64,000 nucleotides of DNA, taken from Verrucomicrobiota bacterium. Lineage in GTDB: Bacteria > Verrucomicrobiota > Verrucomicrobiia > Limisphaerales > UBA9464. The stretch is from assembly GCA_017309115.1 (NCBI GenBank), contig JAFLEF010000011.1, positions 85,281 to 149,280 of the forward strand, written 5' to 3'. The position numbers were made by a program, and so were the translations under genes. Under the pieces are notes generated by a model that was not told the origin of the DNA, searched no databases, and worked only from the letters and a program-made list of their open reading frames with translations. This document shows, one piece after another, positions 1 to 64,000 of this stretch (positions are counted from its first letter, which is position 1; every line of letters begins with the position of its first letter).

Positions 1-792
1 GTCCTGATCCGTCATGGTTCGGAGTCGCCGAAGGTTCTCCTGAAGGAGTTCGTAGTTTTCGTCGGCCGGATCTTCCTCGACCACCGTGACGACCGTGGTG
101 GGATTCACGAAACGGGTGAGATCGTCGATATGCCCGTCGGTATCGTCTCCGACGATGCCGTCGCCCAGCCAGAGCACGTGTCGGACACCCAGGTAACTGC
201 GAAGGTACTGTTCGATTTGGGCCCGATTCAGTTCCGGATTGCGATTGGGGTTGAGTAAGCAGGCCTCAGTGGTGAGAACGGTGCCGCGGCCATTAACCTC
301 CAGCGAGCCTCCTTCCATGACGATTCCAGGTTGAAACAGGGGAAGCCCGCGCAGGTTGGCGATGTGTTGCGGGATGGCGTCGTCGAGATCGAACGGAGGG
401 TATTTGTTGCCCCAGGCGTTGTAACCCCAATCCACGACGGCGCGATCACGTCCATTGGGTCCATCCCGAACAACGAAAATTGGGCCATGGTCCCGGCACC
501 ATGGTTCGTACGCTTGGAAGAGGTGGAGATGAACCCGTTCCAAGGGCACATGGTGACGGCGGAGAACGCGCCGAATCTCTTCGGCGAGTTCTTCGTTCCA
601 GACGTTGATGTGGACCTCTTCACCTCGCGTCAGGTGGAAGACAAACTGACCATAAACGTCAGGGACAGGTTCGTACTTGCCGGGAAAGCTGATTCCATTC
701 GGTCGGGGCCAAGTCAACCAGGTGGCGTGATGCGGTTCCCATTCTGCGGGCATCCGATAGCCGAGTTCCAAGGGGGAGTGGGCGCTGCTCAT
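1..792 (-). CDS. aguA: Agmatine deiminase (peptidyl-arginine deiminase family), 3' end outside window
   Basis: Hydrolyses agmatine to N-carbamoylputrescine and ammonia, a cytoplasmic step of arginine-derived polyamine synthesis or agmatine use. The frame was read on the reverse complement from ATG at 792 and stays open for 264 codons to base 1, so the last ~80-100 residues, including the expected catalytic Cys of the CGGGNIH-type motif, are missing. Visible family signatures are the N-terminal MPAEWEPHHATWLTWP, then EPWCRDHGPIFVV, the VVDWGYNAWGNKYPPFD segment, VMEGGSLEVNGRGTVLTTE, and GDDTDGHIDD with the substrate-binding acidic residues. A stop lies about 22 codons upstream and ATG 792 is the first ATG. 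It diverges from the glnB block on the opposite strand. The family assignment is firm; agmatine as substrate, rather than peptidyl-arginine, rests on overall similarity as I recall it. Confidence 0.9.
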   Translation of the reverse strand, partial: MSSAHSPLELGYRMPAEWEPHHATWLTWPRPNGISFPGKYEPVPDVYGQFVFHLTRGEEVHINVWNEELAEEIRRVLRRHHVPLERVHLHLFQAYEPWCRDHGPIFVVRDGPNGRDRAVVDWGYNAWGNKYPPFDLDDAIPQHIANLRGLPLFQPGIVMEGGSLEVNGRGTVLTTEACLLNPNRNPELNRAQIEQYLRSYLGVRHVLWLGDGIVGDDTDGHIDDLTRFVNPTTVVTVVEEDPADENYELLQENLRRLRTMTDQD

Positions 793-1082
793 GTTGTGCC
801 AGGGATCGAAAACCAGTTGGGGGAAGGAGGCGAGGCGGGAAGTGCCAAGAGTCGGTTGTCATCGGCCCGGTGCTTTGGCGACCAGGAAACATCGGGCCCC
901 GGTGTTTGCGATTGTATTCATGGTTCACGGAGGGATGCCGCATCTGATTCATTTAGTGGCGCCTGATCAAAATTCGCCAGTTAACCCCGGGGCAAATGGC
1001 TGGGGTAGGCCGCTTTCAGGAATTTTAAATAATTGGTAGAGAGGGTTTTAAAAGTGGTGTGGCTGGGGTGGTTTCAGAGGGC
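793..1082. other. Intergenic region between divergent aguA and glnB
   Basis: About 400 bases separate aguA from glnB. No convincing coding frame is seen on either strand here. The only recognisable element of the gap is the sigma-54-type promoter candidate just to the right (1083-1098). No NtrC-like palindrome of the TGCACC-N5-GGTGCA type was found by eye. Confidence 0.5.
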
Positions 1083-1098
1083 TGGCATCCCTAGTGCT
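1083..1098 (+). promoter_or_regulatory. Candidate sigma-54 (RpoN) -24/-12 promoter of glnB-amtB
   Basis: TGGCATCCCTAGTGCT matches the RpoN consensus TGGCAY-R-N4-TTGCW. The invariant GG (-24) and GC (-12) have exactly the required spacing; mismatches are C for R and G for the first T of TTGC. The predicted start is near 1108-1110, leaving about a 90-base leader before the glnB ATG. A nearly identical element precedes glnA (4532-4547), which strengthens both calls. Sigma-54 control of glnB/glnK-amtB is well established in proteobacteria; here it is inferred from sequence only. Confidence 0.7.
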
Positions 1099-1125
1099 TG
1101 GGAAGGGCAAACCCGATGTCGTTGA

Positions 1126-1536
<411 letters not shown>

Positions 1537-1573
1537 GGGCTGCACAATTTTTAACCAACTCAAAATCCCCCCT

Positions 1574-2974
1574 ATGAAGAAGCTTTTTCTCTCCCTCCTT
1601 TGCTTGGTCGGAATGGCCGGGTTTATGGCTTTGGCCCAGGAAGCCAAGGAACCCACGCTGGAACAGCGAATCGCTGATCTGGAAGCCTACATGAACAACG
1701 GCGCTCGGACGCCTGATGTCGCGTCCAAAGTGGCAGGCCCAGGGCCGGGTCACAACGCCTGGCAAATGGTCAGCACAGCGCTCGTTCTGTTCATGACCCT
1801 TCCGGGTTTGGCGTTGTTCTACGGCGGTTTGGTCCGCAAAAAGAACGTTCTTTCGGTGCTCGCTCAATGCTTGGGAATCGCTTGCATGATCACTCCGCTC
1901 TGGTGGCTCTGCGGCTACAGCCTCTCCTTTGCCGGTTCGGGCTCAATCATTGGCGACATGTCCAACGCCATGTTCAATGGCGTCGAGTCGACCAAGGTTG
2001 GGGCGGGGTACCACTGGATCAGCGACAGCATGTGGGCAATGTTCCAGTTGACCTTTGCAATCATCACCCCGGCGTTGATTGTGGGTGCGATTGCTGAGCG
2101 CATGAAGTTTTCGGCGATCATGGCCTTCGTGCTGGTCTGGATGTTCATTGTGTACTTCCCGCTGGCCCACATGGTTTGGTCGGTCAACGGCTTTATGTGC
2201 GGTGCGTTGAATCCCAAGGCTACCATTAAGGCCTTGGATTTTGCCGGCGGCACTGTGGTTCACATGAGCTCCGGATGGAGCGCGTTGGTTTTGTGCATGA
2301 TCCTCGGAAAACGCATCGGCTTCGGTAAGGAGCCCATGCCGCCACACAGCATGGTCCTCTGCATGGTTGGCACGGGCATGCTCTGGGTGGGATGGTACGG
2401 ATTCAACGCCGGTTCGGCTTTGGGTGCCGACGCCATTGCTGCCAATGCCTTCACAACGACAACTCTTGCGGCGGCCGTTGCCGGTCTGGCTTGGGCGGTT
2501 GCGGAATGGGCTCTTCGCGGTAAGCCGAGTGTTCTTGGATTCTGCTCCGGTATCGTCGCAGGTTTGGTGGTGATCACTCCCGCTTGCGGTTTCGTTTCCA
2601 CCACCTCCGCTGTTATCATGGGCGTACTAGCGGGTGTCGTTCCTTTCGTGGCTGTGACCTATCTGAAGAAGATGCTTGGCTATGATGACGCGCTGGACAC
2701 GTTTGGCGTTCACGGTGTGGGTGGAACTCTGGGGGCCCTCCTAACAGGTATCTTCGCCGACGAAAAAGTGAACTCAGTCGTGGCCGGTGTTAAGGACGGG
2801 CTGCTGATGTCCCAGATCAAAGCGATTGTCGTGACGATGGTTCTCTCCATCGTGGCGACCGCAGTCATCGCCCTGATCATCAAGGCTGTTATCGGTCTGC
2901 GCCCGACACCTGAACAAGAGACCCAAGGGCTCGATATCAGCGATCACAACGAAGAGGGCTATTCTTCGGTGTAG
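1574..2974 (+). CDS. amtB: Ammonium transporter AmtB
   Basis: An inner-membrane trimeric ammonium channel. The 466-residue product starts with a cleavable signal-like segment (MKKLFLSLLCLVGMAGFMAL, then AQ), followed by a periplasmic spacer of ~50 residues and the 11-helix Amt core from about residue 70. The twin histidines of the pore are His230 (in GGTVVHMSSG) and His380 (in FGVHGVGGTLGALLTG). The GLALFYGGLVRKKN motif of helix 1 is also intact. The open frame extends upstream into glnB, but ATG 1574, giving the signal peptide, is the sensible start. It is co-transcribed with glnB and ends at a strong terminator. Confidence 0.96.
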   Translation: MKKLFLSLLCLVGMAGFMALAQEAKEPTLEQRIADLEAYMNNGARTPDVASKVAGPGPGHNAWQMVSTALVLFMTLPGLALFYGGLVRKKNVLSVLAQCLGIACMITPLWWLCGYSLSFAGSGSIIGDMSNAMFNGVESTKVGAGYHWISDSMWAMFQLTFAIITPALIVGAIAERMKFSAIMAFVLVWMFIVYFPLAHMVWSVNGFMCGALNPKATIKALDFAGGTVVHMSSGWSALVLCMILGKRIGFGKEPMPPHSMVLCMVGTGMLWVGWYGFNAGSALGADAIAANAFTTTTLAAAVAGLAWAVAEWALRGKPSVLGFCSGIVAGLVVITPACGFVSTTSAVIMGVLAGVVPFVAVTYLKKMLGYDDALDTFGVHGVGGTLGALLTGIFADEKVNSVVAGVKDGLLMSQIKAIVVTMVLSIVATAVIALIIKAVIGLRPTPEQETQGLDISDHNEEGYSSV

Positions 2975-2990
2975 TCTCCATACTTATTTC

Positions 2991-3049
2991 AGCTGCCTGC
3001 CAATAAATGCGGCCCGTGAGCCGCCTTGGCAGGCAGCTCTTTTTTTTTT
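2991..3049 (+). terminator. Rho-independent terminator of glnB-amtB
   Basis: A perfect 12-bp inverted repeat (AGCTGCCTGCCA at 2991-3002 and its complement at 3027-3038) is followed by a nearly pure T tract to 3049. It sits 17 bases after the amtB stop and just before the convergent phosphatase gene. Confidence 0.95.
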
Positions 3050-3072
3050 GACGACTAACGGAACGTCTTCCC

Positions 3073-3909
3073 TCACTGGACTTCAATCACCAGCGCAGTC
3101 GTGTTGTCCCGGCCGTCCTGTTCCACTGAGGCTTCGACCAACAGTTTCGCCGGGTTTTGTGATTGGGCGCGAGCAGAGCGAAGCAGATCCACCAATTGAT
3201 GTCCGTAAAGGCCTTCTGTTAGCCCGTCCGAACAGATCAGGAACTGGTCTCCGGATTCGAATCCGACGGACCCGACTTGGGGGTCCACAAACTGATTGCC
3301 TCCCCCGAGGGCCTTTTGCAGGACATTCCGCCGGGGATGGGAACGGGCTTCTCGCTCGTTGATTTTCCCTTGGCGAAACAACCAGCCCACGTAGGTGTCA
3401 TCGTGGCTGAGTTGGCGAATCTCCGTTGCTTGTTTGGGCAGGTAGTAAATGCGGCTGTCGCCAATGTGACCAAAGTACATCCACTGCGGCGTGAACCAGC
3501 ACAAACTCAGGGTGGTCTCCATTCCGGAGCATTCGTCATAACTGCTGCCCACATACACCAAGGCTCGGTGAATTTTGGTGAACAGTTCGTTCAGGACGTC
3601 TGAGAAGCCGGCGTCCAAGCCGGCTGCCTTGTGATGAAAGCTGCGCGGAAGCAGTTTGGTGATTTGTTCCACTGCGATCCGGCTCGCGAATTCGCCGGCG
3701 CTCGCCCCCCCCATTCCGTCGCAAACGGCGAAGGCCCGGTCGACGATGTCCAGTGATCCTTCGCCCAGACGTCCCAGCAATTGGACTTCGCGGGCGTCAA
3801 ACTGGAGACCGAGAAAGGAATCCTCGTTGTTCTTCCGAACTCTACCGCGGTCGGTCCACCCGTGCCATTTGAGTCGGGGAGCGTTGGATTCAATTGGGGA
3901 AGGGGCCAT
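3073..3909 (-). CDS. PP2C-family serine/threonine protein phosphatase
   Basis: A 278-residue soluble metal-dependent phosphatase of the PPM/PP2C family (bacterial PrpC/Stp type). Seen in order: TDRGRVRKNNEDS near residue 20-31 (metal/phosphate binding), VCDGMGGASAGEFAS near 62-76, GHIGDSRIYYL in the middle, LSHDDTYV, ICSDGLTEGL and GRDNTTALVIEV at the C-terminus. All metal-binding aspartates of the family are present. No membrane segment or sensor domain is seen. Its start is 2 bases past the stop of a minimal kinase-like gene, so the two are probably translated from one transcript as an opposing kinase/phosphatase pair. The location between amtB and glnA suggests, but does not prove, a role in nitrogen signalling. 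Confidence 0.92.
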   Translation of the reverse strand: MAPSPIESNAPRLKWHGWTDRGRVRKNNEDSFLGLQFDAREVQLLGRLGEGSLDIVDRAFAVCDGMGGASAGEFASRIAVEQITKLLPRSFHHKAAGLDAGFSDVLNELFTKIHRALVYVGSSYDECSGMETTLSLCWFTPQWMYFGHIGDSRIYYLPKQATEIRQLSHDDTYVGWLFRQGKINEREARSHPRRNVLQKALGGGNQFVDPQVGSVGFESGDQFLICSDGLTEGLYGHQLVDLLRSARAQSQNPAKLLVEASVEQDGRDNTTALVIEVQ

Positions 3910-3911
3910 TC

Positions 3912-4304
3912 TCAGGGGTTCTCCGAGGGCGAGGGAAGCAGGGTGGCAAACTCGAAATCAATGATGCAGAAGCGTCCGTCAGCCTGGCGGTAGGTCACGT
4001 TGCGCATCTCCGGGTCATCGTGCCGCACCCCGAAGTGTTCCAACTCAGCGAAAATCTCGCGGAGTCGGGGTAGGTCGAGATGCTCGACCCGGGTGCCACA
4101 GTTGGTCGTCACGATTCGAAGTCGTTGGTCGTCGGCTTCTAGAAGGCGAGGCACAAAGGGACAGTTCCGTTCTTCCAAGTGGCGAAGGATCCGGACTTCG
4201 TTTTTGAACCGCTGGGGAGCGTCTGGACCGTGATAGACCTTGATCACCCGACCATCAAAGGTCAGATGCACGGTGGCCCGCAGGGTGTCCTTCACTTTGA
4301 GCAT
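3912..4304 (-). CDS. Minimal protein-kinase-like (RIO/Bud32/APH fold) protein
   Basis: Only 130 residues, yet it carries the full set of kinase catalytic motifs: a candidate ATP-binding Lys22 (RVIKVY) with a helix-C Glu36 (FKNEVRIL), a catalytic-loop segment RHDDPEMRN (His95, Asp97, Asn102) and a metal-binding IIDFEF segment (Asp116, DFE in place of DFG). No obvious glycine-rich loop and no C-terminal lobe beyond the DFE motif are visible, so it is about half the usual size, closest in style to RIO/Bud32 or aminoglycoside-phosphotransferase cores. Small lipopolysaccharide-kinase-like proteins are an alternative. It is the upstream member of a two-gene minus-strand unit with the PP2C phosphatase, separated by 2 bases. 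The kinase call rests on motifs; the substrate is unknown. Confidence 0.72.
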   Translation of the reverse strand: MLKVKDTLRATVHLTFDGRVIKVYHGPDAPQRFKNEVRILRHLEERNCPFVPRLLEADDQRLRIVTTNCGTRVEHLDLPRLREIFAELEHFGVRHDDPEMRNVTYRQADGRFCIIDFEFATLLPSPSENP

Positions 4305-4531
4305 ACAAGGAATCGGTTCGGAAGGGAGTCTGGCAGGTGGCAGGTCCGGGGCGGAACCAGATGAATGAGTTTAAAGGTCGCTTTGGCTAAATCCGTTCAG
4401 ACTGGGTAAAGGCGGTCAGGCCGTTTCAAGACAGGGTGCTCTTCGCCACAAATTATGGCGTAGAAGTTCTGGTCTATCTAGCAGGATTTCAATTGGTTGC
4501 TTCACTTAGGGAAGGCACCAAAGGCTTGACG

Positions 4532-4547
4532 TGGCATCCAAGGTGCT
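4532..4547 (+). promoter_or_regulatory. Candidate sigma-54 (RpoN) promoter of glnA
   Basis: TGGCATCCAAGGTGCT matches the -24/-12 consensus with exact GG to GC spacing and shares 12 of 16 bases with the element before glnB, including both mismatches. The predicted transcription start is near 4557, 45 bases before ATG 4603. Its presence rules out the GTG at 4531 as the glnA start, since that codon overlaps the promoter. Confidence 0.72.
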
Positions 4548-4602
4548 CCATCAATTCGGTTCATTCATCCAGAGTTCATTAATCAAATCTTCATTGACAT
4601 CC

Positions 4603-5628
4603 ATGGCGAAGTACAAACTCGAGTATATCTGGCTGGACGGGTACCAGCCTGTTCCGAATCTTCGGGGCAAGACCCAGATCAAGGAATTCGACAGCTTCCC
4701 GACGTTGGAGCAGTTGCCGATGTGGGGCTTCGACGGCAGCTCGACCCGGCAGGCGGAAGGACGCAGCTCTGACTGTATGCTCAAGCCGGTGGCCGTCTAT
4801 CCTGACTCCACCAAGACGAACGGCGCGCTGGTGCTGTGCGAGGTGATGATGCCGGACGGCAAAACTCCCCATCCGAGCAATTCGCGGGCAACCATCTTGG
4901 ATGATCCCGATGCGTGGTTCGGATTCGAACAGGAATACTTCCTGTACCAGGACGGAGTTCCCCTTGGCTTCCCCAAAGGCGGCGGATTCCCGCCACCGCA
5001 GGGCGAATACTACACGGGAGTGGGGTACAAGAATGTCGGAGACATCGCGCGCGAAATTGTCGATGCGCATCTCGATCTCTGCTTGGACGCCGGAATCAAC
5101 CACGAAGGCATCAACGCCGAAGTGGCCAAGGGACAATGGGAATTCCAGATCTTCGGCAAAGGCTCGCGAACCGCGGCCGACCAGGTGTGGATGGCTCGCT
5201 ATCTCTTGATTCGTCTGTGCGAGAAGTATGGTGTGGACGTGAACTTCCACTGCAAACCGCTCGGCACTGACGTCGACTGGAACGGGTCCGGGATGCACTC
5301 CAATTTCTCGACCAAGCACATGCGCGAAGTGGGAGGCAAGGAGTACTTCGAATCCCTCATGGCGGCCTTCGATAAGTACAAAAACGAACACATCGCGGTT
5401 TACGGCCCGGACAATCACCTGCGCTTGACCGGTCTTCACGAGACCCAATCGATCGACAAGTTCAACTACGGCGTGGCAAACCGCGGGGCTTCCATCCGCG
5501 TGCCCCACAGCTTCGTGAACAACGGGTACAAGGGATACCTGGAAGACCGCCGGCCCAACTCCCAGGGTGATCCGTACAAGATCGCCTCCCGGATTTTGCA
5601 GACGATCGCCACGGTCCCCCTCAAGTAA
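4603..5628 (+). CDS. glnA: Glutamine synthetase, type II (eukaryotic-like GSII)
   Basis: Makes glutamine from glutamate, ammonia and ATP in the cytoplasm; the main ammonia-assimilation enzyme beside the AmtB/P-II block. At 341 residues it is far shorter than bacterial GSI (~470) and matches GSII. Characteristic segments are MWGFDGSSTRQAEGRSSD, WFGFEQEYFL (metal-binding glutamates), the GQWEFQI region, WNGSGMHSNFST, NRGASIRVP and GYLEDRRPNSQGDPY. The GSI adenylylation loop is absent, so control is expected at transcription, consistent with the sigma-54-type promoter candidate upstream. Translation from GTG 4531 would add 24 residues encoded by promoter and leader sequence; ATG 4603 gives the normal GSII N-terminus MAKYKLEYIWLDG. 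Confidence 0.95.
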   Translation: MAKYKLEYIWLDGYQPVPNLRGKTQIKEFDSFPTLEQLPMWGFDGSSTRQAEGRSSDCMLKPVAVYPDSTKTNGALVLCEVMMPDGKTPHPSNSRATILDDPDAWFGFEQEYFLYQDGVPLGFPKGGGFPPPQGEYYTGVGYKNVGDIAREIVDAHLDLCLDAGINHEGINAEVAKGQWEFQIFGKGSRTAADQVWMARYLLIRLCEKYGVDVNFHCKPLGTDVDWNGSGMHSNFSTKHMREVGGKEYFESLMAAFDKYKNEHIAVYGPDNHLRLTGLHETQSIDKFNYGVANRGASIRVPHSFVNNGYKGYLEDRRPNSQGDPYKIASRILQTIATVPLK

Positions 5629-5691
5629 CGGGACGGCGGACCATTTAACAGCGGGTGAGTTGATTTCTGGAGGAACCGCTCACTTCGTCGA

Positions 5692-5724
5692 ACGGCACGG
5701 GTTTTGGCCCGTGCCGTTTTTCTT
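5692..5724 (+). terminator. Rho-independent terminator of glnA
   Basis: A perfect 10-bp stem (ACGGCACGGG at 5692-5701, complement at 5708-5717) with a 6-base loop is followed by a T-rich tail. It lies 64 bases past the glnA stop and before the convergent aldehyde dehydrogenase gene. Confidence 0.9.
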
Positions 5725-5758
5725 TGCAGGCGTCCGGGAACCGCCACCAACATTCTGC

Positions 5759-7216
5759 TTACGCCGAGTAGTCGAGATAGACTGTCTTGGTGCGGCTGTA
5801 GAAGTCCAGTGACGCGACACCTTGTTCCCGAAAGCTGTCGGTGCTGCTGTTTTTCATTCCCCCAAATGGCGCCTGAAGTTGCAGGCCGGTACTGATCTGG
5901 TTCACTTTTACGACGCCGCTTTCAATTCGTTCAGCATACTGCATGGCCTTTTTGAAGTCCCGGGTCACCAAGCTGGCGCTGAGGCCGTAGTTGACGCCAT
6001 TGGCAATGGCGATGGCCTCATCGAAGTTCTCCATGGCGAGCACGGCGACGACCGGGCCGAACACCTCTTCCCGGGCGATCTTCATGCCGGGCGTCACGTT
6101 GCCCAAAACGGCGGGTTCCATGAACCATCCGGCACCATACTCGGCGTCAGTCAGTCGATTTCCCCCCCAAACAAGCTGGGCGCCTTCCGACTTAGCCTGA
6201 GCGATCGCGTCGAGATTACCCTGAAGTTCCACTTCGCTTACGGCGGGACCCATTTGGACTCCGGGAGCGAGGCCGGAGCCTACTTTCCAGGACTTCGCAA
6301 GGGTAACCAACTTTTCAGTGAATTCGGCGAGCACCTGACGTTCCACGAGGACCCGGCTCGTCGCGGTGCAAGCTTGGCCGGTAAGGCCGAACCCTGCTAT
6401 CGCCACGAGTTTAGCCGCCAAATCCAGGTCAGCATCGGCCAACACCAAAGTGGGGTTTTTTGAACCCATTTCCAATTGGGTACGGATCATTCGTGGAGCG
6501 ACCGCTTGATACAATTGGCTCCCGACGGAGTGGGAACCGGTGAAACTCAGGGCTTGAATCGAGGAATTTTGGGCCACCTCAGCCCCAAATGACCGACCTT
6601 CACCGGAGACGACGTTGAGAACCCCGGGCGGCAAGCCAGCTTCTTGCAAGGCCAAGGCGAGTTCGAAGGTCATGGAAGGTGCGGCCGAAGCGGGCTTGAT
6701 GACGACCGTGTTTCCACACACCAGTGCCGGGGCCATTTTCCAGGCAGGAATCGCAATCGGGAAGTTCCAAGGAGTGATGAGAGCCACTACGCCCAGCGGT
6801 TCCCGGCGGGTGTACATGAGGTTGCCCGGCAACTCATGAGGGATGGTCTGACCGCCGATCGTGTAGCTCAGGCCACCGTGAAACCGGAAGATATCGATTG
6901 CGCGTTGAACTTCTCCCGTAGCTTCGGGAAGGGTTTTTCCCTCCTCCCGCACCAGAAGCTCCGCGAGGGCTGCTTTCTTGGTTTCAAGGATTTGGGATGC
7001 CTTGGAAAGAATTCGGCCGCGGGCCACGGGAGTCATGGCCGCCCATTTCGGAAAGGCGGTTCGCGCCGCCGAGGTCGCTGTGGAATAGTCGGGCGCTCCG
7101 CCGAGGGCGTATTCGGCGACGGTTTCCCGGGCGTTGGCAGGATTTTGCGTGGTAAAAACCCGGCCTTCGGCGGCTGGCACCATGGCTCCGTTAATGAACA
7201 AGGCGTAACGCGTCAT
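5759..7216 (-). CDS. NAD(P)-dependent aldehyde dehydrogenase (semialdehyde type)
   Basis: Oxidises an aldehyde to the acid using NAD(P). The 485-residue protein from ATG 7216 (MTRYALFINGAMV) has the full ALDH superfamily architecture: cofactor-binding ITPWNFPIAIPAWKMAPAL and VIKPAS, the FTGS turn, the general-base Glu in LEMGSKNP (usually LELGGKNP), the nucleophilic Cys in GQACTATSR, and EEVFGPVVAV. The short FGLTGQACTATSR style resembles alpha-ketoglutaric semialdehyde and succinate-semialdehyde dehydrogenases, so a role in sugar-acid or amino-acid catabolism is likely, but the substrate cannot be fixed here. An in-frame extension to 7321 has no family-like sequence and was discarded. It is monocistronic, divergent from psd and convergent with glnA. 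Confidence 0.9.
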   Translation of the reverse strand: MTRYALFINGAMVPAAEGRVFTTQNPANARETVAEYALGGAPDYSTATSAARTAFPKWAAMTPVARGRILSKASQILETKKAALAELLVREEGKTLPEATGEVQRAIDIFRFHGGLSYTIGGQTIPHELPGNLMYTRREPLGVVALITPWNFPIAIPAWKMAPALVCGNTVVIKPASAAPSMTFELALALQEAGLPPGVLNVVSGEGRSFGAEVAQNSSIQALSFTGSHSVGSQLYQAVAPRMIRTQLEMGSKNPTLVLADADLDLAAKLVAIAGFGLTGQACTATSRVLVERQVLAEFTEKLVTLAKSWKVGSGLAPGVQMGPAVSEVELQGNLDAIAQAKSEGAQLVWGGNRLTDAEYGAGWFMEPAVLGNVTPGMKIAREEVFGPVVAVLAMENFDEAIAIANGVNYGLSASLVTRDFKKAMQYAERIESGVVKVNQISTGLQLQAPFGGMKNSSTDSFREQGVASLDFYSRTKTVYLDYSA

Positions 7217-7373
7217 GGCGGTCACGATAGTCGGCCGGGTGCCTGGGGAGGAATCGGAAACCGTAACGACTGAAGAAGGTTCACCCGTTTGAGACGGAGA
7301 GAGCACCCAGGAAGGGGGCAACTCAAAACAACTCGTTTCCCTCCGTCGGTCGCGAAGGGTAGGGTCCCGGCCC

Positions 7374-8051
7374 GTGAAGCATCAAGGTAGAGCGCTCGGC
7401 GCTGCGGCGGCCATGTTGGCCAAGGCGGTCTTGCTTGTCATTTTTCTGACCGCCTTCTTTTCTCTGTTCTGGCCCAAGAGTTTCCTTCTTGCGGCTTTGG
7501 TCGCCTTTCTCGGATTCGTTTTCGCACTTTTCACCCTGTGGTTTTTCCGGGACCCGAATCCCCAGGTTCCCACTCAACCCGGCGTGGTGGTGGCTCCTGG
7601 CCACGGAAAGCTCGATGTCATCGACGAACTCGAAGAGTTGACGGTGATGGGAGGGCGTTGCCGACGTTTGTCGATTTTTCTTTCGGTGTTCGACGTCCAT
7701 GTGCAGCAGGCTCCGGTTGCGGGAACCGTAACGCTCGTGAAGCACAATCCAGGTCAGTTCCTCAACGCTTTGAAGACGGAGTCGGCCACCCACAATGAAA
7801 ACGTCCTGATCGGTTTGCGAACCACGGAGGCGGGGACCCAAATGGTTGGGGTCCGATTGCTTGCGGGGCTGATTGCCCGCCGAATTCTTCCGTGGCTGGC
7901 TCCGGGTGAAACCGTGGCTCGGGGCGAGCGGATCTCCCTCATCCAATTTGGTTCTCGGGTGGATCTGTATTTGCCTCTGACTGCCGAAATCACAGTTCAG
8001 GTGGGACAACGGGTTCGCGGGGGAGAAACAGTAGTTGCACGTTTGAAATGA
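7374..8051 (+). CDS. psd: Phosphatidylserine decarboxylase
   Basis: Converts phosphatidylserine to phosphatidylethanolamine; a membrane-associated pyruvoyl enzyme. The 225-residue size fits the short (archaeal-type/PSD-B) class. Two hydrophobic segments at the N-terminus (about residues 12-60) anchor it, followed by the catalytic core with SIFLSVFDVHVQQAP (including the His that takes part in self-cleavage), THNENV and the processing site LIQFGSRVD, where cleavage between Gly193 and Ser194 would create the pyruvoyl group. The start is GTG 7374; an internal ATG at 7413 is an alternative but would remove part of the first hydrophobic stretch. pssA follows 3 bases after the stop, giving both steps of phosphatidylethanolamine synthesis from CDP-diacylglycerol in one operon. 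Confidence 0.92.
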   Translation: MKHQGRALGAAAAMLAKAVLLVIFLTAFFSLFWPKSFLLAALVAFLGFVFALFTLWFFRDPNPQVPTQPGVVVAPGHGKLDVIDELEELTVMGGRCRRLSIFLSVFDVHVQQAPVAGTVTLVKHNPGQFLNALKTESATHNENVLIGLRTTEAGTQMVGVRLLAGLIARRILPWLAPGETVARGERISLIQFGSRVDLYLPLTAEITVQVGQRVRGGETVVARLK

Positions 8052-8054
8052 GTT

Positions 8055-8942
8055 ATGAGGACCGACTCGAAGGATTCCAAGCCGGTCGACGCGGTGATTG
8101 AGCCGGCGGGCGGGCGGCTAAAAATTTACCTGCTGCCCAACCTTTTTACCGCTGCCAACCTGTTTTGTGGTTTTCTCGCGTTGACCCGCATCGTGGAAGC
8201 GGATCTTTCGAGTGTCCATTTTCCGGACGTCATCAAGGAAGCGCTCTTCTACATCCTGCTCGCTTGCATCTTCGATTTGCTCGATGGGCGGGTCGCCCGG
8301 ATGGGCGGGTACGAATCGCCGTTTGGCCGCGAGTTCGACTCGTTGGCGGACATTGTCAGTTTCGGTGTTGCGCCGGCGTTTCTGGTTCATCGAGTCGTCC
8401 TCAAGGACGTATTCGTAGCCCATCCCGAAATCGGTTGGTTTATTGCTTCGCTGTACGTGATTTGCGGCGCGTTTCGCCTGGCCCGGTTCAATTGCCTTGC
8501 GGCCATGGAAGGTACGGGTGGGGGCAAGTATTTCCTGGGATGTCCTATTCCCATGGCGGCGGGTATGGTGGCGTCGCTGACCTTGTTCATGCTCTGGTGG
8601 GACGCCCGGGAGTTTCGGGTGGGTTCGTGGCGGTACCTTTTGCCCATTATTCTGGTGTTTTTGTCGGCGATGATGGTGAGCGAAGTAAAGTATCCGACCT
8701 TCAAGAAGGTCAACTGGCGGACCCAACATCCGTTTGTGAAGACCTTGATTATCGTTCTGTTCATCGGTTTGCTGGTAATCCTTTGGCGCAAGATTCTTCC
8801 AGTCTTCGCCCCAATCGTCTTTGCCGTTTACCTCATCTATGGATTTGTGCGCCCGTTCATTTCTCGACGCCTGCAACGAGAGATTGAAGTGGATGATGAA
8901 CCGGACGAGGACGACGTCACTGGTTCGAGCAGTCGGACTTGA
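8055..8942 (+). CDS. pssA: CDP-diacylglycerol-serine O-phosphatidyltransferase
   Basis: Makes phosphatidylserine from CDP-diacylglycerol and serine in the inner membrane. The 295-residue protein contains the CDP-alcohol phosphatidyltransferase motif D-G-x2-A-R-x8-G-x3-D-x3-D, seen as DGRVAR then GREFDSLAD (about residues 77-100), preceded by the conserved LLPNLFTAANLFCGFLAL helix and followed by several further hydrophobic segments. The C-terminus is acidic (VDDEPDEDD). It overlaps nothing but directly follows psd by 3 bases, so the pair is one translational unit. Confidence 0.95.
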   Translation: MRTDSKDSKPVDAVIEPAGGRLKIYLLPNLFTAANLFCGFLALTRIVEADLSSVHFPDVIKEALFYILLACIFDLLDGRVARMGGYESPFGREFDSLADIVSFGVAPAFLVHRVVLKDVFVAHPEIGWFIASLYVICGAFRLARFNCLAAMEGTGGGKYFLGCPIPMAAGMVASLTLFMLWWDAREFRVGSWRYLLPIILVFLSAMMVSEVKYPTFKKVNWRTQHPFVKTLIIVLFIGLLVILWRKILPVFAPIVFAVYLIYGFVRPFISRRLQREIEVDDEPDEDDVTGSSSRT

Positions 8943-9001
8943 GGCTCGAAAATCATGCAATTCATGAGGTCAACTCTCTCACTGCCGCGACAGGCAGGGC
9001 G

Positions 9002-9679
9002 ATGACGGACTGGAGCGACTTGGTGACCGCCGGTCTGTGGGGCGTCGGGGCAGGTCTCGTGACCTCTGCTTTGGGAGGACCCATCAACGTCACCGTGGTC
9101 AATGAGAGCGCTCAGCGGGGCTTCATGAGGGGACTCATGATTGCCTTGGGGGCGACTGCGATGGAGACTGTTTACTGCGGAGCGGCCTCGGCGGGTTTTG
9201 CAGTTTTGTTTCAAGGTCCTTTGGTTCGAGCTGCGATGGAGTTGGTTAGCTTTATCTTGGTTTTGTGGTTGGGAATTAGATATTTAAGGGCGGGGCACTT
9301 GGAGGTGGGCAAGACGATTGAGCAGCTGGAGCACTTGGTGGAGGAGAAGCTTCATCCCCATACGGCGTTCTGGACGGGATTTGTACGAGTTTTGGCCAAC
9401 CCCGGCGTACTGCTGTTATGGATAGCAATCACCGGATCCTTGGTCGCGCACGGTGCTTTGGTGCCGAGGCCCATTTGCAAATTGCTCTTTTGTTCTGGCG
9501 TGGCATTTGCCGGCTGCCTTTGGTTCATCGGATTGAGTTGGGGTGTGTCTCGGGGGCATGGAAGGTTTTCACTACAGACATTGCGTCGACTTTCCCAGGC
9601 GAGCGGGTTGATCCTACTTCTGACGGCGGTGCTCATAGCGACGCGGTTGGTGATGGCGTTGGCGAAACATCCGATTTGA
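9002..9679 (+). CDS. LysE/RhtB-type transporter
   Basis: A 225-residue polytopic membrane protein with about six hydrophobic helices. The first helix and loop (GLVTSALGGPINVTVVNESAQRGFMRGL) carry the GP-N and G-x-x-G pattern of LysE/RhtB amino-acid or small-metabolite exporters. The frame is open upstream to 8939, overlapping pssA by 4 bases, but ATG 9002 (MTDWSDLV) gives a normal N-terminus close to the first helix. The overlapping TTG at 8939 would add 21 polar residues and cannot be ruled out. Substrate unknown; probably co-transcribed with pssA. Confidence 0.72.
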   Translation: MTDWSDLVTAGLWGVGAGLVTSALGGPINVTVVNESAQRGFMRGLMIALGATAMETVYCGAASAGFAVLFQGPLVRAAMELVSFILVLWLGIRYLRAGHLEVGKTIEQLEHLVEEKLHPHTAFWTGFVRVLANPGVLLLWIAITGSLVAHGALVPRPICKLLFCSGVAFAGCLWFIGLSWGVSRGHGRFSLQTLRRLSQASGLILLLTAVLIATRLVMALAKHPI

Positions 9680-9761
9680 AGCACAATCGTTGGCGCGGCC
9701 GACATTTCGCGAAATTGCTTTGCCCACTCCCGGCACTTCGCCAGATTCGCCGTTCGAATTT

Positions 9762-11048
9762 ATGGACGTCAAACTCCCGAAAGTCGGTGACGCAGCGGAC
9801 TCCGGTACCGTGGCCACCGTATTGGTTAAAGTAGGCGACACGGTCGCCGTGGATCAGACGATCCTAGAATTGGAGCAGGAAAAGGCGGTAGCGCCCATTC
9901 GCTCTCCTCAAGCCGGTAAGGTTACCGCCGTTCACGTCAAGGAGGGCGACAAAATCTCGGTGGGTGCGCTTTTGATTTCGGTGGACTCTGGGGAAGGCAC
10001 GCCGGCACCAAAGGCAACCGTGCCGCGTCCGGCGACTGCACCTGCTCCGTCGCCGCGCCGCTCCCTCCCTGAACCCGATTTGGAGGAGGAAACTGCTGAG
10101 GATTGGCAGTCGACGCCAGACGGCCCGGAGCCCGCCGCGTCCCCATACGTGCGAAAGGTCGCACGAGAATTGGGAATTCACTTAAGCCGGATTACAGGCA
10201 GCGCGCAGGGTGGTCGCGTGGTGATGTCCGACCTCGCACGATACATTAGCCGGCTCGAGAAAGCGGTTGCGCGGGCGGGCCGTCACGCCGAGGAACCCAA
10301 GGGATTGGTGTTCGCCCCCGTTGGCGCGGATTTCTCCCTGTTTGGCCCGGTGGTGAGCGAATCTCTGACCCCGTTGCGAAAGATCATCGCGGCCCGGATG
10401 GTGGAGAATTCCGTTTCGTTGCCCCACGTGACTCAGTTTGACGAAGCGGACATGTCGCGGATTGAAGAGTTGCGGGCGAAGTACAAGGGCGATTACGAAA
10501 AAGCCGGTGCACGACTTACTCCGACACCCTTCATTCTCAAGGCGTTGGTGACGGCTTTGCAACGGCATCCGCGATTCAATGCCAGCCTCAACGAAGTTGC
10601 CGAGACCCTCGTGCTGAAGCAGCACTACCACTTGGGAATTGCGGTCGATACCGAGGCTGGTCTGCTTGTTCCGGTTTTGAGAGATGCGGACAAAAAATCT
10701 CTCCGTCAGATTGCTCTGGAATTGTCAGAGATTGCGGCCAAAGCACGGGACCGGAAGGTCAGCCCTGATGACATGAAGGGCGGAACGTTCACTATCTCCA
10801 ACCAAGGTGCCATCGGAGGCGGGCACTTCACTCCGATCATCAACAAACCCGAGGTAGCGATCTTGGGTATTGGGAAGACAACTCTAAAGCCGGTTGCAAC
10901 AGACCAGGGGGCGATCGTGGCCAAGCCGATGATGCCTTTGACCGTCAGTTATGACCATCGAGTGATAGACGGAGGGTCTGCCGCCCGATTCACGGTGGAT
11001 CTGGTGAAGGCGTTACAGGAGTTTCCTGAGTCGGAAGTGAAGCTTTAA
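9762..11048 (+). CDS. Dihydrolipoamide acyltransferase (E2) of a 2-oxoacid dehydrogenase complex
   Basis: The core subunit that passes the acyl group from lipoamide to CoA. The 428 residues contain one lipoyl domain (1-78; modified Lys41 in ELEQEKAVAP, where DKA is more usual), a Pro/Ala-rich linker, a peripheral E3/E1-binding domain near 130-163 (YVRKVARELGIHLSRITGS) and the catalytic domain, ending with the active-site SYDHRVIDGGSAARF. ATG 9762 (MDVKLPKVGD) gives the standard N-terminus; the 24 upstream in-frame residues look non-coding. The E3 gene follows with no gap, but no E1 gene is in the neighbourhood, so pyruvate versus branched-chain specificity cannot be settled. Pyruvate E2 (aceF/pdhC) is the most likely reading. 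Confidence 0.92.
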   Translation: MDVKLPKVGDAADSGTVATVLVKVGDTVAVDQTILELEQEKAVAPIRSPQAGKVTAVHVKEGDKISVGALLISVDSGEGTPAPKATVPRPATAPAPSPRRSLPEPDLEEETAEDWQSTPDGPEPAASPYVRKVARELGIHLSRITGSAQGGRVVMSDLARYISRLEKAVARAGRHAEEPKGLVFAPVGADFSLFGPVVSESLTPLRKIIAARMVENSVSLPHVTQFDEADMSRIEELRAKYKGDYEKAGARLTPTPFILKALVTALQRHPRFNASLNEVAETLVLKQHYHLGIAVDTEAGLLVPVLRDADKKSLRQIALELSEIAAKARDRKVSPDDMKGGTFTISNQGAIGGGHFTPIINKPEVAILGIGKTTLKPVATDQGAIVAKPMMPLTVSYDHRVIDGGSAARFTVDLVKALQEFPESEVKL

Positions 11049-12488
11049 GTGGCATACTCCATGGAACCAATTCAAACGGACATTGTAGTGATTGGGGCGG
11101 GGCCGGGCGGCTACGCTGCAGCCTTTTACGCGGCCGATCTTGGGCGGAAGGTTGTTTTGGTCGAGCGTGACGCCCGCCTAGGAGGCGTCTGTATGAATCG
11201 AGGCTGCATTCCCTCGAAAGCGCTTCTGAATGCATCGCACGCCATTCAGGTGGCCAAGGAATCAGCCCACCGAGGCATCAGTTTTGGCGAGCCGACGGTC
11301 GATTTGGATCGTTTGCGAGTTTGGAAGAACTCGATTCTCGAGAAATTGGGAGGGGGCATTGCCAGTCTGGCGAAAATGCGGGGCGTGACAGTGATGCACG
11401 GCCGCGGGCACTTTGAAGACTCGAATACGCTGCGAGTGGAATCTCCTGATTCGGGAAATCAGTTCATTCGATTCGAGAAAGCCATCATTGCGGTCGGATC
11501 GCGTCCGGCTCTCCCGCGGGCTTTTGATCTTGGCAATCCTCGAGTGATGACATCTACGGAAGCGTTGGAAGTGCCGGATGTCCCGGAGAATCTCCTCATC
11601 ATCGGTGGCGGCTACATTGGGATGGAGCTTGGAACTGTCTATTCATCGCTGGGCTCCAAAGTAACTGTGATCGAAGCCATGGAGACGATTTTGGCGGGAG
11701 CAGATCCGGATTTGGTTCGTCCGGTCGCCCTTTATGCCAAGAAGGCTTTCAAGGAAGTCCGCCTAAAGTCCAAAGTTCTGGAAATCAAGAGTGCGGGAAA
11801 ACAGATCCGGGTCGTTTCTGAGTTCAATGAACAGCGCTTGGAAGAACTATACGACCGTGTGCTCGTTTCTGTGGGGCGTACCCCGAACGGCCAGGATCTT
11901 GGTCTCGAACACACCAGGGTAGAGCGAGATGACAAGGGATTTATCAAGGTCAACGAGCAAATGCAGACCACAGATCCCAACATTTACGCCATTGGTGATA
12001 TCGCTGGGGGCATCCTGTTGGCGCACAAAGCCAGTCGGGAGGCTCGGGTTGCGGTTGATAACTTGGCGGGCGAGAACGGGGCTTTAAATCGGGATTACGT
12101 CATTCCCGCGGTCGTATTTACGGACCCCGAAGTGGCGTGGGTGGGATTAACCGAACAGGAAGCCAAGCAAAAGAATACGGCAGTCGAGGTCGCCAAGTTT
12201 CCGTGGGGTGCCTCAGGCCGCGCATTGACGTACGACCGAGTTGATGGACTTACCAAATTGATTGTGGAACCGGGGACCCATCGCATCCTAGGGGTAGGTT
12301 TGGTGGGACACGGTGCAGGCGAATTGATTGGTGAAGGCGCGGTGGCAGTGGAAATGGGGGCAACGGTCGAGGATTTGTCGGCGATAGTTCATCCGCATCC
12401 CACACTCTCGGAAACCTTGATGGAATCGGCCGAGGCCTTCTTTGGGCATGCCACACACGTGTTCTCCAAAAAGAAACCGAGTCATTGA
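11049..12488 (+). CDS. lpdA: Dihydrolipoamide dehydrogenase (E3)
   Basis: A flavoenzyme that reoxidises dihydrolipoamide with NAD. The protein (479 residues from GTG 11049, or 475 from ATG 11061) has an N-terminal FAD site VVIGAGPGGYAAAF, the redox disulfide in GGVCMNRGCIPSKAL (Cys-x4-Cys), an NAD site IIGGGYIGMELGTVYSSLGS, the second FAD motif IYAIGDIAGG, and the C-terminal dimer interface with the catalytic HPHPTLSE. GTG 11049 abuts the E2 stop, implying coupled translation; the choice between the two starts is open. It is one operon with E2. Confidence 0.95.
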   Translation: MAYSMEPIQTDIVVIGAGPGGYAAAFYAADLGRKVVLVERDARLGGVCMNRGCIPSKALLNASHAIQVAKESAHRGISFGEPTVDLDRLRVWKNSILEKLGGGIASLAKMRGVTVMHGRGHFEDSNTLRVESPDSGNQFIRFEKAIIAVGSRPALPRAFDLGNPRVMTSTEALEVPDVPENLLIIGGGYIGMELGTVYSSLGSKVTVIEAMETILAGADPDLVRPVALYAKKAFKEVRLKSKVLEIKSAGKQIRVVSEFNEQRLEELYDRVLVSVGRTPNGQDLGLEHTRVERDDKGFIKVNEQMQTTDPNIYAIGDIAGGILLAHKASREARVAVDNLAGENGALNRDYVIPAVVFTDPEVAWVGLTEQEAKQKNTAVEVAKFPWGASGRALTYDRVDGLTKLIVEPGTHRILGVGLVGHGAGELIGEGAVAVEMGATVEDLSAIVHPHPTLSETLMESAEAFFGHATHVFSKKKPSH

Positions 12489-12617
12489 TGGTTCGTTGAT
12501 CGTGGCTACCACACCAGGTAGATCATGGTCATCGGTAGAAGCGCTTCCGAAGCAGAAATCGAGTTCACACTGGCTTACTGCTTTTCGTGCGAACCCGAAC
12601 CCGATACGCTTTGGCCC

Positions 12618-13712
12618 ATGCGTACGGTTGAAGTGTCTCTTGGGACACGTTCGTACACAATCCACATCGGAAGTGGGTTGTTGACCAAACTCGGAGACCA
12701 TTGTAGGCGACTGAAGCTAGGAGAACGGTGTGCTATCATCACCGATTCCAACGTCGGTCCTCGGTATGCTGATGCAGCAGTTCGAGCCCTTAAGATGGCT
12801 GGATTCGTTCCGAGCGTAGTAACCGTGACTGCCGGGGAAGGCGCAAAGTCTCTCAAAGTGTTGGGAGAGTGTTACGATCAGTTAGCCATGAAGCGCTTGG
12901 AACGTCGTTCGTTTGTCGTGGCGTTGGGTGGTGGATGTGTAGGCGACCTCGCTGGGTTTGTGGCGGCGACCTATCTTCGAGGAATCTCTTACGTTCAGGT
13001 GGCGACCACGTTACTGGCCCAAGTGGATTCTTCGGTGGGCGGCAAAGTGGGAATCAACCTTAAGTCCGGAAAGAATCTGGTCGGATCGTTCCACCAACCG
13101 CGGGCTGTTTTGTGTGATCTAGATACCCTTTCCACCCTTCCGGAACGGGAGTTTCGAGCGGGCATGGCCGAAGTGGTCAAATATGGTGTGATTCGGGATC
13201 CGGAGTTATTCCGACGCTTGGAGAGGGAGCTCGACAAGATCATGAAGCGTGACGTCAACACGCTTTCCAATGTCGTGGCCCGGTGTTGTACGTTGAAATC
13301 GGAAATTGTCGGTGCCGATGAGTATGAAACCACTGGGGTTAGGGCCATTTTGAATTTCGGTCATACGGTGGGCCATGGGATTGAAGCTCTCTCCGGATAC
13401 AATGAGTTCATCCATGGCGAAGCCGTCAGCCTGGGAACGGTCGCTGCGGCTCGACTGTCCTCTCGCTTGATGAGTCTTCCCGACAAGGAAGCAGACCGAA
13501 TCCGGGACCTCCTCCAGCGAATTGGACTGCCCACCGCCATCAAGTTTACCCCCAAAAAGCGAGAGGCCTTGTTTGATGCCATGCGGCTCGACAAGAAGGT
13601 AAGCGGTGGCGAACTGAAGTTTGTCCTAGCCAAGTCACTGGGTGACGTTGTTCCTGGACAACGGGTGCCAGATGCCGACATCAATGCGGTTTTGAATCTG
13701 ATCGCCGAATGA
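12618..13712 (+). CDS. aroB: 3-dehydroquinate synthase
   Basis: Second step of the shikimate pathway: converts DAHP to 3-dehydroquinate, using NAD and a divalent metal. The 364-residue length is typical. Seen: the N-terminal VEVSLGTRSYTIHIG strand, GGGCVGDLAGFVAATYLRGI (NAD/phosphate binding), TTLLAQVDSSVGGKVGINL, EVVKYG and the metal ligands in FGHTVGHGIEAL plus the later FIHGEAVSLG. ATG 12618 (MRTVEV) is preferred over the in-frame ATG at 12525, whose extra 31 residues have no family counterpart. No other aro gene is adjacent. Confidence 0.96.
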   Translation: MRTVEVSLGTRSYTIHIGSGLLTKLGDHCRRLKLGERCAIITDSNVGPRYADAAVRALKMAGFVPSVVTVTAGEGAKSLKVLGECYDQLAMKRLERRSFVVALGGGCVGDLAGFVAATYLRGISYVQVATTLLAQVDSSVGGKVGINLKSGKNLVGSFHQPRAVLCDLDTLSTLPEREFRAGMAEVVKYGVIRDPELFRRLERELDKIMKRDVNTLSNVVARCCTLKSEIVGADEYETTGVRAILNFGHTVGHGIEALSGYNEFIHGEAVSLGTVAAARLSSRLMSLPDKEADRIRDLLQRIGLPTAIKFTPKKREALFDAMRLDKKVSGGELKFVLAKSLGDVVPGQRVPDADINAVLNLIAE

Positions 13713-13793
13713 GAATGTGCTGGTGGTCAATACGCTGGCGTTGGGTATGACTGCTCGCCCCGCGTTTCTTCCTTCGTCAGGCTATCGCTAAGG

Positions 13794-14900
13794 ATGAGTT
13801 GGTTATATCGCCACGTTGCCCGCCCGCTCCTGTTCACCCAAGAATCGGAAGTAGCGCACGACCGGACCTTGGCCGCCTTGGCCCTAGCAAGTAGGAGCCG
13901 ATTTTTGCGCGGATTGACCGAGGCTCTTTGCGATGTTCCACCGCTACCTGTTGCCGCCTTGGGCTTGAGGTTTCCTAATCCCGTGGGACTTGCGGCTGGC
14001 ATGGATAAACAGGGTCTGGCGGTACCCATTTGGCAGGCCATGGGGTTCGGATTTTCCGAACTCGGTGGAGTTACCTGGCACGCGCAACCTGGGAATCCCA
14101 AACCGCGCATGTTTCGTGTGGTTGCTGAAGAAGCGTTGGTGAATCGAATGGGCTTCAATAATGGAGGAGCACCAGTCTTGGCCCAGCGGTTGAGGCACTG
14201 GAAGAATCTGGGTCTGTGGCCGATTCATCCGGTCGGAATCAACCTGGGAAAGTCGAAGATCACCCCTCTTCCAGCGGCACCGGGCGATTATCTCTCCTCG
14301 TTTTCCGAACTCTGGGAGGAAGCTGACTTTTTCGTGGTGAATGTCAGTTCCCCCAACACGCCCAATCTTCGCCAACTGCAGGATCGTGACGCTCTCAGCG
14401 AAATCCTATTTTGCCTTCAGGAAAGAAACCGACTTCTCGCTGCTGAGTATCGGAAACCCAAGCCGGTTTTAGTGAAAGTGGCTCCGGATCTCAGTTGGGA
14501 AGCCCTAGACGAAATCGTTGAGGTCGCTCTGGCTCACTCGTTGGCCGGGATTGTCGCTTCCAACACTACGCTGGCCCGTCCCCTCAACTCGGATCCAGTG
14601 GCCACCCAGCTATATCGGGAGGTGGGCGGACTCAGCGGGCGGCCACTCCGCCAACGTAGCACCGAATTGGTCCGCCATCTTTACCGCCGATCTGAAGGCA
14701 AGCTGCAGATTGTCGGAGTTGGGGGCATCAATTCAGCGGATGATGCTTGGGAAAAGATTCTCGCTGGAGCGAGTTTGGTGCAAATCTACTCAGGGCTTGT
14801 TTTCCACGGACCCTTGCTGGTTCGGGAGATCGTTCTGGGACTCCACGACCGGTTAAGCGGAGCCAAGTGGGAAGACGTCGTTGGAGCTGAAGCTCATTAA
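13794..14900 (+). CDS. pyrD: Dihydroorotate dehydrogenase, class 2 (quinone-dependent)
   Basis: Oxidises dihydroorotate to orotate in pyrimidine synthesis, passing electrons from FMN to membrane quinone. The 368 residues include the class 2 N-terminal helical extension (YRHVARPLLFTQESEVAHDR), NPVGLAAGMDK, the QPGNPKPRMFR signature, the catalytic NVSSPNTPNLRQLQ (Ser base, diagnostic of class 2), VKVAPDLS, the lysine-containing ALASNTT-like GIVASNTTLARP, and the FMN phosphate loop VGVGGINSADDA. Its stop codon overlaps that of the convergent secreted-protein gene through a shared TTAA. Confidence 0.95.
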   Translation: MSWLYRHVARPLLFTQESEVAHDRTLAALALASRSRFLRGLTEALCDVPPLPVAALGLRFPNPVGLAAGMDKQGLAVPIWQAMGFGFSELGGVTWHAQPGNPKPRMFRVVAEEALVNRMGFNNGGAPVLAQRLRHWKNLGLWPIHPVGINLGKSKITPLPAAPGDYLSSFSELWEEADFFVVNVSSPNTPNLRQLQDRDALSEILFCLQERNRLLAAEYRKPKPVLVKVAPDLSWEALDEIVEVALAHSLAGIVASNTTLARPLNSDPVATQLYREVGGLSGRPLRQRSTELVRHLYRRSEGKLQIVGVGGINSADDAWEKILAGASLVQIYSGLVFHGPLLVREIVLGLHDRLSGAKWEDVVGAEAH

Positions 14901-15928
14901 GGGACCGAAACTGCTCGGTAATTGCGGCGTCCGAAGTTGGCGGCGGCAGTATCCTGAAGGTCCACAAAACCGCTCGGACTTTGGGCTAGCCCGGTTCCCA
15001 CCGGAGTCCAGGTTTGAAAGTCCTGGGTTGCCTCCAACCGGTAGGTGACGCCCGGTTCTCCCTTGATCCGGACTACAAAGGCACCGGTGTTGAGCATTCC
15101 GACTGGTTCTACGGTCGGAGGAATACTGGAGAGCGGCTCCAAGGTGACTCGATAGTCGTCAAAGATCATGAAGTTGTCGCCCGGTTGCCCGGGTTGACGG
15201 ATTACCCAGACGGCGTCGACATCGCCAAAAGTGAGGGGGGCGTTTCGCGTAGTAATGGGCTGGGCATTAACGATGACCGTGCCATTGATACGTGCGGTCC
15301 AGAGATTGCGCTGGAGGTTAAGGTCAATTTCCAGGTCGTAAGGAACTCCATGGTCGAAGCCGAATCCAGTGGGACGAATCGAAGGAGTTTTCTCGTCTAA
15401 AATGAAATTGACTTCCTGTAGGGCATTATCGAAATCAAGGCTAAGAAATCGGTGCGGCTGAGACTCGTCGGCGTTGTAAATGCTCCAACGAAAGTCATCA
15501 AAGTAGGGTGCAGATTCAGTAGAATCTTCGATTTGGAACGAGACCCTAAAGCGAATCAAAGGCAGGGGGGAATCGACCGGCTTCAGGCCTACTGGACGCC
15601 ACAGACTGAAGTCAGCGGTCTTGGTCGGCGCATCAAAGCCGATGTAGGCGTACTGTCCTGAGAATCCAGCCACAGGCGAATCGAGCACCCCGTTTCCGCC
15701 TTCTGGTGCCGGTGCGCCGGACACGTCGCTGGCGTAGCCTACCCAACCACCCTGTCCGAGGAGATCCATGTCGGCTGAAAAGCCCTCAAACGGTTCGAAG
15801 CCGGTCTCGTATAGGATGATCGTCGCCGGCCCTTGGAGGTCGGCTTTGGCAATCATGCTCTGGCTCGCGAAGACCGTGGCGAGAGTTCCTAACAGTATCC
15901 TGCGACGGCTGGCCGAAACGAGGCGCAT
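14897..15928 (-). CDS. Secreted protein with C-terminal 'YRLEAS-WT-RRNYRA' type domain
   Basis: A 343-residue protein of unknown function. It starts with a twin-arginine-like or Sec signal (RRRILLGTLATVFASQSMI, predicted cleavage near residue 29). The body is a beta-rich, laminin-G/concanavalin-like segment (about 38-250, with FDDFRWSIYN and WVIRQPGQPGDNFMIFDDYRV). The last ~75 residues form a separate module: FVVRIKGEPGVTYRLEATQD followed by FQTWTPVG and ending GRRNYRAVSV. Modules of this style recur in verrucomicrobial secreted proteins and diverged versions are seen at 33000-33219 and 53170-53376. It precedes no recognisable partner; another envelope gene lies 23 bases upstream on the same strand, so the two may be co-transcribed. 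Confidence 0.7.
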   Translation of the reverse strand: MRLVSASRRRILLGTLATVFASQSMIAKADLQGPATIILYETGFEPFEGFSADMDLLGQGGWVGYASDVSGAPAPEGGNGVLDSPVAGFSGQYAYIGFDAPTKTADFSLWRPVGLKPVDSPLPLIRFRVSFQIEDSTESAPYFDDFRWSIYNADESQPHRFLSLDFDNALQEVNFILDEKTPSIRPTGFGFDHGVPYDLEIDLNLQRNLWTARINGTVIVNAQPITTRNAPLTFGDVDAVWVIRQPGQPGDNFMIFDDYRVTLEPLSSIPPTVEPVGMLNTGAFVVRIKGEPGVTYRLEATQDFQTWTPVGTGLAQSPSGFVDLQDTAAANFGRRNYRAVSVP

Positions 15929-15951
15929 AGAACTGAAGCGTCCGGAATCGG

Positions 15952-18009
15952 TTAAGGACGGGCGGCCGGTCGCGATGCCGCTCCTACAGGCCTGGCTCCC
16001 CCGCCTCCCGGCGAAAACTGGGGACGCGATGATGAGCTCATCGTGGGTGCGGAGTAGGCGGGGCGTGACCCTTGAGCCGCCCCAAAGTTTCGGGTGGAAT
16101 TGATCGGTGCTCGCGCCACGCCCTCCGTAGTTCCAGTGGACTGAAGACGGGTTACTGCCGGTGGTGTTCGCGCAGCAGTTTGGATTCGGGCAGAGCCTTG
16201 CGCCGTTACCGAAGGTCGCGAAGAGAGGCCATTCATCGTAGGAGGAATCCGTGCCGGACCAGTTGAAGCGATCGCACTAGGCGCAATTCCTGGCGCGGAT
16301 TTACGGGGCTCCAGCCGCGAAGATACCTCGGGTTGCGACTGTCCGGGGAAACGCGGGTAACGGTTGTCAACCTGAGTTCGGGCCGGTGGAGTCAAGTTCG
16401 CGCGAGCTGAGGAGGGGTTAGCCGGCTTGGCAATGGCAGTTTGGGGACTTGTGGGGGAAGCTGCGTTAACTTGATTGGCGGGTCTGCCCAAAAGCCTTGC
16501 AGGGCTTCCCAACGGACTTCTCGACCCTGCCGGAATGTCCACGCGTTGGGCAGACGGTGGTTCGGATCGCGTTGGCTGGTTACGCAAGGGAAGTCGGGAC
16601 CGATCACCATTGAGCAAACTGGACGCTCCAGAATTGGAACCAGGCCGGACTTCCGAGCGAGCGACTACAGTTCTCGGCGCTGCTGATCCTTGGGAGACGG
16701 CAGGCCGATACACCGCCAGCTGGGACGCCGTCGAACCTGGTCGCGAGAGCATCCTGCCGGAGGAAGCGGTAGGAGAGTTGGCATCAGCCAGCTGAACCTT
16801 CCGGATCTCACTTCGCGAGTGCTTCTGAATCTGCCCAGGATCAATGCCGCCGTTAATGATCGTGTTGTTGTTTCCAACTACGTAGTTATTAATGACTTGG
16901 CTATTGTTGTAGATATGGCCGGCCTGGTTGCCCACAATCCCAAAATTGGCGCAATTTTGAACGGCGAAATAGCTTGTTGGCGTCCAGCAATAGTTTGCAG
17001 CGCTATATCCGAAGCCGAAACTCACCCCAATGCCGCTACCGGCCCAAGTTAGCCCGACGCCTGAACTCCACCCGCATCCGGGCGGGAGGGGAGCCCAACC
17101 GCAAAAGCCAGATGAATATCGAAACGTGACCCAAGACGGCCCCCAGACACTTCCGGGAGCCCAGCACCACCCCACTCCAGGGCTGTTGAACCAGTTCCCG
17201 TAATGAAAGGGAGCCCAACCCCAGGAGTAGTTGGAATTCCAAAACCAACCGCAATCTGACCAAACCCAGCCGCCGTTGTTCCAATACGGTCGCCATCCGG
17301 GATTTACTACGGCGCAACTCGGCTGCCAAACGAAGCCAAAACTAGGAACCGTAATCCAATTGCCGTACGGTGCGAGGGAGTCGTAGAAAAAGTTAAAATT
17401 GTTGACCACTGGGGCGGGTTCCTCGGAGGCCGATGGAACTGCGGGCACGGCGGGCCCGACTTGAATTTGAGGAGAATCAGTCGCGCCACCCGGATATTGA
17501 GTTGGTGTGGGCGGAACCGGGGATGCGTAGGCCACTTGCTGAGCAGGAGGAATTGGCTGTACCTGGTCCTCGGGTTTCTCGGGTTTTGGCTCAGTTTTGC
17601 TGATCGACTGAGGTTCCAAATCCTGCTGCTTGACCAAAAGCGCCTCGATTACGGACGGACTAACGCCCACATCCCGGAGATAAACAATTTGATCCGAATC
17701 GAGTTGGAATGGCTCCCGAAGCGTGGCGATATAGTTAGTCAGAACCCCCTCACCCAACTGCAGGTGGGCGAGCCTGATGACCTCACTAACAGGTTTTGGC
17801 AGATCCAGTTCCGCCGGGGGAACTGGGGGGGGAGTTGGAGTTGTCAGTGGCTCAATGACAGGCGTGACAGTCACCACGTTGGAAGGCGAATTCGTCGCAT
17901 TTGTGGTCGTTGTATCCTGGTTGGCGGAGGCCGCCAGGGCGGATCGGTCAGACAGATCACAACCGGTGAGGAGCAAACCGACCAACAACGCGAGAATCGA
18001 GGTCTTCAT
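15952..18009 (-). CDS. Lipoprotein with DUF6600-like YXGXW repeats
   Basis: A 685-residue predicted lipoprotein. The signal peptide ends in the lipobox LLLTGC (Cys17). Residues ~30-75 are a Thr/Pro-rich linker, ~75-130 a short helical region, and ~200-320 contain the aromatic repeats: YDSLAPYGNWITVPSFGFVW, then WRPYWNNGGWVWS, WGWAPFHYGNWF and CGWAPLPPG. This Trp/Tyr/Gly pattern is that of the DUF6600 family, common in Verrucomicrobia and other envelope proteins, of unknown function. The final ~280 residues are low-complexity, rich in Ser, Pro, Ala and Arg. It diverges from the ribosomal operon. Function is not known; an outer-membrane or cell-surface location is inferred. Confidence 0.75.
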   Translation of the reverse strand: MKTSILALLVGLLLTGCDLSDRSALAASANQDTTTTNATNSPSNVVTVTPVIEPLTTPTPPPVPPAELDLPKPVSEVIRLAHLQLGEGVLTNYIATLREPFQLDSDQIVYLRDVGVSPSVIEALLVKQQDLEPQSISKTEPKPEKPEDQVQPIPPAQQVAYASPVPPTPTQYPGGATDSPQIQVGPAVPAVPSASEEPAPVVNNFNFFYDSLAPYGNWITVPSFGFVWQPSCAVVNPGWRPYWNNGGWVWSDCGWFWNSNYSWGWAPFHYGNWFNSPGVGWCWAPGSVWGPSWVTFRYSSGFCGWAPLPPGCGWSSGVGLTWAGSGIGVSFGFGYSAANYCWTPTSYFAVQNCANFGIVGNQAGHIYNNSQVINNYVVGNNNTIINGGIDPGQIQKHSRSEIRKVQLADANSPTASSGRMLSRPGSTASQLAVYRPAVSQGSAAPRTVVARSEVRPGSNSGASSLLNGDRSRLPLRNQPTRSEPPSAQRVDIPAGSRSPLGSPARLLGRPANQVNAASPTSPQTAIAKPANPSSARANLTPPARTQVDNRYPRFPGQSQPEVSSRLEPRKSAPGIAPSAIASTGPARIPPTMNGLSSRPSVTAQGSARIQTAARTPPAVTRLQSTGTTEGVARAPINSTRNFGAAQGSRPAYSAPTMSSSSRPQFSPGGGGARPVGAASRPAARP

Positions 18010-18382
18010 GAGTCAGTTCAGATGCAGGGTCTCACCAGAGTTTCGAAGCGAAATTCGATCCAAAAAACGGTGGATTCCACGTGTTCACACTTGCGAATTG
18101 GACGGAGAGAAAATGAACCTATTCACCGATCGCTGCAATTCGGATTTCATCGATCGAATTCCCGGAAACAACCTTTGTTTGAGAAGCTCTCGGAGGTTGT
18201 CTCAAAAAAACTTTCAAAAAGAGATTGCAGCAAGTGTTGTGATTCTTAAGCTCTGCGCTCCGTTTCGTCTTCGAAAGAGACGATCGGAACTGTGCTCGGC
18301 CGATAACCAAGTTGCTCCAGGCAGCTGGGAGTGATGGCAGAGTCCGTGAGGGTGACCGCCCCGCGTTTATTTAACCTTTGTC
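18010..18382. other. Divergent intergenic region upstream of the ribosomal operon
   Basis: 373 bases separate the minus-strand lipoprotein gene from rplB. No convincing ORF and no structured RNA leader were recognised. Promoters for both directions must lie here. A weak sigma-70-like pair (TTGCAG around 18224, then TAAGCT about 16 bases on) is visible, but it is not strong enough to call. No Shine-Dalgarno precedes the rplB GTG. Confidence 0.4.
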
Positions 18383-19231
18383 GTGAAAACATTTAGACCG
18401 CTTACGCCGTCCTCTCGGTACGTGACTGTGGAGGATTTCTCGGACATCACGAAATCGCGTCCAGAGAAGTCGCTTGTCTATACCAAGAAGGGGACGGGTG
18501 GCCGCAACAATTACGGACGAGTGACCGTTCGTGCCCGCGGCGGTGGGCACAAGCGCAAGATTCGTTGTGTGGATTTTCGGCGTAAGAAAGTTGGGATAGA
18601 GGCTAAGGTGATCGCTGTTGAGTACGATCCCAATCGCACTGCGCGTCTGGCTTTGATTGAGTACTCAGATGGCGAGCGGGCCTACATTCTATGCCCTGAT
18701 GGGCTCAAGGTTGGTGACGTCGTGATGAGTGGACCGGCTGCGACTCCGACCGTGGGTAATGCGCTTCCGTTGGCGAATATTCCAGTGGGCTTGGCTATTC
18801 ATAACCTCGAGCTCACCCCGGGACGTGGGGCCCAGATGGTTCGGTCGGCAGGCTCGGCCGCGACACTGATGTCGCGGGATTCTGGTTACGCTCAGATTCG
18901 ATTGCCGTCGGGGGAAATCCGAAGGGTGCATGAGCTCTGCTTCGCCACGATTGGCCAAGTTGGTAATGCACAGTGGGAAAATGTCGTGCTCGGAAAAGCT
19001 GGGCGCGCGCGCCACTTGGGTATTCGACCCATGTCACGGGGTATGGTGCGAAATCCTGTCGACCATCCAAACGGCGGTGGTCAGGGCAAGTCCAAGGGTG
19101 GTGGTGGTCGGCAGCATTTGACTTCGCCGTGGGGTCTACTTGCGAAGGGATATCGGACCCGGAACAAACGTAAACTTTCCAACCGGTTTATTCTGGTCCG
19201 TCGTGACGGCCGACCGATGAAACTCAAGTAA
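18383..19231 (+). CDS. rplB: 50S ribosomal protein L2
   Basis: A core large-subunit protein near the peptidyl-transferase centre. 282 residues against 273 in E. coli. The start is GTG 18383 ([19 protein letters not shown]). The body has [21 protein letters not shown] and the C-terminal [13 protein letters not shown] region with the conserved His residues. This is the first gene of the ribosomal run in this window: the genes normally preceding it (rpsJ, rplC, rplD, rplW) are absent and a lipoprotein gene lies upstream in the opposite direction. Confidence 0.97.
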
Positions 19232-19234
19232 CCT

Positions 19235-19516
19235 ATGGGTCGTTCTCTAAAGAAGGGGCCGTACGTCGAGCCCAGTTTGCAGCGCAAGGTCGACAAGTCC
19301 AAAGGTGTTAAATCAAAAGCGCCTATTAAGACTTGGTCTCGCCGTACAACGATCACGCCCGATTTCGTTGGGCTGACGTTCAACGTCCACAACGGAAAGG
19401 TGTTCAACCCCGTTTTTGTGACCGAAAACATGGTTGGGCACAAACTGGGTGAGTTTAGCTTCACCCGCACCTTCAAGAAACACGGCGCCCACACGGCAAA
19501 GGCCGAAGCCAAATAG
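19235..19516 (+). CDS. rpsS: 30S ribosomal protein S19
   Basis: A small-subunit head protein that contacts S13 and 16S rRNA. 93 residues, the usual length. It begins [19 protein letters not shown]; the conserved [23 protein letters not shown] and [16 protein letters not shown] segments are present. It begins 3 bases after the L2 stop. Confidence 0.97.
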
Positions 19517-19522
19517 AAGCCC

Positions 19523-19858
19523 ATGCAAGTTCAGGCAATCACCAAAAATTTCCGCATGTCGGCGCAAAAAATGCGCGAGGTTGTGCGGCAAGTGCAGGGG
19601 CTACCCGCCGAAGAGGCGTTGGCAGTTCTCCAGTTCGTGTCCCGCAAGTCTGCTCGCGTCGTCGCAAAGACGTTGAAGTCGGCAATTGCGAATGCGGAAA
19701 ACAACCACGGTCTCAAGGCGCAAAATTTGGTTGTCAGCCGGGCGGCGGCCGAGACCGCTGGAAGCCTCAGGAGATTCACGCCGAAAGCTCGAGGGTCGGC
19801 CGGACCAATCCTCAAGCGCTCCTGCCACATCAAAATCATCCTGACGGAGAAGCTATAA
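19523..19858 (+). CDS. rplV: 50S ribosomal protein L22
   Basis: Lines the peptide exit tunnel. 111 residues, normal size. Recognised by the N-terminal [20 protein letters not shown] helix and the tunnel-loop region [20 protein letters not shown] near the C-terminus, where macrolide-resistance changes map in other bacteria. The gap to S19 is 6 bases and rpsC starts 1 base after its stop. Confidence 0.96.
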
Positions 19859-19859
19859 T

Positions 19860-20561
19860 ATGGGCCAAAAAACCAACCCTATCGGTTTGCGCATTCCTTT
19901 GAATCGGGAGTGGCGGTCGAAATGGTATGCCAACAAGAAAGATTTTGGAGGACTGCTTCAGGAGGATCGGATCATTCGAGATACTCTGAAACGAAAGTTG
20001 GACTCTGCGGCAGTACCTAAGATTCAGATTGAACGTGCTGCCAACCGCTGCCGAGTCACAATCTACACTGCGCGTCCTGGGGTGGTGATCGGTCGAAAGG
20101 GTGCTGAGATCGATAAGCTCAAAGAGGAGCTCTCAAAACTGACCGGGAAGGATGTCTACGTTGACATACAAGAGGTCAAACAGGCTGAGACTGATGCCCA
20201 ATTGGTCGCCGAAAGTGTAGCCATGCAGTTGGAACGACGCATTAGCTTCCGTCGAGCAATGAAGAAGGCGATTCAGATTGCGATGGAATTTGGAGTCGAG
20301 GGAATCAAGATCCGTTGTTCAGGGCGTCTGGGGGGGGCTGAGTTGTCCCGTGTTGAAACTTACCATCAGGGCCGGGTTCCACTCCATACTCTTCGCGCAA
20401 ACATTGATTTTGGCTTCGCCGAGGCTCATACGATGTACGGGAAACTTGGTGTCAAGTGCTGGATCTGCAAAGGCGAGGTCAAGCGCTCCGACTTGAAGGC
20501 GGCTCCGGTTTCCCCAGCGGTTGCTGGAGCCCGGCAAGACGCGGTGGTGCTTAACAAATAA
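19860..20561 (+). CDS. rpsC: 30S ribosomal protein S3
   Basis: A mRNA-entry-channel protein with an N-terminal KH domain. 233 residues, identical in length to E. coli S3. It starts [18 protein letters not shown]; the KH loop reads [13 protein letters not shown] and the C-terminal domain contains [20 protein letters not shown]. The C-terminal ~25 residues are low-similarity. Confidence 0.97.
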
Positions 20562-20582
20562 TCATTTCGAGGAGATTGAGAT

Positions 20583-21002
20583 ATGGCCTTGATGCCAGCA
20601 CGGGTTAAATACCGAAAAATGCACCGCGGTAGCCGGCGAGGGTTAGCCTCGCGAGGCAACAGCGTTGCTTTCGGGGAATATGGGCTCCAGTCGCTTGAGC
20701 GCTGCTGGATGGACACGAAGCAGATAGAGGCGGCACGTGTTGCCATTACGCGTTTCATGAAGCGTCGCGGGAAGGTTTGGATTCGGATTTTCCCCGACAA
20801 GAGCTTCACCAAAAAACCTCTTGAAGTACGAATGGGAACAGGGAAGGGCGGGGTGGAGTCATGGGTTGCCGTTATTCGACCCGCCAACATTCTGTTCGAA
20901 GTCGACGGAGTACCTGAAAGTGTGGCACGAGAAGCAATGCGTCTTGCCGCCAACAAGTTACCAATTTCCACAAAGTTCATTGTCCGCCACAAGCTGACGT
21001 AA
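20583..21002 (+). CDS. rplP: 50S ribosomal protein L16
   Basis: Contacts the A-site tRNA elbow. 139 residues. It begins [20 protein letters not shown] and has the conserved [25 protein letters not shown] region, including the PLEVRMG context of the hydroxylated Arg in other bacteria. One of the few genes in the operon with a good Shine-Dalgarno (GAGGAG, 7 bases before the ATG). Confidence 0.97.
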
Positions 21003-21013
21003 CCGGAGCATCC

Positions 21014-21232
21014 ATGGCCAAGACGTCATACAGCACGATTAAAGATCTCACTGTTCAAGAATTGGGAGCTAAGGGGCGCGAGCTCCGCCAAGAACTTTTT
21101 CATCTCCGAATTCAACAGGCGACCGCCCGTCTGGAGAAATCCCACCGCATGCGTCAGCTGCGGAAAGAGATTGCCCATTGCGAGACACGTCTCTCTGAGA
21201 TTCGAAACAACTCCCAGCCCAAAAACGCTTGA
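21014..21232 (+). CDS. rpmC: 50S ribosomal protein L29
   Basis: A small two-helix protein at the tunnel exit, a docking site for trigger factor and SRP together with L23. 72 residues (E. coli 63). Motifs: [20 protein letters not shown] and [17 protein letters not shown]. The end of its frame overlaps the extended 5' frame of rpsQ. Confidence 0.95.
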
Positions 21233-21237
21233 ATAAT

Positions 21238-21525
21238 ATGGGTGAGCAAACTCTGGCCCGTGGCCACCGGAAAGAACGCGTCGGCGAGGTTGTCTCCGAC
21301 AAGATGTCCAAGACCATCGTAGTTAGGGTCGAAAGACGCTTCCGTCACACCGGTTTCAAAAAGGTGGTGACAGAATACAACAAGCTGTATGCTCATGACG
21401 AGCAGGAGGTTGCTGGAATCGGCGACCTCGTCCGAATCCAAGAGACCCGGCCTTTGTCCAGGTCTAAGCGATGGCGTCTTGTCGAGATCCTTAATCCGGA
21501 CGGGAGCGTCAAAACTGCGGTTTAG
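21238..21525 (+). CDS. rpsQ: 30S ribosomal protein S17
   Basis: Primary 16S rRNA-binding protein. 95 residues from ATG 21238 ([20 protein letters not shown]), slightly longer than E. coli S17 (84) through an N-terminal extension. The core [20 protein letters not shown] and [20 protein letters not shown] are present. An in-frame TTG at 21229 overlapping the rpmC stop is a less likely start. Confidence 0.95.
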
Positions 21526-21548
21526 GCCGCAATTTCCAGAGATTTAAT

Positions 21549-21914
21549 ATGTTGCAGATTCGATCCAGTCTCGACGTTGCCGACAACACCGGCGCCAAGG
21601 TTGCTTGGGCGATCGGTGTTATCGGGAAGAATCAACGATACGCCCGAGTGGGGGATGTTATTAAGGTTCACATCAAGGAGGCTGCTCCGGATGGAACGGT
21701 GAAGAAGGGTGAAGTGCAGAACGCTGTAATAGTTCGCACTCGGCAGCCTATCCGAAGGGCGGATGGATCGTACCTTCGCTTCGATCGAAACGCCGTCGTC
21801 ATTATCGATAAGGAGAATAACCCGCGAGGGACTCGTATTTTCGGGCCCGTTGCACGCGAGTTGCGCGATAAAAAGTTCATGAAGATCATTTCCCTCGCTC
21901 CTGAGGTGATCTGA
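21549..21914 (+). CDS. rplN: 50S ribosomal protein L14
   Basis: Subunit-interface protein. 121 residues. It begins [20 protein letters not shown] and carries the L14 signature region [20 protein letters not shown] followed by [20 protein letters not shown]. No Shine-Dalgarno is seen before the ATG. Confidence 0.97.
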
Positions 21915-21924
21915 ACCGCCAGCC

Positions 21925-22248
21925 ATGAGTCTCAAAGTCAAAACTAGTTTTCACGTTCGCCGCGGCGATGAAGTCGTCGTAATTGCCGGTTCCGCCAAGG
22001 GCCGACGTGGCAAGATCAAAGAGGTTATGACGAAGCGGTCTGCTGTCGTCCTCGAAGGCACTGATGAACGCTCTCGAGACAACGACGAGAAGCGTCGTTT
22101 GGTCAAGCCTGTGATGAACTATATGCGAAAGTCCCAGCAAAATCCCCAGGGGGGACGTCTTTGGCTTGAGGGGCCGATTCATGTTTCCAACGTGATGAAA
22201 GTAAGCGATTTCGAACGCCGCAAGGCCAAGCAAGGCCCGAAACGTTGA
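21925..22248 (+). CDS. rplX: 50S ribosomal protein L24
   Basis: Assembly-initiator protein of the large subunit with a KOW motif (RRGDEVVVIAGSAKGRRGKI). 107 residues. The C-terminal half (NPQGGRLWLEGPIHVSNVM) matches the bacterial L24 consensus. It begins 11 bases after L14. Confidence 0.96.
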   Translation: MSLKVKTSFHVRRGDEVVVIAGSAKGRRGKIKEVMTKRSAVVLEGTDERSRDNDEKRRLVKPVMNYMRKSQQNPQGGRLWLEGPIHVSNVMKVSDFERRKAKQGPKR

Positions 22249-22262
22249 GACGTTGAACCTTT

Positions 22263-22802
22263 ATGAAACCCCGTCTTTACAGCAAGTATGTCGAGGAAGT
22301 GATTCCCGCCCTCAAGACCAAACGTGGATACACGAATCCACATCAGGTTCCCCGAATTGAAAAAATTGTGGTCAACATGGGTGTGAGGTCCGACTCAGAA
22401 AAGGGATCATTAGAAGAGGCCGTTCGAGAGTTGGGCATGATCACGGGCCGAAAGCCAATCGTTACCAAGGCAAAGAAGAGCATTGCCAATTTTAAGCTTC
22501 GTCAGGGTCAAAATGTTGGCTGTAAGGTGACTCTTCGTCGGGAGGTAATGTATGAGTTTCTTGACCGTCTTGTCACTTCAGCCCTTCCGCGTATTCGCGA
22601 CTTTCGCGGAATTTCTCCGCGAAAGTTTGACGGACGTGGGACCTACTCTATTGGGCTACCGGACCAGACAATTTTTCCTGAGATCGAATTGGACAAAATA
22701 AAACGCCAGCAGGGCATGGACATTACGATCGTCACAAGCGCAAACACTGATGAAGAGGCTTATGATCTTTTGAAGTTCATGGGCATGCCGTTCTCGAAGT
22801 AA
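22263..22802 (+). CDS. rplE: 50S ribosomal protein L5
   Basis: Binds 5S rRNA and contacts the P-site tRNA. 179 residues, as in E. coli. Seen: [32 protein letters not shown], and the C-terminal [22 protein letters not shown]-like segment (read here as [20 protein letters not shown]). Confidence 0.97.
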
Positions 22803-22823
22803 ATCAATTAAAAGACGTAAGTT

Positions 22824-23093
22824 ATGGCCAAGAAAAGCTGGCTTGAGCGAAACAATCGAAAAGCTGCCACGGTGAAGAAGTTCGCCGTTTTGCGGGCTGA
22901 ACTTAAGGCAAAAGGGGATTACGTTGGACTGGCGAAATTGCCGCGCAATGCCAGTCCGGTGCGAGTGGTCAATCGATGTCGGTTTAGCGGGCGTCGCCAC
23001 GCTTTCATTCGAAAGTATGGAATTTCTCGCCTGACTTTTCGCGAGGCTGCTTTGAATGGTCTGATTCCGGGAGTAACGAAAGCCAGTTGGTAA
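22824..23093 (+). CDS. rpsN: 30S ribosomal protein S14 (long, zinc-free form)
   Basis: 89 residues. The C-terminal signature NRCRFSGRRHAFIRKYGISR is followed by LTFREAALNGLIPGVTKASW. The two Cys-x2-Cys pairs of the short zinc form are absent, so it is the C-minus type, independent of zinc. It overlaps the extended frame of rpsH but not its chosen start. Confidence 0.95.
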   Translation: MAKKSWLERNNRKAATVKKFAVLRAELKAKGDYVGLAKLPRNASPVRVVNRCRFSGRRHAFIRKYGISRLTFREAALNGLIPGVTKASW

Positions 23094-23101
23094 CCCTTCA
23101 C

Positions 23102-23488
23102 ATGCACGATCCAATTTCCGACCTGTTGACCCGCATTCGAAATGCCGGCCAAGCTCAACATTCCGATGTCACGATCCCACATTCCCGGTTGAAGGAAGCG
23201 ATTTCCCGCGTTTTAAAGGAAGAGGGTTACATCTCGGACGTGAAAGTTGAGGGGGACAAGATCAAGTCGATCAAGGTCTCTCTCCGTTACCAGAATAGGA
23301 GAAGTGTGATCACAGGGATCAAACAAATTAGTACTCCAGGATTGAGACGTTATGTTGGCGCTGGCGACGTCCCTCGGGTGCTTGGTGGTATGGGGGTTGC
23401 CGTCCTGTCTACACCGAAGGGTGTACTTACGGGAGTGGAGGCGCGGAAACAGAACGTTGGTGGTGAGTTGATTTGCTACGTTTGGTAA
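23102..23488 (+). CDS. rpsH: 30S ribosomal protein S8
   Basis: Central-domain 16S rRNA-binding protein and, in E. coli, the translational repressor of the spc operon. 128 residues from ATG 23102 (MHDPISDLLTRIRNAGQAQH). The C-terminal signature ISTPGLRRYVG then GVAVLSTPKGVLTGVEARK is present. An in-frame TTG at 23087 inside rpsN was rejected because it adds residues not found in S8. No Shine-Dalgarno. Confidence 0.96.
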   Translation: MHDPISDLLTRIRNAGQAQHSDVTIPHSRLKEAISRVLKEEGYISDVKVEGDKIKSIKVSLRYQNRRSVITGIKQISTPGLRRYVGAGDVPRVLGGMGVAVLSTPKGVLTGVEARKQNVGGELICYVW

Positions 23489-23506
23489 TCTGAGGAAATC
23501 TAAGTT

Positions 23507-24043
23507 ATGTCCCGTATTGGAAAAGCCCCGGTATCCATCCCGGCTAAAGTCAAGGTGGCAGTCGATGGCAACCGGATCGCAGCCGAGGGACCTAAAGGGA
23601 AACTCGAATTGAGTCTCCCCCGAAATACGTCCGCCCTCGTTGAGGGCGGCAACATTCGGGTGACGCGGGTGGGAGACAGCTCAGAATCTCGAGCAATGCA
23701 TGGGTTGGCTCGAGCCTTGATTAACAATATGGTCCACGGAGTCACCTCTGGCTTCTCTAAAAAGCTAGAGATTCAAGGTGTGGGATTCAAGGCTGCCGTT
23801 CAGGGCAAGGTTGTAAATCTGGCGTTGGGCTACAGTCATCCGATCCTCTACCCTATCCCCGACGGGATTAAGGTAACCATTGAAGAGAATACTAAGTTAA
23901 CAATTGAAGGTAGCGATAAGGAATTGGTGGGTCGGGTGGCTGCGGAGATTCGAAGTTACTATCCTCCTGAACCCTATAAGGGCAAGGGGGTGCGATATTC
24001 CGGAGAGAAGGTTGTTCGCAAGGAAGGCAAGACCGTCCAATAA
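23507..24043 (+). CDS. rplF: 50S ribosomal protein L6
   Basis: Two-domain large-subunit protein near the factor-binding site. 178 residues, normal. It begins MSRIGKAPVSIPAKVKVAVD; the C-terminal signature PPEPYKGKGVRYSGEKVVRK is intact. Confidence 0.97.
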   Translation: MSRIGKAPVSIPAKVKVAVDGNRIAAEGPKGKLELSLPRNTSALVEGGNIRVTRVGDSSESRAMHGLARALINNMVHGVTSGFSKKLEIQGVGFKAAVQGKVVNLALGYSHPILYPIPDGIKVTIEENTKLTIEGSDKELVGRVAAEIRSYYPPEPYKGKGVRYSGEKVVRKEGKTVQ

Positions 24044-24079
24044 CTGGGTCTGACTTAAACGTTTTAATTTGCTGGTTGC

Positions 24080-24442
24080 ATGAAACCTCAGGAGAAAAGC
24101 CGTCGTTTGCAGCTCCGTCATTGGAGATTGCGCAAGAAGGTTGTCGGAACTGCCGCTCGCCCTCGGATGAGCGTAAAGTTTACCGGCGCCCACATTTATG
24201 TTCAGTTTGTCGACGACTCCGCGGGTCGTACCCTGGCTGCAGCTGGAACGCGCGACAAAGTCGCGTCCAAGGAGGTACGCGGAGCAAATGCGCAGAATGC
24301 AGTTGCTACCGGGAAGCGTGCTGCTGAGGCTGCAAAAGCGGCCGGTATTGATGCGGTAGTGTTTGATCGTGGCGGGGCTCGTTACCACGGGAAGGTAAAG
24401 GCGCTGGCAGATGCGGCGCGCGAAGCGGGTCTAAAATTTTAA
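24080..24442 (+). CDS. rplR: 50S ribosomal protein L18
   Basis: Binds 5S rRNA with L5. 120 residues. Motifs: [44 protein letters not shown] and the C-terminal [24 protein letters not shown]. The central [20 protein letters not shown] stretch is also family-like. Confidence 0.96.
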
Positions 24443-24463
24443 ATCGTTCCGGAGGAAATAATT

Positions 24464-25105
24464 GTGGCTGATGACAATAAAGAAGTTGTAGTGCCCAGCG
24501 GTCCAGCGGCACAGGCGGCACCCCAAAGGTCCGAGAGGTCGGACCGGGGACGTGGTGGTGATCATCGTGGGGATCGCGGACCGCGAGGGCGCCGTCGGAC
24601 TCAGGAGAACGATGGAGATCGTGACAATGGGTTTGTTGAAAAAACCATTTTCATCAATCGCTCCGCTAAAGTTGTGAAAGGCGGGCGACGATTCAGCTTC
24701 AGCGCGCTCGTGGTGGTTGGTGATAAGCAGGGACGTGTCGGTTTGGGCCTGGGTAAGGGTAACGAGGTTAGCGACGCGATTCGCAAAGGTGGCGAGAATG
24801 CGAAATCACACCTTCTGGCAGTGGCACTTAAGGACAAGACCATCCCGCATGAGGTGTTGGCCGAATTTGATGGAGCGCGTGTTCTCTTGCGTCCAGCTAG
24901 TCCGGGCACTGGGTTGATTTGCGGAAAGACGGTACGCGCGGTTGTGGAATCGGCAGGGGTGCGCGATCTACTTTCTAAGTCTCTCGGTTCGAAGAACCCT
25001 GCCAATGTTGCAAAAGCGACTCTGGACGCCCTTCTCCAGCTACGACGAAGGGAAGAAATCTTGAAATCACGCGGGCTCGAAACGCGTTTGTCACCAGCCG
25101 TCTAA
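24464..25105 (+). CDS. rpsE: 30S ribosomal protein S5 with Arg/Gly/Asp-rich N-terminal extension
   Basis: Decoding-fidelity protein. 213 residues against 167 in E. coli: the core starts near residue 55 (VEKTIFINRSAKVVKGGRRF), preceded by ~50 residues rich in Arg, Gly and Asp (RGRGGDHRGDRGPRGRRR), predicted to be disordered. The core has the S5 signature and the C-terminal GSKNPANVAKATLDAL. GTG 24464 has a good Shine-Dalgarno (GGAGGAA), which supports translation of the extension rather than an internal start. Confidence 0.95.
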   Translation: MADDNKEVVVPSGPAAQAAPQRSERSDRGRGGDHRGDRGPRGRRRTQENDGDRDNGFVEKTIFINRSAKVVKGGRRFSFSALVVVGDKQGRVGLGLGKGNEVSDAIRKGGENAKSHLLAVALKDKTIPHEVLAEFDGARVLLRPASPGTGLICGKTVRAVVESAGVRDLLSKSLGSKNPANVAKATLDALLQLRRREEILKSRGLETRLSPAV

Positions 25106-25109
25106 TCTT

Positions 25110-25556
25110 ATGCGACTTCATTCATTAAAACCCCGACCGGGATCCAAGCATCGGCGAAAGCGACTAGGATCTGGTGAGTCAAGTGGCCATGGAAAGACAT
25201 CGGGACGCGGTGGAAAAGGACAATCGGCTCGCTCGGGTAGTTCCATTCGGATCGGTTTCGAGGGCGGCCAAATGCCCCTTATCCGGCGGTTGCCCAAACG
25301 CGGGTTCAATAATAAACGATTCAAAACGAAGTATGCGCCGGTAAATCTTGGCGACTTGAATCAGTTTGCTGAGGGTTCTGTTGTGGACGTTGACGTAATT
25401 CGCTGTGCAGGCCTAGCGAATGGGAGTTCGGACGGCATAAAGATTCTCGCAACGGGAGAATTGACTCGGAAATTGACTGTCAAAGCGGCGGCCTTTAGCT
25501 CGGCGGCGAAGGCGGCGATTGAGAAGTTGGGCGGAACCGCAGAAATGGTACCCTGA
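25110..25556 (+). CDS. rplO: 50S ribosomal protein L15
   Basis: Late-assembly large-subunit protein. 148 residues. It begins MRLHSLKPRPGSKHRRKRLG; the GRGGKGQSARSG and GFEGGQMPLIRRLPKRGF motifs and the C-terminal FSSAAKAAIEKLGGTAEMV are present. It directly follows rpsE with 4 bases between, so rpmD (L30), which sits here in many bacteria, is absent. Confidence 0.96.
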   Translation: MRLHSLKPRPGSKHRRKRLGSGESSGHGKTSGRGGKGQSARSGSSIRIGFEGGQMPLIRRLPKRGFNNKRFKTKYAPVNLGDLNQFAEGSVVDVDVIRCAGLANGSSDGIKILATGELTRKLTVKAAAFSSAAKAAIEKLGGTAEMVP

Positions 25557-25570
25557 CTTCGCAAAATCCC

Positions 25571-26959
25571 ATGTTGAGCCAGCTGTTCAAGACCTTTTCG
25601 AACTGCCTGAAAATCCCGGAACTCCGTTCCCGGATCATTTTCACCGCTATTGTTCTTGTCGTCGCCCGATTGGTAGCGATGACTCCGGTTCCAGGGTTGA
25701 ACGGAGCTGAGTTGGCGGCCTATTTCCAGAGACTCGCTGAACAAAATAGTGCGGGTAATTCGGTCGTTGCACTTTACAGTCTATTTACCGGAGGTGCGAT
25801 TGAGAGGTGTGCTGTTGGAGCACTTGGGATCATGCCCTATATAAGTGCAACGATCATCATTCAACTCTTGTCTGCGGTTGTACCAGGCCTCAACAAGTTA
25901 GTTCGGGAAGAAGGTGGTCGGGCCAAAATTATTGCTTATGGCCGATATTTAACTGTCCTTCTTTGCCTTGGACAAGGCTTTGTGATGGCTCTCGGTTGGC
26001 AGAATCCCGAAGCAACCTTCCCCGGGTTTACGGGGAAGTTGGTGATGATTGAAAATCCGTGGGTCTACCGAATTCAGACAACAATCATCCTAACTACGGG
26101 AACGTTACTGCTAATGTGGCTTGGTGAACAAATTACCGAACGTGGGGTAGGTAATGGAGTGTCACTGATCATTATGGTGGGAATTCTTGCTAGGCTTCCC
26201 ATCGCGGTGAAGGACCTCTGGTTTAAGTTCTTCCCGCCGGCGGGCATGGCTGTCCAAGGGAGTAATTGGGCCTATGGGGTGTTCTTGCTGATCCTGTTGG
26301 TGGCCGTGGTTGCCGGAGTGGTGATGATCACTCAGGGGCAGAGAAAGATTCCGGTTCAGTATGCCCAAAGAGCGGTAGGCAGAAAGGTCTATTCGGGGGG
26401 CACCTCATACATTCCGCTAAAGGTCAATTACACCGGTGTTATGCCTGTGATATTCGCCCAAGCGATTTTAATGTTGCCTGGGATGTTGTTTCAAAAGCTG
26501 GGGCAGATGTACAACCTAGAGATATTTCTTACGCTCGGCACCCTATTCAGCTACTCGAGTTGGTTTTACTTCGCGGCTGAGGCTCTGATGATCCTCTTTT
26601 TCTCATATTTTTGGGTGGCAACTCAATTTAATGAGCTGCAAGTGGCTGACGATTTGAAGAAGTATGGAGGCTACATTCCTGGAGTGCGTCCTGGCCAGGC
26701 GACGGCGGACGCTCTACATCGGACTATGAACCGTATCACCTTCGCTGGGGGTATATTCCTAGTTGTCATCGCATTGATTCCTACGTTGATGACTAGGTTT
26801 CTCAAATTAGACTACTCGATCACCCAGTTCTTCGGCGGTACTTCGATGTTGATAACCGTCGGAGTCCTCCTCGATACGATGCGGCAAATGGAGTCATTTC
26901 TACTGATGCGCCACTACGATGGCTTCCTCAAAAAAGGACGCGTTCGGGGACGTGGCTGA
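25571..26959 (+). CDS. secY: Protein translocase subunit SecY
   Basis: Channel-forming subunit of the Sec translocon in the inner membrane. 462 residues with about ten hydrophobic helices. Conserved points: LFTGGAIERCAVGALGIMPY (plug and helix 2 region), ERGVGNGVSLIIM, a cytoplasmic loop with GQRKIPVQYAQRAVGRKVYSGG, and the C-terminal YDGFLKKGRVRGRG. It sits in the standard position after rplO. Confidence 0.97.
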   Translation: MLSQLFKTFSNCLKIPELRSRIIFTAIVLVVARLVAMTPVPGLNGAELAAYFQRLAEQNSAGNSVVALYSLFTGGAIERCAVGALGIMPYISATIIIQLLSAVVPGLNKLVREEGGRAKIIAYGRYLTVLLCLGQGFVMALGWQNPEATFPGFTGKLVMIENPWVYRIQTTIILTTGTLLLMWLGEQITERGVGNGVSLIIMVGILARLPIAVKDLWFKFFPPAGMAVQGSNWAYGVFLLILLVAVVAGVVMITQGQRKIPVQYAQRAVGRKVYSGGTSYIPLKVNYTGVMPVIFAQAILMLPGMLFQKLGQMYNLEIFLTLGTLFSYSSWFYFAAEALMILFFSYFWVATQFNELQVADDLKKYGGYIPGVRPGQATADALHRTMNRITFAGGIFLVVIALIPTLMTRFLKLDYSITQFFGGTSMLITVGVLLDTMRQMESFLLMRHYDGFLKKGRVRGRG

Positions 26960-27051
26960 TTTTTAGGTGGTTGTTCTTTGTAAAATCAATTTAAGTCTGG
27001 GTACGTTGCGCCCCGCGCAAAGTGAATTCTGACTGGCGAATGGGAAACTGA

Positions 27052-27822
27052 ATGTCGGGTCCTAGATGCAAATCGCCAGAAGAGATCGCCTTGATTAGGA
27101 AGGCGGGGGAAATTGCAGCCAGAGTTCTGCGCGAAGCGTCTGTCCAGGTTATACCTGGAATGACTACTCGTTCGCTCGACAGGTTGGTGGGTGAATTGAT
27201 TCTAGGGATGGGAGGAGCAAGTGCTTTTCTAGGGTACCGAGATTTTCCTGCCAATTGTTGCATATCGGTTAACGAAGGCGTTGTCCATGGCATCGGTAAT
27301 GAACGACGTCTCCAGTTTGGAGACATCGTGAAACTAGACGTCGGTGTCCGCTACAAGGGCTATGTTGGGGACGTTGCCATGACTCTTGCAGTCGGTGGTT
27401 GCTCCCCCCTTTCCCAGAAGCTAATGGATGTAACGGTAGCAGCGCTATATAAAGGGATTGCGCAGGCGACGGCAGGAAATCGAATTACCGATATCTCTCG
27501 CGCAATCCAACGCCATGTGGAGTCGAATCAGTTTAGTGTGGTTCGAGAGTTTGTTGGACACGGAGTCGGTCAGTCCGTGCACGAGGAGCCGCAGATACCC
27601 AACTATATCGATGATCGACATTCGGGGCGATTGAAGCCTGGATGGACGATTGCCATCGAGCCTATGGTCAATGTTGGGGGAGCCGCAGTGGAAATCCTTG
27701 CTGATCAATGGACGGTGGTGACAAGGGACCGCCAACTTTCGGCCCATTTTGAGCACACGGTGCTCATTACCGATGGGCCGGCTGAAATTTTAACAAGAGA
27801 TGGAATGACTCCGCTTTACTGA
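27052..27822 (+). CDS. map: Methionine aminopeptidase, type I
   Basis: Removes the initiator methionine from nascent proteins. 256 residues. Metal ligands are all recognisable: two Asp in [13 protein letters not shown] (11 apart), His in [13 protein letters not shown], Glu in [10 protein letters not shown] and Glu in [11 protein letters not shown] second conserved His lies in [11 protein letters not shown]. It replaces the adk-map arrangement of many bacteria, with secY 92 bases upstream and rpmJ 37 bases downstream. Confidence 0.96.
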
Positions 27823-27859
27823 GTGGGTCGTTTTGAGTAGAGTTGCAACCTTTTCGAAA

Positions 27860-27973
27860 ATGAAAGTTCGAGCGTCAGTGAAAAAGCTTTGCGAAAACTG
27901 CAAGATGGTTCGGCGTAAAGGCGTCATTCGCGTGATTTGCTCAAATCCACGCCATAAGCAGCGACAAGGCTAA
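27860..27973 (+). CDS. rpmJ: 50S ribosomal protein L36 (zinc-binding form)
   Basis: A 37-residue protein, read directly: [20 protein letters not shown], then [17 protein letters not shown]. It has the intact zinc ribbon Cys11-x2-Cys14-x12-Cys27-x4-His32, so it is the C-plus type. It lies between map and rpsM in the canonical position; infA, often adjacent, is missing. Confidence 0.96.
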
Positions 27974-27989
27974 AAAATTAAGCACAGGT

Positions 27990-28385
27990 ATGCCACGTAT
28001 CCTAGGTGTAGACATTCCGGGCGAGAAGCGAATCGATATCGCGCTTCGCTATATTTATGGACTCGGACCAGCGAATTCGGTTGACGTGTTGGCACGGGCC
28101 AATGTGGACCGAGCGGTTCGTGCCAAAGACCTTAACGAACAACAGCTCTCCCAGATCGTCAACGCCATTCAAGAGGGTAAGTACGTAATTGAGGGTGACT
28201 TACGTCGTGAGTTGGGTATCAATCTGAAACGTCTTCAAGCGATCAAATCTTATCGCGGACAACGTCACTTGAGGAGTCTACCGGTGCGCGGGCAGCGGAC
28301 ACAGACCAATTCGCGAACCCGCAAGGGCCCGCGGAAAACTGTTGGTGTCCAGCGGAACCCGAACGCCAAGACTGGGGTTCACTAA
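27990..28385 (+). CDS. rpsM: 30S ribosomal protein S13
   Basis: Head protein contacting the P-site tRNA and L5. 131 residues. It starts MPRILGVDIPGEKRIDIALR; the helix-turn and C-terminal signature RGQRHLRSLPVRGQRTQTNS then RTRKGPRKT are intact. No Shine-Dalgarno precedes the ATG. Confidence 0.97.
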   Translation: MPRILGVDIPGEKRIDIALRYIYGLGPANSVDVLARANVDRAVRAKDLNEQQLSQIVNAIQEGKYVIEGDLRRELGINLKRLQAIKSYRGQRHLRSLPVRGQRTQTNSRTRKGPRKTVGVQRNPNAKTGVH

Positions 28386-28403
28386 TTTTACTGCACCAAG
28401 CAT

Positions 28404-28940
28404 ATGGCTGAAGAAACGAAACCTAAGAAGCCGGCTAAAGCCGAAGGCGCCGGCGAGACCTCCTCGAAGAAGGTAACTTCGGAGGCAGCGGCTGGAGCGC
28501 CGCCCGCTGCTGCTGCTGCCGCCCCGACTGCTGCTGAATTGTTGGGAGAGGAGCTTAAGCCTGCGAAGATCATCAGGGCGAAGGGAGCGAAGAATATTCC
28601 GTTTGGGATCGCGAATATCGTTGCGACTTTCAATAATACCGTCGTGACAATTACAGACGCCCAAGGTAACTCGATTGGCTGGAGTACTGCGGGTCGCGTG
28701 GGCTTTAAGGGTTCGCGCAAGAGCACCGCATTCGCTGCCCAACAGGCAGCGCAGGATGCTGCTCGCCAAGCGATGGCCCATGGTCTCCGGGAGGTGGAGG
28801 TTCGGGTTAACGGTCCGGGTTCGGGACGTGAGTCTGCGATTCGGGCTCTACAAGCGGTCGGCTTGGATATCACAGCAATTAAGGATATTACGCCCATCCC
28901 TCACAACGGTTGCCGGCCCCGCAAGAAGCGCCGAGTTTAG
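28404..28940 (+). CDS. rpsK: 30S ribosomal protein S11 with Ala/Pro/Lys-rich N-terminal extension
   Basis: Platform protein lining the mRNA exit path. 178 residues against 129 in E. coli. The S11 core begins near residue 55 ([20 protein letters not shown]) and ends [11 protein letters not shown] with the usual signature. It is preceded by ~50 residues of low-complexity Lys/Glu then Ala/Pro sequence ([20 protein letters not shown]). The first ATG after the rpsM stop is the one used. An internal start, giving a normal S11, cannot be excluded but there is no ATG with a ribosome-binding site at the core boundary. Confidence 0.94.
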
Positions 28941-28963
28941 TTTCAATTTCGATTACACGCACC

Positions 28964-29572
28964 ATGGCTCGTTATACCGGACCCCGTACTCGCGTCAGCC
29001 GCCGTTTTGGCGTGCCCATTTTCGGAGCTTCTAAGTATTTGGAGCGACGAAACTATCCTCCTGGCGTACATGGCCCCAAATCGCGGCGAAAGTTCAGCGA
29101 TTATGCCGTGGGCTTAATGGAGAAACAGAAGCTCCGGTATTTCTACGGACTTCAGGAACGCCAGTTCCGCAATGTCTACGAGAAGGCCTTGCGTATGCGC
29201 GGTGTTACTGGCGAGAAGATGCTTCAACTGTTGGAGTGTCGTTTGGATAGCATCGTTTTTCATGCAGGTTTTGGAATCACCCGTCCCCAAGCTCGGCAGT
29301 TGATCAGTCATGGTCACGTTAGGGTTAATGGGCGGAAGGTGAGTGTGCCGAGCTTTTTGGTCAAAGTGAATGACCTTGTTGAGGTTAAGGACCATAATGT
29401 TAGTAAGCAGTTGGCGAATAAAAGCTTGGAAGGCTCCACCTCGCGGGTAGTCCCTGATTGGCTATCCTTGGATCGTGATCATCTCAAGGCAAAGCTTCTG
29501 CGGATTCCGAGCCGTGACGAAATCAATCCGGTCGCCAACGAGCAGGCGATTGTCGAATTTTACTCCCGATAA
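28964..29572 (+). CDS. rpsD: 30S ribosomal protein S4
   Basis: Primary assembly protein of the small subunit, also a translational repressor in E. coli. 202 residues from ATG 28964 (MARYTGPRTRVSRRFGVPIF). The S4 RNA-binding domain is seen as LLECRLDSIVFHAGFGITRP followed by ARQLISHGHVRVNGRKVSVPS. The in-frame upstream start at 28910 lies inside rpsK and was rejected. Confidence 0.97.
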   Translation: MARYTGPRTRVSRRFGVPIFGASKYLERRNYPPGVHGPKSRRKFSDYAVGLMEKQKLRYFYGLQERQFRNVYEKALRMRGVTGEKMLQLLECRLDSIVFHAGFGITRPQARQLISHGHVRVNGRKVSVPSFLVKVNDLVEVKDHNVSKQLANKSLEGSTSRVVPDWLSLDRDHLKAKLLRIPSRDEINPVANEQAIVEFYSR

Positions 29573-29680
29573 ACTATTTGTTCCGGAGGTGACGGAACCT
29601 TAACTGCAATTATATGGGGTCGTCCTGATGGGAGTAACTTGGTCGGGAAACCCAGATTAAAATTGCGATAAATACACAAT
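29573..29680 (+). other. rpsD-rpoA spacer
   Basis: At 108 bases this is the longest gap within the operon from rpsM to rplQ. It contains a small hairpin-like sequence (TTCCG...CGGAA, about 29581-29598) and a second weak G/C-rich pairing. It has no T tract, so it is not a terminator. An rRNA-mimic or attenuation role is possible but unsupported. Confidence 0.35.
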
Positions 29681-30697
29681 ATGCCAGTTCGCTTAGGTCG
29701 TTTTGAATTGCCCAAACGCCTCGTCAAGGACGAGGCGATATCTACTGATGTCTATGCCCGCTTTGTAGCCGAGCCGTTTGAGACCGGATACGGGCATACG
29801 ATTGGAAATTCCCTTAGACGGGTACTCCTTAGCTCACTTGAGGGCGCCGCTATCACTTCGTTGAAGATCGATGGCGCGATGCATGAGTTCACTACCGTTG
29901 AAGGAGTTGTCGAGGACGTCACGGACATCGTCCTGAACCTTAAGAAGGTAAAGTTTAGGAGCCACAATCGCGAGCCTCAGACTCTCCTTCTTTCGGTAAA
30001 CAAGGAAGGCGCTGTTACCGCCGGAGACATCCAACTCAATCAAGGGATTGAGGTCGTGAACCCTAGTCAGCACATCTGCACGCTTGATCGCAAAAAGAAA
30101 TTTGAGATGGAGTTGGAGGTGAAGGTGGGTCGCGGTTTTTGTCCTGGTGACGAGAACAAGAAAGTAGACCAAGCTATCGGAGTGATCGCTATCGACTCCT
30201 TATTTTCTCCCGTGGCGCGGGTGCGATACAATGTCGAGCAGGCACGTGTCGGTCAGAAGACCGATTATGACAAATTGGTCCTCGATATTTGGACGGACGG
30301 ACGATTGTCTCCGGATGATGCTTTGACTCAGGCTTCGGCGATTCTGCAACATCATTTGGATGTTTTTGTTGGTTACGATAAGAACGCCATCGAGTTCGAA
30401 GAGGAGCAAAAGCCGGTGGACGATGAGAAGGCGAAGCTCAAGAAGCTGCTGAATATGTCCGTCAACGAGATTGAGCTGAGCGTCCGTGCCGCGAACTGCC
30501 TTAACAACGCCAACATTACCACGGTGGGTCAGTTGGCCCTGAAGACTGAACAAGAAATGCTGAAGTACCGTAACTTCGGTAAGAAGTCCTTGAATGAAAT
30601 CAAGGAGAAGCTTTCGGCGCTGGGCCTTGCGCTCGGCATGAACATTGATCCCACTCTGCTGGCTGACGTTCCTCCTGCAGAGCCTCGAAACATCTAA
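29681..30697 (+). CDS. rpoA: DNA-directed RNA polymerase subunit alpha
   Basis: Scaffold of RNA polymerase assembly and contact point for activators. 338 residues. The N-terminal dimerisation domain (1-~235) has GYGHTIGNSLRRVLLSSLEG and the C-terminal domain (from ~255) has the helix-hairpin-helix ELSVRAANCLNNANITTVGQ and YRNFGKKSLNEIKEKLSALG, which bind UP-element DNA. Standard position between rpsD and rplQ. Confidence 0.98.
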   Translation: MPVRLGRFELPKRLVKDEAISTDVYARFVAEPFETGYGHTIGNSLRRVLLSSLEGAAITSLKIDGAMHEFTTVEGVVEDVTDIVLNLKKVKFRSHNREPQTLLLSVNKEGAVTAGDIQLNQGIEVVNPSQHICTLDRKKKFEMELEVKVGRGFCPGDENKKVDQAIGVIAIDSLFSPVARVRYNVEQARVGQKTDYDKLVLDIWTDGRLSPDDALTQASAILQHHLDVFVGYDKNAIEFEEEQKPVDDEKAKLKKLLNMSVNEIELSVRAANCLNNANITTVGQLALKTEQEMLKYRNFGKKSLNEIKEKLSALGLALGMNIDPTLLADVPPAEPRNI

Positions 30698-30709
30698 CGC
30701 TCACTGCCC

Positions 30710-31249
30710 ATGCGTCATCTTAAGCGGACCAACAAGCTCGGCCGCAAGAGCGACCATCGTAACGCGATGCTCGCCAACCTCGTCTGCAGCCTCATTATGC
30801 ATCAGCGAGTCACCACAACCCTGTCTAAGGCCAAGGCTGCCCGATCAGTTGCCGAGAAGTTGGTGACTTTGGGCAAGAATGCTCAGGCCGCTCTGGTGGT
30901 TGCTGCCGCCACTTCTGACGAAAAGGTGAAAGCAGCTGCGGTTGCGAAAAGCGTCCATTATCGCCGTTTGGCGGCAGCCCGTTTGCGACAGCAGCCCAGG
31001 AGTCATTTTCCTGGAACGCCCAAGGTGAAAGGCAAGGTTGTACGCGAAAAGTGGCGTGCGCAGAGTGATGTCGTCCATCTTCTATGTGATCGGATTGCGC
31101 CGGTTTTCAAAGATCGCGCCGGTGGTTACACCCGGATCGTAAAACTTGGACAACGGCAAGGCGATGCGGCTCAGACTGCGATCTTGGAATGGGTTGAGAC
31201 GCCTATGTCTGAGACTTCATCAGTCGCCGCTGCTGGCGAGACCAAGTAG
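30710..31249 (+). CDS. rplQ: 50S ribosomal protein L17 with internal insertions
   Basis: Large-subunit surface protein. 179 residues against 127 in E. coli. The N-terminus MRHLKRTNKLGRKSDHRNAM and C-terminal core FKDRAGGYTRIVKLGQRQGD are canonical. Extra Ala/Val/Lys-rich sequence follows ITLGK-equivalent EKLVTLGKN (about residues 50-105), and a Ser/Ala-rich tail of ~18 residues ends the protein. Last gene of the operon, followed by a terminator. Confidence 0.94.
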   Translation: MRHLKRTNKLGRKSDHRNAMLANLVCSLIMHQRVTTTLSKAKAARSVAEKLVTLGKNAQAALVVAAATSDEKVKAAAVAKSVHYRRLAAARLRQQPRSHFPGTPKVKGKVVREKWRAQSDVVHLLCDRIAPVFKDRAGGYTRIVKLGQRQGDAAQTAILEWVETPMSETSSVAAAGETK

Positions 31250-31271
31250 ATGGTTCTTCCCCGGTAAACAC

Positions 31272-31308
31272 AAAGGCCCGTGCTTCCTGCGCGGGCCTTT
31301 TGCTTTTG
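31272..31308 (+). terminator. Terminator of the ribosomal operon
   Basis: A 9-bp stem (AAAGGCCCG at 31272-31280 with its complement at 31292-31300), extended by further G/C pairs in the loop flanks, is followed by TTTTGCTTTT. It lies 23 bases past the rplQ stop. Confidence 0.88.
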
Positions 31309-31443
31309 GGTTTGGATCACTGACAACTAGATCCCAAGAGCCCAATCTTGGAATTCAGGACTTAGAATGTCCGACGGGACGAGGACGAGCGATTGGTGGT
31401 CCACAGAAGAGAGATGGACCGGAGGGAGCAGGATACGGGGAGA

Positions 31444-32166
31444 CTAGTCGAGGTCACCTACACGCGCCATGCGGTAGACATCGGCAATCTTCTTGTCATC
31501 GGCCCGGATTCGTTTCGCCAGAGTTTTGGCGAGTTCGAAGAGGAGGGGTATTGCGAGATCAGGTTGTTCGGCGCAGAGCTTTTCGAACCGCCCTGCTGAA
31601 ATCCGAAGTAAGGTGGAAGGGTTGTTCGAAACGATGTCGGCAGAACGAGGTCCACCATCGAACAAGCTCATTTCGCCGAATATATCCCCAGGGCCAAACC
31701 GAGCGAGCTCCGTCTCCTTGCCGCCAGCAATTATGCGGGCTCGAACTTCACCATCCAGCACGGCATACATAGCGTCGCCTGGTGTCCCCTGTTGTACCAA
31801 AACCTTGTACGGTTCGACCCGGACCACTTCCATGATCTGCACAAAGCGTCCAAGCTTTTGATCGTTCATCGCCGCCAGAGCCTTTACCCGACGGAGCATG
31901 CCCGGCCGAAGCCCGGCAACGAGTGGAGTGGGCTCTCCGATTGACGAGGGAGCCTTGATTTCGGCTCTGCCGGCAAAGGCGTCTTTCAGTTCCGACAGAT
32001 CCCCCGCTTTGCTCCAGAGGTCTTGGGCGGTGATGTGCACCCAAGTGCCGGCGACAACACGTTCTTCCTGGACCCACTGAACCAAGGTGGAGAGCGGTAC
32101 CGGACCGTACACCACATCGTCAGCGGCCCAGATCTTGAATTCGGGAGCTGCGGGAGAATCGGACAT
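31444..32166 (-). CDS. GYF_2-like plus cyclic-nucleotide-binding domain protein
   Basis: 240 residues from ATG 32166. The N-terminal ~65 residues (KIWAADDVVYGPVPLSTLVQ with LWSKAGDLSEL) look like a GYF_2 domain, a protein-interaction module frequent in bacterial membrane and signalling proteins. Residues ~115-225 form a CRP-type cyclic-nucleotide-binding domain: QGTPGDAMYAVLDGEVRARI, FGPGDIFGEMSLFDGGPRSA and DIVSNNPSTLLRIS. The phosphate-binding cassette GEMSLFDGGPRSAD is well kept, so cAMP or cGMP binding is likely. There is no DNA-binding helix-turn-helix, so it is not a CRP-type regulator. Monocistronic as far as seen; the role is unknown. Confidence 0.8.
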   Translation of the reverse strand: MSDSPAAPEFKIWAADDVVYGPVPLSTLVQWVQEERVVAGTWVHITAQDLWSKAGDLSELKDAFAGRAEIKAPSSIGEPTPLVAGLRPGMLRRVKALAAMNDQKLGRFVQIMEVVRVEPYKVLVQQGTPGDAMYAVLDGEVRARIIAGGKETELARFGPGDIFGEMSLFDGGPRSADIVSNNPSTLLRISAGRFEKLCAEQPDLAIPLLFELAKTLAKRIRADDKKIADVYRMARVGDLD

Positions 32167-32295
32167 GACCCCCGAATCAAAACGTCCACTGAGAGGTTTG
32201 GGGAGAGAAATCTGTATGGTTTGTCGCGAAGTCGGGGTTCGGCTCCAGTTCGGCCGAGGATTGACCCCAAAGCGCACTGGAAACAGGGTGCGTGA

Positions 32296-33219
32296 ATGAT
32301 CGGGAGAGTGTTGACGTTGTTGACGGCTTTGTTTGCTTGGGCAATGGGATCCTGCGAGGGAGACGTGGTAGAACTGGCGCCAGTGGCAGATACCACTCTC
32401 TTTGAAATGAATCCTGATACCAATTTTGGGGCGGAAGATCAGCTGATTGTGGGGTCAGTGGCCCGCAATGCTCCCCAGCATCGGGCCCGGCTGTTGTTGC
32501 GCTTTGATCTTTCGGCCGTGCCGCCTGGTTCCGTGGTGACGAACGTCAATTTGGATTTGACGGTTCTGAAAGAAAACAGTGGAGAGCCCCCGGCGGCGAT
32601 GGAGGTTCGCCCCATGATGGTCACTTGGCGGGAGGGAGATCGCACGGGAATGCAAGGAGCAAGCGCGTTACCAGGACAATCGACTTGGAATTCGCGGGCC
32701 CATTTGCAAGTCGCGTGGTCAGTCCCAGGAGGGCAAGCAGGCTCTGAGTTTGGCTCGGTTTCAAGTTCCGTTGTGAGCTTGGACGGGGTGGGCAGTTACC
32801 GCTTTCCCGAGACTCCCGCGCTCATCGGAGAGGTTCAGTCTTGGGTTGATTTTCCCGCCACCAACTTTGGATGGGTTATCATGGGGATGGACGAATCAAT
32901 CGTCGCTAGTGCTCGGCGAGTCGCGTCCCGCGAGAGTGTAGTGGGCCGCCCGCGTTTGACAGTGGGGTATACCCGCGTAGCGGCACCGCTTGTCAGATTC
33001 GATTCGATTCAGGCCGCCAGTTCTGGTTTGGAACTACGCTTCCGGGCGGTGGCGGGAAATGTTTACTCGGTCTGGTTTCGGGACGATTTGAGGCAGCCCT
33101 CGTGGCAAACTTTGACCAATGTCAGCAGTAAGCTTTTGGACACAGAGGTGCTCGTCCGGGATTCAGTTGGGGTAGGAGCCCGATTCTACCAACTTGCGAT
33201 CATCGGCCAGGTGGATTGA
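32296..33219 (+). CDS. Secreted DNRLRE-type protein with C-terminal 'WQTLTN' module
   Basis: 307 residues with an N-terminal signal (MIGRVLTLLTALFAWAMGSC; a lipoprotein Cys is possible at residue 20 but the box is weak). Residues ~25-230 resemble the DNRLRE/CBM96-like beta-sandwich: DTTLFEMNPDTNFGAEDQLI, LLLRFDLSAVPPGSVVTNVN and GWVIMGMDES. The last ~75 residues repeat the secreted-protein module also seen at 14897-15130 and 53170-53376, here LELRFRAVAGNVYSVWFRDD then QPSWQTLTN and GARFYQL. Secreted; possibly carbohydrate-binding, not proven. Its stop overlaps the upstream in-frame extension of rmuC. Confidence 0.7.
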   Translation: MIGRVLTLLTALFAWAMGSCEGDVVELAPVADTTLFEMNPDTNFGAEDQLIVGSVARNAPQHRARLLLRFDLSAVPPGSVVTNVNLDLTVLKENSGEPPAAMEVRPMMVTWREGDRTGMQGASALPGQSTWNSRAHLQVAWSVPGGQAGSEFGSVSSSVVSLDGVGSYRFPETPALIGEVQSWVDFPATNFGWVIMGMDESIVASARRVASRESVVGRPRLTVGYTRVAAPLVRFDSIQAASSGLELRFRAVAGNVYSVWFRDDLRQPSWQTLTNVSSKLLDTEVLVRDSVGVGARFYQLAIIGQVD

Positions 33220-33257
33220 AGGAATCATCGTTCCTGGACTGTATTTGTCTGAGTTGG

Positions 33258-34886
33258 ATGGGCATCCTAGGGGGCATGTTGTGGCCGGACTGGAGGTTGG
33301 TGTTCCCGCTGGGATTGGTGCTGGGAGCCCTACTAGGATGGTTCTTGCGTTCGGCACGTCGATGGGCGGACGTTCGATTGGAGGAGGAATTGCGGAATCA
33401 GCTTCGGACCCTCGAAGGGGAATTGGCACGAAGTCGCAAAGGTGAGTCGGAGGCAATGACTGCAAAGGCTCAGGCCGATGCGCGTCAGGCCGCCCTCGAG
33501 CGTGAGGTTCAGCTTCAATCTGAGGAGTTGAAAACGTGGGGCCGACAAATGGATTCCCAACGTTCCGAACTCAGGGATCTCACTGGGTCTTTGGCCCGTG
33601 CAAAGGCGGAGACGGAGGCAGGCCGCCAACTCCTGGAAGAACAGCGAAAGGTTCATGCGGCGAATGAATTGCAGCTCCGCGAACGCCAGGAATCGGCTTT
33701 AGCGGAGCTAAAACGTTCCCATGAACAGGCCCTGGAAGCTTTGCGTGTTCAGTTTAAGGCGTTGGCCGCTGATGCGTTGGCGGCCAACAGTCCGGAGTTC
33801 CTCCGCCTAGCCAATGAAACGCTGTCCCGATTTCGGGCCGAATCAGACGGCGAGTCCGCGCAACGACAAGCAGGGTTAGTGGCGTTAGTCAAACCGCTGG
33901 AGGAGCAGTTGCGGCAGTACCAGCAGCGGTTGCAGCAATCCGAAGCCCAGCAGCAGGCAGCTCTGGGCCAGGTTCGCCAATACCTTGAATCCTTGGCCGC
34001 ACAGAGTCAGACGCTCTCAGGTGAAACTCAACGCCTGAGGGTTGTTCTCAGTTCCGGCCAAGCCCGGGGTCGTTGGGGAGAAGAAACCCTAAGACGGGTT
34101 GTGGAGGCAGCTCAATTGAGCGCGCACTGCGACTTCACGGAACAAGTCAGAGTTGGGGATGCGAAACCCGATTTGGTGGTGCACCTGCCGGGGAATCGCA
34201 TAATTCTGGTCGATTCCAAGGTGCCGGATCTCGATTTTCTGGATGCATTGGCGACAGCGGATGATGCCAAGCGGTCGGCAGCCTTGGTGGCCCATGCGCG
34301 CAAGTTGCGGGAGACAATTCGTCAGTTGGCCGATCGCGACTATCCCCGGCAGTTTGCGCAAGCGCTTGACTACGTGGTGTTGTTTCTTCCGGCGGAGTCC
34401 TTGTTTAGTGCGGCCTTAGAGGGGGACCGCGACCTTATTGTTTGGGCGGCTCAACATCGGGTTTTGCTGACTACCCCTGCGTCTCTGATTGCGTTGTTGC
34501 GGAGTGTTGCGGTCAGTTGGCAGCAGCAGGAACAGTCGGTGAATGCACGACAGATAGGCGAAGCGGCCAGGCAGCTTTTCGAGCGTGTGGTCAAGTTTAC
34601 CGATCATTTTGAAGCGATCCGTGATGGATTGAATCGGGCCAATCGGGCTTACGACGCTGCGGTAGGCAGTTACGAGCGGAGTGTGCGACCCAGCGGCGAA
34701 CGGTTGCAGAAGCTAGGAGGACTCGGCTCCGAACGAGAGCTTCCGCCGGTGGCTCCGCTGGAATCGGCGCTCCGACTGCCTCCCCGGGAGGGGACGGGAT
34801 CCGCGGACACGCCTGCGAAAAACCAAACACCGACCGTGGGCGAAGGGCCCCTGGTCGGTGTGGTGCAAAAGTCGTTCGAGCTTTAG
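33258..34886 (+). CDS. rmuC: RmuC-family DNA recombination-limiting protein
   Basis: A membrane-anchored coiled-coil protein with a nuclease-like domain; in E. coli it limits inversion and recombination at short repeats. About 542 residues from ATG 33258 (or 536 from ATG 33276). An N-terminal transmembrane helix (LVFPLGLVLGALLGWFL) is followed by ~250 residues of Gln/Glu/Arg-rich coiled coil, then the RmuC core from about residue 255: RGRWGEETLRRVVEAAQLSA, KPDLVVHLPGNRIILVDSKV (restriction-endonuclease-like D...DxK), YVVLFLPAESLFSAAL and LLTTPASLIALLRSVA. The stop codon TAG is itself the first three bases of the palindromic repeat that follows. Confidence 0.9.
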   Translation: MGILGGMLWPDWRLVFPLGLVLGALLGWFLRSARRWADVRLEEELRNQLRTLEGELARSRKGESEAMTAKAQADARQAALEREVQLQSEELKTWGRQMDSQRSELRDLTGSLARAKAETEAGRQLLEEQRKVHAANELQLRERQESALAELKRSHEQALEALRVQFKALAADALAANSPEFLRLANETLSRFRAESDGESAQRQAGLVALVKPLEEQLRQYQQRLQQSEAQQQAALGQVRQYLESLAAQSQTLSGETQRLRVVLSSGQARGRWGEETLRRVVEAAQLSAHCDFTEQVRVGDAKPDLVVHLPGNRIILVDSKVPDLDFLDALATADDAKRSAALVAHARKLRETIRQLADRDYPRQFAQALDYVVLFLPAESLFSAALEGDRDLIVWAAQHRVLLTTPASLIALLRSVAVSWQQQEQSVNARQIGEAARQLFERVVKFTDHFEAIRDGLNRANRAYDAAVGSYERSVRPSGERLQKLGGLGSERELPPVAPLESALRLPPREGTGSADTPAKNQTPTVGEGPLVGVVQKSFEL

Positions 34887-35063
34887 CCCGGATATCGCAC
34901 ACTCTTTCTGCTGCGGTTGGCTGCAAGCCCGTCTGGCGGCGTTGGCCTCGCAATCCCCGCCGGACAGTATGTCCTCATACAGCCCGGTTCGGAATCACTT
35001 CGGCCGCCTTGCCAGACGGGCTTTCGCGGCGCCTCGCGACGAAAGCCTGTGAAATCCGGGCTA
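34884..35063. repeat. Nested palindromic repeat element (MITE- or REP-like), ~180 bp
   Basis: Outer perfect 10-bp inverted repeats TAGCCCGGAT (34884-34893) and its complement (35054-35063) enclose inner perfect 13-bp inverted repeats AAGCCCGTCTGGC (34925-34937) and complement (35011-35023). A small central hairpin GGACA...TGTCC lies at 34962-34974. The whole element can fold into one long cruciform or hairpin. It lies between the convergent 3' ends of rmuC and the peroxiredoxin gene and supplies the rmuC stop codon. No coding frame. Only one copy is seen in this window. Confidence 0.75.
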
Positions 35064-35079
35064 GGCCCAAACCAGCGGA

Positions 35080-35559
35080 TCAGCCGAGTTTGGCGAGAGC
35101 CGCCTTAATCGCTTCGAAATTCGGGAGGTCCTTGGGAGTCGGGGTCTGTTCCGCGTATTGGATCGTCCCAGACTTGTCGATGACGAAGGCGGCGCGGGCA
35201 GAAGTGTCCCCGATGCCAGCCAAGTTGGGGAACAGAACGTCATAGGCTTTGGTGACGGTTTTGTTCAGGTCGCTGGCCAAACGGATTCCGATCTTGTGGT
35301 GGTTGGCCCAGTCTTCTTGAGCGAACGGACTGTCGACGCTGATGCCGATGACATCGGCGTTCATGGATCCGTACTGGCTGAGACCTGCCGTCACGTCGCA
35401 CAATTCCTGGGTGCAGACGCCGGTAAACGCGAGCGGGAAGAATAGAATGACTGTGTTCTTCTGACCCAAGTTCTCGGACAGCTTCACGTCCACCAGTCCG
35501 GTGGCGGTCTTCTGTTTGAGGGTGAAGTCAGGAGCTTTGGAACCAACTGCTAGAGGCAT
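35080..35559 (-). CDS. Peroxiredoxin (AhpC/TSA superfamily, AhpE-like)
   Basis: Reduces peroxides using thiols. 159 residues. The active-site segment is PLAFTGVCTQELC, with the peroxidatic Cys in the conserved P-x3-T-x2-C pattern and a second Cys five residues on. The N-terminal VGSKAPDFTLKQ and C-terminal RAAFVIDKSGTIQYAE segments are typical. It is most like the 1-Cys/AhpE group, but the second Cys leaves an atypical 2-Cys mechanism possible. Downstream of bcp on the same strand (100 bases), so the two peroxidases may be co-expressed. Confidence 0.9.
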   Translation of the reverse strand: MPLAVGSKAPDFTLKQKTATGLVDVKLSENLGQKNTVILFFPLAFTGVCTQELCDVTAGLSQYGSMNADVIGISVDSPFAQEDWANHHKIGIRLASDLNKTVTKAYDVLFPNLAGIGDTSARAAFVIDKSGTIQYAEQTPTPKDLPNFEAIKAALAKLG

Positions 35560-35659
35560 GGGATTTTGGTGTAGTGTTGTGTTGAACGAGAGATCGAGAA
35601 TTAGGGGCGAGCCTCGCGGGTGTCAAAGCGGGATCCCCGGATGCGGCGGAAAAAATTAC

Positions 35660-36133
35660 CTAAAGAGCCGCCAGAACTTCGGCAGCGTGCTCCTCTGGCT
35701 TGACCTTGGGCCAGATCTGTTTGATTCGGCCGTCCGGTCCGATCAGAAAGGTGACGCGGTGGATGCCTTGGTATTTCCGTCCCATAAACACCTTTTCACC
35801 CCAGACTCCGTAGGCGTTTACGACCTTCTTCTCTTCATCGGCGAGCAGCGGGAAGGGGAGTTTGAACTTTTCAGTGAACTTTTGATGGGACTTCACCGAG
35901 TCGACGCTCACGCCCCAAACGACGGCTCCCTTTTTCTTGAAGTCAGCAAAAAGGTCCCGGAAAGCACAGGCTTCCCTGGTGCATCCCGGCGTGTCGTCTT
36001 TCGGATAGAAGTAAAGGATGACCGGTTTTCCCTTTTGCTCGCTTAGTTTGACGGTTGAACCGTCAGTGGTGAGGGCGGAGATGGGAGGGGCGGCATCGCC
36101 GACCTTGAGGGCTAGTTCGATGTCCTTGGCCAT
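35660..36133 (-). CDS. bcp: Thioredoxin-dependent peroxiredoxin Bcp/PrxQ
   Basis: 157 residues from ATG 36133 (MAKDIELALKVGDAAP). The active site YPKDDTPGCTREACAFRD has the peroxidatic Cys and a resolving Cys five residues later, diagnostic of atypical 2-Cys PrxQ. The WGVSVDSVKSHQKFTEKFKL and RVTFLIGPDGRI segments also fit. An in-frame extension to 36169 was rejected. It lies downstream of a strong terminator, so it has its own promoter. Confidence 0.94.
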   Translation of the reverse strand: MAKDIELALKVGDAAPPISALTTDGSTVKLSEQKGKPVILYFYPKDDTPGCTREACAFRDLFADFKKKGAVVWGVSVDSVKSHQKFTEKFKLPFPLLADEEKKVVNAYGVWGEKVFMGRKYQGIHRVTFLIGPDGRIKQIWPKVKPEEHAAEVLAAL

Positions 36134-36186
36134 GACCGGGAAGGCTAGCCCGGTCTGAATCTGACGCAACTCACCCGCCCAAAAGC

Positions 36187-36221
36187 AAAACGGCCGGGAC
36201 GAACCACGTCCCGGCCGTTTT
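36187..36221 (-). terminator. Terminator after the DUF5069-type gene
   Basis: A perfect 15-bp inverted repeat (AAAACGGCCGGGACG at 36187-36201, complement at 36207-36221) with a 5-base loop. Its A/T-tailed ends allow termination in both directions; on the minus strand it follows the gene ending at 36235 by 14 bases. Confidence 0.88.
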
Positions 36222-36234
36222 GTAATGGTAAGCC

Positions 36235-36681
36235 TTACTTCAGCACAGCCTGATGGAACTCAAACCAATCGTCCAGGTTGTTGAGATTGATGGCATCCGG
36301 CAGGACGCCTCCGTCATCGGGTAGCCCATTGGCTGCCAGGATATTCTTGCGGACTTCGTCGGCATGGATGTAGCCGGCGATCGAAACGTTCAGTTTGTGA
36401 ATGTTGCCCTTCGTGAGATTTACCCCGGGCTGCTGTTTGATCCAGGCCTCGAACTGCGGATAGGTGGGCTTTTGCTCGGTCACGAAGGCCTTGACCGCTT
36501 CGGGTTTCAAGCCGAGGGCGCCGATGACCATCATGTCATAGCCTTGACCGATTCCTGGGTAACCTGGAGCCAGCTTGCCGCGGGCTTCGAGGGAAACCTT
36601 CTGCCAGAGGCGGGGCAAGTGGAGGATGCCGAGGGGGCCGGCGACGCCGGAGCTAATTAAAGGGACGTAGGTGTCACTCAT
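36235..36681 (-). CDS. DUF5069-type conserved protein
   Basis: 148 residues from ATG 36681 (MSDTYVPLISSGVAGPLGIL). The opening LHLPRLWQKVSLEARGKLAP and the middle GYDMMVIGALGLKPEAVKAF match the DUF5069 family as I know it: a small soluble protein with unknown role, common in Verrucomicrobia. No signal peptide or membrane segment. The upstream extension to 36813 overlaps the M42 gene and was not used. Same strand as M42 and rbsD. Confidence 0.75.
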   Translation of the reverse strand: MSDTYVPLISSGVAGPLGILHLPRLWQKVSLEARGKLAPGYPGIGQGYDMMVIGALGLKPEAVKAFVTEQKPTYPQFEAWIKQQPGVNLTKGNIHKLNVSIAGYIHADEVRKNILAANGLPDDGGVLPDAINLNNLDDWFEFHQAVLK

Positions 36682-36775
36682 GGTGTGAACTGCTGTGTTT
36701 CTTGGAATCGGTTTCAGACTAGGGAAATGCGGGGAAAGGGCAACGCTTTTGCGCGGGCAGAAGGCTCTGGGAAGA

Positions 36776-37882
36776 TCAGATCCGGACCTTGAATTCCTCG
36801 CCGGCTTGAACACTGCAGACGAAGGCGGCGAGGAGGCGGGGAATCTTTTCCAGGTCGGCCAAAGAAATCACCTCGACTGGCGAATGCATGTAGCGGTTGG
36901 GAAGGCTCACGAGGGCGCTGGGGATGCCGCCACGGGTCCAGAAAATCACATCGGTGTCGGTGCCGCTGGTGGCACTCATGGCTTCATGCTGCAGGGGAAT
37001 CCCCTCCTGATTCGCACATTGTTCCAGTCGGGCGACCAATTCGGAGTGGTTGCAACCACCGTGGGTAAGCGTAGGGCCTTCGCCAAGTTTAATGTCTCCA
37101 TGCTGACGTTTGTCGACCGTAGGAATGTCTGTGGCGTGGGTGACATCGATCACAATCGCCACATCTGGTTGGAGCGAATAGGCGATCTGGCGGGCGCCTA
37201 GCAGTCCAACTTCTTCCTGGATGTTGGACACGGCGCAAACTTCGGCCGCGAACTTGAGTTTCTGCGCCTGGAGTAGCCGCAGAGTCTCGGCGACGGCCCA
37301 CGTGCCAATTCGATTGTCGAAGGCTCGCGCCACGGCCAAGTCGCCCCGCAGTCGTTCGAACCGATCCGACAGCGTGATCGGGTCTCCAATTCGCACTAGT
37401 TCCAACGCAGCCGCGCGGGAGGTCACGCCAATATCCAAAAAGAGATCGTGGATCTTGGGTTCCTCCTTTTTGTCGTCTCCTTTGGTCAGGTGGGGCGCTA
37501 CCGAGCCAAACACCCCGGGAACAGGGCCTGATTTCGCGTGAATCACGGCCCGCTGGGCGCGGGTGATTCCCGGATTGATCCCGCCGGCCCGCCGGACGTG
37601 AATGAAACCTTCTTCGGTGATGTAGTTCACCGTCATGGCAATCTCATCAGCATGGGCTGCCAGCATGATTCGAGGGCTTCCGCCTGAATTGGCAACGGCG
37701 ACGCAGTTGCCGTAGGCGTCACTTCGGGTGCTGTCGGCAAAGTTGGAAACGTAGTCCAGCCACACACGTTGACCGCGGGTTTCGTGCCCGGTCGGGCTGG
37801 GTGTATTGACGAGGTTTTCGAGGAAGAGAAGTGATTCGGCTCGCACAGGATCAGACCCTACCGTTCGAGAATCGGCCAGCAA
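36776..37882 (-). CDS. M42 family metallo-aminopeptidase
   Basis: A dinuclear-metal aminopeptidase forming large tetrahedral particles in the cytoplasm (FrvX/YsdC/PepA-M42 type). Up to 368 residues. The five metal ligands are visible: His in MLAAHADEIAM, bridging Asp in ARAFDNRIGTWA, catalytic Glu pair in NIQEEVGLLGA, Asp in AIVIDVTHATD and His in NRYMHSPVEV. TTG 37882 is the extended start; GTG 37846 (before RAESLLFLENLVNTPSPTG) is a reasonable alternative. A charged insert (KGDDKKEEPKIHD) lies in the apical domain. 34 bases after the rbsD stop, so probably co-transcribed. Confidence 0.9.
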   Translation of the reverse strand: MLADSRTVGSDPVRAESLLFLENLVNTPSPTGHETRGQRVWLDYVSNFADSTRSDAYGNCVAVANSGGSPRIMLAAHADEIAMTVNYITEEGFIHVRRAGGINPGITRAQRAVIHAKSGPVPGVFGSVAPHLTKGDDKKEEPKIHDLFLDIGVTSRAAALELVRIGDPITLSDRFERLRGDLAVARAFDNRIGTWAVAETLRLLQAQKLKFAAEVCAVSNIQEEVGLLGARQIAYSLQPDVAIVIDVTHATDIPTVDKRQHGDIKLGEGPTLTHGGCNHSELVARLEQCANQEGIPLQHEAMSATSGTDTDVIFWTRGGIPSALVSLPNRYMHSPVEVISLADLEKIPRLLAAFVCSVQAGEEFKVRI

Positions 37883-37916
37883 GTGATCTACGGTCGACTT
37901 TGGGAAACCAGAATTG

Positions 37917-38306
37917 CTACGCCGATTCCAAGAGGATGTTGGTGTAGATGCGGGCTTCGCCGGTTCGAATCAGTCCCAAGGCGCCTGGAATGCGTTTCTT
38001 GAATTCGAGGTGGGGTTCGAGTTGGAGCGGAACCGGGCCCAAGGCCTGCCGAAACTCATTAATGACGGCGTCACTGTTTTTCTGAGTAAATTCCTCAGCC
38101 ATCCACGCTTGACCGGCCTTCCAGTGGTCCAGGATGGCGGCCACAACCTGCGGGGCGGTGGGAATTCCATACACCAGGGATAGATCGACGGTCTCCACGC
38201 CGGGCCAGGACGGGAACATGGAGTCGGCGATTACCAGCGTATTGGTGTGTCGGACCCGGGCCAACAAGGAAAGGAGGTGCGGGTTGAGAATTCCGGACTG
38301 GAGCAT
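37917..38306 (-). CDS. rbsD: RbsD/FucU family sugar mutarotase (D-ribose pyranase-like)
   Basis: 129 residues from ATG 38306. MLQSGILNPHLLSLLARVRH is the family N-terminus with the catalytic His, followed by TLVIADSMFPSWPGVETVDL and YGIPTAPQV. These proteins interconvert pyranose and furanose or anomeric forms of ribose or fucose. No ribose transport or kinase gene is nearby, so substrate is unclear. The upstream in-frame sequence to 38606 is Pro/Arg-rich and probably non-coding. Confidence 0.85.
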   Translation of the reverse strand: MLQSGILNPHLLSLLARVRHTNTLVIADSMFPSWPGVETVDLSLVYGIPTAPQVVAAILDHWKAGQAWMAEEFTQKNSDAVINEFRQALGPVPLQLEPHLEFKKRIPGALGLIRTGEARIYTNILLESA

Positions 38307-38431
38307 GGAGATGCAGTTAGGTTGAACGTGCCGACGCCCCGCGGGCAAGCCGGGAGGAACGGGATGCTGGACATCTCTCATCAACTTTTGCAGCGTGCGC
38401 CAGAGTTCCCCAAGGATTGCCCTTTCCCGAC

Positions 38432-38857
38432 ATGGCCTGCTTACTCGTTGCTGCCGTTTCGAATGAATCTCACGCCGTGGATGCGGTGGGGCGCCTGCTG
38501 CTCTTTGTCTCTGTTTCGCGGGCGACGGATGGGCAGCCTGTGACGGGCTTGGGCTTGGATAATTTTCGCATCTCGTCTTCGGTTGGAAGTGTGCTGGACC
38601 CCACATTGGCGGTTGTTTCCGAGGTCGAATGGGAGCCCGGAACGGGTGAACCTTCGGGGTGTTACCGGCTATCCATTGATCGGGGACGGTCAGATCTCGG
38701 CTCGTCCGGAGCAGATCCGGCTTGGATTCCAGGTGAGTCTTACGCCTTCGGTGTCCAAGTGCGTGTTTTTGAAACCCACACCTTGGATGGGCAACTGGTG
38801 GAGGTCCCGGTCGACTTCGGTCAGACGGTAGTGCAGTTGATCAGTCTGGGCACCTAG
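38432..38857 (+). CDS. Uncharacterised small protein
   Basis: 141 residues from ATG 38432 (or 146 from 38417). I do not recognise a named family. The segment DGQPVTGLGLDNFRISSSVG resembles beta-sandwich modules in which a 'GxPVTGLxxxNF' strand is common, and GCYRLSIDR and YAFGVQVRVFE are beta-like. No signal peptide is obvious, though the first ~15 residues (MACLLVAAVSNESH) are somewhat hydrophobic. Its stop shares the palindrome CTAG with the convergent gene at 38854-39216. Confidence 0.55.
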   Translation: MACLLVAAVSNESHAVDAVGRLLLFVSVSRATDGQPVTGLGLDNFRISSSVGSVLDPTLAVVSEVEWEPGTGEPSGCYRLSIDRGRSDLGSSGADPAWIPGESYAFGVQVRVFETHTLDGQLVEVPVDFGQTVVQLISLGT

Positions 38858-39216
38858 GCGATGCGATCATGAGCCCATGGGTATTTGGCGGAGACGCGGA
38901 AATCGCGGACTCCATCTTCGGTGGCTGGAGGTGTTCCCAAGGTGGACGGATTGAAGGACGCGCCCGCTTCCCGGAGAATGACTGGCAAAAGAGGGTGGCC
39001 GTAGCTGATCCCTGGAAACAGCAGTTCGCTACGATTCACGTCGAGAACCCGGGTTTGCTTCAGTTCGACGATGACCCGGCGCAACAGGCTCAAGTCATCC
39101 ACCTGCTCCCGGATGAAGCGGGAGACTTCTGCGGGTGTGGAGCCTGTGAACGTAACCGGGGGGCGCATTGCCATGGACGGATGTTTTGGAGTCGGATGGC
39201 AAAGTTCCAAGAGCAA
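38854..39216 (-). CDS. Uncharacterised protein, 5' end uncertain (possible frameshift)
   Basis: 120 residues from TTG 39216, or 106 from ATG 39174. The part after residue ~20 (STPAEVSRFIREQVDD, VIVELKQTRVLDVNRSELLF, GHPLLPVILREAG) looks like a real soluble protein. The same frame stays open upstream to about 39325 with protein-like sequence ([20 protein letters not shown]) but no start codon of quality. A second frame with ATG 39403 runs to a G7 tract (39278-39284, C7 on the coding strand), where a one-base slip would join the two. It may therefore be a frameshifted or wrongly sequenced gene of ~180 residues. Family not recognised. Confidence 0.4.
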   Translation of the reverse strand: MLLELCHPTPKHPSMAMRPPVTFTGSTPAEVSRFIREQVDDLSLLRRVIVELKQTRVLDVNRSELLFPGISYGHPLLPVILREAGASFNPSTLGTPPATEDGVRDFRVSAKYPWAHDRIA

Positions 39217-39547
39217 ATGCGGATCAGTGATCCGGTAGACGGAGAGGGGAAACTTGAACCTAAGGTTGACACCGGTCGGGGGGGCTCGAGAACATCTGCG
39301 TCGAAGTGAAGGAAGTCAGCAAAGCCAACTGCCCAGCAGCCACCCAATCCGTCAACGGGCGCAGGGTGGGCTTTGTGAGCTTGAACTGTTGGCGAAGTCC
39401 CATGGCGGTCGTTCGAAACTAGAGATCATCGTCCTCCATCAAGTTTCGAACCTCCCGCCGAGCTGGCCGCCGGCGGTTTTTTTGTACCCGCCGTCTTCCT
39501 ACCGACCGACTTTCAATCCGGCGAATCCCCCGTTACTTTTTCCAAAC

Positions 39548-40135
39548 ATGCTGCTGGTCATCGATAACTACGATTCCTTCACCTTCAATCTCGTCCAGTA
39601 CCTGGGCGAGATGGGGGTGGAACTGCAGGTCCATCGAAATGACAAACTCTCGGTGGAGCAGGCTCTCGCGCTGGCACCGGAGCGGGTGCTGATTTCCCCG
39701 GGACCTTGCTCGCCGCGGGAGGCCGGACTCTCCAATCAGATCATTCGGGCATTTGCTGATCGGCGGGTGCCAATTCTGGGGGTGTGTCTCGGGCACCAGT
39801 GTATTGCCCATACGTTTGGCGCGCAGGTGGTGGTGAATCACCGGATGATGCATGGGAAGACCTCTCCGATTTTTCACAACAACGAGGACCTGTTCGCCGG
39901 GATGCCCAATCCGTTTCTCGCCACGCGGTATCATTCCCTGGTGGCGAAGAGGGACACCCTCCCGCCGGAACTGGAAGTGACCGCTTGGACGGCCGAGGAT
40001 GAGGTCATGGGCCTGCGGCACCGCCATCTGCCGATCTGGGGCGTGCAGTTTCATCCCGAGAGTATTCTCACCGAAAATGGCCGGCTTATTCTCGCCAACT
40101 TCCTCAAACTCCAGCCCAAGGAGGGAAGAGGCTGA
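39548..40135 (+). CDS. pabA: Glutamine amidotransferase of anthranilate/aminodeoxychorismate synthase
   Basis: The class I glutaminase subunit supplying ammonia to TrpE or PabB. 195 residues from ATG 39548 ([20 protein letters not shown]). The catalytic triad is in [15 protein letters not shown] (Cys) and [10 protein letters not shown] (His, Glu); the oxyanion-hole [12 protein letters not shown] is present. The in-frame extension to 39254 was rejected. No trpE/pabB gene is adjacent, so it may be amphibolic between tryptophan and folate synthesis. pabA and trpG cannot be told apart from the sequence. Confidence 0.92.
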
Positions 40136-40243
40136 AGCTTCTCCGGTTCGAAACCGGTTGTTGCTTGGCGAAAAGTGGCCAGTTTCCTCCGTTTCGCCAC
40201 AATTGACTCTTCCTAGAAGTCCCGGTTCCCACTTAACTCGAGT

Positions 40244-42013
40244 GTGCCTGACCTAACGTCCATAGGAGAGCGTCCGTTCGCTGGAGTCGCGGCTTCGGGT
40301 GGTGTGGCGCACGGCAAGATACTTCGCGTCGGGACCGGGCATCCCGAAGTTCACCGCCGGGAGATTGAGCCTTCGGAGGTCGAGGAGGAGTTGTCCCAGT
40401 TGCGGGCGGCATTGGTCGAGACCCGCCAACAAATTCGCGAGATTCAGAAACGGGTTTCAAGTGCCCTGGGCGCCAAGGAGGCTGCGATCTTTGATGCCCA
40501 CGTGCTGGTTTTGGAGGATCCCACGCTGATCGAGGAAGTGACCCGCGCCATTCGTGATGAACATCATTGCGCGGAGTATGCCGTTCAGGCAGTTGCTCAC
40601 CGGTTCTCGGCGGCCTTGGAGGGACTTCAGGATCCCTATTTGAGCGAACGTGCGGCTGATGTCCGGGATGTGACGCAGCGGTTGATTGTGACGTTGGTGG
40701 GTGGGCCGTCCTGCGATCTGGCTCAACTGACCGAACCAGTGATCTTGGTGGCTCCGGATTTAACGCCCAGCGCCACGGCCTTGCTTGATCGGACAAAAGT
40801 ACTGGGGTTTGCCACCGATTCAGGCGGCCTGACCAGCCACACGGCGATCATGGCCCGCAAGCTGCGAATCCCAGCCGTCGTCGGCTTGGGTGATGTGTCG
40901 CGTCGGGTGCATACCGGGGAGCATGCCTTGCTCGACGGCCATGGGGGACAGCTGATCGTCAATCCCACGGATGGAACGTTGTTTCGGTTCGGCCAAATTC
41001 GGGAGCGGCGGGCCGCCTTGGAAGTTCGGCTGAAGGATTTGCGAGACCAGCCGGCTGTCACCTTTGACGGATCCCGGCTCATCTTGGCGGCGAACATTGA
41101 TGAACCTGCGGAGACGGCCACCGTCCGGGACTCGGGTGCGGAGGGGGTGGGACTGTTTCGGACTGAGTTTCTGTTCCTCAAATCATCGGATGCTCCCGAC
41201 GAAGAACAGCAATATGCCGCCTATCGAACCGTTGCCGAGAATCTCGCTCCGGCTCCAGTGGTGATCAGAACGCTGGATTTGGGCGGAGACAAGCTTCCGG
41301 GCGGAGTCCCGGTTTCGGAGCAGAATCCCTTTCTTGGTTGGCGAGCCATCCGCATCTGTCTGAGCGAACCGGAACTGTTTCGCCCTCAGTTGCGGGCCAT
41401 TCTGCGGGCTAGCGCCCATGGCAACGTGAAGCTGATGTATCCGATGATCTCATCGGTGGACGAGTTGTTGGCGGCCAATGAACAGCTCAACCGATGCCGG
41501 GAGGAGCTTCAGCGGGCAGGGGTGGCCTTCAATCCGAAGATGGAAGTGGGAATGATGGTGGAAGTGCCATCGGCGGCGCTGATTGCTCATGAACTGGCTG
41601 CCCATGTTGATTTCTTCAGCCTCGGAACCAACGACCTGACTCAATACACTCTGGCGGTGGATCGGCTGAATCAGCGGGTGGCCGCGTTGCACACCCCGAC
41701 TCATCCGGCGGTGGTGCGTCTGATTCGAATGACAGTTGAAGCGGCGCGCACGCACGGTCGTTGGGTGGGTGTGTGTGGCGAAACAGCGGGGGATCCGGCG
41801 GTGATTCCCCTGTTGGTGGGACTGGGGGTGGATGAGTTGAGCGCCACTCCATCGCTGATTCCGGCGGCGAAGTTTTTGCTCCGTCGGCTGAAGCGCAGTG
41901 AGGCCACGGCCATGGCGGAGCAAGCATTGCGCTGTCCCAAGGCCAGCGACGTGTTGGAGCTTTCGCGCAGTTTGGCCAGTGCCGTTGCCCCGGAGTTGTT
42001 CGGCGGGAGTTGA
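40244..42013 (+). CDS. ptsI: Phosphotransferase system enzyme I
   Basis: First protein of the PTS: transfers phosphate from phosphoenolpyruvate to HPr. 589 residues from GTG 40244. N-terminal HPr-binding helical domain with the phospho-His in GGLTSHTAIMARKLRIPAVV; C-terminal TIM barrel with GIGLFRTE-like GVGLFRTEFLF, the LDLGGDKLPGG segment, MVEVPSAA, FFSLGTNDLTQY and the active-site GVCGETAGDPA. No HPr (ptsH) or sugar-specific EII gene lies nearby, suggesting a regulatory or incomplete PTS, or that partners are elsewhere. Confidence 0.95.
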   Translation: MPDLTSIGERPFAGVAASGGVAHGKILRVGTGHPEVHRREIEPSEVEEELSQLRAALVETRQQIREIQKRVSSALGAKEAAIFDAHVLVLEDPTLIEEVTRAIRDEHHCAEYAVQAVAHRFSAALEGLQDPYLSERAADVRDVTQRLIVTLVGGPSCDLAQLTEPVILVAPDLTPSATALLDRTKVLGFATDSGGLTSHTAIMARKLRIPAVVGLGDVSRRVHTGEHALLDGHGGQLIVNPTDGTLFRFGQIRERRAALEVRLKDLRDQPAVTFDGSRLILAANIDEPAETATVRDSGAEGVGLFRTEFLFLKSSDAPDEEQQYAAYRTVAENLAPAPVVIRTLDLGGDKLPGGVPVSEQNPFLGWRAIRICLSEPELFRPQLRAILRASAHGNVKLMYPMISSVDELLAANEQLNRCREELQRAGVAFNPKMEVGMMVEVPSAALIAHELAAHVDFFSLGTNDLTQYTLAVDRLNQRVAALHTPTHPAVVRLIRMTVEAARTHGRWVGVCGETAGDPAVIPLLVGLGVDELSATPSLIPAAKFLLRRLKRSEATAMAEQALRCPKASDVLELSRSLASAVAPELFGGS

Positions 42014-42216
42014 GCCATTTGGTCTTCCCTGAGGTGGTGTTCCGGAATTGGAGCCTCAGGGTTTTGTAATCCCTTCGTGGAATTCCATTGGCCGGATGCG
42101 CACGGGTTTGATAGCCACGAACCGTTCCGAAGTTCTGCGATCTTCCGGACCAACTCCGGTGAAGAACGTGTCGTGGATCCCAAGAGCGAGTTTCATATCC
42201 AAGCCAACTCTCAGCC

Positions 42217-44373
42217 GTGCAATTCCTCGTCCTGTTTCTGTTGTTCCTGGTCCTGGTCGCCGCCGGTGTCCTCTCGGTCTTCTGCGTCCGGAAGATTCCG
42301 CCGGGACGCGCTGGGGTCACCACCGGTTGGGGCGGCCTAAAGGTCTCCTTCGACTGGATGCTCCGCCTGCCGATCGTCCAGAATTACCACATTGTCGATA
42401 TCTCGGTGAAAAAGCTCGAGATCCAGCGCAAGGGTAAGGACGGGTTGGTCTGCAAAGACAACATCCGCGCGGACATCGTGGTGGCCTTCTACATTCGGGT
42501 GGAGGCAACCGAGGAAAGCGTCCGCAAGGTCGCCCAAATGCTCGGACCCGAGCGGGTCTCCGATCAGGAACAGCTGAGAGAGCTGTTCGAAGCCAAATTT
42601 TCCGAGGCGCTCAAGACGGCCGGTAAGCAAATGGAGTTCCACGAACTCTTCACGGAACGCATCAAGTTCCGGGACCAGATTCAGGGCACCATCGGCAAAG
42701 ACCTCGACGGGTTCCTTCTGCAAGACGTGGCGATCGACTACCTCGAACAGACACCGCTGGATCAACACGACCCCAACAACGTTCTGGATGCCGAGGGTAT
42801 CAAAAAGATCACAGAGATCACCCAGCGAGAACGGGTCAGCGCCAATGAATTTTCGCAGCGGGCTTCGGTGCAAATGGAGAAGGAGAACGCCGACGCCGAT
42901 ATCGCCAAGCGCGAACAGAAGCGGCGGAACGAAGAGGATACGGCCAAGCAATCCCGCGCCATTACCGAAGTGAAGGCCAATGAGGAAGCCGAGGCCCGCA
43001 AGGTGATCGAGATGCGCCGTCAGGAGGTTGAGGCCAAACGCTTGGAAGCGGAGGAGGCCATCCGATTGCGGACGGAGGACATGAACCGCGCCGTTCAGGA
43101 GCGGGAGTTCACGGTCAAGAAAGAGAAGGAGCGGCTCGAGCAGGAAGCCACTCAAGAGGGCGAAGAAGCCCGGGTTCGGCGCGAGCGAACGGTCTCGCTC
43201 GCCGAGATGGACAAGGAAGTGAAGGTTGCCGAAGCCGCTGTGGAAGTGGAGCGGCGGCGGGCCGTGGTGGTGGCGGAGCAAAAGGCGGTCGTTCAACAGT
43301 CCGAGGAAAAGCTCAACATCGAGGCCCGCATGACGGCGGAACGGGTCAAGGAAGTGACCTTGATCGAGGCCGAAATGAACGCGAAGAAGGATCAGGTGGT
43401 GAAGGTGGTCGCTTCTGAGGCGCAGAAGGATTCCGAACGCAATCTGGCCGAGGCTGACAAGATCCGATTGGTCATGGCTGCGGAGGCCTCTCGTGAGGTT
43501 GCTCTGCGCGAAGCCGAGCGGATTCAGACACTGGCGGACGCGGAGTCCAAAGCGTCCGAGAAGCGTCGCCACGCTTCAGAACAGGATGCCGAAGGTCTCG
43601 CGGCCAAGGAAGCTGCGCGGGGCTTGGGCGAAGCCAAGGTCATCACGGCCAAGGCCAATGCCCGCAAGGCCGACGCCGCCGCGCTGCGGGAGATCGGTTT
43701 GGCCGAAGCGCAGGTTACCAAAGCGAAGGGCGATGTGCAGGCGGAAGTAACCCAAAGCCAGGCGGAGGCCGAAGCCGAGGGCACCAAGGATCGCGAGATG
43801 GCCCTCGCTACAGGAATCGAAGCCAAGGGACTCGCCGAAGCCAAGGCGATTGAGGAGAAGGCGAAGGCCATGAAACTCCTGCACGAAGCCGGTCAGCAAC
43901 ACGAGGAGTTCCGGCTGCGATTGGCCAAGGAACGCGATGTCGAACTCGCCTCCATTCAGGTCGAGAGGGACATCGCCCAAGCTCATTCCCAAGTGGTGAG
44001 CGAAGCTTTGCGCTCGGCGAAGATCGATATCGTCGGCGGCGAGAATGACTTCTTCGAGAAGGTTGTCCGGGCGGTCGGGACCGGGAAATCGGTGGACCGC
44101 GTGGTGCAAAACAGCCGCACGCTCACGGACATCAAGGAAACCTTCTTCAATGGAGATCCGGAACGGTTCAAATCTCAGATGCGCCAATGGATCGCCGACT
44201 TCGGAGTAAAGTCCGAGGATTTGAAGAATCTGACGGTGGCCGCCCTGCTGACCCGCCTGTTGGCGCAAAACACAGACGGAGGGATGAAATCACTCCTGCA
44301 GGCGGCCTTGGGCGCCGCGCGGGAGCGGGGTCTGGCCGAGGCTCCGGCGACGTCCGTCCTCTCGCCGTCTTGA
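42217..44373 (+). CDS. Flotillin-like SPFH/Band-7 membrane protein
   Basis: 718 residues from GTG 42217. An N-terminal transmembrane helix (FLVLFLLFLVLVAAGVLSVF, residues 3-22) is followed by an SPFH/Band-7 domain (~25-200; ADIVVAFYIRVEATEESVRK, the LREFFEAK-like segment EAKFSEALKTAGKQMEF). A ~350-residue Glu/Ala/Lys/Arg-rich coiled coil follows (~205-600), then a C-terminal region (600-718; SEALRSAKIDIVGGENDFFE, QNSRTLTDIKETFFNGDPE). This is the architecture of YqiK/flotillin scaffolds, which organise membrane domains and oligomerise as rings or cages. The ATPase gene begins 48 bases later, implying a shared transcript and probably a complex. The ~200 bases before it hold no recognised feature. 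Confidence 0.88.
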   Translation: MQFLVLFLLFLVLVAAGVLSVFCVRKIPPGRAGVTTGWGGLKVSFDWMLRLPIVQNYHIVDISVKKLEIQRKGKDGLVCKDNIRADIVVAFYIRVEATEESVRKVAQMLGPERVSDQEQLRELFEAKFSEALKTAGKQMEFHELFTERIKFRDQIQGTIGKDLDGFLLQDVAIDYLEQTPLDQHDPNNVLDAEGIKKITEITQRERVSANEFSQRASVQMEKENADADIAKREQKRRNEEDTAKQSRAITEVKANEEAEARKVIEMRRQEVEAKRLEAEEAIRLRTEDMNRAVQEREFTVKKEKERLEQEATQEGEEARVRRERTVSLAEMDKEVKVAEAAVEVERRRAVVVAEQKAVVQQSEEKLNIEARMTAERVKEVTLIEAEMNAKKDQVVKVVASEAQKDSERNLAEADKIRLVMAAEASREVALREAERIQTLADAESKASEKRRHASEQDAEGLAAKEAARGLGEAKVITAKANARKADAAALREIGLAEAQVTKAKGDVQAEVTQSQAEAEAEGTKDREMALATGIEAKGLAEAKAIEEKAKAMKLLHEAGQQHEEFRLRLAKERDVELASIQVERDIAQAHSQVVSEALRSAKIDIVGGENDFFEKVVRAVGTGKSVDRVVQNSRTLTDIKETFFNGDPERFKSQMRQWIADFGVKSEDLKNLTVAALLTRLLAQNTDGGMKSLLQAALGAARERGLAEAPATSVLSPS

Positions 44374-44421
44374 ATCTGATCGGGTCCGGGAGGGTTCGTC
44401 TTCGACGAGCCCTCCCGCTCC

Positions 44422-47400
44422 GTGCCCCTTCCTGAAATGGCTGAATCCGCCCCTGCCGTCCCGACTTCGGGTGCCGCCGCCTCCCCGGCATTGCCGGTCG
44501 GTGGGGCAGTTCCCCAAGCCTTGGGCAACGCTACCTACGAAATCATCCGGCAACGGCTCCGCAAGCAGGCTGACTCCCTACGCGAGCGAATGAGTCTGTT
44601 GGATGCCCGTCGGCAGGAAGTCTTCGGCAAGGTGGAGTTCAAGATCCTCCAAGCCGACCGGATCACCACCGCCCACAACTGCATCCCCCGCGACATGGTT
44701 CAGTTGGGCCGGGGCCGATTCCTCTTCGGCTTCAATGTTCATTTCGGGCTCAAGAAGGAAATGGAACTGGGGGACGTCTTTGCGGTTTATCATCGCGACG
44801 ACGCCACCGGCGGTTTTAAGGAAGTGGGGCTGGAACCGCTGCAGGATCGCCAGTTTCTCACCGACTTCAAACGGCTCTACAACGTCTATCAGAAGGCGTC
44901 TTTCGCGAAATTCTCCCTGCTCGGTAACACGCTGTTCATGGTGTTCCAGATTGGCGCGGGACCCGGTGACATCTCGGTTTTCAAGTGGGAGTTCAATGGT
45001 GGTCAATTGCGCTTCCTCGACGGACGGAGCGAAAGCGAATATCGCCGCATCGCGTTCCCCCCGCAGTTTGAGTTCCGTTGGCAGACTCCGGATCGCGAGT
45101 CGTTTCGGTATGGCGATCATCCCCACGTCTCCATCGAAGATCGCGTCTTTGTGGAGTGCATCGGCGGGGATCTGACCGTCAAGGTGGAGGACAATACGGC
45201 GACGGGTGAGGGCCTGTATTCCGAGCCGGTGGACGACAAATTTCAGAAGGTCGACGACGCCGAGATTGCCTACGCCTCCATTGACCATCTGATCCTGCTG
45301 AAGATTCGTCCCTACAAGGAGACGGTCGCCCGCTACTTCATCTACAACGAGAAGCAGCAATCCATCGTTCGAGTTGATTCGCTGGGCCAATCATGCGCCC
45401 TGTTGCCCCAGGATCACGGGCTGATTTTTCCGTCGGGATACTACCTGGCGACAGGCGGGTTGAAGGAGTTCGAAACCCGCGCGCAGAACCTCACGCTGGA
45501 GCGGGTCATTCATGCGCCCAATGGCGAGGACTCGCTTTTTGTATTCTACGAGGCAGCCACCGGTGACTACGTGCTCATGCCGTATCGTCTGATTGCCCAA
45601 CGCGTGGAGGAACGGATCACCTGTCACGGGTTTTCCCTGTTCGCGGATGGTCACCTCCTTCTGTTCCGGGCCGAAGCCGAAGCGCAGAAACATCACCAAG
45701 TTCAGCTTCGGCAGACGCCCTTCCATCAGGCGGGCTTTGAGCCACCCGGACAGCCCGACGCGTTCCTTTACCGCGTGGGAAACAAGGAAGTCGTTCGTTG
45801 CCTCGCGGAGATCAACGAAGTGCTGACCTTGGTGGAACGGGACAATCCGTACGCGGAGTTGTACGTGGATCTGGTCAAGCGCTGCGGTGCGATGCTGGAC
45901 ACCTATCCGTGGTTGAAGAGCGATGACGGGTTTCAGTTGGACTCCGCACTCCACGAAGTGCAGGCCGCCGCCGATCAGGCCGTCGATGAGTTTGACAAGG
46001 TTCGCCGGTTGCAGCGCGAAGCCGTGCAGCGGGTGGCGGATGTTCGCAAACGCACCGAGGAACGCTTCAACCTCATTCGGCGGGCGAGTTTTCGGGTGCT
46101 CGACGACTACGTGCAGAGTCTGACGGCACTGCGCCAGTTGCGGGGCGAGCTAATCACCCTCAAGGAGGTTCGCTACGTCGACGGGGCGCAAATCGCGACC
46201 CTGGAACAGTCGGTCGCGGTGCAGTCCGATGAATTGTCGCGCAACTGCGTGAAATTCCTGGTCCAGCCTTCTTCGCTGGATCCCCAGCGAAAACTCGCGC
46301 AGGAACAGCTCGCCGCGGTGGACAAGGTCACCAAGGTGGCGGAAGGGCGGAAGATTGAGAAGGCGGTGGCGGAGGCGGGCGCTGGACTGGAACTGCTGAT
46401 TGAAATCGTCAACAGCCTTAAGATCGAGGATGCGACCGAGGCGACGAGGATCATTGACGGCATCACTGCGATCTACTCCACGCTGAACCAGGTCAAAGCC
46501 GCCTTACGCAATCGGCTTCAGTCCCTGAGTGCGGCGGAAGGCACGGCCCAGTTCAACTCGCAGATGAAGCTGCTGGGCCAATCGGCGGCGAGTTATCTGG
46601 ATCTGTGCACCACCCCAGCCAAGTGCGACGAGTACTTGAACCGTCTTACGGTCCAGCTGGAGGAGATGGAGGGGGCGTTTGCCGACTTTGAGGAGTTTGC
46701 CGTTCAGCTCGCAGAGAAGCGCACTTCGCTGTACGAGGCGTTTGAGCAGCGCAAGATCAGCTTGGTGGAACAGCGCAACCGCCGGGCGGCGGCGCAGATG
46801 GCGGCGGCGGAGCGCATCCTGAAGGTCATTCAGAACCGGCTGGCGGGTTTCAAGACCATCGAGGAGATCAACTCCTACATGGCGGCCGACCTGATGATCG
46901 GCAAGGTGCGCGAGACGATTGCCCAGCTGCTGGAGGTCGAAGATTCCGTCAAAGCGGACGACTTGCAGGGTCGGCTGAAGGGCTTGCACCAGGAGGCTGT
47001 TCGGCAGCTCAAGGATCGCCAGGAGTTGTTCCAGGGCGGAGACCGGGTCATCAAACTCGGGAAGCATCGGTTCAACATCAACACCCAGCCGTTGGATCTG
47101 ACGGTGGTTCAGCGGGACGGTCGCCAGTTCGTGCATCTAACCAGCACGAAGTACTTCGACGAGATCACCGAGGAAGCTCTGCTGGCGACGCGCGCCGTGT
47201 GGGACCTGGAAGTGGTGTCGGAGACGCGGGAAGTCTACCGGGCGGAGTATCTGGCCTTTCGGATGTTGGAACAGGGCGAGGCCGGCGGACTGATGCTGGC
47301 AGGAAAACGTCTGACTCTGGCGGACGTGGCCGCCTTGGGAGAACCGGAACGACTGGCGCTGATTGAAGAGTTCATGGCGGCGCGGTACCAGGATGGCTAT

Positions 47401-49992
47401 GCCAAGGGTATCCATGATTTCGATGGAGCCCGGATTGTTCACACCCTGCTGACGACTCATCTGGCCCTTGGTCGAGCTCGGTTCTCGCCCGAGGCGCGGG
47501 CGTGTGCCGTGGTGTTCTGGCATCGGTTCCTCGCGGCTGACACCCGTGAGCTCTGGTCGAAAAAGCTCAAGGGCTTTGCCGAACGGAACCGGATTTTTCC
47601 GGGTGACCCGGTCCAGCCCGACTATCTGCGGGCGCTGACGGACTTCTTTGGGCAGTTGGCGCGCGATACGGGTTTGTTTCCCGCCAGTCTGGCACCGCTT
47701 GCCGGTGAATATTTGTTTCACGAGGTCACCTCGGGGGAGACGTTTGTGATCAGTCAGGAGGCGTCCCGTTTAACAGCGGCGTTTGAGCATCACCTGGTGG
47801 GCAAAGGCCGGGAAGAGCTCTTCGCCAACGCCCGAAAATCGTTGGCGGGTCATCCCGGCAGCGAATTGGAATTGGTCCGGGATTGGGTTCGGGGATTCTG
47901 GCTCGAACGATCCGAGCCAACGCGGTTTTTGGAAGAAGTGGTGGCGCTGGTCTATTGCGGGGGAGACTTCAGCCGGACCGTGTCCACCGCGGAGTCAGCA
48001 AGTCGTTTGGAGGGGCTGAGAGGCAATCACAGTCTCGTTCAGGGCGGCGTCTACACATTCGATTACTTCTCCTTTCAAGACCGGTTGCGCCGGCATGTTC
48101 GGGAGACGGTGCCGCAGTTTGAGAGCTACCAACGAACTAAGCAGCAGATTCTCGAAGGCGAACGAAAGAAGCTGAGGCTCGATGAGTTTCGGCCCCGGGT
48201 GTTGTCCTCCTTTGTCCGGAACCAACTGGTGGATCAGATTTACCTGCCGTTGGTGGGCGACAATCTAGCAAAGCAGCTCGGAGCGGCGGGTGATCAGAAG
48301 CGCACCGATCTGATGGGGTTGTTGCTACTCATTTCGCCGCCAGGCTATGGCAAGACCACGCTTCTTGAGTATCTCGCAGCCCGCTTGGGAATCGTGTTCG
48401 TAAAGGTCAACGGACCCGCGCTGGGGCATCAGGTGACGTCTCTGGATCCCGAGGAGGCTCCCAATGCCGCCGCTCGCGAGGAGGTCGAGAAGCTGAACCT
48501 CGCGTTGGAGATGGGTGACAACGTCATGCTCTGCGTGGATGACATCCAGCATTGCTCGCCGGAGTTCCTGCAGAAGTTCATCTCGCTCTGCGACGCCCAG
48601 CGCAAGATCGAGGGCGTTTGGCGGGGCCGTTCGCGAACCTACGATTTGCGGGGACGCAAGGTGGTGGTGGTGATGGCCGGCAATCCCTACACCGAAAGCG
48701 GTCAGAAATTCAAAATCCCGGACATGTTGGCCAACCGCGCCGACACCTACAATCTGGGCGACATCATTGGCGGCAGCGCGGAGTACTTTAAGGCCAGCTA
48801 CCTGGAGAATGCTGTCACCTCCAACGCCGCTCTGGCTCCGCTGGCCAACCGCAGCCAGAAGGATGTCCAAGCGTTCATTCGTATGGCGACCCTGGGCCAA
48901 CGGGATGGCGGAACCTTCGAAGGCAGCTATTCGTCGCAGGAAGTGGCGGAGGTGTTGTCGGTGCTGACGAAGCTGGTCGCAGTTCGGGAGATCGTGTTGA
49001 AGGTGAATCTCGAATACATCCACTCGGCGGCTCAGGCGGATGAGTTTCGCACGGAACCACCGTTCCGATTGCAGGGCTCCTACCGCAATATGAACCGGCT
49101 TGCGGAAAAGGTGGTTCCGGTCATGAACGATCAGGAGGTGGCGGATCTCGTGATGGACCACTACCGGGGCGAATCCCAAACGCTCACCACCGGAGCAGAG
49201 GCGAATCTACTGAAGTTCAAGGAACTCGTCGGGCGTCTGTCCCCGGACGAGGCAGCCCGCTGGGAGGAGATCAAGCGAACCTTCCGCCGAAATCAGTTGG
49301 TCCGCGGCGGGGATCAGAACGATCCGGTGAGTCGCGTCGTAGCCCAGTTGTCGGGCTTCCAAGCGGGCTTGGAATCGATTCAGCAGACTTTGGCGGCCCA
49401 GTTGGCTCGGCCCTCCACACCGGCGGTGGACCTCGCGCCGTTGGGGCAGGGTCTCGAGGCGATTCAGGCGGCCCTGACGCGACTGGGGTCCGGATCGTTC
49501 ACGTCTCCGGCCGTCTCGGTGGACCTTGCGCCGGTGACTCAGGTGCTTGAGTCAATGCGGGGTGCGCTGGTGGAACGCGGGAACCGGACGGAACCCTCCC
49601 ATCCCAAGGAAGGGCCGGTATCCGAAGTGGCCACCCGACTCTCCGAGGGATTCCAACAGCTGCGCGAGGATCTGAGTCGGGCCATTACCGCCGTGCATTC
49701 CGGCACAATGGCGGATCGGGTGACTAGTGTGATGCACGAACTGGAAATGATTCACAGCACGCTGGCGACCTTGAAGGACATCGCCTCCCGACAGCGGGAT
49801 CATGTGCGGAATGTGGAACAATTGCTGACGGCCCGGGCCAAAGCGGGCACGGTGGAGATCGAGTTGACCCAGGAGATGCTCGTGAATGAACGAGCCTTCC
49901 TCGACCGCTTCCACCAAGCACTCTCGGCGGTGGAGCCGGCCGCGCCACCGACCATACCTCCGCCCACGCCCGCTCCTAAACCTCCTCAGTAA
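44422..49992 (+). CDS. Giant coiled-coil AAA+ ATPase ('DNA repair ATPase' family)
   Basis: 1,856 residues from GTG 44422 (ATG 44437 is an alternative). In order: a short Ala/Pro-rich start; a ~500-residue N-terminal region of mixed beta/alpha character (RITTAHNCIPRDMVQLGRGR, FLFGFNVHFGLKKEMELGDV); helical coiled-coil segments to about 1000; a further mixed region to ~1250; and an AAA+ module with Walker A SPPGYGKTT (Lys1311), Walker B MLCVDDIQ (Asp1373-Asp1374), a sensor-1-like AGNPYTESGQ and a MLANRADTYNLGD segment. The C-terminal ~250 residues are repeat-like helices ending in a Pro-rich tail. Databases call homologues (notably in Streptomyces) 'DNA repair ATPase'; I recall no direct biochemical proof. 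It sits between an SPFH protein and a small coiled-coil protein. Confidence 0.85.
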   Translation: MPLPEMAESAPAVPTSGAAASPALPVGGAVPQALGNATYEIIRQRLRKQADSLRERMSLLDARRQEVFGKVEFKILQADRITTAHNCIPRDMVQLGRGRFLFGFNVHFGLKKEMELGDVFAVYHRDDATGGFKEVGLEPLQDRQFLTDFKRLYNVYQKASFAKFSLLGNTLFMVFQIGAGPGDISVFKWEFNGGQLRFLDGRSESEYRRIAFPPQFEFRWQTPDRESFRYGDHPHVSIEDRVFVECIGGDLTVKVEDNTATGEGLYSEPVDDKFQKVDDAEIAYASIDHLILLKIRPYKETVARYFIYNEKQQSIVRVDSLGQSCALLPQDHGLIFPSGYYLATGGLKEFETRAQNLTLERVIHAPNGEDSLFVFYEAATGDYVLMPYRLIAQRVEERITCHGFSLFADGHLLLFRAEAEAQKHHQVQLRQTPFHQAGFEPPGQPDAFLYRVGNKEVVRCLAEINEVLTLVERDNPYAELYVDLVKRCGAMLDTYPWLKSDDGFQLDSALHEVQAAADQAVDEFDKVRRLQREAVQRVADVRKRTEERFNLIRRASFRVLDDYVQSLTALRQLRGELITLKEVRYVDGAQIATLEQSVAVQSDELSRNCVKFLVQPSSLDPQRKLAQEQLAAVDKVTKVAEGRKIEKAVAEAGAGLELLIEIVNSLKIEDATEATRIIDGITAIYSTLNQVKAALRNRLQSLSAAEGTAQFNSQMKLLGQSAASYLDLCTTPAKCDEYLNRLTVQLEEMEGAFADFEEFAVQLAEKRTSLYEAFEQRKISLVEQRNRRAAAQMAAAERILKVIQNRLAGFKTIEEINSYMAADLMIGKVRETIAQLLEVEDSVKADDLQGRLKGLHQEAVRQLKDRQELFQGGDRVIKLGKHRFNINTQPLDLTVVQRDGRQFVHLTSTKYFDEITEEALLATRAVWDLEVVSETREVYRAEYLAFRMLEQGEAGGLMLAGKRLTLADVAALGEPERLALIEEFMAARYQDGYAKGIHDFDGARIVHTLLTTHLALGRARFSPEARACAVVFWHRFLAADTRELWSKKLKGFAERNRIFPGDPVQPDYLRALTDFFGQLARDTGLFPASLAPLAGEYLFHEVTSGETFVISQEASRLTAAFEHHLVGKGREELFANARKSLAGHPGSELELVRDWVRGFWLERSEPTRFLEEVVALVYCGGDFSRTVSTAESASRLEGLRGNHSLVQGGVYTFDYFSFQDRLRRHVRETVPQFESYQRTKQQILEGERKKLRLDEFRPRVLSSFVRNQLVDQIYLPLVGDNLAKQLGAAGDQKRTDLMGLLLLISPPGYGKTTLLEYLAARLGIVFVKVNGPALGHQVTSLDPEEAPNAAAREEVEKLNLALEMGDNVMLCVDDIQHCSPEFLQKFISLCDAQRKIEGVWRGRSRTYDLRGRKVVVVMAGNPYTESGQKFKIPDMLANRADTYNLGDIIGGSAEYFKASYLENAVTSNAALAPLANRSQKDVQAFIRMATLGQRDGGTFEGSYSSQEVAEVLSVLTKLVAVREIVLKVNLEYIHSAAQADEFRTEPPFRLQGSYRNMNRLAEKVVPVMNDQEVADLVMDHYRGESQTLTTGAEANLLKFKELVGRLSPDEAARWEEIKRTFRRNQLVRGGDQNDPVSRVVAQLSGFQAGLESIQQTLAAQLARPSTPAVDLAPLGQGLEAIQAALTRLGSGSFTSPAVSVDLAPVTQVLESMRGALVERGNRTEPSHPKEGPVSEVATRLSEGFQQLREDLSRAITAVHSGTMADRVTSVMHELEMIHSTLATLKDIASRQRDHVRNVEQLLTARAKAGTVEIELTQEMLVNERAFLDRFHQALSAVEPAAPPTIPPPTPAPKPPQ

Positions 49993-50017
49993 CTAAAACT
50001 TTACCCTCGGAACTCCC

Positions 50018-50809
50018 ATGAAAGAAATGATCGATCGCATCCAAAATCTGGGTCGCAAGGCGGCCGAGTTGAAGCACGCGGTCGCCAGCGCTCCCGGGCA
50101 TGTCGCCGACCTCCGCCAATCAGTGGCTCTCACCGCCGGGCAATTGCAGCAGTTGCGCACGGATGTGCAGGTTAACGTGGCGGGGTTGCGAGCGACCGAC
50201 GGAGCCAAGGTCGTCGGGGTGCTGAAGGAGTTGGTCGGCGAGACGGCGGCCATTCGGGCAGCCGGTTATGTTTTGGGCGGGGTTGAATTGGAGGTGGATC
50301 CCGTTTCGCGGGTGTTTCTGCTGCTCGACAAGGTGGAGGACGTTTCCGGGCCGCAATTGCAGGCGCTGCTGGCAGCGCAAGCGACGCATCCGGCGGTGCA
50401 TGGACTGATTACGGCCCTGGTTCAGGCAGAAGAGTTGTCGGATGGACTGGTGTTGCCGGGCCTGAGCTATCAGCGAGTCCGGGTGGAAGTTGGTCCGGTG
50501 CCAACCTTGCGGTTGTGCTGGCAGGCGACCGGTTCCGCGTCTCCACCGAGCGCGATGGCGGCAACGGCAGCCACCTCGAAGTCGATGTCCGCCTCTAGTT
50601 CCACGTCGCCGGCCCTTCCCTCCATGTTTGGCGAAGGCTCGTTCTTCGAGCGTCGGCCGGCCGTCGTGTCCACTCCGGCGTCGGTGCGGGCAGCTCCGGA
50701 TTGCCCGGCACCTGCACCATCGCCTGCCGTAACGCCGGTGGAGACATCCCGAGCGAGTGCGTTGGATCGATTCAAGAAGATGCCGGATCTGGGTCGGCGT
50801 ACGCCCTGA
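50018..50809 (+). CDS. Small coiled-coil partner protein of the SPFH-ATPase module
   Basis: 263 residues, no named family recognised. Residues 1-~60 are helical and heptad-like (MIDRIQNLGRKAAELKHAVA, SVALTAGQLQQLRTDVQVNV). Residues ~60-170 look globular (VGVLKELVGETAAIRAAGYV, ELEVDPVSRVFLLLDKVED, LPGLSYQRVRVEVGPVPTLR). Residues ~175-245 are low-complexity Ser/Ala/Pro, and the end ALDRFKKMPDLGRRTP is short and basic. It begins 25 bases after the ATPase stop, so it is the third gene of the module. A role as adaptor between ATPase and SPFH protein is a guess. Confidence 0.7.
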   Translation: MKEMIDRIQNLGRKAAELKHAVASAPGHVADLRQSVALTAGQLQQLRTDVQVNVAGLRATDGAKVVGVLKELVGETAAIRAAGYVLGGVELEVDPVSRVFLLLDKVEDVSGPQLQALLAAQATHPAVHGLITALVQAEELSDGLVLPGLSYQRVRVEVGPVPTLRLCWQATGSASPPSAMAATAATSKSMSASSSTSPALPSMFGEGSFFERRPAVVSTPASVRAAPDCPAPAPSPAVTPVETSRASALDRFKKMPDLGRRTP

Positions 50810-50890
50810 CAAACCGTGGGTAGTAGCAGAGATTCTCTCTCGGCGACCGTTGAACCCAGAGGACCTGAATTCCGATTCCAGTAGGTCTCG

Positions 50891-51571
50891 ATGGAGGAAG
50901 TCCCGTTGCCTTTTGGGCCCGGTTCGGGCAGGGGAATTGGTGTGGAAACTCCCCTGATTCGATCTGCCGTGGAGGCCGACCTATCCGATTTGGGCTCCAG
51001 CTTGTGCCGCGCGTTTATTGAGGATCCCATGATGCAGTTCATCTTTGGGGAACTCGCACACAGGCCGGAGGCGCTGGAATGGTTCATGACGGCTGGAGCG
51101 CGGTATGGCTTGCTCTGGGGTCGGGTGCTGACGACCGCGGCGCCCGCTCGGGGTGCTTCAGTCTGGTTGGCTCCGGGCGAGGGGGAAATGATTCCGGAAC
51201 GGTTGGCGGCGGCGGGCTTCGATCAGGCACCGGAACGGATGGGAATGGAGTCGTTCGAGCGGTTCATGGCGGTGATGGAGCATTTCCAAGGATTGCATGG
51301 TCGAATCGCCCCCGAGCCGCACTGGTACCTGATGATTCTGGGGGTGGATCCGGAATGTCAGCGGCAGGGTCTGGGGGGATTGCTTCTGGAACCGGTGTTG
51401 CGTGAGGCGCGGGAGGCCGGCCTCGCCGTATATCTGGAGACTTCCCGGGAAGAGAATGTTGCGTTCTATGAGCGCCACGGGTTTCGAATGGAGGAAGCTT
51501 CGGTGACGCCCGGAGGCCTCCGGGTTTGGGCGATGCTCCGACCGCCGCATCTCCCGGTCGGTGCCGTTTGA
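50891..51571 (+). CDS. GNAT-family N-acetyltransferase
   Basis: 226 residues. GNAT fold with the acetyl-CoA loop LGVDPECQRQGLGGLLLEPV (Q-R-Q-G-L-G) and a C-terminal FYERHGFRMEEA motif. The N-terminal ~90 residues contain IRSAVEADLSDLGSSLCRAF, as in the GCN5-like family with two-part substrate pockets. Substrate unknown. It lies 81 bases after the SPFH-ATPase module on the same strand and could be part of it, but the gap allows a separate promoter. Confidence 0.85.
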   Translation: MEEVPLPFGPGSGRGIGVETPLIRSAVEADLSDLGSSLCRAFIEDPMMQFIFGELAHRPEALEWFMTAGARYGLLWGRVLTTAAPARGASVWLAPGEGEMIPERLAAAGFDQAPERMGMESFERFMAVMEHFQGLHGRIAPEPHWYLMILGVDPECQRQGLGGLLLEPVLREAREAGLAVYLETSREENVAFYERHGFRMEEASVTPGGLRVWAMLRPPHLPVGAV

Positions 51572-51624
51572 ATCCCGTGCGTACGTCCCCTTGCGGCGGT
51601 CCTGAATGTCCGCTCCCTTTCGTC

Positions 51625-53376
51625 GTGTTGCGCCGTTTGCTCTCCGCGTTGGTGGTCCTCGCCAGTTCGTTTCTGGCGGGCGCGGCGGAATTGCGAGGGC
51701 TCTGGGTCGATGCGTTCAATCCCGGATTCAAGTCGGCGGCGGAGATCACGCAATTGGTGCGAGATGCCCGGGCGGGTGGCTTTAACGCGGTGTTCGTGCA
51801 GGTGCGGAGGCGGGGCGATGCCTTTTATGAGTCCTCCCTCGAACCCCGCGCTAGCGAGCTACCCGTCGGATTCGATCCCCTGGCGGAATTGCTGCGTCAG
51901 GCCCACGAAACCTCAGCAGGCCAGCGGCGTCTGGAAGTTCACGCCTGGATTGTGGCGTTCAACATCTGGAATCGGGAGAACACCCTGCCGCCGCAGACGA
52001 ATCATCCGTACCGGCTGCATCCGGACTGGCTGACCCAAAACAATACCGGCAATCGCTGGGACGGTGCCAACTACGCCTTTGATCCAGGCCATCCGGAGGT
52101 TCAAGACCACACCCTGGCGGTCGTGGCGGATTTGGTTAGCCGCTACGAACTCGATGGACTGCACCTCGACTACATTCGTTACGCCGGAATCGAGTGGGGG
52201 TTCAATCCCATCAGTGTGGCCCGTTTTCAACGGATCTACGGTCGGACGATTCGGCCGGCGCCGGGAGATTTCGCGTGGCTGCAGTTCCGGCGCGACCAGG
52301 TGACTGGTATCGTTCGGCGGATTTATCTGACCGCGACCGAACTCCGACCCGCGCTCAAGGTGTCCGCCGCCACCATCACCTTTGCTCCGGGGATCAGCGA
52401 GACCTCTGCCTGGACCACGTCGGCGGCGTACACCAGCGTGCTGCAGGATTGGCGGGCGTGGATGGAGGAGGGGATTCTCGATCTAAACGTGCCCATGGCC
52501 TACTTCCGGCAATCGCAGTGGGCGAGTGCTTGGACGAAATGGAGCCAGTTCGCCAAGGACCATCGGTATGGTCGCCACTTGGCTTTGGGGGCGGGCGTGT
52601 ATCTGAATCCGCTAGAGAGCAGCTTGGAGCAATTGCGGTCCACCCGACTGCCGACTGCCCGATCGGAAGGAGCGGAAGGTCAGGTCCTATACTCTTACTA
52701 CGCGCCCACGAGTGACGGAATGTCCCGACCGGCGTTTCTCGCCGCGTTGACAACGGGATTGGCCGGCGATCTTCAGCCCCCGCTGTATGGAGAGACGGCC
52801 GAACCGCCGTCGATGCCTTGGAAGGAATTCCCCGAACGCGGCCACTTCCTGGGGCGGGCTCTGGATTTTCAAGGGTTGCCGTTGGACGGTCTCCGGATTC
52901 GCATGACCGGTCCGAAGTCCCGCACGCTTTTGGTGGACGCCAACGGCTGGTTCGGCGGCGTCGAACTGGATCCTGGAGAATACTTCCTCGCCGCCACCAA
53001 TGCGGCGATCCGGTATCTCGGCGCAGTGGTGGTTGGACCCGGACAAGTGCAGCGTCCGGTCTTGTGGCCGGCGGAAGCCGATACCGATCTCGACGGAATC
53101 TCCAACGAATGGGAACTGATCTGGGAAACCGATCCCGCCGATCCGGAGTCGGTCCCGCAAGTCCAGGGCCACGCCGCGGCCAATGGCACGCTCACGCTGA
53201 GTTGGCTGCCAGTCTCCTCCCGGCGGAGCTATCGGGTGGAGGTGCTGAGTGAGCTTGATTCTGAAGACTGGCAAGCGCTGCCGGTCACGATCCCATCAGG
53301 AATGGGAGAGCTCACCGGAATACCGCTGGAAGGTTCCGCCCGCTATTTCCGGGTGCAACCGCGGGTGCAGCCCTGA
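51625..53376 (+). CDS. Secreted glycoside-hydrolase-like (GHL10/DUF187) protein
   Basis: 583 residues from GTG 51625, chosen because it gives a Sec signal (RRLLSALVVLASSFLAGAAE). An upstream ATG (51526) inside the GNAT gene was rejected. Residues ~20-360 form a (beta/alpha)8 barrel of the GHL10/DUF187 type: LRGLWVDAFNPGFKSAAEIT, GFNAVFVQVRRRGDAFYESS, the putative active-site LDGLHLDYIRYAG, and VPMAYFRQS. A short beta domain follows, then a calcium-binding thrombospondin-3-like ADTDLDGISNEWELIWETDP, and finally the same C-terminal module as the proteins at 14897 and 32296 (LSWLPVSSRRSYRVEVLSEL then WQALP and ARYFRVQ). Likely degrades or remodels polysaccharide outside the cell. Confidence 0.82.
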   Translation: MLRRLLSALVVLASSFLAGAAELRGLWVDAFNPGFKSAAEITQLVRDARAGGFNAVFVQVRRRGDAFYESSLEPRASELPVGFDPLAELLRQAHETSAGQRRLEVHAWIVAFNIWNRENTLPPQTNHPYRLHPDWLTQNNTGNRWDGANYAFDPGHPEVQDHTLAVVADLVSRYELDGLHLDYIRYAGIEWGFNPISVARFQRIYGRTIRPAPGDFAWLQFRRDQVTGIVRRIYLTATELRPALKVSAATITFAPGISETSAWTTSAAYTSVLQDWRAWMEEGILDLNVPMAYFRQSQWASAWTKWSQFAKDHRYGRHLALGAGVYLNPLESSLEQLRSTRLPTARSEGAEGQVLYSYYAPTSDGMSRPAFLAALTTGLAGDLQPPLYGETAEPPSMPWKEFPERGHFLGRALDFQGLPLDGLRIRMTGPKSRTLLVDANGWFGGVELDPGEYFLAATNAAIRYLGAVVVGPGQVQRPVLWPAEADTDLDGISNEWELIWETDPADPESVPQVQGHAAANGTLTLSWLPVSSRRSYRVEVLSELDSEDWQALPVTIPSGMGELTGIPLEGSARYFRVQPRVQP

Positions 53377-53396
53377 GCCGGAACCAAGCGGACGAA

Positions 53397-53525
53397 CCGC
53401 GAATGGACGCGAATGAACGCCAGTCGGGAATGGGTGGAGGTTGAACAAGCCAGTGGCTACGGCTGAAGTCTGCAAACGGCGGAGGTGAACCGCAGATTAT
53501 TTAGCGCAGATTTGACGCAGATTCT
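53397..53525. repeat. Degenerate short intergenic repeats (CGCGAATGGA / CGCAGATT types)
   Basis: Between two convergent genes, CCGCGAATGGACGCGAATGA (53397-53416) holds two tandem copies of a CGCGAATG(A/G)A unit. Further on, 53490-53525 holds three copies of a CGCAGATT(T/A) unit with variable spacers. Such decayed units are a familiar feature of Verrucomicrobia and Planctomycetes spacers; no ORF or structural RNA is seen. Confidence 0.55.
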
Positions 53526-53545
53526 TTTCGACAGAGAGAACCTCC

Positions 53546-54463
53546 TCACACGGCTTGGTAGCGGGTGATTTCTTCCTCCAGGCGCAGCAGATTTTCGCGG
53601 GTGTAGGCGGCGTAATCGAACTCCTTGGCCGGGTAGTGTTCGCTGACCATTCCCCACAAGGTTTCCCGGAGCAGGGAAACCACCCGCATGGCGCGGTAGG
53701 CACGGAGCAGGGAGTCGTCGACCGAACCTTCGAAATAGGACTCCAAGAGGGAAGTCTCCTGGGCGTCGGTGAAACCATTGTTGGTCGCCAGATTCGCAAG
53801 GTCGAAGAGCGGAGTGCTGAACCCGGCGTAATCCCAGTCGATCAACCAGAGTCGCTGACCGTCATCCAGCAGGTTGCCGGCGAGCAGATCATTGTGTCCA
53901 AACGCCAGCGGCGCGCGGGTGAGGTGTCGTTCCAATTCCTTGTTGAGGTTCAGAAACGAGTCGAGTCGATGAGCCCAGGGACTTCTTAGAGCCCGTAATT
54001 CCACCGCGTAACTGCGCACCACTTGAAACGGCCAGAAGGTCAGGGTGGGACCGTGCAAATGGAGCGGCAGCTCCCGATGGCAGCGTTTCAACAGATCGAC
54101 AATCGCCGGGATTCGCGCCGGATCTCGAACTTCTTCCGGAGTCAGCGTTCGCGCTTCGAGGAAGCGCATTACCAACGCACCGGGTTCGGCATACTCGACC
54201 TCGGGCGAAAGTCCGGCGGCGTGGGCGGCGCGGGAAACCGCCAGTTCATGCCAGCGAAGCAGGTGATGATGGGGAACGTCCTCGCCCAAGCGAACCACAT
54301 GTTTTCCCCGGGAATCCTCCACGAGATAGTTTCGATTGGTCATGCCGCCGGCCAGCGGGGCGACACTCAGGGCCCCGTGCCAGCAGGGCAGTTGGCGAAC
54401 CCGGTCTGTGTCCGTCTCGTGCGTCACGACCGCCAGTGTAGTGACATTGACGGGGCGCGGCAC
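53546..54463 (-). CDS. Choline/ethanolamine kinase-like phosphotransferase
   Basis: 305 residues from GTG 54463. Fold of the choline kinase/aminoglycoside phosphotransferase superfamily: ATP-pocket LAGGMTNRNYLVEDSRGKHV, the Brenner-type loop FGHNDLLAGNLLDDGQ and the metal site LWLIDWDYAGFSTPLFDLAN. The IDWDYAG form points to choline/ethanolamine or related small-alcohol kinases (LicA-like). The substrate is not determined. Divergent from the exported-protein cluster; downstream it converges with the glycoside-hydrolase-like gene across the degenerate repeats. Confidence 0.85.
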   Translation of the reverse strand: MPRPVNVTTLAVVTHETDTDRVRQLPCWHGALSVAPLAGGMTNRNYLVEDSRGKHVVRLGEDVPHHHLLRWHELAVSRAAHAAGLSPEVEYAEPGALVMRFLEARTLTPEEVRDPARIPAIVDLLKRCHRELPLHLHGPTLTFWPFQVVRSYAVELRALRSPWAHRLDSFLNLNKELERHLTRAPLAFGHNDLLAGNLLDDGQRLWLIDWDYAGFSTPLFDLANLATNNGFTDAQETSLLESYFEGSVDDSLLRAYRAMRVVSLLRETLWGMVSEHYPAKEFDYAAYTRENLLRLEEEITRYQAV

Positions 54464-54648
54464 GCTTCAAGCGAGAGGGTGAAGTGGCCCCGGTTCGGGA
54501 GTCGCTGGATCGTTCGGCTGGTACACTCCTTCCGACTCGATGGGGTGACTTTTCTGTCCAGCGGGAGAAACCTGTTGTTGCGGGCGAATCCCTCAGCATA
54601 GGCTCGCCTATCGAGACGATCAGCGCGTCTCACCTAACCCAAGCTGCC

Positions 54649-57468
54649 GTGGTAACGCTCTACTCTAAGCCTATACCCATATCCATAAACAGCTTCCGTG
54701 CAAATGTTTATAGAAGACTGTGGCTGGGAATCGTGGGTTTGGCGTTCACCTTTTTTTCCCTTCAAGCGCAGTGGTTGAGCCAATCATTTACGCTGAAACC
54801 AGGTTGGAACGCGGTGTTCACGCACGTCGATGCTTCGTATCGATCGCTGGATTCCCTGATCCCTGACGCCAACGGTCCGGTGGCGGAGATTTGGCTGTGG
54901 AAGCCCTCGTTCTCCACGATTCAATTTGTCGAAAGCCCCTACACCAATGCGGTGGCGGATAGTCAGTGGGCGGTGTGGACGAGCGCTCGGGGGGATACTG
55001 ATACGCTGACGACCCTGGTGGGAAACGGAGCCTATCTCGTCAACAATCGGACCGGAAGCGACTACGTGTGGACCGTCAAAGGAAAGCCGGTGCCGCCCAC
55101 GTATCAGTGGACCACGACCGGGCTGAACTTCCTGGGGTTTCCCACGCCTTCGAGTCTGGCGCCTTCATTTACCGCGTTCCTGAATCCCGCACCCGGTCTG
55201 GATTTGGCCAAGACGTTGGAGAACGACGCGCACGTTTTTCGTTACGTGGGCGGAAGCCTCGGATCGACGAATCCCGTTGAGGTGGTTTCGTTCAACGCGT
55301 CCAGCACGTTGGTGAACCGGGGTCAGGCATTTTGGGTGCGAGGAAGCAGTGACTACTACAATCGCTATTACGGGCCGGTCGAGATCTCGCTCCAAAACCC
55401 GGCTGGACTCCAATTTCGCGAAACGTTGGGGACCTACAGCATTCGGTTGCGGAATCTCACCACTGTGAGTCGCACGATTCGGTTTGGGTTGCTGGCCTCC
55501 GAATCTCCCCCGGACGGCCAATCCGCCATAGCAGGAGTTCCTCAGTTGCTGGTCCGCGGAAACCTCAGCACAACCACGCTGACCTATGATTACGCAGTAC
55601 TGACGAACCAGCAGTTCACTTTGACGCCTCAGGGTCAGACGGGCTCTGAACTTCAAGTCGTGTTGGGTCTGAATCGGACGGTCATGACGGCGGCGGCGGG
55701 ATCGGTGTATGCGGGCACCCTTCGCATTACGGATTCCACGGGTCTGCAGCAGTACGACGTCCCGGTTTCAGCGTCGGTGCCGAATACTTCGGGCCTCTGG
55801 GTGGGGCAGGCCAGCGTTGATCAGGTCGGGCAGTACCTGAAGTCGTATCCGAAGGTGGACACGTCCCAGGCGGATCAAGCCAGCCAGATCAATGCGGCTG
55901 CGGCGGCCGCGGGGCGCCCGCCGAGCGGTGTGGAAATGCCCGGTGCCGTGTGGACCGCCCGGGAAACCAGCGTTTCGCGGGCGTATTCTTCCGTGGCGTC
56001 GTCCCTGGATGGTCGGGTGCTGGTGGCGGCCCACAATGGAGGGACGCTGTATGTCTCGCAGAATTCCGGGACCAACTGGACAGCGCGCGATTCAAATCGG
56101 AGTTGGGCAGATGTGGCCGTTTCCGCCGATGGCAGTGTGATGGCGGCCACGGTCTTCAATGGGGCGATCTATCTTTCCACGAACTCAGGCACTAACTGGA
56201 CAGCCAGCAGCAGTGGCTCCGCGGCCTGGGTCGGGTTGGCTCTGTCGGCCGATGGGAACCAAGTCGCCGCGGTCGCGCAGAACGGTCCGCTTTACACCTC
56301 CTCCAATCGAGGAACGTCGTTCCTCGTTCGCTCCGCTGCGGGCACGCGCAATTGGAGCGGCATTGCTTTGTCTGCCGACGGATCCCGGATAGTTGCCTCC
56401 GTCAATCCGGGTCAGATCTATACGAGTTCCGACGCGGGCGTGACGTGGCGGACCAACGCCTTTTCCGCCAACTGGAGTGCGATTGCCTCCTCGGTGGATG
56501 GAACCAACCTGGTGGCGGCGGTGAATGGCGGCTTGGTCTATACGTCCCCGGATGCCGGAGTGACCTGGGTGGCTCGGGGAGCGACCAATCGATGGAGTTC
56601 CGTGGCGACGTCCACCGACGGCCGACGACTTGCGGCGACGTCCACCAGCAGTCAGATCTACACTTCGGATGACGCCGGGTTGACCTGGGCCGCGCGGGAA
56701 TCGAGCCGCAACTGGGATGAGATCGCCACTTCGGGCGATGCCACCCGTCTCGTGGCAGTTGTTAACGGGGGCTTCATCTACACACTCAGCCGTTCCTTCG
56801 CCAGTTACGCGGTGGATGAAACCTCGGGTTTGGTGACGGACCAGAACGGACTCTACCTCTCTTCCGGCGTAAACACCAATATGGCGCGGGTGAGCCGCGT
56901 CTTTCCGCTCCGGCTCGTGCTGCACAATCAGTCTTCGGCCAGTCAGGTCAGCCTGTTGCAGAGAGTGTTTGTTGGGCCGGGGCGGTCGGGGACGAACACG
57001 GTCGTGGCCACTCAGGAAGGTTTGCTGGATGCCAATCAACTCGCGTCGGCCCGACGAATCACCGCGACCCATCTGCCCTTCTCGCATACCAACGCCTTCT
57101 GGCGAACCGGCGGAACCTTCGGTTCGGGGAGTGTCCTGATTTTTACGGTGGGCGAGAGCTACAAGGATCAGGTGAGCAATCCCTTCCTGCACACCTTTCA
57201 TCCCGACCACGACAATCTCGACGTCAACTTCAAGACCGTGCAGCCGCGGGGAGTCGAGTCCTACGATCTCACTCGCACGATCCGCTTGACGTTCACCACT
57301 CCGGGCACGGACTTCGATTCGCTGACGGCCTCCGCCCAAAGCCGGACTGGAGTTTATGAAGAGACCATGACCGTGGGTGCCCAGGGTGGAGCGAGTCGTG
57401 ATTTTCGTCTGAGCGGCAGTTTCAATCTTCAGCTCATCAGTCCCGTGGCCACCTTAACCACCCAGTGA
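54649..57468 (+). CDS. Exported seven-repeat beta-propeller protein
   Basis: About 939 residues if started at GTG 54649; the start is uncertain because no ATG precedes the signal, and the frame opens at 54484. A Sec signal (RRLWLGIVGLAFTFFSLQAQ) is clear. Residues ~40-440 (SFTLKPGWNAVFTHVDASYR, VWTVKGKPVPPTYQWTTTGL) are a large beta-rich region without a name I know. Residues ~445-717 hold seven ~39-41-residue repeats of the type NWSxIAxSxDGxxLVAxVNGGxIYTSxDAGxTW, a BNR/sialidase-like seven-bladed propeller. The C-terminal part (LVLHNQSSASQVSLLQRVFV, YDLTRTIRLTFTTPG) resembles other verrucomicrobial surface proteins. First of three exported genes in a row. Confidence 0.72.
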   Translation: MVTLYSKPIPISINSFRANVYRRLWLGIVGLAFTFFSLQAQWLSQSFTLKPGWNAVFTHVDASYRSLDSLIPDANGPVAEIWLWKPSFSTIQFVESPYTNAVADSQWAVWTSARGDTDTLTTLVGNGAYLVNNRTGSDYVWTVKGKPVPPTYQWTTTGLNFLGFPTPSSLAPSFTAFLNPAPGLDLAKTLENDAHVFRYVGGSLGSTNPVEVVSFNASSTLVNRGQAFWVRGSSDYYNRYYGPVEISLQNPAGLQFRETLGTYSIRLRNLTTVSRTIRFGLLASESPPDGQSAIAGVPQLLVRGNLSTTTLTYDYAVLTNQQFTLTPQGQTGSELQVVLGLNRTVMTAAAGSVYAGTLRITDSTGLQQYDVPVSASVPNTSGLWVGQASVDQVGQYLKSYPKVDTSQADQASQINAAAAAAGRPPSGVEMPGAVWTARETSVSRAYSSVASSLDGRVLVAAHNGGTLYVSQNSGTNWTARDSNRSWADVAVSADGSVMAATVFNGAIYLSTNSGTNWTASSSGSAAWVGLALSADGNQVAAVAQNGPLYTSSNRGTSFLVRSAAGTRNWSGIALSADGSRIVASVNPGQIYTSSDAGVTWRTNAFSANWSAIASSVDGTNLVAAVNGGLVYTSPDAGVTWVARGATNRWSSVATSTDGRRLAATSTSSQIYTSDDAGLTWAARESSRNWDEIATSGDATRLVAVVNGGFIYTLSRSFASYAVDETSGLVTDQNGLYLSSGVNTNMARVSRVFPLRLVLHNQSSASQVSLLQRVFVGPGRSGTNTVVATQEGLLDANQLASARRITATHLPFSHTNAFWRTGGTFGSGSVLIFTVGESYKDQVSNPFLHTFHPDHDNLDVNFKTVQPRGVESYDLTRTIRLTFTTPGTDFDSLTASAQSRTGVYEETMTVGAQGGASRDFRLSGSFNLQLISPVATLTTQ
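55981..56799 (+). repeat. Sevenfold coding repeat (propeller blades)
   Basis: Seven in-frame units of ~117-123 bases encode ATSxDGxxLxA...IYTSxDAGxTW-type blades. At protein level, starts are near AYSSVASSLDG, SWADVAVSADG, AWVGLALSADG, NWSGIALSADG, NWSAIASSVDG, RWSSVATSTDG and NWDEIATSGDA. DNA identity between units is only moderate, so this is an old internal duplication rather than a recent tandem expansion. Confidence 0.75.
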
Positions 57469-57514
57469 CCGGTCTCGCTGATCCCTCCTTTTCCATCCAA
57501 CTCCATCTCCTGCT

Positions 57515-58669
57515 ATGAATCGAAGTTCATTCTTCTCCCTCGGCGTACTATGCGCCGCGCTGTTGATGTCGGCGAGCCTGGTGCAGGCCCAAAGCAACGC
57601 CAAGCCGCCCACGCAGATGACCTATCAGGGCTTTCTGACCGACGGCAATGGCCTGCCTTTTGGCAGCAGTACTCCGGTCAACAAGACGGTCATTTTCCGT
57701 ATCTACGATGCCCTGACGGGAGGAACGCTTAAATGGAGTTCCCAGCAGGTGGTGACCGTGGACAAGGGCTATTTCAGCGTCTTGTTGGGCCAGGGCAGCA
57801 GTGTGGGCAGTGAGCCGTTTAGTGCGGACTTAACCAGTGTTTTCACGGGTGCTGGCGCGTCGGATCGCTACCTGGAACTGAATGCGGATGGGGTCACTAT
57901 TGCGCCGCGGCTGCGGTTCCTGCCCGCCCCTTCGGCCATGCTGGCGAAGAGTGCAACGGAACTCCTGGACCCAGTGACCGGAGCCAGCTCCCTGTCCGTC
58001 GCCGGGGGAAACATTTCCATCGGTGGCACTCTCACCGCCGCCAATGCCACCATCACGGGGACCGTCACCACGGGCCAAGTTGCGGCCAATGGAAACATCA
58101 ACTCGCAGGGAAACATCAACGCTAACGGCACCGTCACGGGGACCAGTTTCACCGGATACGGAACGATCCCACTGGGAGGCATCATCATGTGGTCGGGATC
58201 GGTCAGTGCGGTGCCGGCCGGATGGGCCTTGTGTGATGGGCGCACCGCCAATTCCCGAACGACTCCGGACCTCCGCGGACGATTCATTGTGGGAGCGGGA
58301 GCAGGAGCGGTGGGATTGACTAGCCGGGACGTGAATGCCACCGGCGGCAATGAGCAGATCACTCTGACGGTGGGACAACTCCCCGCCCACACCCATCAGG
58401 TTCAGGGGAACACGGCTTCGGCCGGGGCCCACAACCATACCGTGGACAAGGCGCCGCTGGATGACCGGAATTTTTCGGACTTAAACGGTTCCCAAACGTT
58501 GGGTGTGGTGGGCGATGCGAGTGGAACCGGGAATCGCAGCATGAACACCAGTAGCGCGGGCGATCACACGCATTCGTTTAACGTGACTTCCGCCAGCGCG
58601 GGCAATGGGAACCTCATCGGCATCATGCCCCCATTTTACGCTTTGGCCTTCATCATGCGGGTGCAGTGA
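57515..58669 (+). CDS. Exported phage-tail-collar-domain protein
   Basis: 384 residues with a Sec signal (FFSLGVLCAALLMSASLVQA, cleaved before QSNAK). The N-terminal third is beta-rich (PPTQMTYQGFLTDGNGLPFG, FRIYDALTGGTLKWSS), followed by a Gly/Thr/Asn-rich collagen-like or beta-helical spacer (NGNINSQGNINANGTVTGTS). The C-terminal ~170 residues are a tail collar domain: IPLGGIIMWSGSVSAVPAGW, ALCDGRTANSRTTPDLRGRF, LPAHTHQVQ and the end IMPPFYALAFIMRVQ (microcystin-dependent-protein style). No phage genes surround it, and the signal peptide argues for a surface appendage or adhesin. Second of three exported genes. Confidence 0.82.
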   Translation: MNRSSFFSLGVLCAALLMSASLVQAQSNAKPPTQMTYQGFLTDGNGLPFGSSTPVNKTVIFRIYDALTGGTLKWSSQQVVTVDKGYFSVLLGQGSSVGSEPFSADLTSVFTGAGASDRYLELNADGVTIAPRLRFLPAPSAMLAKSATELLDPVTGASSLSVAGGNISIGGTLTAANATITGTVTTGQVAANGNINSQGNINANGTVTGTSFTGYGTIPLGGIIMWSGSVSAVPAGWALCDGRTANSRTTPDLRGRFIVGAGAGAVGLTSRDVNATGGNEQITLTVGQLPAHTHQVQGNTASAGAHNHTVDKAPLDDRNFSDLNGSQTLGVVGDASGTGNRSMNTSSAGDHTHSFNVTSASAGNGNLIGIMPPFYALAFIMRVQ

Positions 58670-58706
58670 CTCCGGCCGAGTAATCGCAGCTCGATTTCCA
58701 GATTTT

Positions 58707-61700
58707 ATGAAACGGCTTCTCCGCCTGTTTACCGCAGCCCTGGGATGGTTGGTGCTCGCTGGCTTGGTTCGGACGGTAGGGGCGGAGGTCGCCCAGTTGG
58801 ATCAGAACGCCGTGCTGTATTCGACGAACTACCAGCGCGGAGTGAACTTTAGCTCCTACCGGGGCGCACCCGGGAAGCCTCCGGTGTCCCCGGGTTCCGA
58901 TGGTCGGGCTCCCAACGGTGCCACGTTGTATCAGTTCCAAGGTGTGGTGACGTTTGGCGCCGTCGTGGTGCCCCGACCCAACGCCACCCTTCAGGCGGGT
59001 CGAAACTTTGAGCAGAATGCGGGGGCGTTGAATCTGCCTCGGGCCGTCGTGGGTGGCGTGACCACCATGGTGCTCCGAACGTCTCAGGCGGGCGGTTCCA
59101 CCTTTTCTCAGGTGGTCTCCTATTACTTTGGTTCGGTCATCTTCCCGCCCATCACGGACGAAAACGGCGTGCTGCTGACAAATGTTTCGCCAACCACCTA
59201 TTGGAACGCGGAACCGTACACGGACGGCGCCCAGACGGGCTCGGGGTACTACTTCAGTCGCAATGCCCGGCAGGTGTTTGCCACGGTGCCGGGTCCAATC
59301 CAGATCACTTGGCGGAAAAGTGAAGCGGGTGTCGCCGCCGGGAACACCAACAAGGTGAACATCGGGGGGCTCGAATACGCCCTGACGAATCTGACCTATG
59401 TCGTTTCGGGAGCGGCGGTGAAGCCGACCCGCAAACTCTACTGGACCGAGAAATCGTTCGCCGGCACTGGCAAGGCAGTCGCGGTGCCGGCCGCCAGCGT
59501 GGGGGCCGTTTATTTCGCCTACAATCCAGCCATGCCCGCCACCGTCCCCAGTGAATTTGACGATGGCTACTCCAATGCTGGCGCCGGAACGACCAATGCC
59601 TCTCTGCCGGAATTGCGGACCGTTTGGTACGATCCCAATCAGGGACTCATCCTGGCCTACAACGCCGAGGGTCGCATTTTTATGGAGCTGTTGGGGGACA
59701 CGACGTCCGATGGAGCACGGGAGTTTTTGGGCTACGAAATTGTGGATGTCTTTCAACAGCCGGTAGCTCAGGAACTCACCAGTGAGTTGGGCGAACGAAT
59801 TACCGCGTATGGTCCAGGTCAATCGGATGCTGCGCTCGAGCCGTCTCCTCTCCAGGCCACCTTGGATGCGGCGTTTCTCTACCTGGACGCCTCCGGGAGC
59901 AGCGGGCGAAACGAGTACTATTCGGCGGCCCTGACCCAGAATCCGAATGATGTGCTGGTGCACTGGTTGGAGGCCGGTGTCATGGGGCTGCGCTGGCCGG
60001 CCCTCTACCTTCGTTACCAACAGATCTGGCCCGACGATCCGGCCAAGTACAGTCATTACCTGCGTCCGGCAGTGGCCAGTGCTTCCGAGGCCGAGCAGAC
60101 CGCGGTTCAACTGTCGGCCAACAATGTGCCGGCGATTCAGTACCAGGATGCGCTCGATTACCCGCGCGCTGTCCTCGACGAGAGTGCGCGCTTTTACACG
60201 TTCCTGGACTACAGCCAGCCGCAGCATCGAACGCTCTTGCGGTTGGGATCCGGCAGTGCGGTCGCCTTTGAGCGAGTCCTCTCTACTCTCAGCACCACCC
60301 TGCTGCGGGGCAATGACGCTTCGTTTGCCGACGTGACGGGGGTGGTGCCCAGGTCGGGTCAACTTTCCACGTTGAAGCTCGATGGAACGGGCTACGGCCA
60401 ACTTCCTTCCGGGACCTATTTCACGGGAGGCAGCTACACGATCGAATCCTGGGTCAAGGTTTCGGCGGTGGCGAACTGGTCGCGGTTGATTGACTTTGGT
60501 AACGGCCAGAATGCCCAGAATGTGTTGGTCGCACTGTCCGCCGATACCCAGGGAAAGCCAGCTGTGAGCGTCTCCGGATCCGGCAACCTGTATTCGCCGG
60601 CCTTGCTCGGAACCAATCAGTGGGTGCATTTGGCGGCCGTCTTCGACAGCGCGACCACAAATCTGACGATCTATGTGAACGGAGTCGCTTCGATTTCGGG
60701 AACTCTCGCCGCCCCTGCAAACGTCACTCGGACGTTGAACTATGTCGGCAAGTCGAACTGGTCGGCCGATGCGTTGGCGCAGGCCGAAATCGATAGCCTC
60801 CGCATTTGGTCCAACGCGCGGACACCGGATCAGCTGCAATCCGATATGCAGACCACCGGTTACCCAGCGGGAACGGCCGGTCTGTTGGTTCAGTTCAACT
60901 TCGATGAAGGCGGTCGAGTCGCTTACGACAGCAGTGGTAACAATCGCCACATGACCCTGTACGGGGGAGCCACACTTTCGTCCGCCAGCCTCGCCCAGAA
61001 CAGTTCGCCCCGATATCTCTACCAGACCGCTTACGTGGGCGATCGCATCAACCCACCCACTGGCGAACTGGGCAACACCGGCGACTATTTCTCCGGCTAC
61101 ATCCTGCAGAGCAGCGGGACCTCGTTCCATCCCGCAGCCTATCGGGACCCCTTCGTCAGCGGCTTCGCGGAGGCGAATGAAGGAGCCATCATTCCGGTTA
61201 ACGCGATTCCCGGGGCCAATACACTGGAGGTTTGGTGGTTCCGCCAGAACGCCACCAATCAGGTCAAGAATCCGGCGAATGGCTTTGATCCGATCTACTG
61301 GCCGGCAGTGATTGGTCGCTATTCGCTGGCGTGGCCCGAGGCCACCGCCAGTCAGATTGTCCTAGCCGCAAACACCGGTTCCGGGGAACTCGCCAGTCTC
61401 CAAGCTAGGGGAACGATCTACACCCAGAACGATCCCACGCAGGTGGGCTACAACCCCAACGAAGAACACGCGCTGATGATCGGCGGTCAGGCGTATGCTT
61501 TGCGCGACGATCTGAACGTCACTTCGAGTGCCGGTTTTTCTTCCCAGCCGTATGTGCTCCTGGATTACACGGAGTCCGATGACCGGCCTGCGTTGCGGGC
61601 CTTCAAAGTTCTCCGAGAGAAGCCGGAGCTCGGTCAGGTCTTCGACTACGTGGTGGAGGCGGGAAAGCAGGTTCAGGCGCCCATGCCGTTGCCGGTGATT

Positions 61701-63899
61701 CCGCTGCCGCTGCAAACCATCACGAATCTCACGGCTCAGACGACCAACATCTATACCACCAACTACAACGGGGAGATTCCCGTGGTTCAGGGAGATCTTC
61801 CCGCCGGCTGGATCAGCTCCGAGACCAATGGTCCCTACGGCAACTATCCTTCATTCACCTATCGGGATCGGAAGAACGGCTTTTGGGTGATGCGGGGACC
61901 GCATGCGGGGTTGCCGGCCTTGGCCGCGGGAACCTATGTGTCTTCCTCGGGCAGTTTTTCCAACACGGTCGCCGGCGGCGGCACCCTGAACGTCTCCAGC
62001 ACCAACTACATCCACACGTCGCGTCGGATCGATTCCCTGGTGACTTCGGTATCCGCCCAAACGCCGCTGCCGGCTGGCATCAGCTTTGGGGCCCAACCGG
62101 ACGGATTGGCGGTTTACGGGACGTGGACGATTTCCAGCGGCGGTCCTTACCAGTTGAACATCATGGATGGCGACGGCTCCCAGGTGACGGTGAGCTTCAC
62201 GTTCAGCACCAGCAAATCGGCGCAGCCAGCCCTGGCGTTGAACGGATTCATCGGACGTCCACCCGCCCTCGCGCAAGTCGCCAACGGCACCAACTCGTTT
62301 TCGATGCGCTTCTACTATCTGACGCAAGAAGGCTTCGCCTGGCCCAACGATTCGGAGCCACCTCCCGTGGGCACCATCGTTCCTTACCTGCGTCCCGTGG
62401 TGTCGGGTGGCTATTCCGGCACGGGCGATGACGTCACGGCGCCGGCTCAGCCGATTGTCTATCGACCCGTGTGGCCGGGCCAGACGGACGACGTAGCGTT
62501 CGGCGAGACGCTAACGGTGGCGAGCAAAGGACGCCCCGCGATACGAGGTCAGAGCAGTGCGCTGGTGCTCTATCAACAGTCCATCGCATTGGCGGCGACC
62601 AATCGCGCCAACTATCCGTCGGTGATTCTTCATGATCCCACTCGCTTGAAGAGTTTTGCGTTGGTGTCGGATCCCGCGATTGGCCTGACCCAGTTGCCGA
62701 GCGGCGTCTATTCCCAGGGTTACCAGGGCAAGACCTACTTCCCCAATCTCCCGCCGCACTTGGCGAACCGATTCTACTTCGATCCGAATCTGAGCGCCCG
62801 CGGCAGTCTGGTTTTTCTCGGCGAATTCAAAGACGAGCCGACTGGGGAGAAATATGTCCAACTGAACGTGCTCGCCGGTTCGGACCTGGCCACCATTCTG
62901 GCCCTCTGTCCCGGCACGGATCCCGACAAGTCCCGGTGGGATGCGGCCGTGAATGGAATGACCGCCGTGGTGGAGACATTTTACGAGAATCCTCTGATTC
63001 CCGGACAGTTCATCGTCAACCCGAGCGCCACGATAACTCGCGGAATTAGCGAACTCGTAGCAATCACGAACAAGAACACACCCGTCGACAGCTACGCGCT
63101 GAGTGCCGCCGGACCGGGTCAGGGTTACCTCACGGTCATCGTGGGCAACGGCGACGCCTTCACGCCTCCGTCGGAACCAGTGTCGATGTACGTGCTGCGG
63201 GTAACCGGGGAACTCTATCTCGGCGAGGTGAAGGTCATTCCGTCCGACAATCCGCTGAGCGAATTGATTACCTTCGAACACACCGGCGATCTCGCGGCCA
63301 AGACGGCGGAGTACGAGTACGAATGGAAGATTGCGCCTCCGGTGGACGGATTCCCTCCCGCGGCGGATGCGACAATGAGTCGATATCAGCCGCTCGTCAG
63401 CGGCTCTGACCTCCCACGATACACGCTCGGAGCGAGCGGCATTCTGGTGCTTTCCGACAATTGGCTGGTTCTGCGGTATCGACCCAAGAATCCCGCGCAT
63501 CCGTTCTACAACGTGTGGTCGGACTGGACGCCGCCGCAGTTTGCCGAGGGCTACGTCAAGCGCGTGCTGGCGGGCATCAATCCCTTCAACCAGCGCACTT
63601 CCGATCTGAACAACAACGCGGTCAACACCGGGGCCAGCATTCTCACTCAGGCCGGTAAACGCTACGAGGGCGACATCGCGCTCAATCAGGACGCCCTCAA
63701 CAGCTACGGGTTGATCGAGATTTACGAAACCGTACTGAATCGAGCCCGTAATCTGAGCATTGATGACGGCATCAACTACGGCCCGGCCAATGATTCGTTG
63801 CTGCTGGCCGCGGGATATCTCAGTGATCTTTACAAACTGGTAGGGGATGAGGCGGCGGACGACGCGGATAATCGCCTCAATATGAGTTTGTGTGGGTAG
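58707..63899 (+). CDS. Giant LamG-domain exported protein, 3' end disrupted by an IS
   Basis: 1,730 residues as read from ATG 58707, with a Sec signal (RLLRLFTAALGWLVLAGLVR then TVGAE). Residues ~550-750 form a LamG/concanavalin-like domain (FTGGSYTIESWVKVSAVANW, QWVHLAAVFDSATTNLTIYV, QFNFDEGGRVAYDSSGN). Much of the remainder is unnamed beta-rich sequence with Ig-like character. The last clearly native residues are ...LLAAGYLSDLYKLVGDEAAD; the final eight (RLNMSLCG) before the stop appear to be encoded by a mobile element. The expected continuation is missing, so this is probably a truncated gene. Third of the exported cluster; likely a surface-anchored or secreted adhesin-like protein. Confidence 0.7.
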   Translation: MKRLLRLFTAALGWLVLAGLVRTVGAEVAQLDQNAVLYSTNYQRGVNFSSYRGAPGKPPVSPGSDGRAPNGATLYQFQGVVTFGAVVVPRPNATLQAGRNFEQNAGALNLPRAVVGGVTTMVLRTSQAGGSTFSQVVSYYFGSVIFPPITDENGVLLTNVSPTTYWNAEPYTDGAQTGSGYYFSRNARQVFATVPGPIQITWRKSEAGVAAGNTNKVNIGGLEYALTNLTYVVSGAAVKPTRKLYWTEKSFAGTGKAVAVPAASVGAVYFAYNPAMPATVPSEFDDGYSNAGAGTTNASLPELRTVWYDPNQGLILAYNAEGRIFMELLGDTTSDGAREFLGYEIVDVFQQPVAQELTSELGERITAYGPGQSDAALEPSPLQATLDAAFLYLDASGSSGRNEYYSAALTQNPNDVLVHWLEAGVMGLRWPALYLRYQQIWPDDPAKYSHYLRPAVASASEAEQTAVQLSANNVPAIQYQDALDYPRAVLDESARFYTFLDYSQPQHRTLLRLGSGSAVAFERVLSTLSTTLLRGNDASFADVTGVVPRSGQLSTLKLDGTGYGQLPSGTYFTGGSYTIESWVKVSAVANWSRLIDFGNGQNAQNVLVALSADTQGKPAVSVSGSGNLYSPALLGTNQWVHLAAVFDSATTNLTIYVNGVASISGTLAAPANVTRTLNYVGKSNWSADALAQAEIDSLRIWSNARTPDQLQSDMQTTGYPAGTAGLLVQFNFDEGGRVAYDSSGNNRHMTLYGGATLSSASLAQNSSPRYLYQTAYVGDRINPPTGELGNTGDYFSGYILQSSGTSFHPAAYRDPFVSGFAEANEGAIIPVNAIPGANTLEVWWFRQNATNQVKNPANGFDPIYWPAVIGRYSLAWPEATASQIVLAANTGSGELASLQARGTIYTQNDPTQVGYNPNEEHALMIGGQAYALRDDLNVTSSAGFSSQPYVLLDYTESDDRPALRAFKVLREKPELGQVFDYVVEAGKQVQAPMPLPVIPLPLQTITNLTAQTTNIYTTNYNGEIPVVQGDLPAGWISSETNGPYGNYPSFTYRDRKNGFWVMRGPHAGLPALAAGTYVSSSGSFSNTVAGGGTLNVSSTNYIHTSRRIDSLVTSVSAQTPLPAGISFGAQPDGLAVYGTWTISSGGPYQLNIMDGDGSQVTVSFTFSTSKSAQPALALNGFIGRPPALAQVANGTNSFSMRFYYLTQEGFAWPNDSEPPPVGTIVPYLRPVVSGGYSGTGDDVTAPAQPIVYRPVWPGQTDDVAFGETLTVASKGRPAIRGQSSALVLYQQSIALAATNRANYPSVILHDPTRLKSFALVSDPAIGLTQLPSGVYSQGYQGKTYFPNLPPHLANRFYFDPNLSARGSLVFLGEFKDEPTGEKYVQLNVLAGSDLATILALCPGTDPDKSRWDAAVNGMTAVVETFYENPLIPGQFIVNPSATITRGISELVAITNKNTPVDSYALSAAGPGQGYLTVIVGNGDAFTPPSEPVSMYVLRVTGELYLGEVKVIPSDNPLSELITFEHTGDLAAKTAEYEYEWKIAPPVDGFPPAADATMSRYQPLVSGSDLPRYTLGASGILVLSDNWLVLRYRPKNPAHPFYNVWSDWTPPQFAEGYVKRVLAGINPFNQRTSDLNNNAVNTGASILTQAGKRYEGDIALNQDALNSYGLIEIYETVLNRARNLSIDDGINYGPANDSLLLAAGYLSDLYKLVGDEAADDADNRLNMSLCG

Positions 63900-64000
63900 C
63901 TGGGAGGGGATCCGGGAGGTCGAAGTGAAGGTGGGAGGCGACGAGATAGATCATGGTGGTGAAGTATTCGACGGTGCGGAAGCCGCGGGATTTGCGCTTC
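63877..64000 (-). mobile_element. C-terminal end of a transposase (IS element, 5' part outside window)
   Basis: Read on the reverse complement: 40 codons ending at the stop TGA at 63877-63879. The deduced end KRKSRGFRTVEYFTTMIYLV then ASHLHFDLPDPLPATHTNSY resembles C-termini of DDE transposases of the ISL3/IS204 sort (R-G-F/Y-R-x-x-x-x-F motif), from memory and unverified. The frame stays open to base 64000. The stop is only a few bases inside the apparent junction with the LamG gene near 63865-63875, where the element's terminal repeat should lie. Confidence 0.6.

Follow-up and report, generated by a model that had tools for sequence, protein, structure and literature searches.

A stretch of 64,000 nucleotides from a Verrucomicrobiota bacterium (the window) carries three genes, encoding an SPFH/flotillin-type protein, a giant AAA+ ATPase and a small soluble protein, which are inherited as a unit. 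Relative to other such loci, the clade of the window locus (the window clade) has no NfeD/YqiJ-like gene at this position; in addition, it has acquired the small protein, and its ATPase a coiled coil at the C-terminus. We put roughly even odds (about 0.5) on the reading that the module is an NfeD-less flotillin/band-7 and DUF3686-AAA+ operon, specifying a flotillin-scaffolded remodelling machine for envelope stress with the small protein in place of NfeD. The three genes are intact and lie on one strand with intergenic gaps of 48 and 25 bases; on recheck, the coordinates, strand, lengths (718, 1856 and 263 aa) and gaps given in an earlier note on this DNA all proved exact. Promoter and terminator scans gave no signal above shuffled sequences. 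Its features are:

42217..44373, + strand: SPFH/flotillin-type membrane scaffold protein, 718 aa (ORF reading; homologue L018 matches Pfam Band_7)
42217..42288, + strand: N-terminal hydrophobic segment, predicted single membrane anchor, residues about 1-24 (sequence by eye)
44422..49992, + strand: giant AAA+ ATPase, 1856 aa (ORF reading, Pfam, alignment)
44578..45906, + strand: DUF3686 domain of the ATPase, residues 53-495 (Pfam PF12458, E 7.3e-163)
46273..46521, + strand: DUF7902, middle region of the ATPase, residues 618-700 (Pfam PF25472, E 6e-22)
48334..48360, + strand: Walker A SPPGYGKTT, residues 1305-1313 (K1311 in 56/56 aligned ATPases)
48526..48543, + strand: Walker B, residues 1369-1374 (D1373 and D1374, both in 56/56 aligned ATPases)
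49735..49929, + strand: clade-specific C-terminal coiled coil of the ATPase, HELEMIHSTLATLKD..., residues 1772-1836 (motif alignment)
50018..50809, + strand: putative small soluble partner protein, 263 aa (ORF reading; recurrence in window-clade loci)
50018..50197, + strand: N-terminal helix of the small protein, weakly PspA-like, residues 1-60 (Pfam PF04012, E 0.0015, below cut-off)
50636..50650, + strand: GSFFE motif in the low-complexity linker of the small protein, residues 207-211 (alignment by eye)
50756..50791, + strand: C-terminal peptide SALDRFKKMPDL of the small protein, residues 247-258 (homologue alignment)

A Pfam scan of the first protein gave no match, even at E 1. It is called SPFH because of its homology (429.5 bits) to the relative L018, which matches Band_7 (E 5.7e-6, residues 32-174); together with the N-terminal hydrophobic segment and a coiled coil, both recognised by eye, this homology assigns it to the flotillin family at the level of sequence. 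N-terminal hydrophobicity is, by eye, retained in most SPFH homologues, and a PDB search with the protein gave no meaningful match. The coiled-coil richness of the module's products was likewise judged by inspection of the sequences. Unusual constraint on the SPFH coiled coil (201-400) of the window clade was not supported by comparison with type-B pairs (0.84-0.87 versus 0.77-0.81); in the same comparison, ATPase core identity was 0.70 versus 0.63.

The AAA_5/AAA match of the ATPase lies at residues about 1299-1427. Lys1311 of Walker A and Asp1373/1374 of Walker B had been placed correctly, and N1421 of the sensor-1 block is invariant along with them in the 56 aligned ATPases. The C-terminal coiled-coil motif aligns in 12 of the 13 window-clade ATPases, the thirteenth (L086) being cut before it, and in 0 of 43 others. 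The corresponding ATPase has been described as having beta-propeller repeats and coiled coil (PMC11237479); a profile self-comparison found no repeats, and a PDB search with DUF3686 found no meaningful match. DUF3686 ATPases occur in Verrucomicrobiota, Bacteroidota, Deinococcota, Actinomycetota, Pseudomonadota and one Clostridiaceae MAG. A literature search for DUF3686 by name returned no paper, and therefore no biochemical or genetic test of a DUF3686-type protein was found. Pfam and record names make the protein a DNA repair ATPase, a label that the earlier note had considered unsupported, rightly so, since the only domain-level trace of it is a RuvB-like P-loop match. That similarity is weak, confined to the P-loop and below cut-off; a PDB profile search likewise returned short P-loop matches only, to many AAA+ proteins, the Pfam and NCBIfam scans revealed no nuclease, helicase or DNA-binding domain, and the partner is a membrane protein. 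A repair function, with which copies on two Deinococcus plasmids would agree, is thus highly improbable. It could also draw on a Shewanella SPFH (COG2268) knock-out that raised mutation, although the available text of that study (PMC1468410) attributes the rise to iron leakage and does not describe the operon there as containing a DUF3686 ATPase.

Co-occurrence across 59 related genomes and 61 ATPase neighbourhoods upholds the proposal that the three genes form one unit. The ATPase is found in 12 of the 59 genomes and strong SPFH matches in exactly those 12, in a search that scored the best 19 candidates per genome, where weak or distant SPFH or small-protein relatives could escape; one further search, scoring the best 6 per genome, carries the same risk. 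All ten genomes with a window-type ATPase have the small gene and none of the 49 others does (nominal chance 1.6e-11 if the genomes were independent, which they are not); in G012 it is still present, on a different contig. Counted by locus, 12 of the 13 window-clade loci with enough downstream sequence have it, as against 0 of 46 other loci. The neighbourhoods, on which the earlier note had let its proposal depend, place an SPFH gene within the fetched stretch at 53 of 61 ATPase loci, so the ATPase is not mostly without this neighbour. At four of the other eight (L011, L013, L049, L073), the contig extends no more than about 2.2 kb upstream, and four (L077, L078, L080, L081) have no SPFH neighbour despite at least 4 kb. 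Five of six type-B genomes without a local SPFH gene carry one elsewhere; in G249 none was found anywhere in the genome. Loci from other phyla were sampled from named contigs and plasmid records, 8 of 12 plasmid matches being fetched. Furthermore, trees built for 49 loci from SPFH and from the ATPase are congruent (r 0.82, reached by 0 of 1000 label permutations), partly owing to shared species history, and each separates the window clade with support 1.0.

Outside the module, genes vary between window-clade loci, and no further gene family recurs beside it among the neighbours, which were clustered and in part annotated. This recurrence pattern bears on the alternative that the module gates proteolysis in the manner of HflKC-FtsH or scaffolds some other client system (e.g. 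transport), the AAA+ protein being a regulator and the small protein a clade accessory unrelated to the loss of NfeD. HflKC-FtsH is, in the text available on it, a known SPFH-AAA+ pairing and thus a precedent; against it, no additional family accompanies the window-clade module and Pfam detects no protease domain in the ATPase. We regard this alternative as unlikely.

The small ORF is a real gene, as established by its homologues and dN/dS. Eleven further homologues were found, one cut by a contig end, and dN/dS is 0.15-0.69 in 31 of 36 pairs, a rough estimate with synonymous sites near saturation in all pairs (the other five pairs are saturated; 9/12 sequences). Among 11 full-length homologues, LxRFK[KR]MPxL is present in all, giving a near-invariant RFKKMPDL-type ending, and [GS][ST]FF[DEN], counted by eye, in seven. 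That the RFKKMPDL tail is a tag shared by many proteins was rejected: exact FKKMPDL occurs once per genome, only in the small gene, in 9 of 10 genomes, the exception being G011, whose copy reads MPKL. A PDB search with the small protein gave no meaningful match. Origin from CesT/Tir or YjfI was not supported either (no similarity in hhalign, a weak test with single-sequence targets), and hhalign detected no similarity to an NfeD-like profile that would indicate an NfeD-like OB domain.

The earlier note had presented the module as a candidate undescribed system. This does not hold for the SPFH and giant AAA+ pair, which has already been published: comparative genomics in 2024 described flotillin/band-7 paired with large AAA+ proteins in operons that also encode a membrane protein of the YqiJ/NfeD type and, in many cases, CesT/Tir-PspA (PMC11237479, section 19), and presented these operons as phage-shock-linked (Ravi et al. 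2024, PMC11237479). What appears to be undescribed in the literature searched is the third, small gene and the missing NfeD-like gene of the window clade. An NfeD-like gene lies immediately upstream in 39 of 40 other SPFH and ATPase loci (39 of 46 of all other loci) and in none of the 15 window-clade loci, 12 of which have at least 1.2 kb upstream of SPFH. In the window genome, the one genome searched throughout for NfeD and YqiJ, YqiJ_N has no match and the only NfeD match adjoins a FloA gene on a different contig; this NfeD therefore has another partner. The exchange of NfeD for the small protein represents a single evolutionary event within one clade and may be coincidental.

PspA is present in related operons: the gene order is CesT-PspA-DUF1449-SPFH-ATPase in Hymenobacter (L023) and YjfI-PspA-...-SPFH-ATPase on pQBR103. 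True PspA is found in 0 of 10 window-clade genomes, and the phage-shock link consequently does not carry over directly to this clade. A loss specific to the window clade was not supported, PspA being rare in the order (5 of 59 genomes over the cut-off, 8 at E 1e-3).

ESCRT-III proteins have a tail motif that is read by an ATPase. By analogy, the small protein could be a derived PspA/ESCRT-III-like filament former, disassembled by the AAA+ protein on a flotillin platform, with the conserved C-terminal peptide, which comes after a linker, serving as the tail motif. PspA_IM30 is indeed its commonest Pfam match, seen at E up to 10 in 8 of 10 small proteins with 6e-4 as the best value; the PspA model, searched against genomes, matches the small gene of G018 (E 2e-4); and hhalign of the N-terminus against PspA gives a probability of 39.8%, compared with at most 7.5% for six control profiles, or 17.6% compared with 8.1% once the central domain is included. 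However, every score is below accepted cut-offs and covers about 50 residues of heptad-like helix, and other coiled-coil families match as well (Filament in 3 of 10, apolipoprotein at E 0.003, MscS_porin at E 0.004). By eye, strands alternate with helices in the middle of the small protein, a pattern that differs from a long helical hairpin. An ESCRT-like origin therefore seems improbable.

Phage defence, one of the roles considered in the earlier note, is not favoured by the data, and no systematic defence association was seen. Under this explanation the scaffold would sense infection and the AAA+ motor would act on phage components or the membrane. Its patchy spread in close relatives (12 of 59) would suit such a system, and Jet (Wadjet) B, C and D genes lie downstream of the module at one of 14 window-clade neighbourhoods scanned (L014), with scattered defence matches near type-B loci. 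Yet of the 52 proteins flanking type-A loci, the Jet proteins and a single RtcR-like protein are the only ones to match at 1e-8, PADLOC returns for the three proteins a best E of 3e-4, over the P-loop, and no match was found in 50,697 phage records. Moreover, it is PSP and NfeD genes that act as partners in other phyla. Defence is accordingly a distinctly unlikely role.

For the preferred reading, an envelope-stress remodelling machine, we infer the following mechanism. Like flotillins that have been studied, the SPFH protein, held by its one N-terminal anchor, would oligomerise on the cytoplasmic side of the membrane to form a cage or clamp of coiled coils. The ATPase may sit on this scaffold, docking through its putative propeller and its coiled coil, with the C-terminal AAA+ domain as motor, and would consume ATP in pulling apart, extracting or reassembling proteins near the membrane that were misfolded under stress. 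The small soluble protein would fill the role of NfeD as complex partner: its helix and central domain may bind a coiled coil, either that of SPFH or the one newly added to the ATPase C-terminus, and the RFKKMPDL peptide, displayed on its low-complexity tail, may serve for docking or regulation. Physiologically, the module would help the cell to withstand envelope stress rather than serve in DNA repair or in defence against phage. A more specific version is tentative: that the clade exchanged the NfeD membrane partner, which this flotillin otherwise has almost universally, for a soluble adaptor that docks by its tail peptide on the new ATPase coiled coil. The result would be a flotillin machine complete in itself and driven by ATP, able to extract damaged membrane proteins or to refold them. 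If true, this partner swap would provide an ATP-dependent counterpart to the ATP-independent flotillin-NfeD clamp that stabilises proteins. The window clade represents a natural experiment, in which the NfeD-like gene is gone and a soluble protein gained, and the swap bears on which surfaces connect scaffold, motor and adaptor. More broadly, it is the widespread DUF3686 ATPases, with a flotillin-type scaffold gene adjoining at most loci, that bear the unsupported DNA-repair label.

Among known systems, the published flotillin/AAA+/YqiJ operon (PMC11237479) shares with the module the SPFH and AAA+ pair, and the Hymenobacter locus reproduces its full version with a DUF3686 ATPase; the window clade differs in having no YqiJ/NfeD-like or nearby PspA gene and in adding the small gene and the ATPase C-terminal coiled coil. 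A link to PspA/Vipp1 (ESCRT-III family) phage-shock systems is that 13 of the 44 type-B stretches contain PspA, whereas the window genome has no PspA gene. HflKC-FtsH likewise joins an SPFH scaffold to an AAA+ enzyme, but here a protease domain was not found and the motor is a separate giant protein. Flotillin-NfeD pairs (FloA-NfeD; SPFH2-NfeD2) have in common with the module an N-terminal anchor, an SPFH domain and a long coiled coil; in Staphylococcus aureus, according to the available text of PMC11222466, NfeD binds the flotillin tentacles, and together the two stabilise unfolded proteins in an ATP-independent manner. The window locus, by contrast, has no NfeD, and its genome keeps a separate FloA-NfeD pair.

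The SPFH (flotillin/band-7-type) protein, the giant AAA+ ATPase and the small protein are encoded on the same strand with gaps of 48 and 25 bases, exactly as the earlier note had placed them:

42217-44373, + strand, open reading frame, SPFH protein (718 aa)
44422-49992, + strand, open reading frame, ATPase (1856 aa)
50018-50809, + strand, open reading frame, small protein (263 aa)
ATPase residues 53-495, DUF3686 (Pfam, E 7e-163)
ATPase residues 618-700, DUF7902 (Pfam)
ATPase residues ~1299-1427, AAA+ core (Pfam)
ATPase Walker A, SPPGYGKTT, with K1311 inside the motif
ATPase Walker B, with D1373-D1374 at its end

The Walker A lysine and Walker B aspartates, correctly assigned in the earlier note, are identical in 56/56 aligned ATPase homologues, as is N1421 of the sensor-1 block. 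The SPFH protein itself gave no direct match in a Pfam search; a relative from locus L018 matches Band_7 (E 5.7e-6).

We collected 61 distinct ATPase loci, 15 from within the clade of the window (type A) and 46 from outside it (type B), from 45 genomes (own included), eight named contigs and 8 of 12 plasmid-collection hits, with two duplicates removed. The ATPase is found in 12 out of 59 related genomes and in 34 out of 387 genomes sampling the phylum. An SPFH gene of the family lies within the fetched stretch in 13/15 type-A and 40/46 type-B loci, so that the view of the three genes as one module stands, and an ATPase mostly devoid of SPFH neighbours is not what we observe. Among the eight loci without a local SPFH gene, four (L011, L013, L049, L073) have at most ~2.2 kb upstream, and four (L077, L078, L080, L081) have at least 4 kb. 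Six genomes with such type-B loci were searched; the gene was located elsewhere in five (G187, G144, G342, G421, G073) and not found in G249. With at most 19 candidates per genome scored, strong SPFH matches occur in the same 12/59 relatives as the ATPase (the G004 copy being a contig-end fragment), and the weak matches in G044 and G049 (E 2e-4 and 4e-4) cover only ~65–80 residues of coiled coil. The small gene directly follows the ATPase in 12 of the 13 type-A loci with room; in the exception, L012, it lies on a separate contig of the same genome (G012), indicating that it is kept even without adjacency. Among the relatives, it is present in 10/59, exactly the genomes with a type-A ATPase, and in 0/49 others; in the phylum sample, with at most six candidates per genome scored, it appears in the own genome alone, unless one counts a borderline hit in G200 (E 9e-4, residues at positions 140–239). 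Across 49 loci, the SPFH tree correlates with the ATPase tree (r 0.82; 0/1000 permutations, a test within which shared species history remains), and both set the 11 type-A members apart with support of 1.0. Genes flanking the module vary within the clade. Given this co-occurrence, the matching trees and the varying flanks, the module is real and patchy in distribution, and its genes seem to come and go together.

Several loci depart from the usual arrangement. The ATPase of L017 (4349-10005; MAG G003, 70% complete) is divided among three ORFs, which may reflect an assembly error or a decayed copy. In some type-B loci, a Schlafen/AlbA_2-type gene (L050:11651-13201) or small proteins of one cluster (L056, L059, L060, L064; the L062 member is PDDEXK_3) are encoded between SPFH and ATPase. 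Directly upstream of the SPFH-less ATPases of L080 (11721-12557) and L081 (11723-12559) is a Kdo/WaaP-kinase-like gene (E 7e-7 and 2e-6), possibly a different partner.

The two types differ in the third component. In 39/40 type-B loci with SPFH, the gene immediately before it codes for a protein of ~220 aa (sole exception, L090; weak match in L027, 7e-11). A profile of this NfeD-like protein, built from 31 of these loci, found no counterpart in any of the 15 type-A loci; in 12 of these, the sequence extends 1.2 kb or more upstream of SPFH. The L066 protein matches Pfam YqiJ_N (2e-4) and NfeD (2e-3), both under Pfam cut-offs, and the Hymenobacter one is annotated as DUF1449. Genome-wide, the own genome yielded no YqiJ_N match with a model that did find E. 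coli among the controls, and its single NfeD gene adjoins a FloA gene (Pfam E 2e-140); this separate pair (C59 ~29962-30120) constitutes a second flotillin system. Since the closest type-B relatives in the tree, L082 and L083 of the same order, carry the NfeD-like gene but no small gene, the change from NfeD to small protein would most simply be a single event on the stem leading to the window's clade.

The small protein is under purifying selection: dN/dS is 0.15 to 0.69 in 31/36 pairs from nine sequences, rough values because synonymous sites are near saturation, with the other five pairs saturated. An alignment of 12 homologues (11 full-length) displays an N-terminal helix (residues 1–60), a central region (62–170) of strands alternating with helices, as judged by eye, a Pro/Ala/Ser-rich linker with [GS][ST]FF[DEN] in 7/11, and a C-terminal peptide, LxRFK[KR]MPxL, in 11/11 full-length homologues. 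The DNA pattern for FKKMPDL has exactly one site in 9/10 type-A genomes, always within the small gene; G011 reads MPKL instead of MPDL. Type-A ATPases likewise have a specific end, a conserved coiled coil (HELEMIHSTLATLKD..., residues ~1772–1836) present in 12/13 aligned sequences (the 13th is cut before it) and 0/43 of type B; identity to the window ATPase in block 1751–1800 is 0.53 within type A and 0.04 in type B.

Type-B loci are also linked to phage-shock operons. PspA genes accompany 13/44 type-B stretches and 0/15 type-A ones (jackhmmer, one PspA seed), as in Hymenobacter sp. DG25B (CesT/Tir-PspA-DUF1449-SPFH-ATPase; CesT_Tir_1 E 6e-53) and plasmid pQBR103 (YjfI-PspA-rhomboid-DUF2491-DUF350-DUF1190-glutathionylspermidine synthase family-(NfeD-like)-SPFH-ATPase). 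According to PMC10936438, the SPFH protein YdjI is required for PspA placement at the membrane. Genome-wide, a threshold of E 1e-3 detects PspA in 24/35 type-B genomes, 20 of them over the cut-off, and in 0/10 type-A genomes, where the lone match (G018) is the small gene itself. The N-terminal helix of the small protein weakly resembles PspA, a signal that coiled-coil composition could produce. It is doubtful that the module works as a PspA-like ESCRT analogue. As PspA exceeds the cut-off in merely 5/59 relatives, its absence from type A is the local norm.

Phage defence is quite unlikely: the best PADLOC match of the module proteins is no better than E 3e-4, and the ATPase occurs in 0/50,697 phage records. 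Of the 52 proteins that flank 14 type-A loci, none matched at 1e-8 apart from Jet (Wadjet) proteins and a single RtcR-like one; 73 proteins flanking type-B loci matched 122 models, of which none among the 25 listed matched more than two proteins. Downstream of the small gene, L014:11390-16495 encodes JetD (E 8e-65), JetC (2e-128) and JetB (2e-12), and one unmatched gene lies between these and the small gene. Beyond the module, the window itself encodes a GHL10 glycosyl-hydrolase-like protein (51526-53376, E 5e-38) and a 994-aa sortilin/beta-propeller-repeat-like protein (54484-57468) adjoining a bacterial protein of 384 aa that matches the Phage Tail Collar domain (57515-58669, E 2e-6).

We consider it about an even chance (roughly 0.5) that the module is an ATP-driven remodelling machine. 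A flotillin scaffold, presumably a cage, would sit on the membrane; the giant AAA+ motor would dock on it; the small adaptor would take the place of NfeD; and ATP would drive remodelling of stressed membrane-proximal proteins. The scaffold might instead gate proteolysis or serve another role, which we regard as unlikely. DNA repair, the name attached to the ATPase, is very improbable. Among the open-licence PMC papers listed by searches on its DNA-repair name and on SPFH/AAA/PspA combinations, none deals with the function of the DUF3686 ATPase, and PMC13086221 and PMC10948618 offered nothing further on it; DUF3686 by name likewise returned none.

Related systems have been described. In S. aureus, NfeD binds the flotillin tentacles, and together they keep unfolded proteins stable with no need for ATP (PMC11222466). 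SPFH2-NfeD operons are shown in PMC2636767, where 'ATPase' is unmentioned, and knock-out of a Shewanella SPFH (COG2268)-DUF1449 pair alters iron metabolism and raises mutation (PMC1468410). PMC11237479 describes phage-shock-linked operons that combine a flotillin/band-7 protein, a large AAA+ ATPase and a YqiJ/NfeD-like membrane protein, often along with CesT/Tir and PspA, and for these it proposes a chaperone-like, ESCRT-analogous membrane assembly from comparative genomics; because its main text does not use the name DUF3686, the identity of the published ATPase with ours rests on the matching operon of locus L023 (Hymenobacter). The earlier note was right about a single unit and too generous in putting it forward as a candidate for an undescribed system, this kind of operon being already in print. 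The module is a new variant of a described pair, itself supported in print by comparative genomics, and what is distinct about this locus is the exchange of the NfeD-like gene for the small gene.
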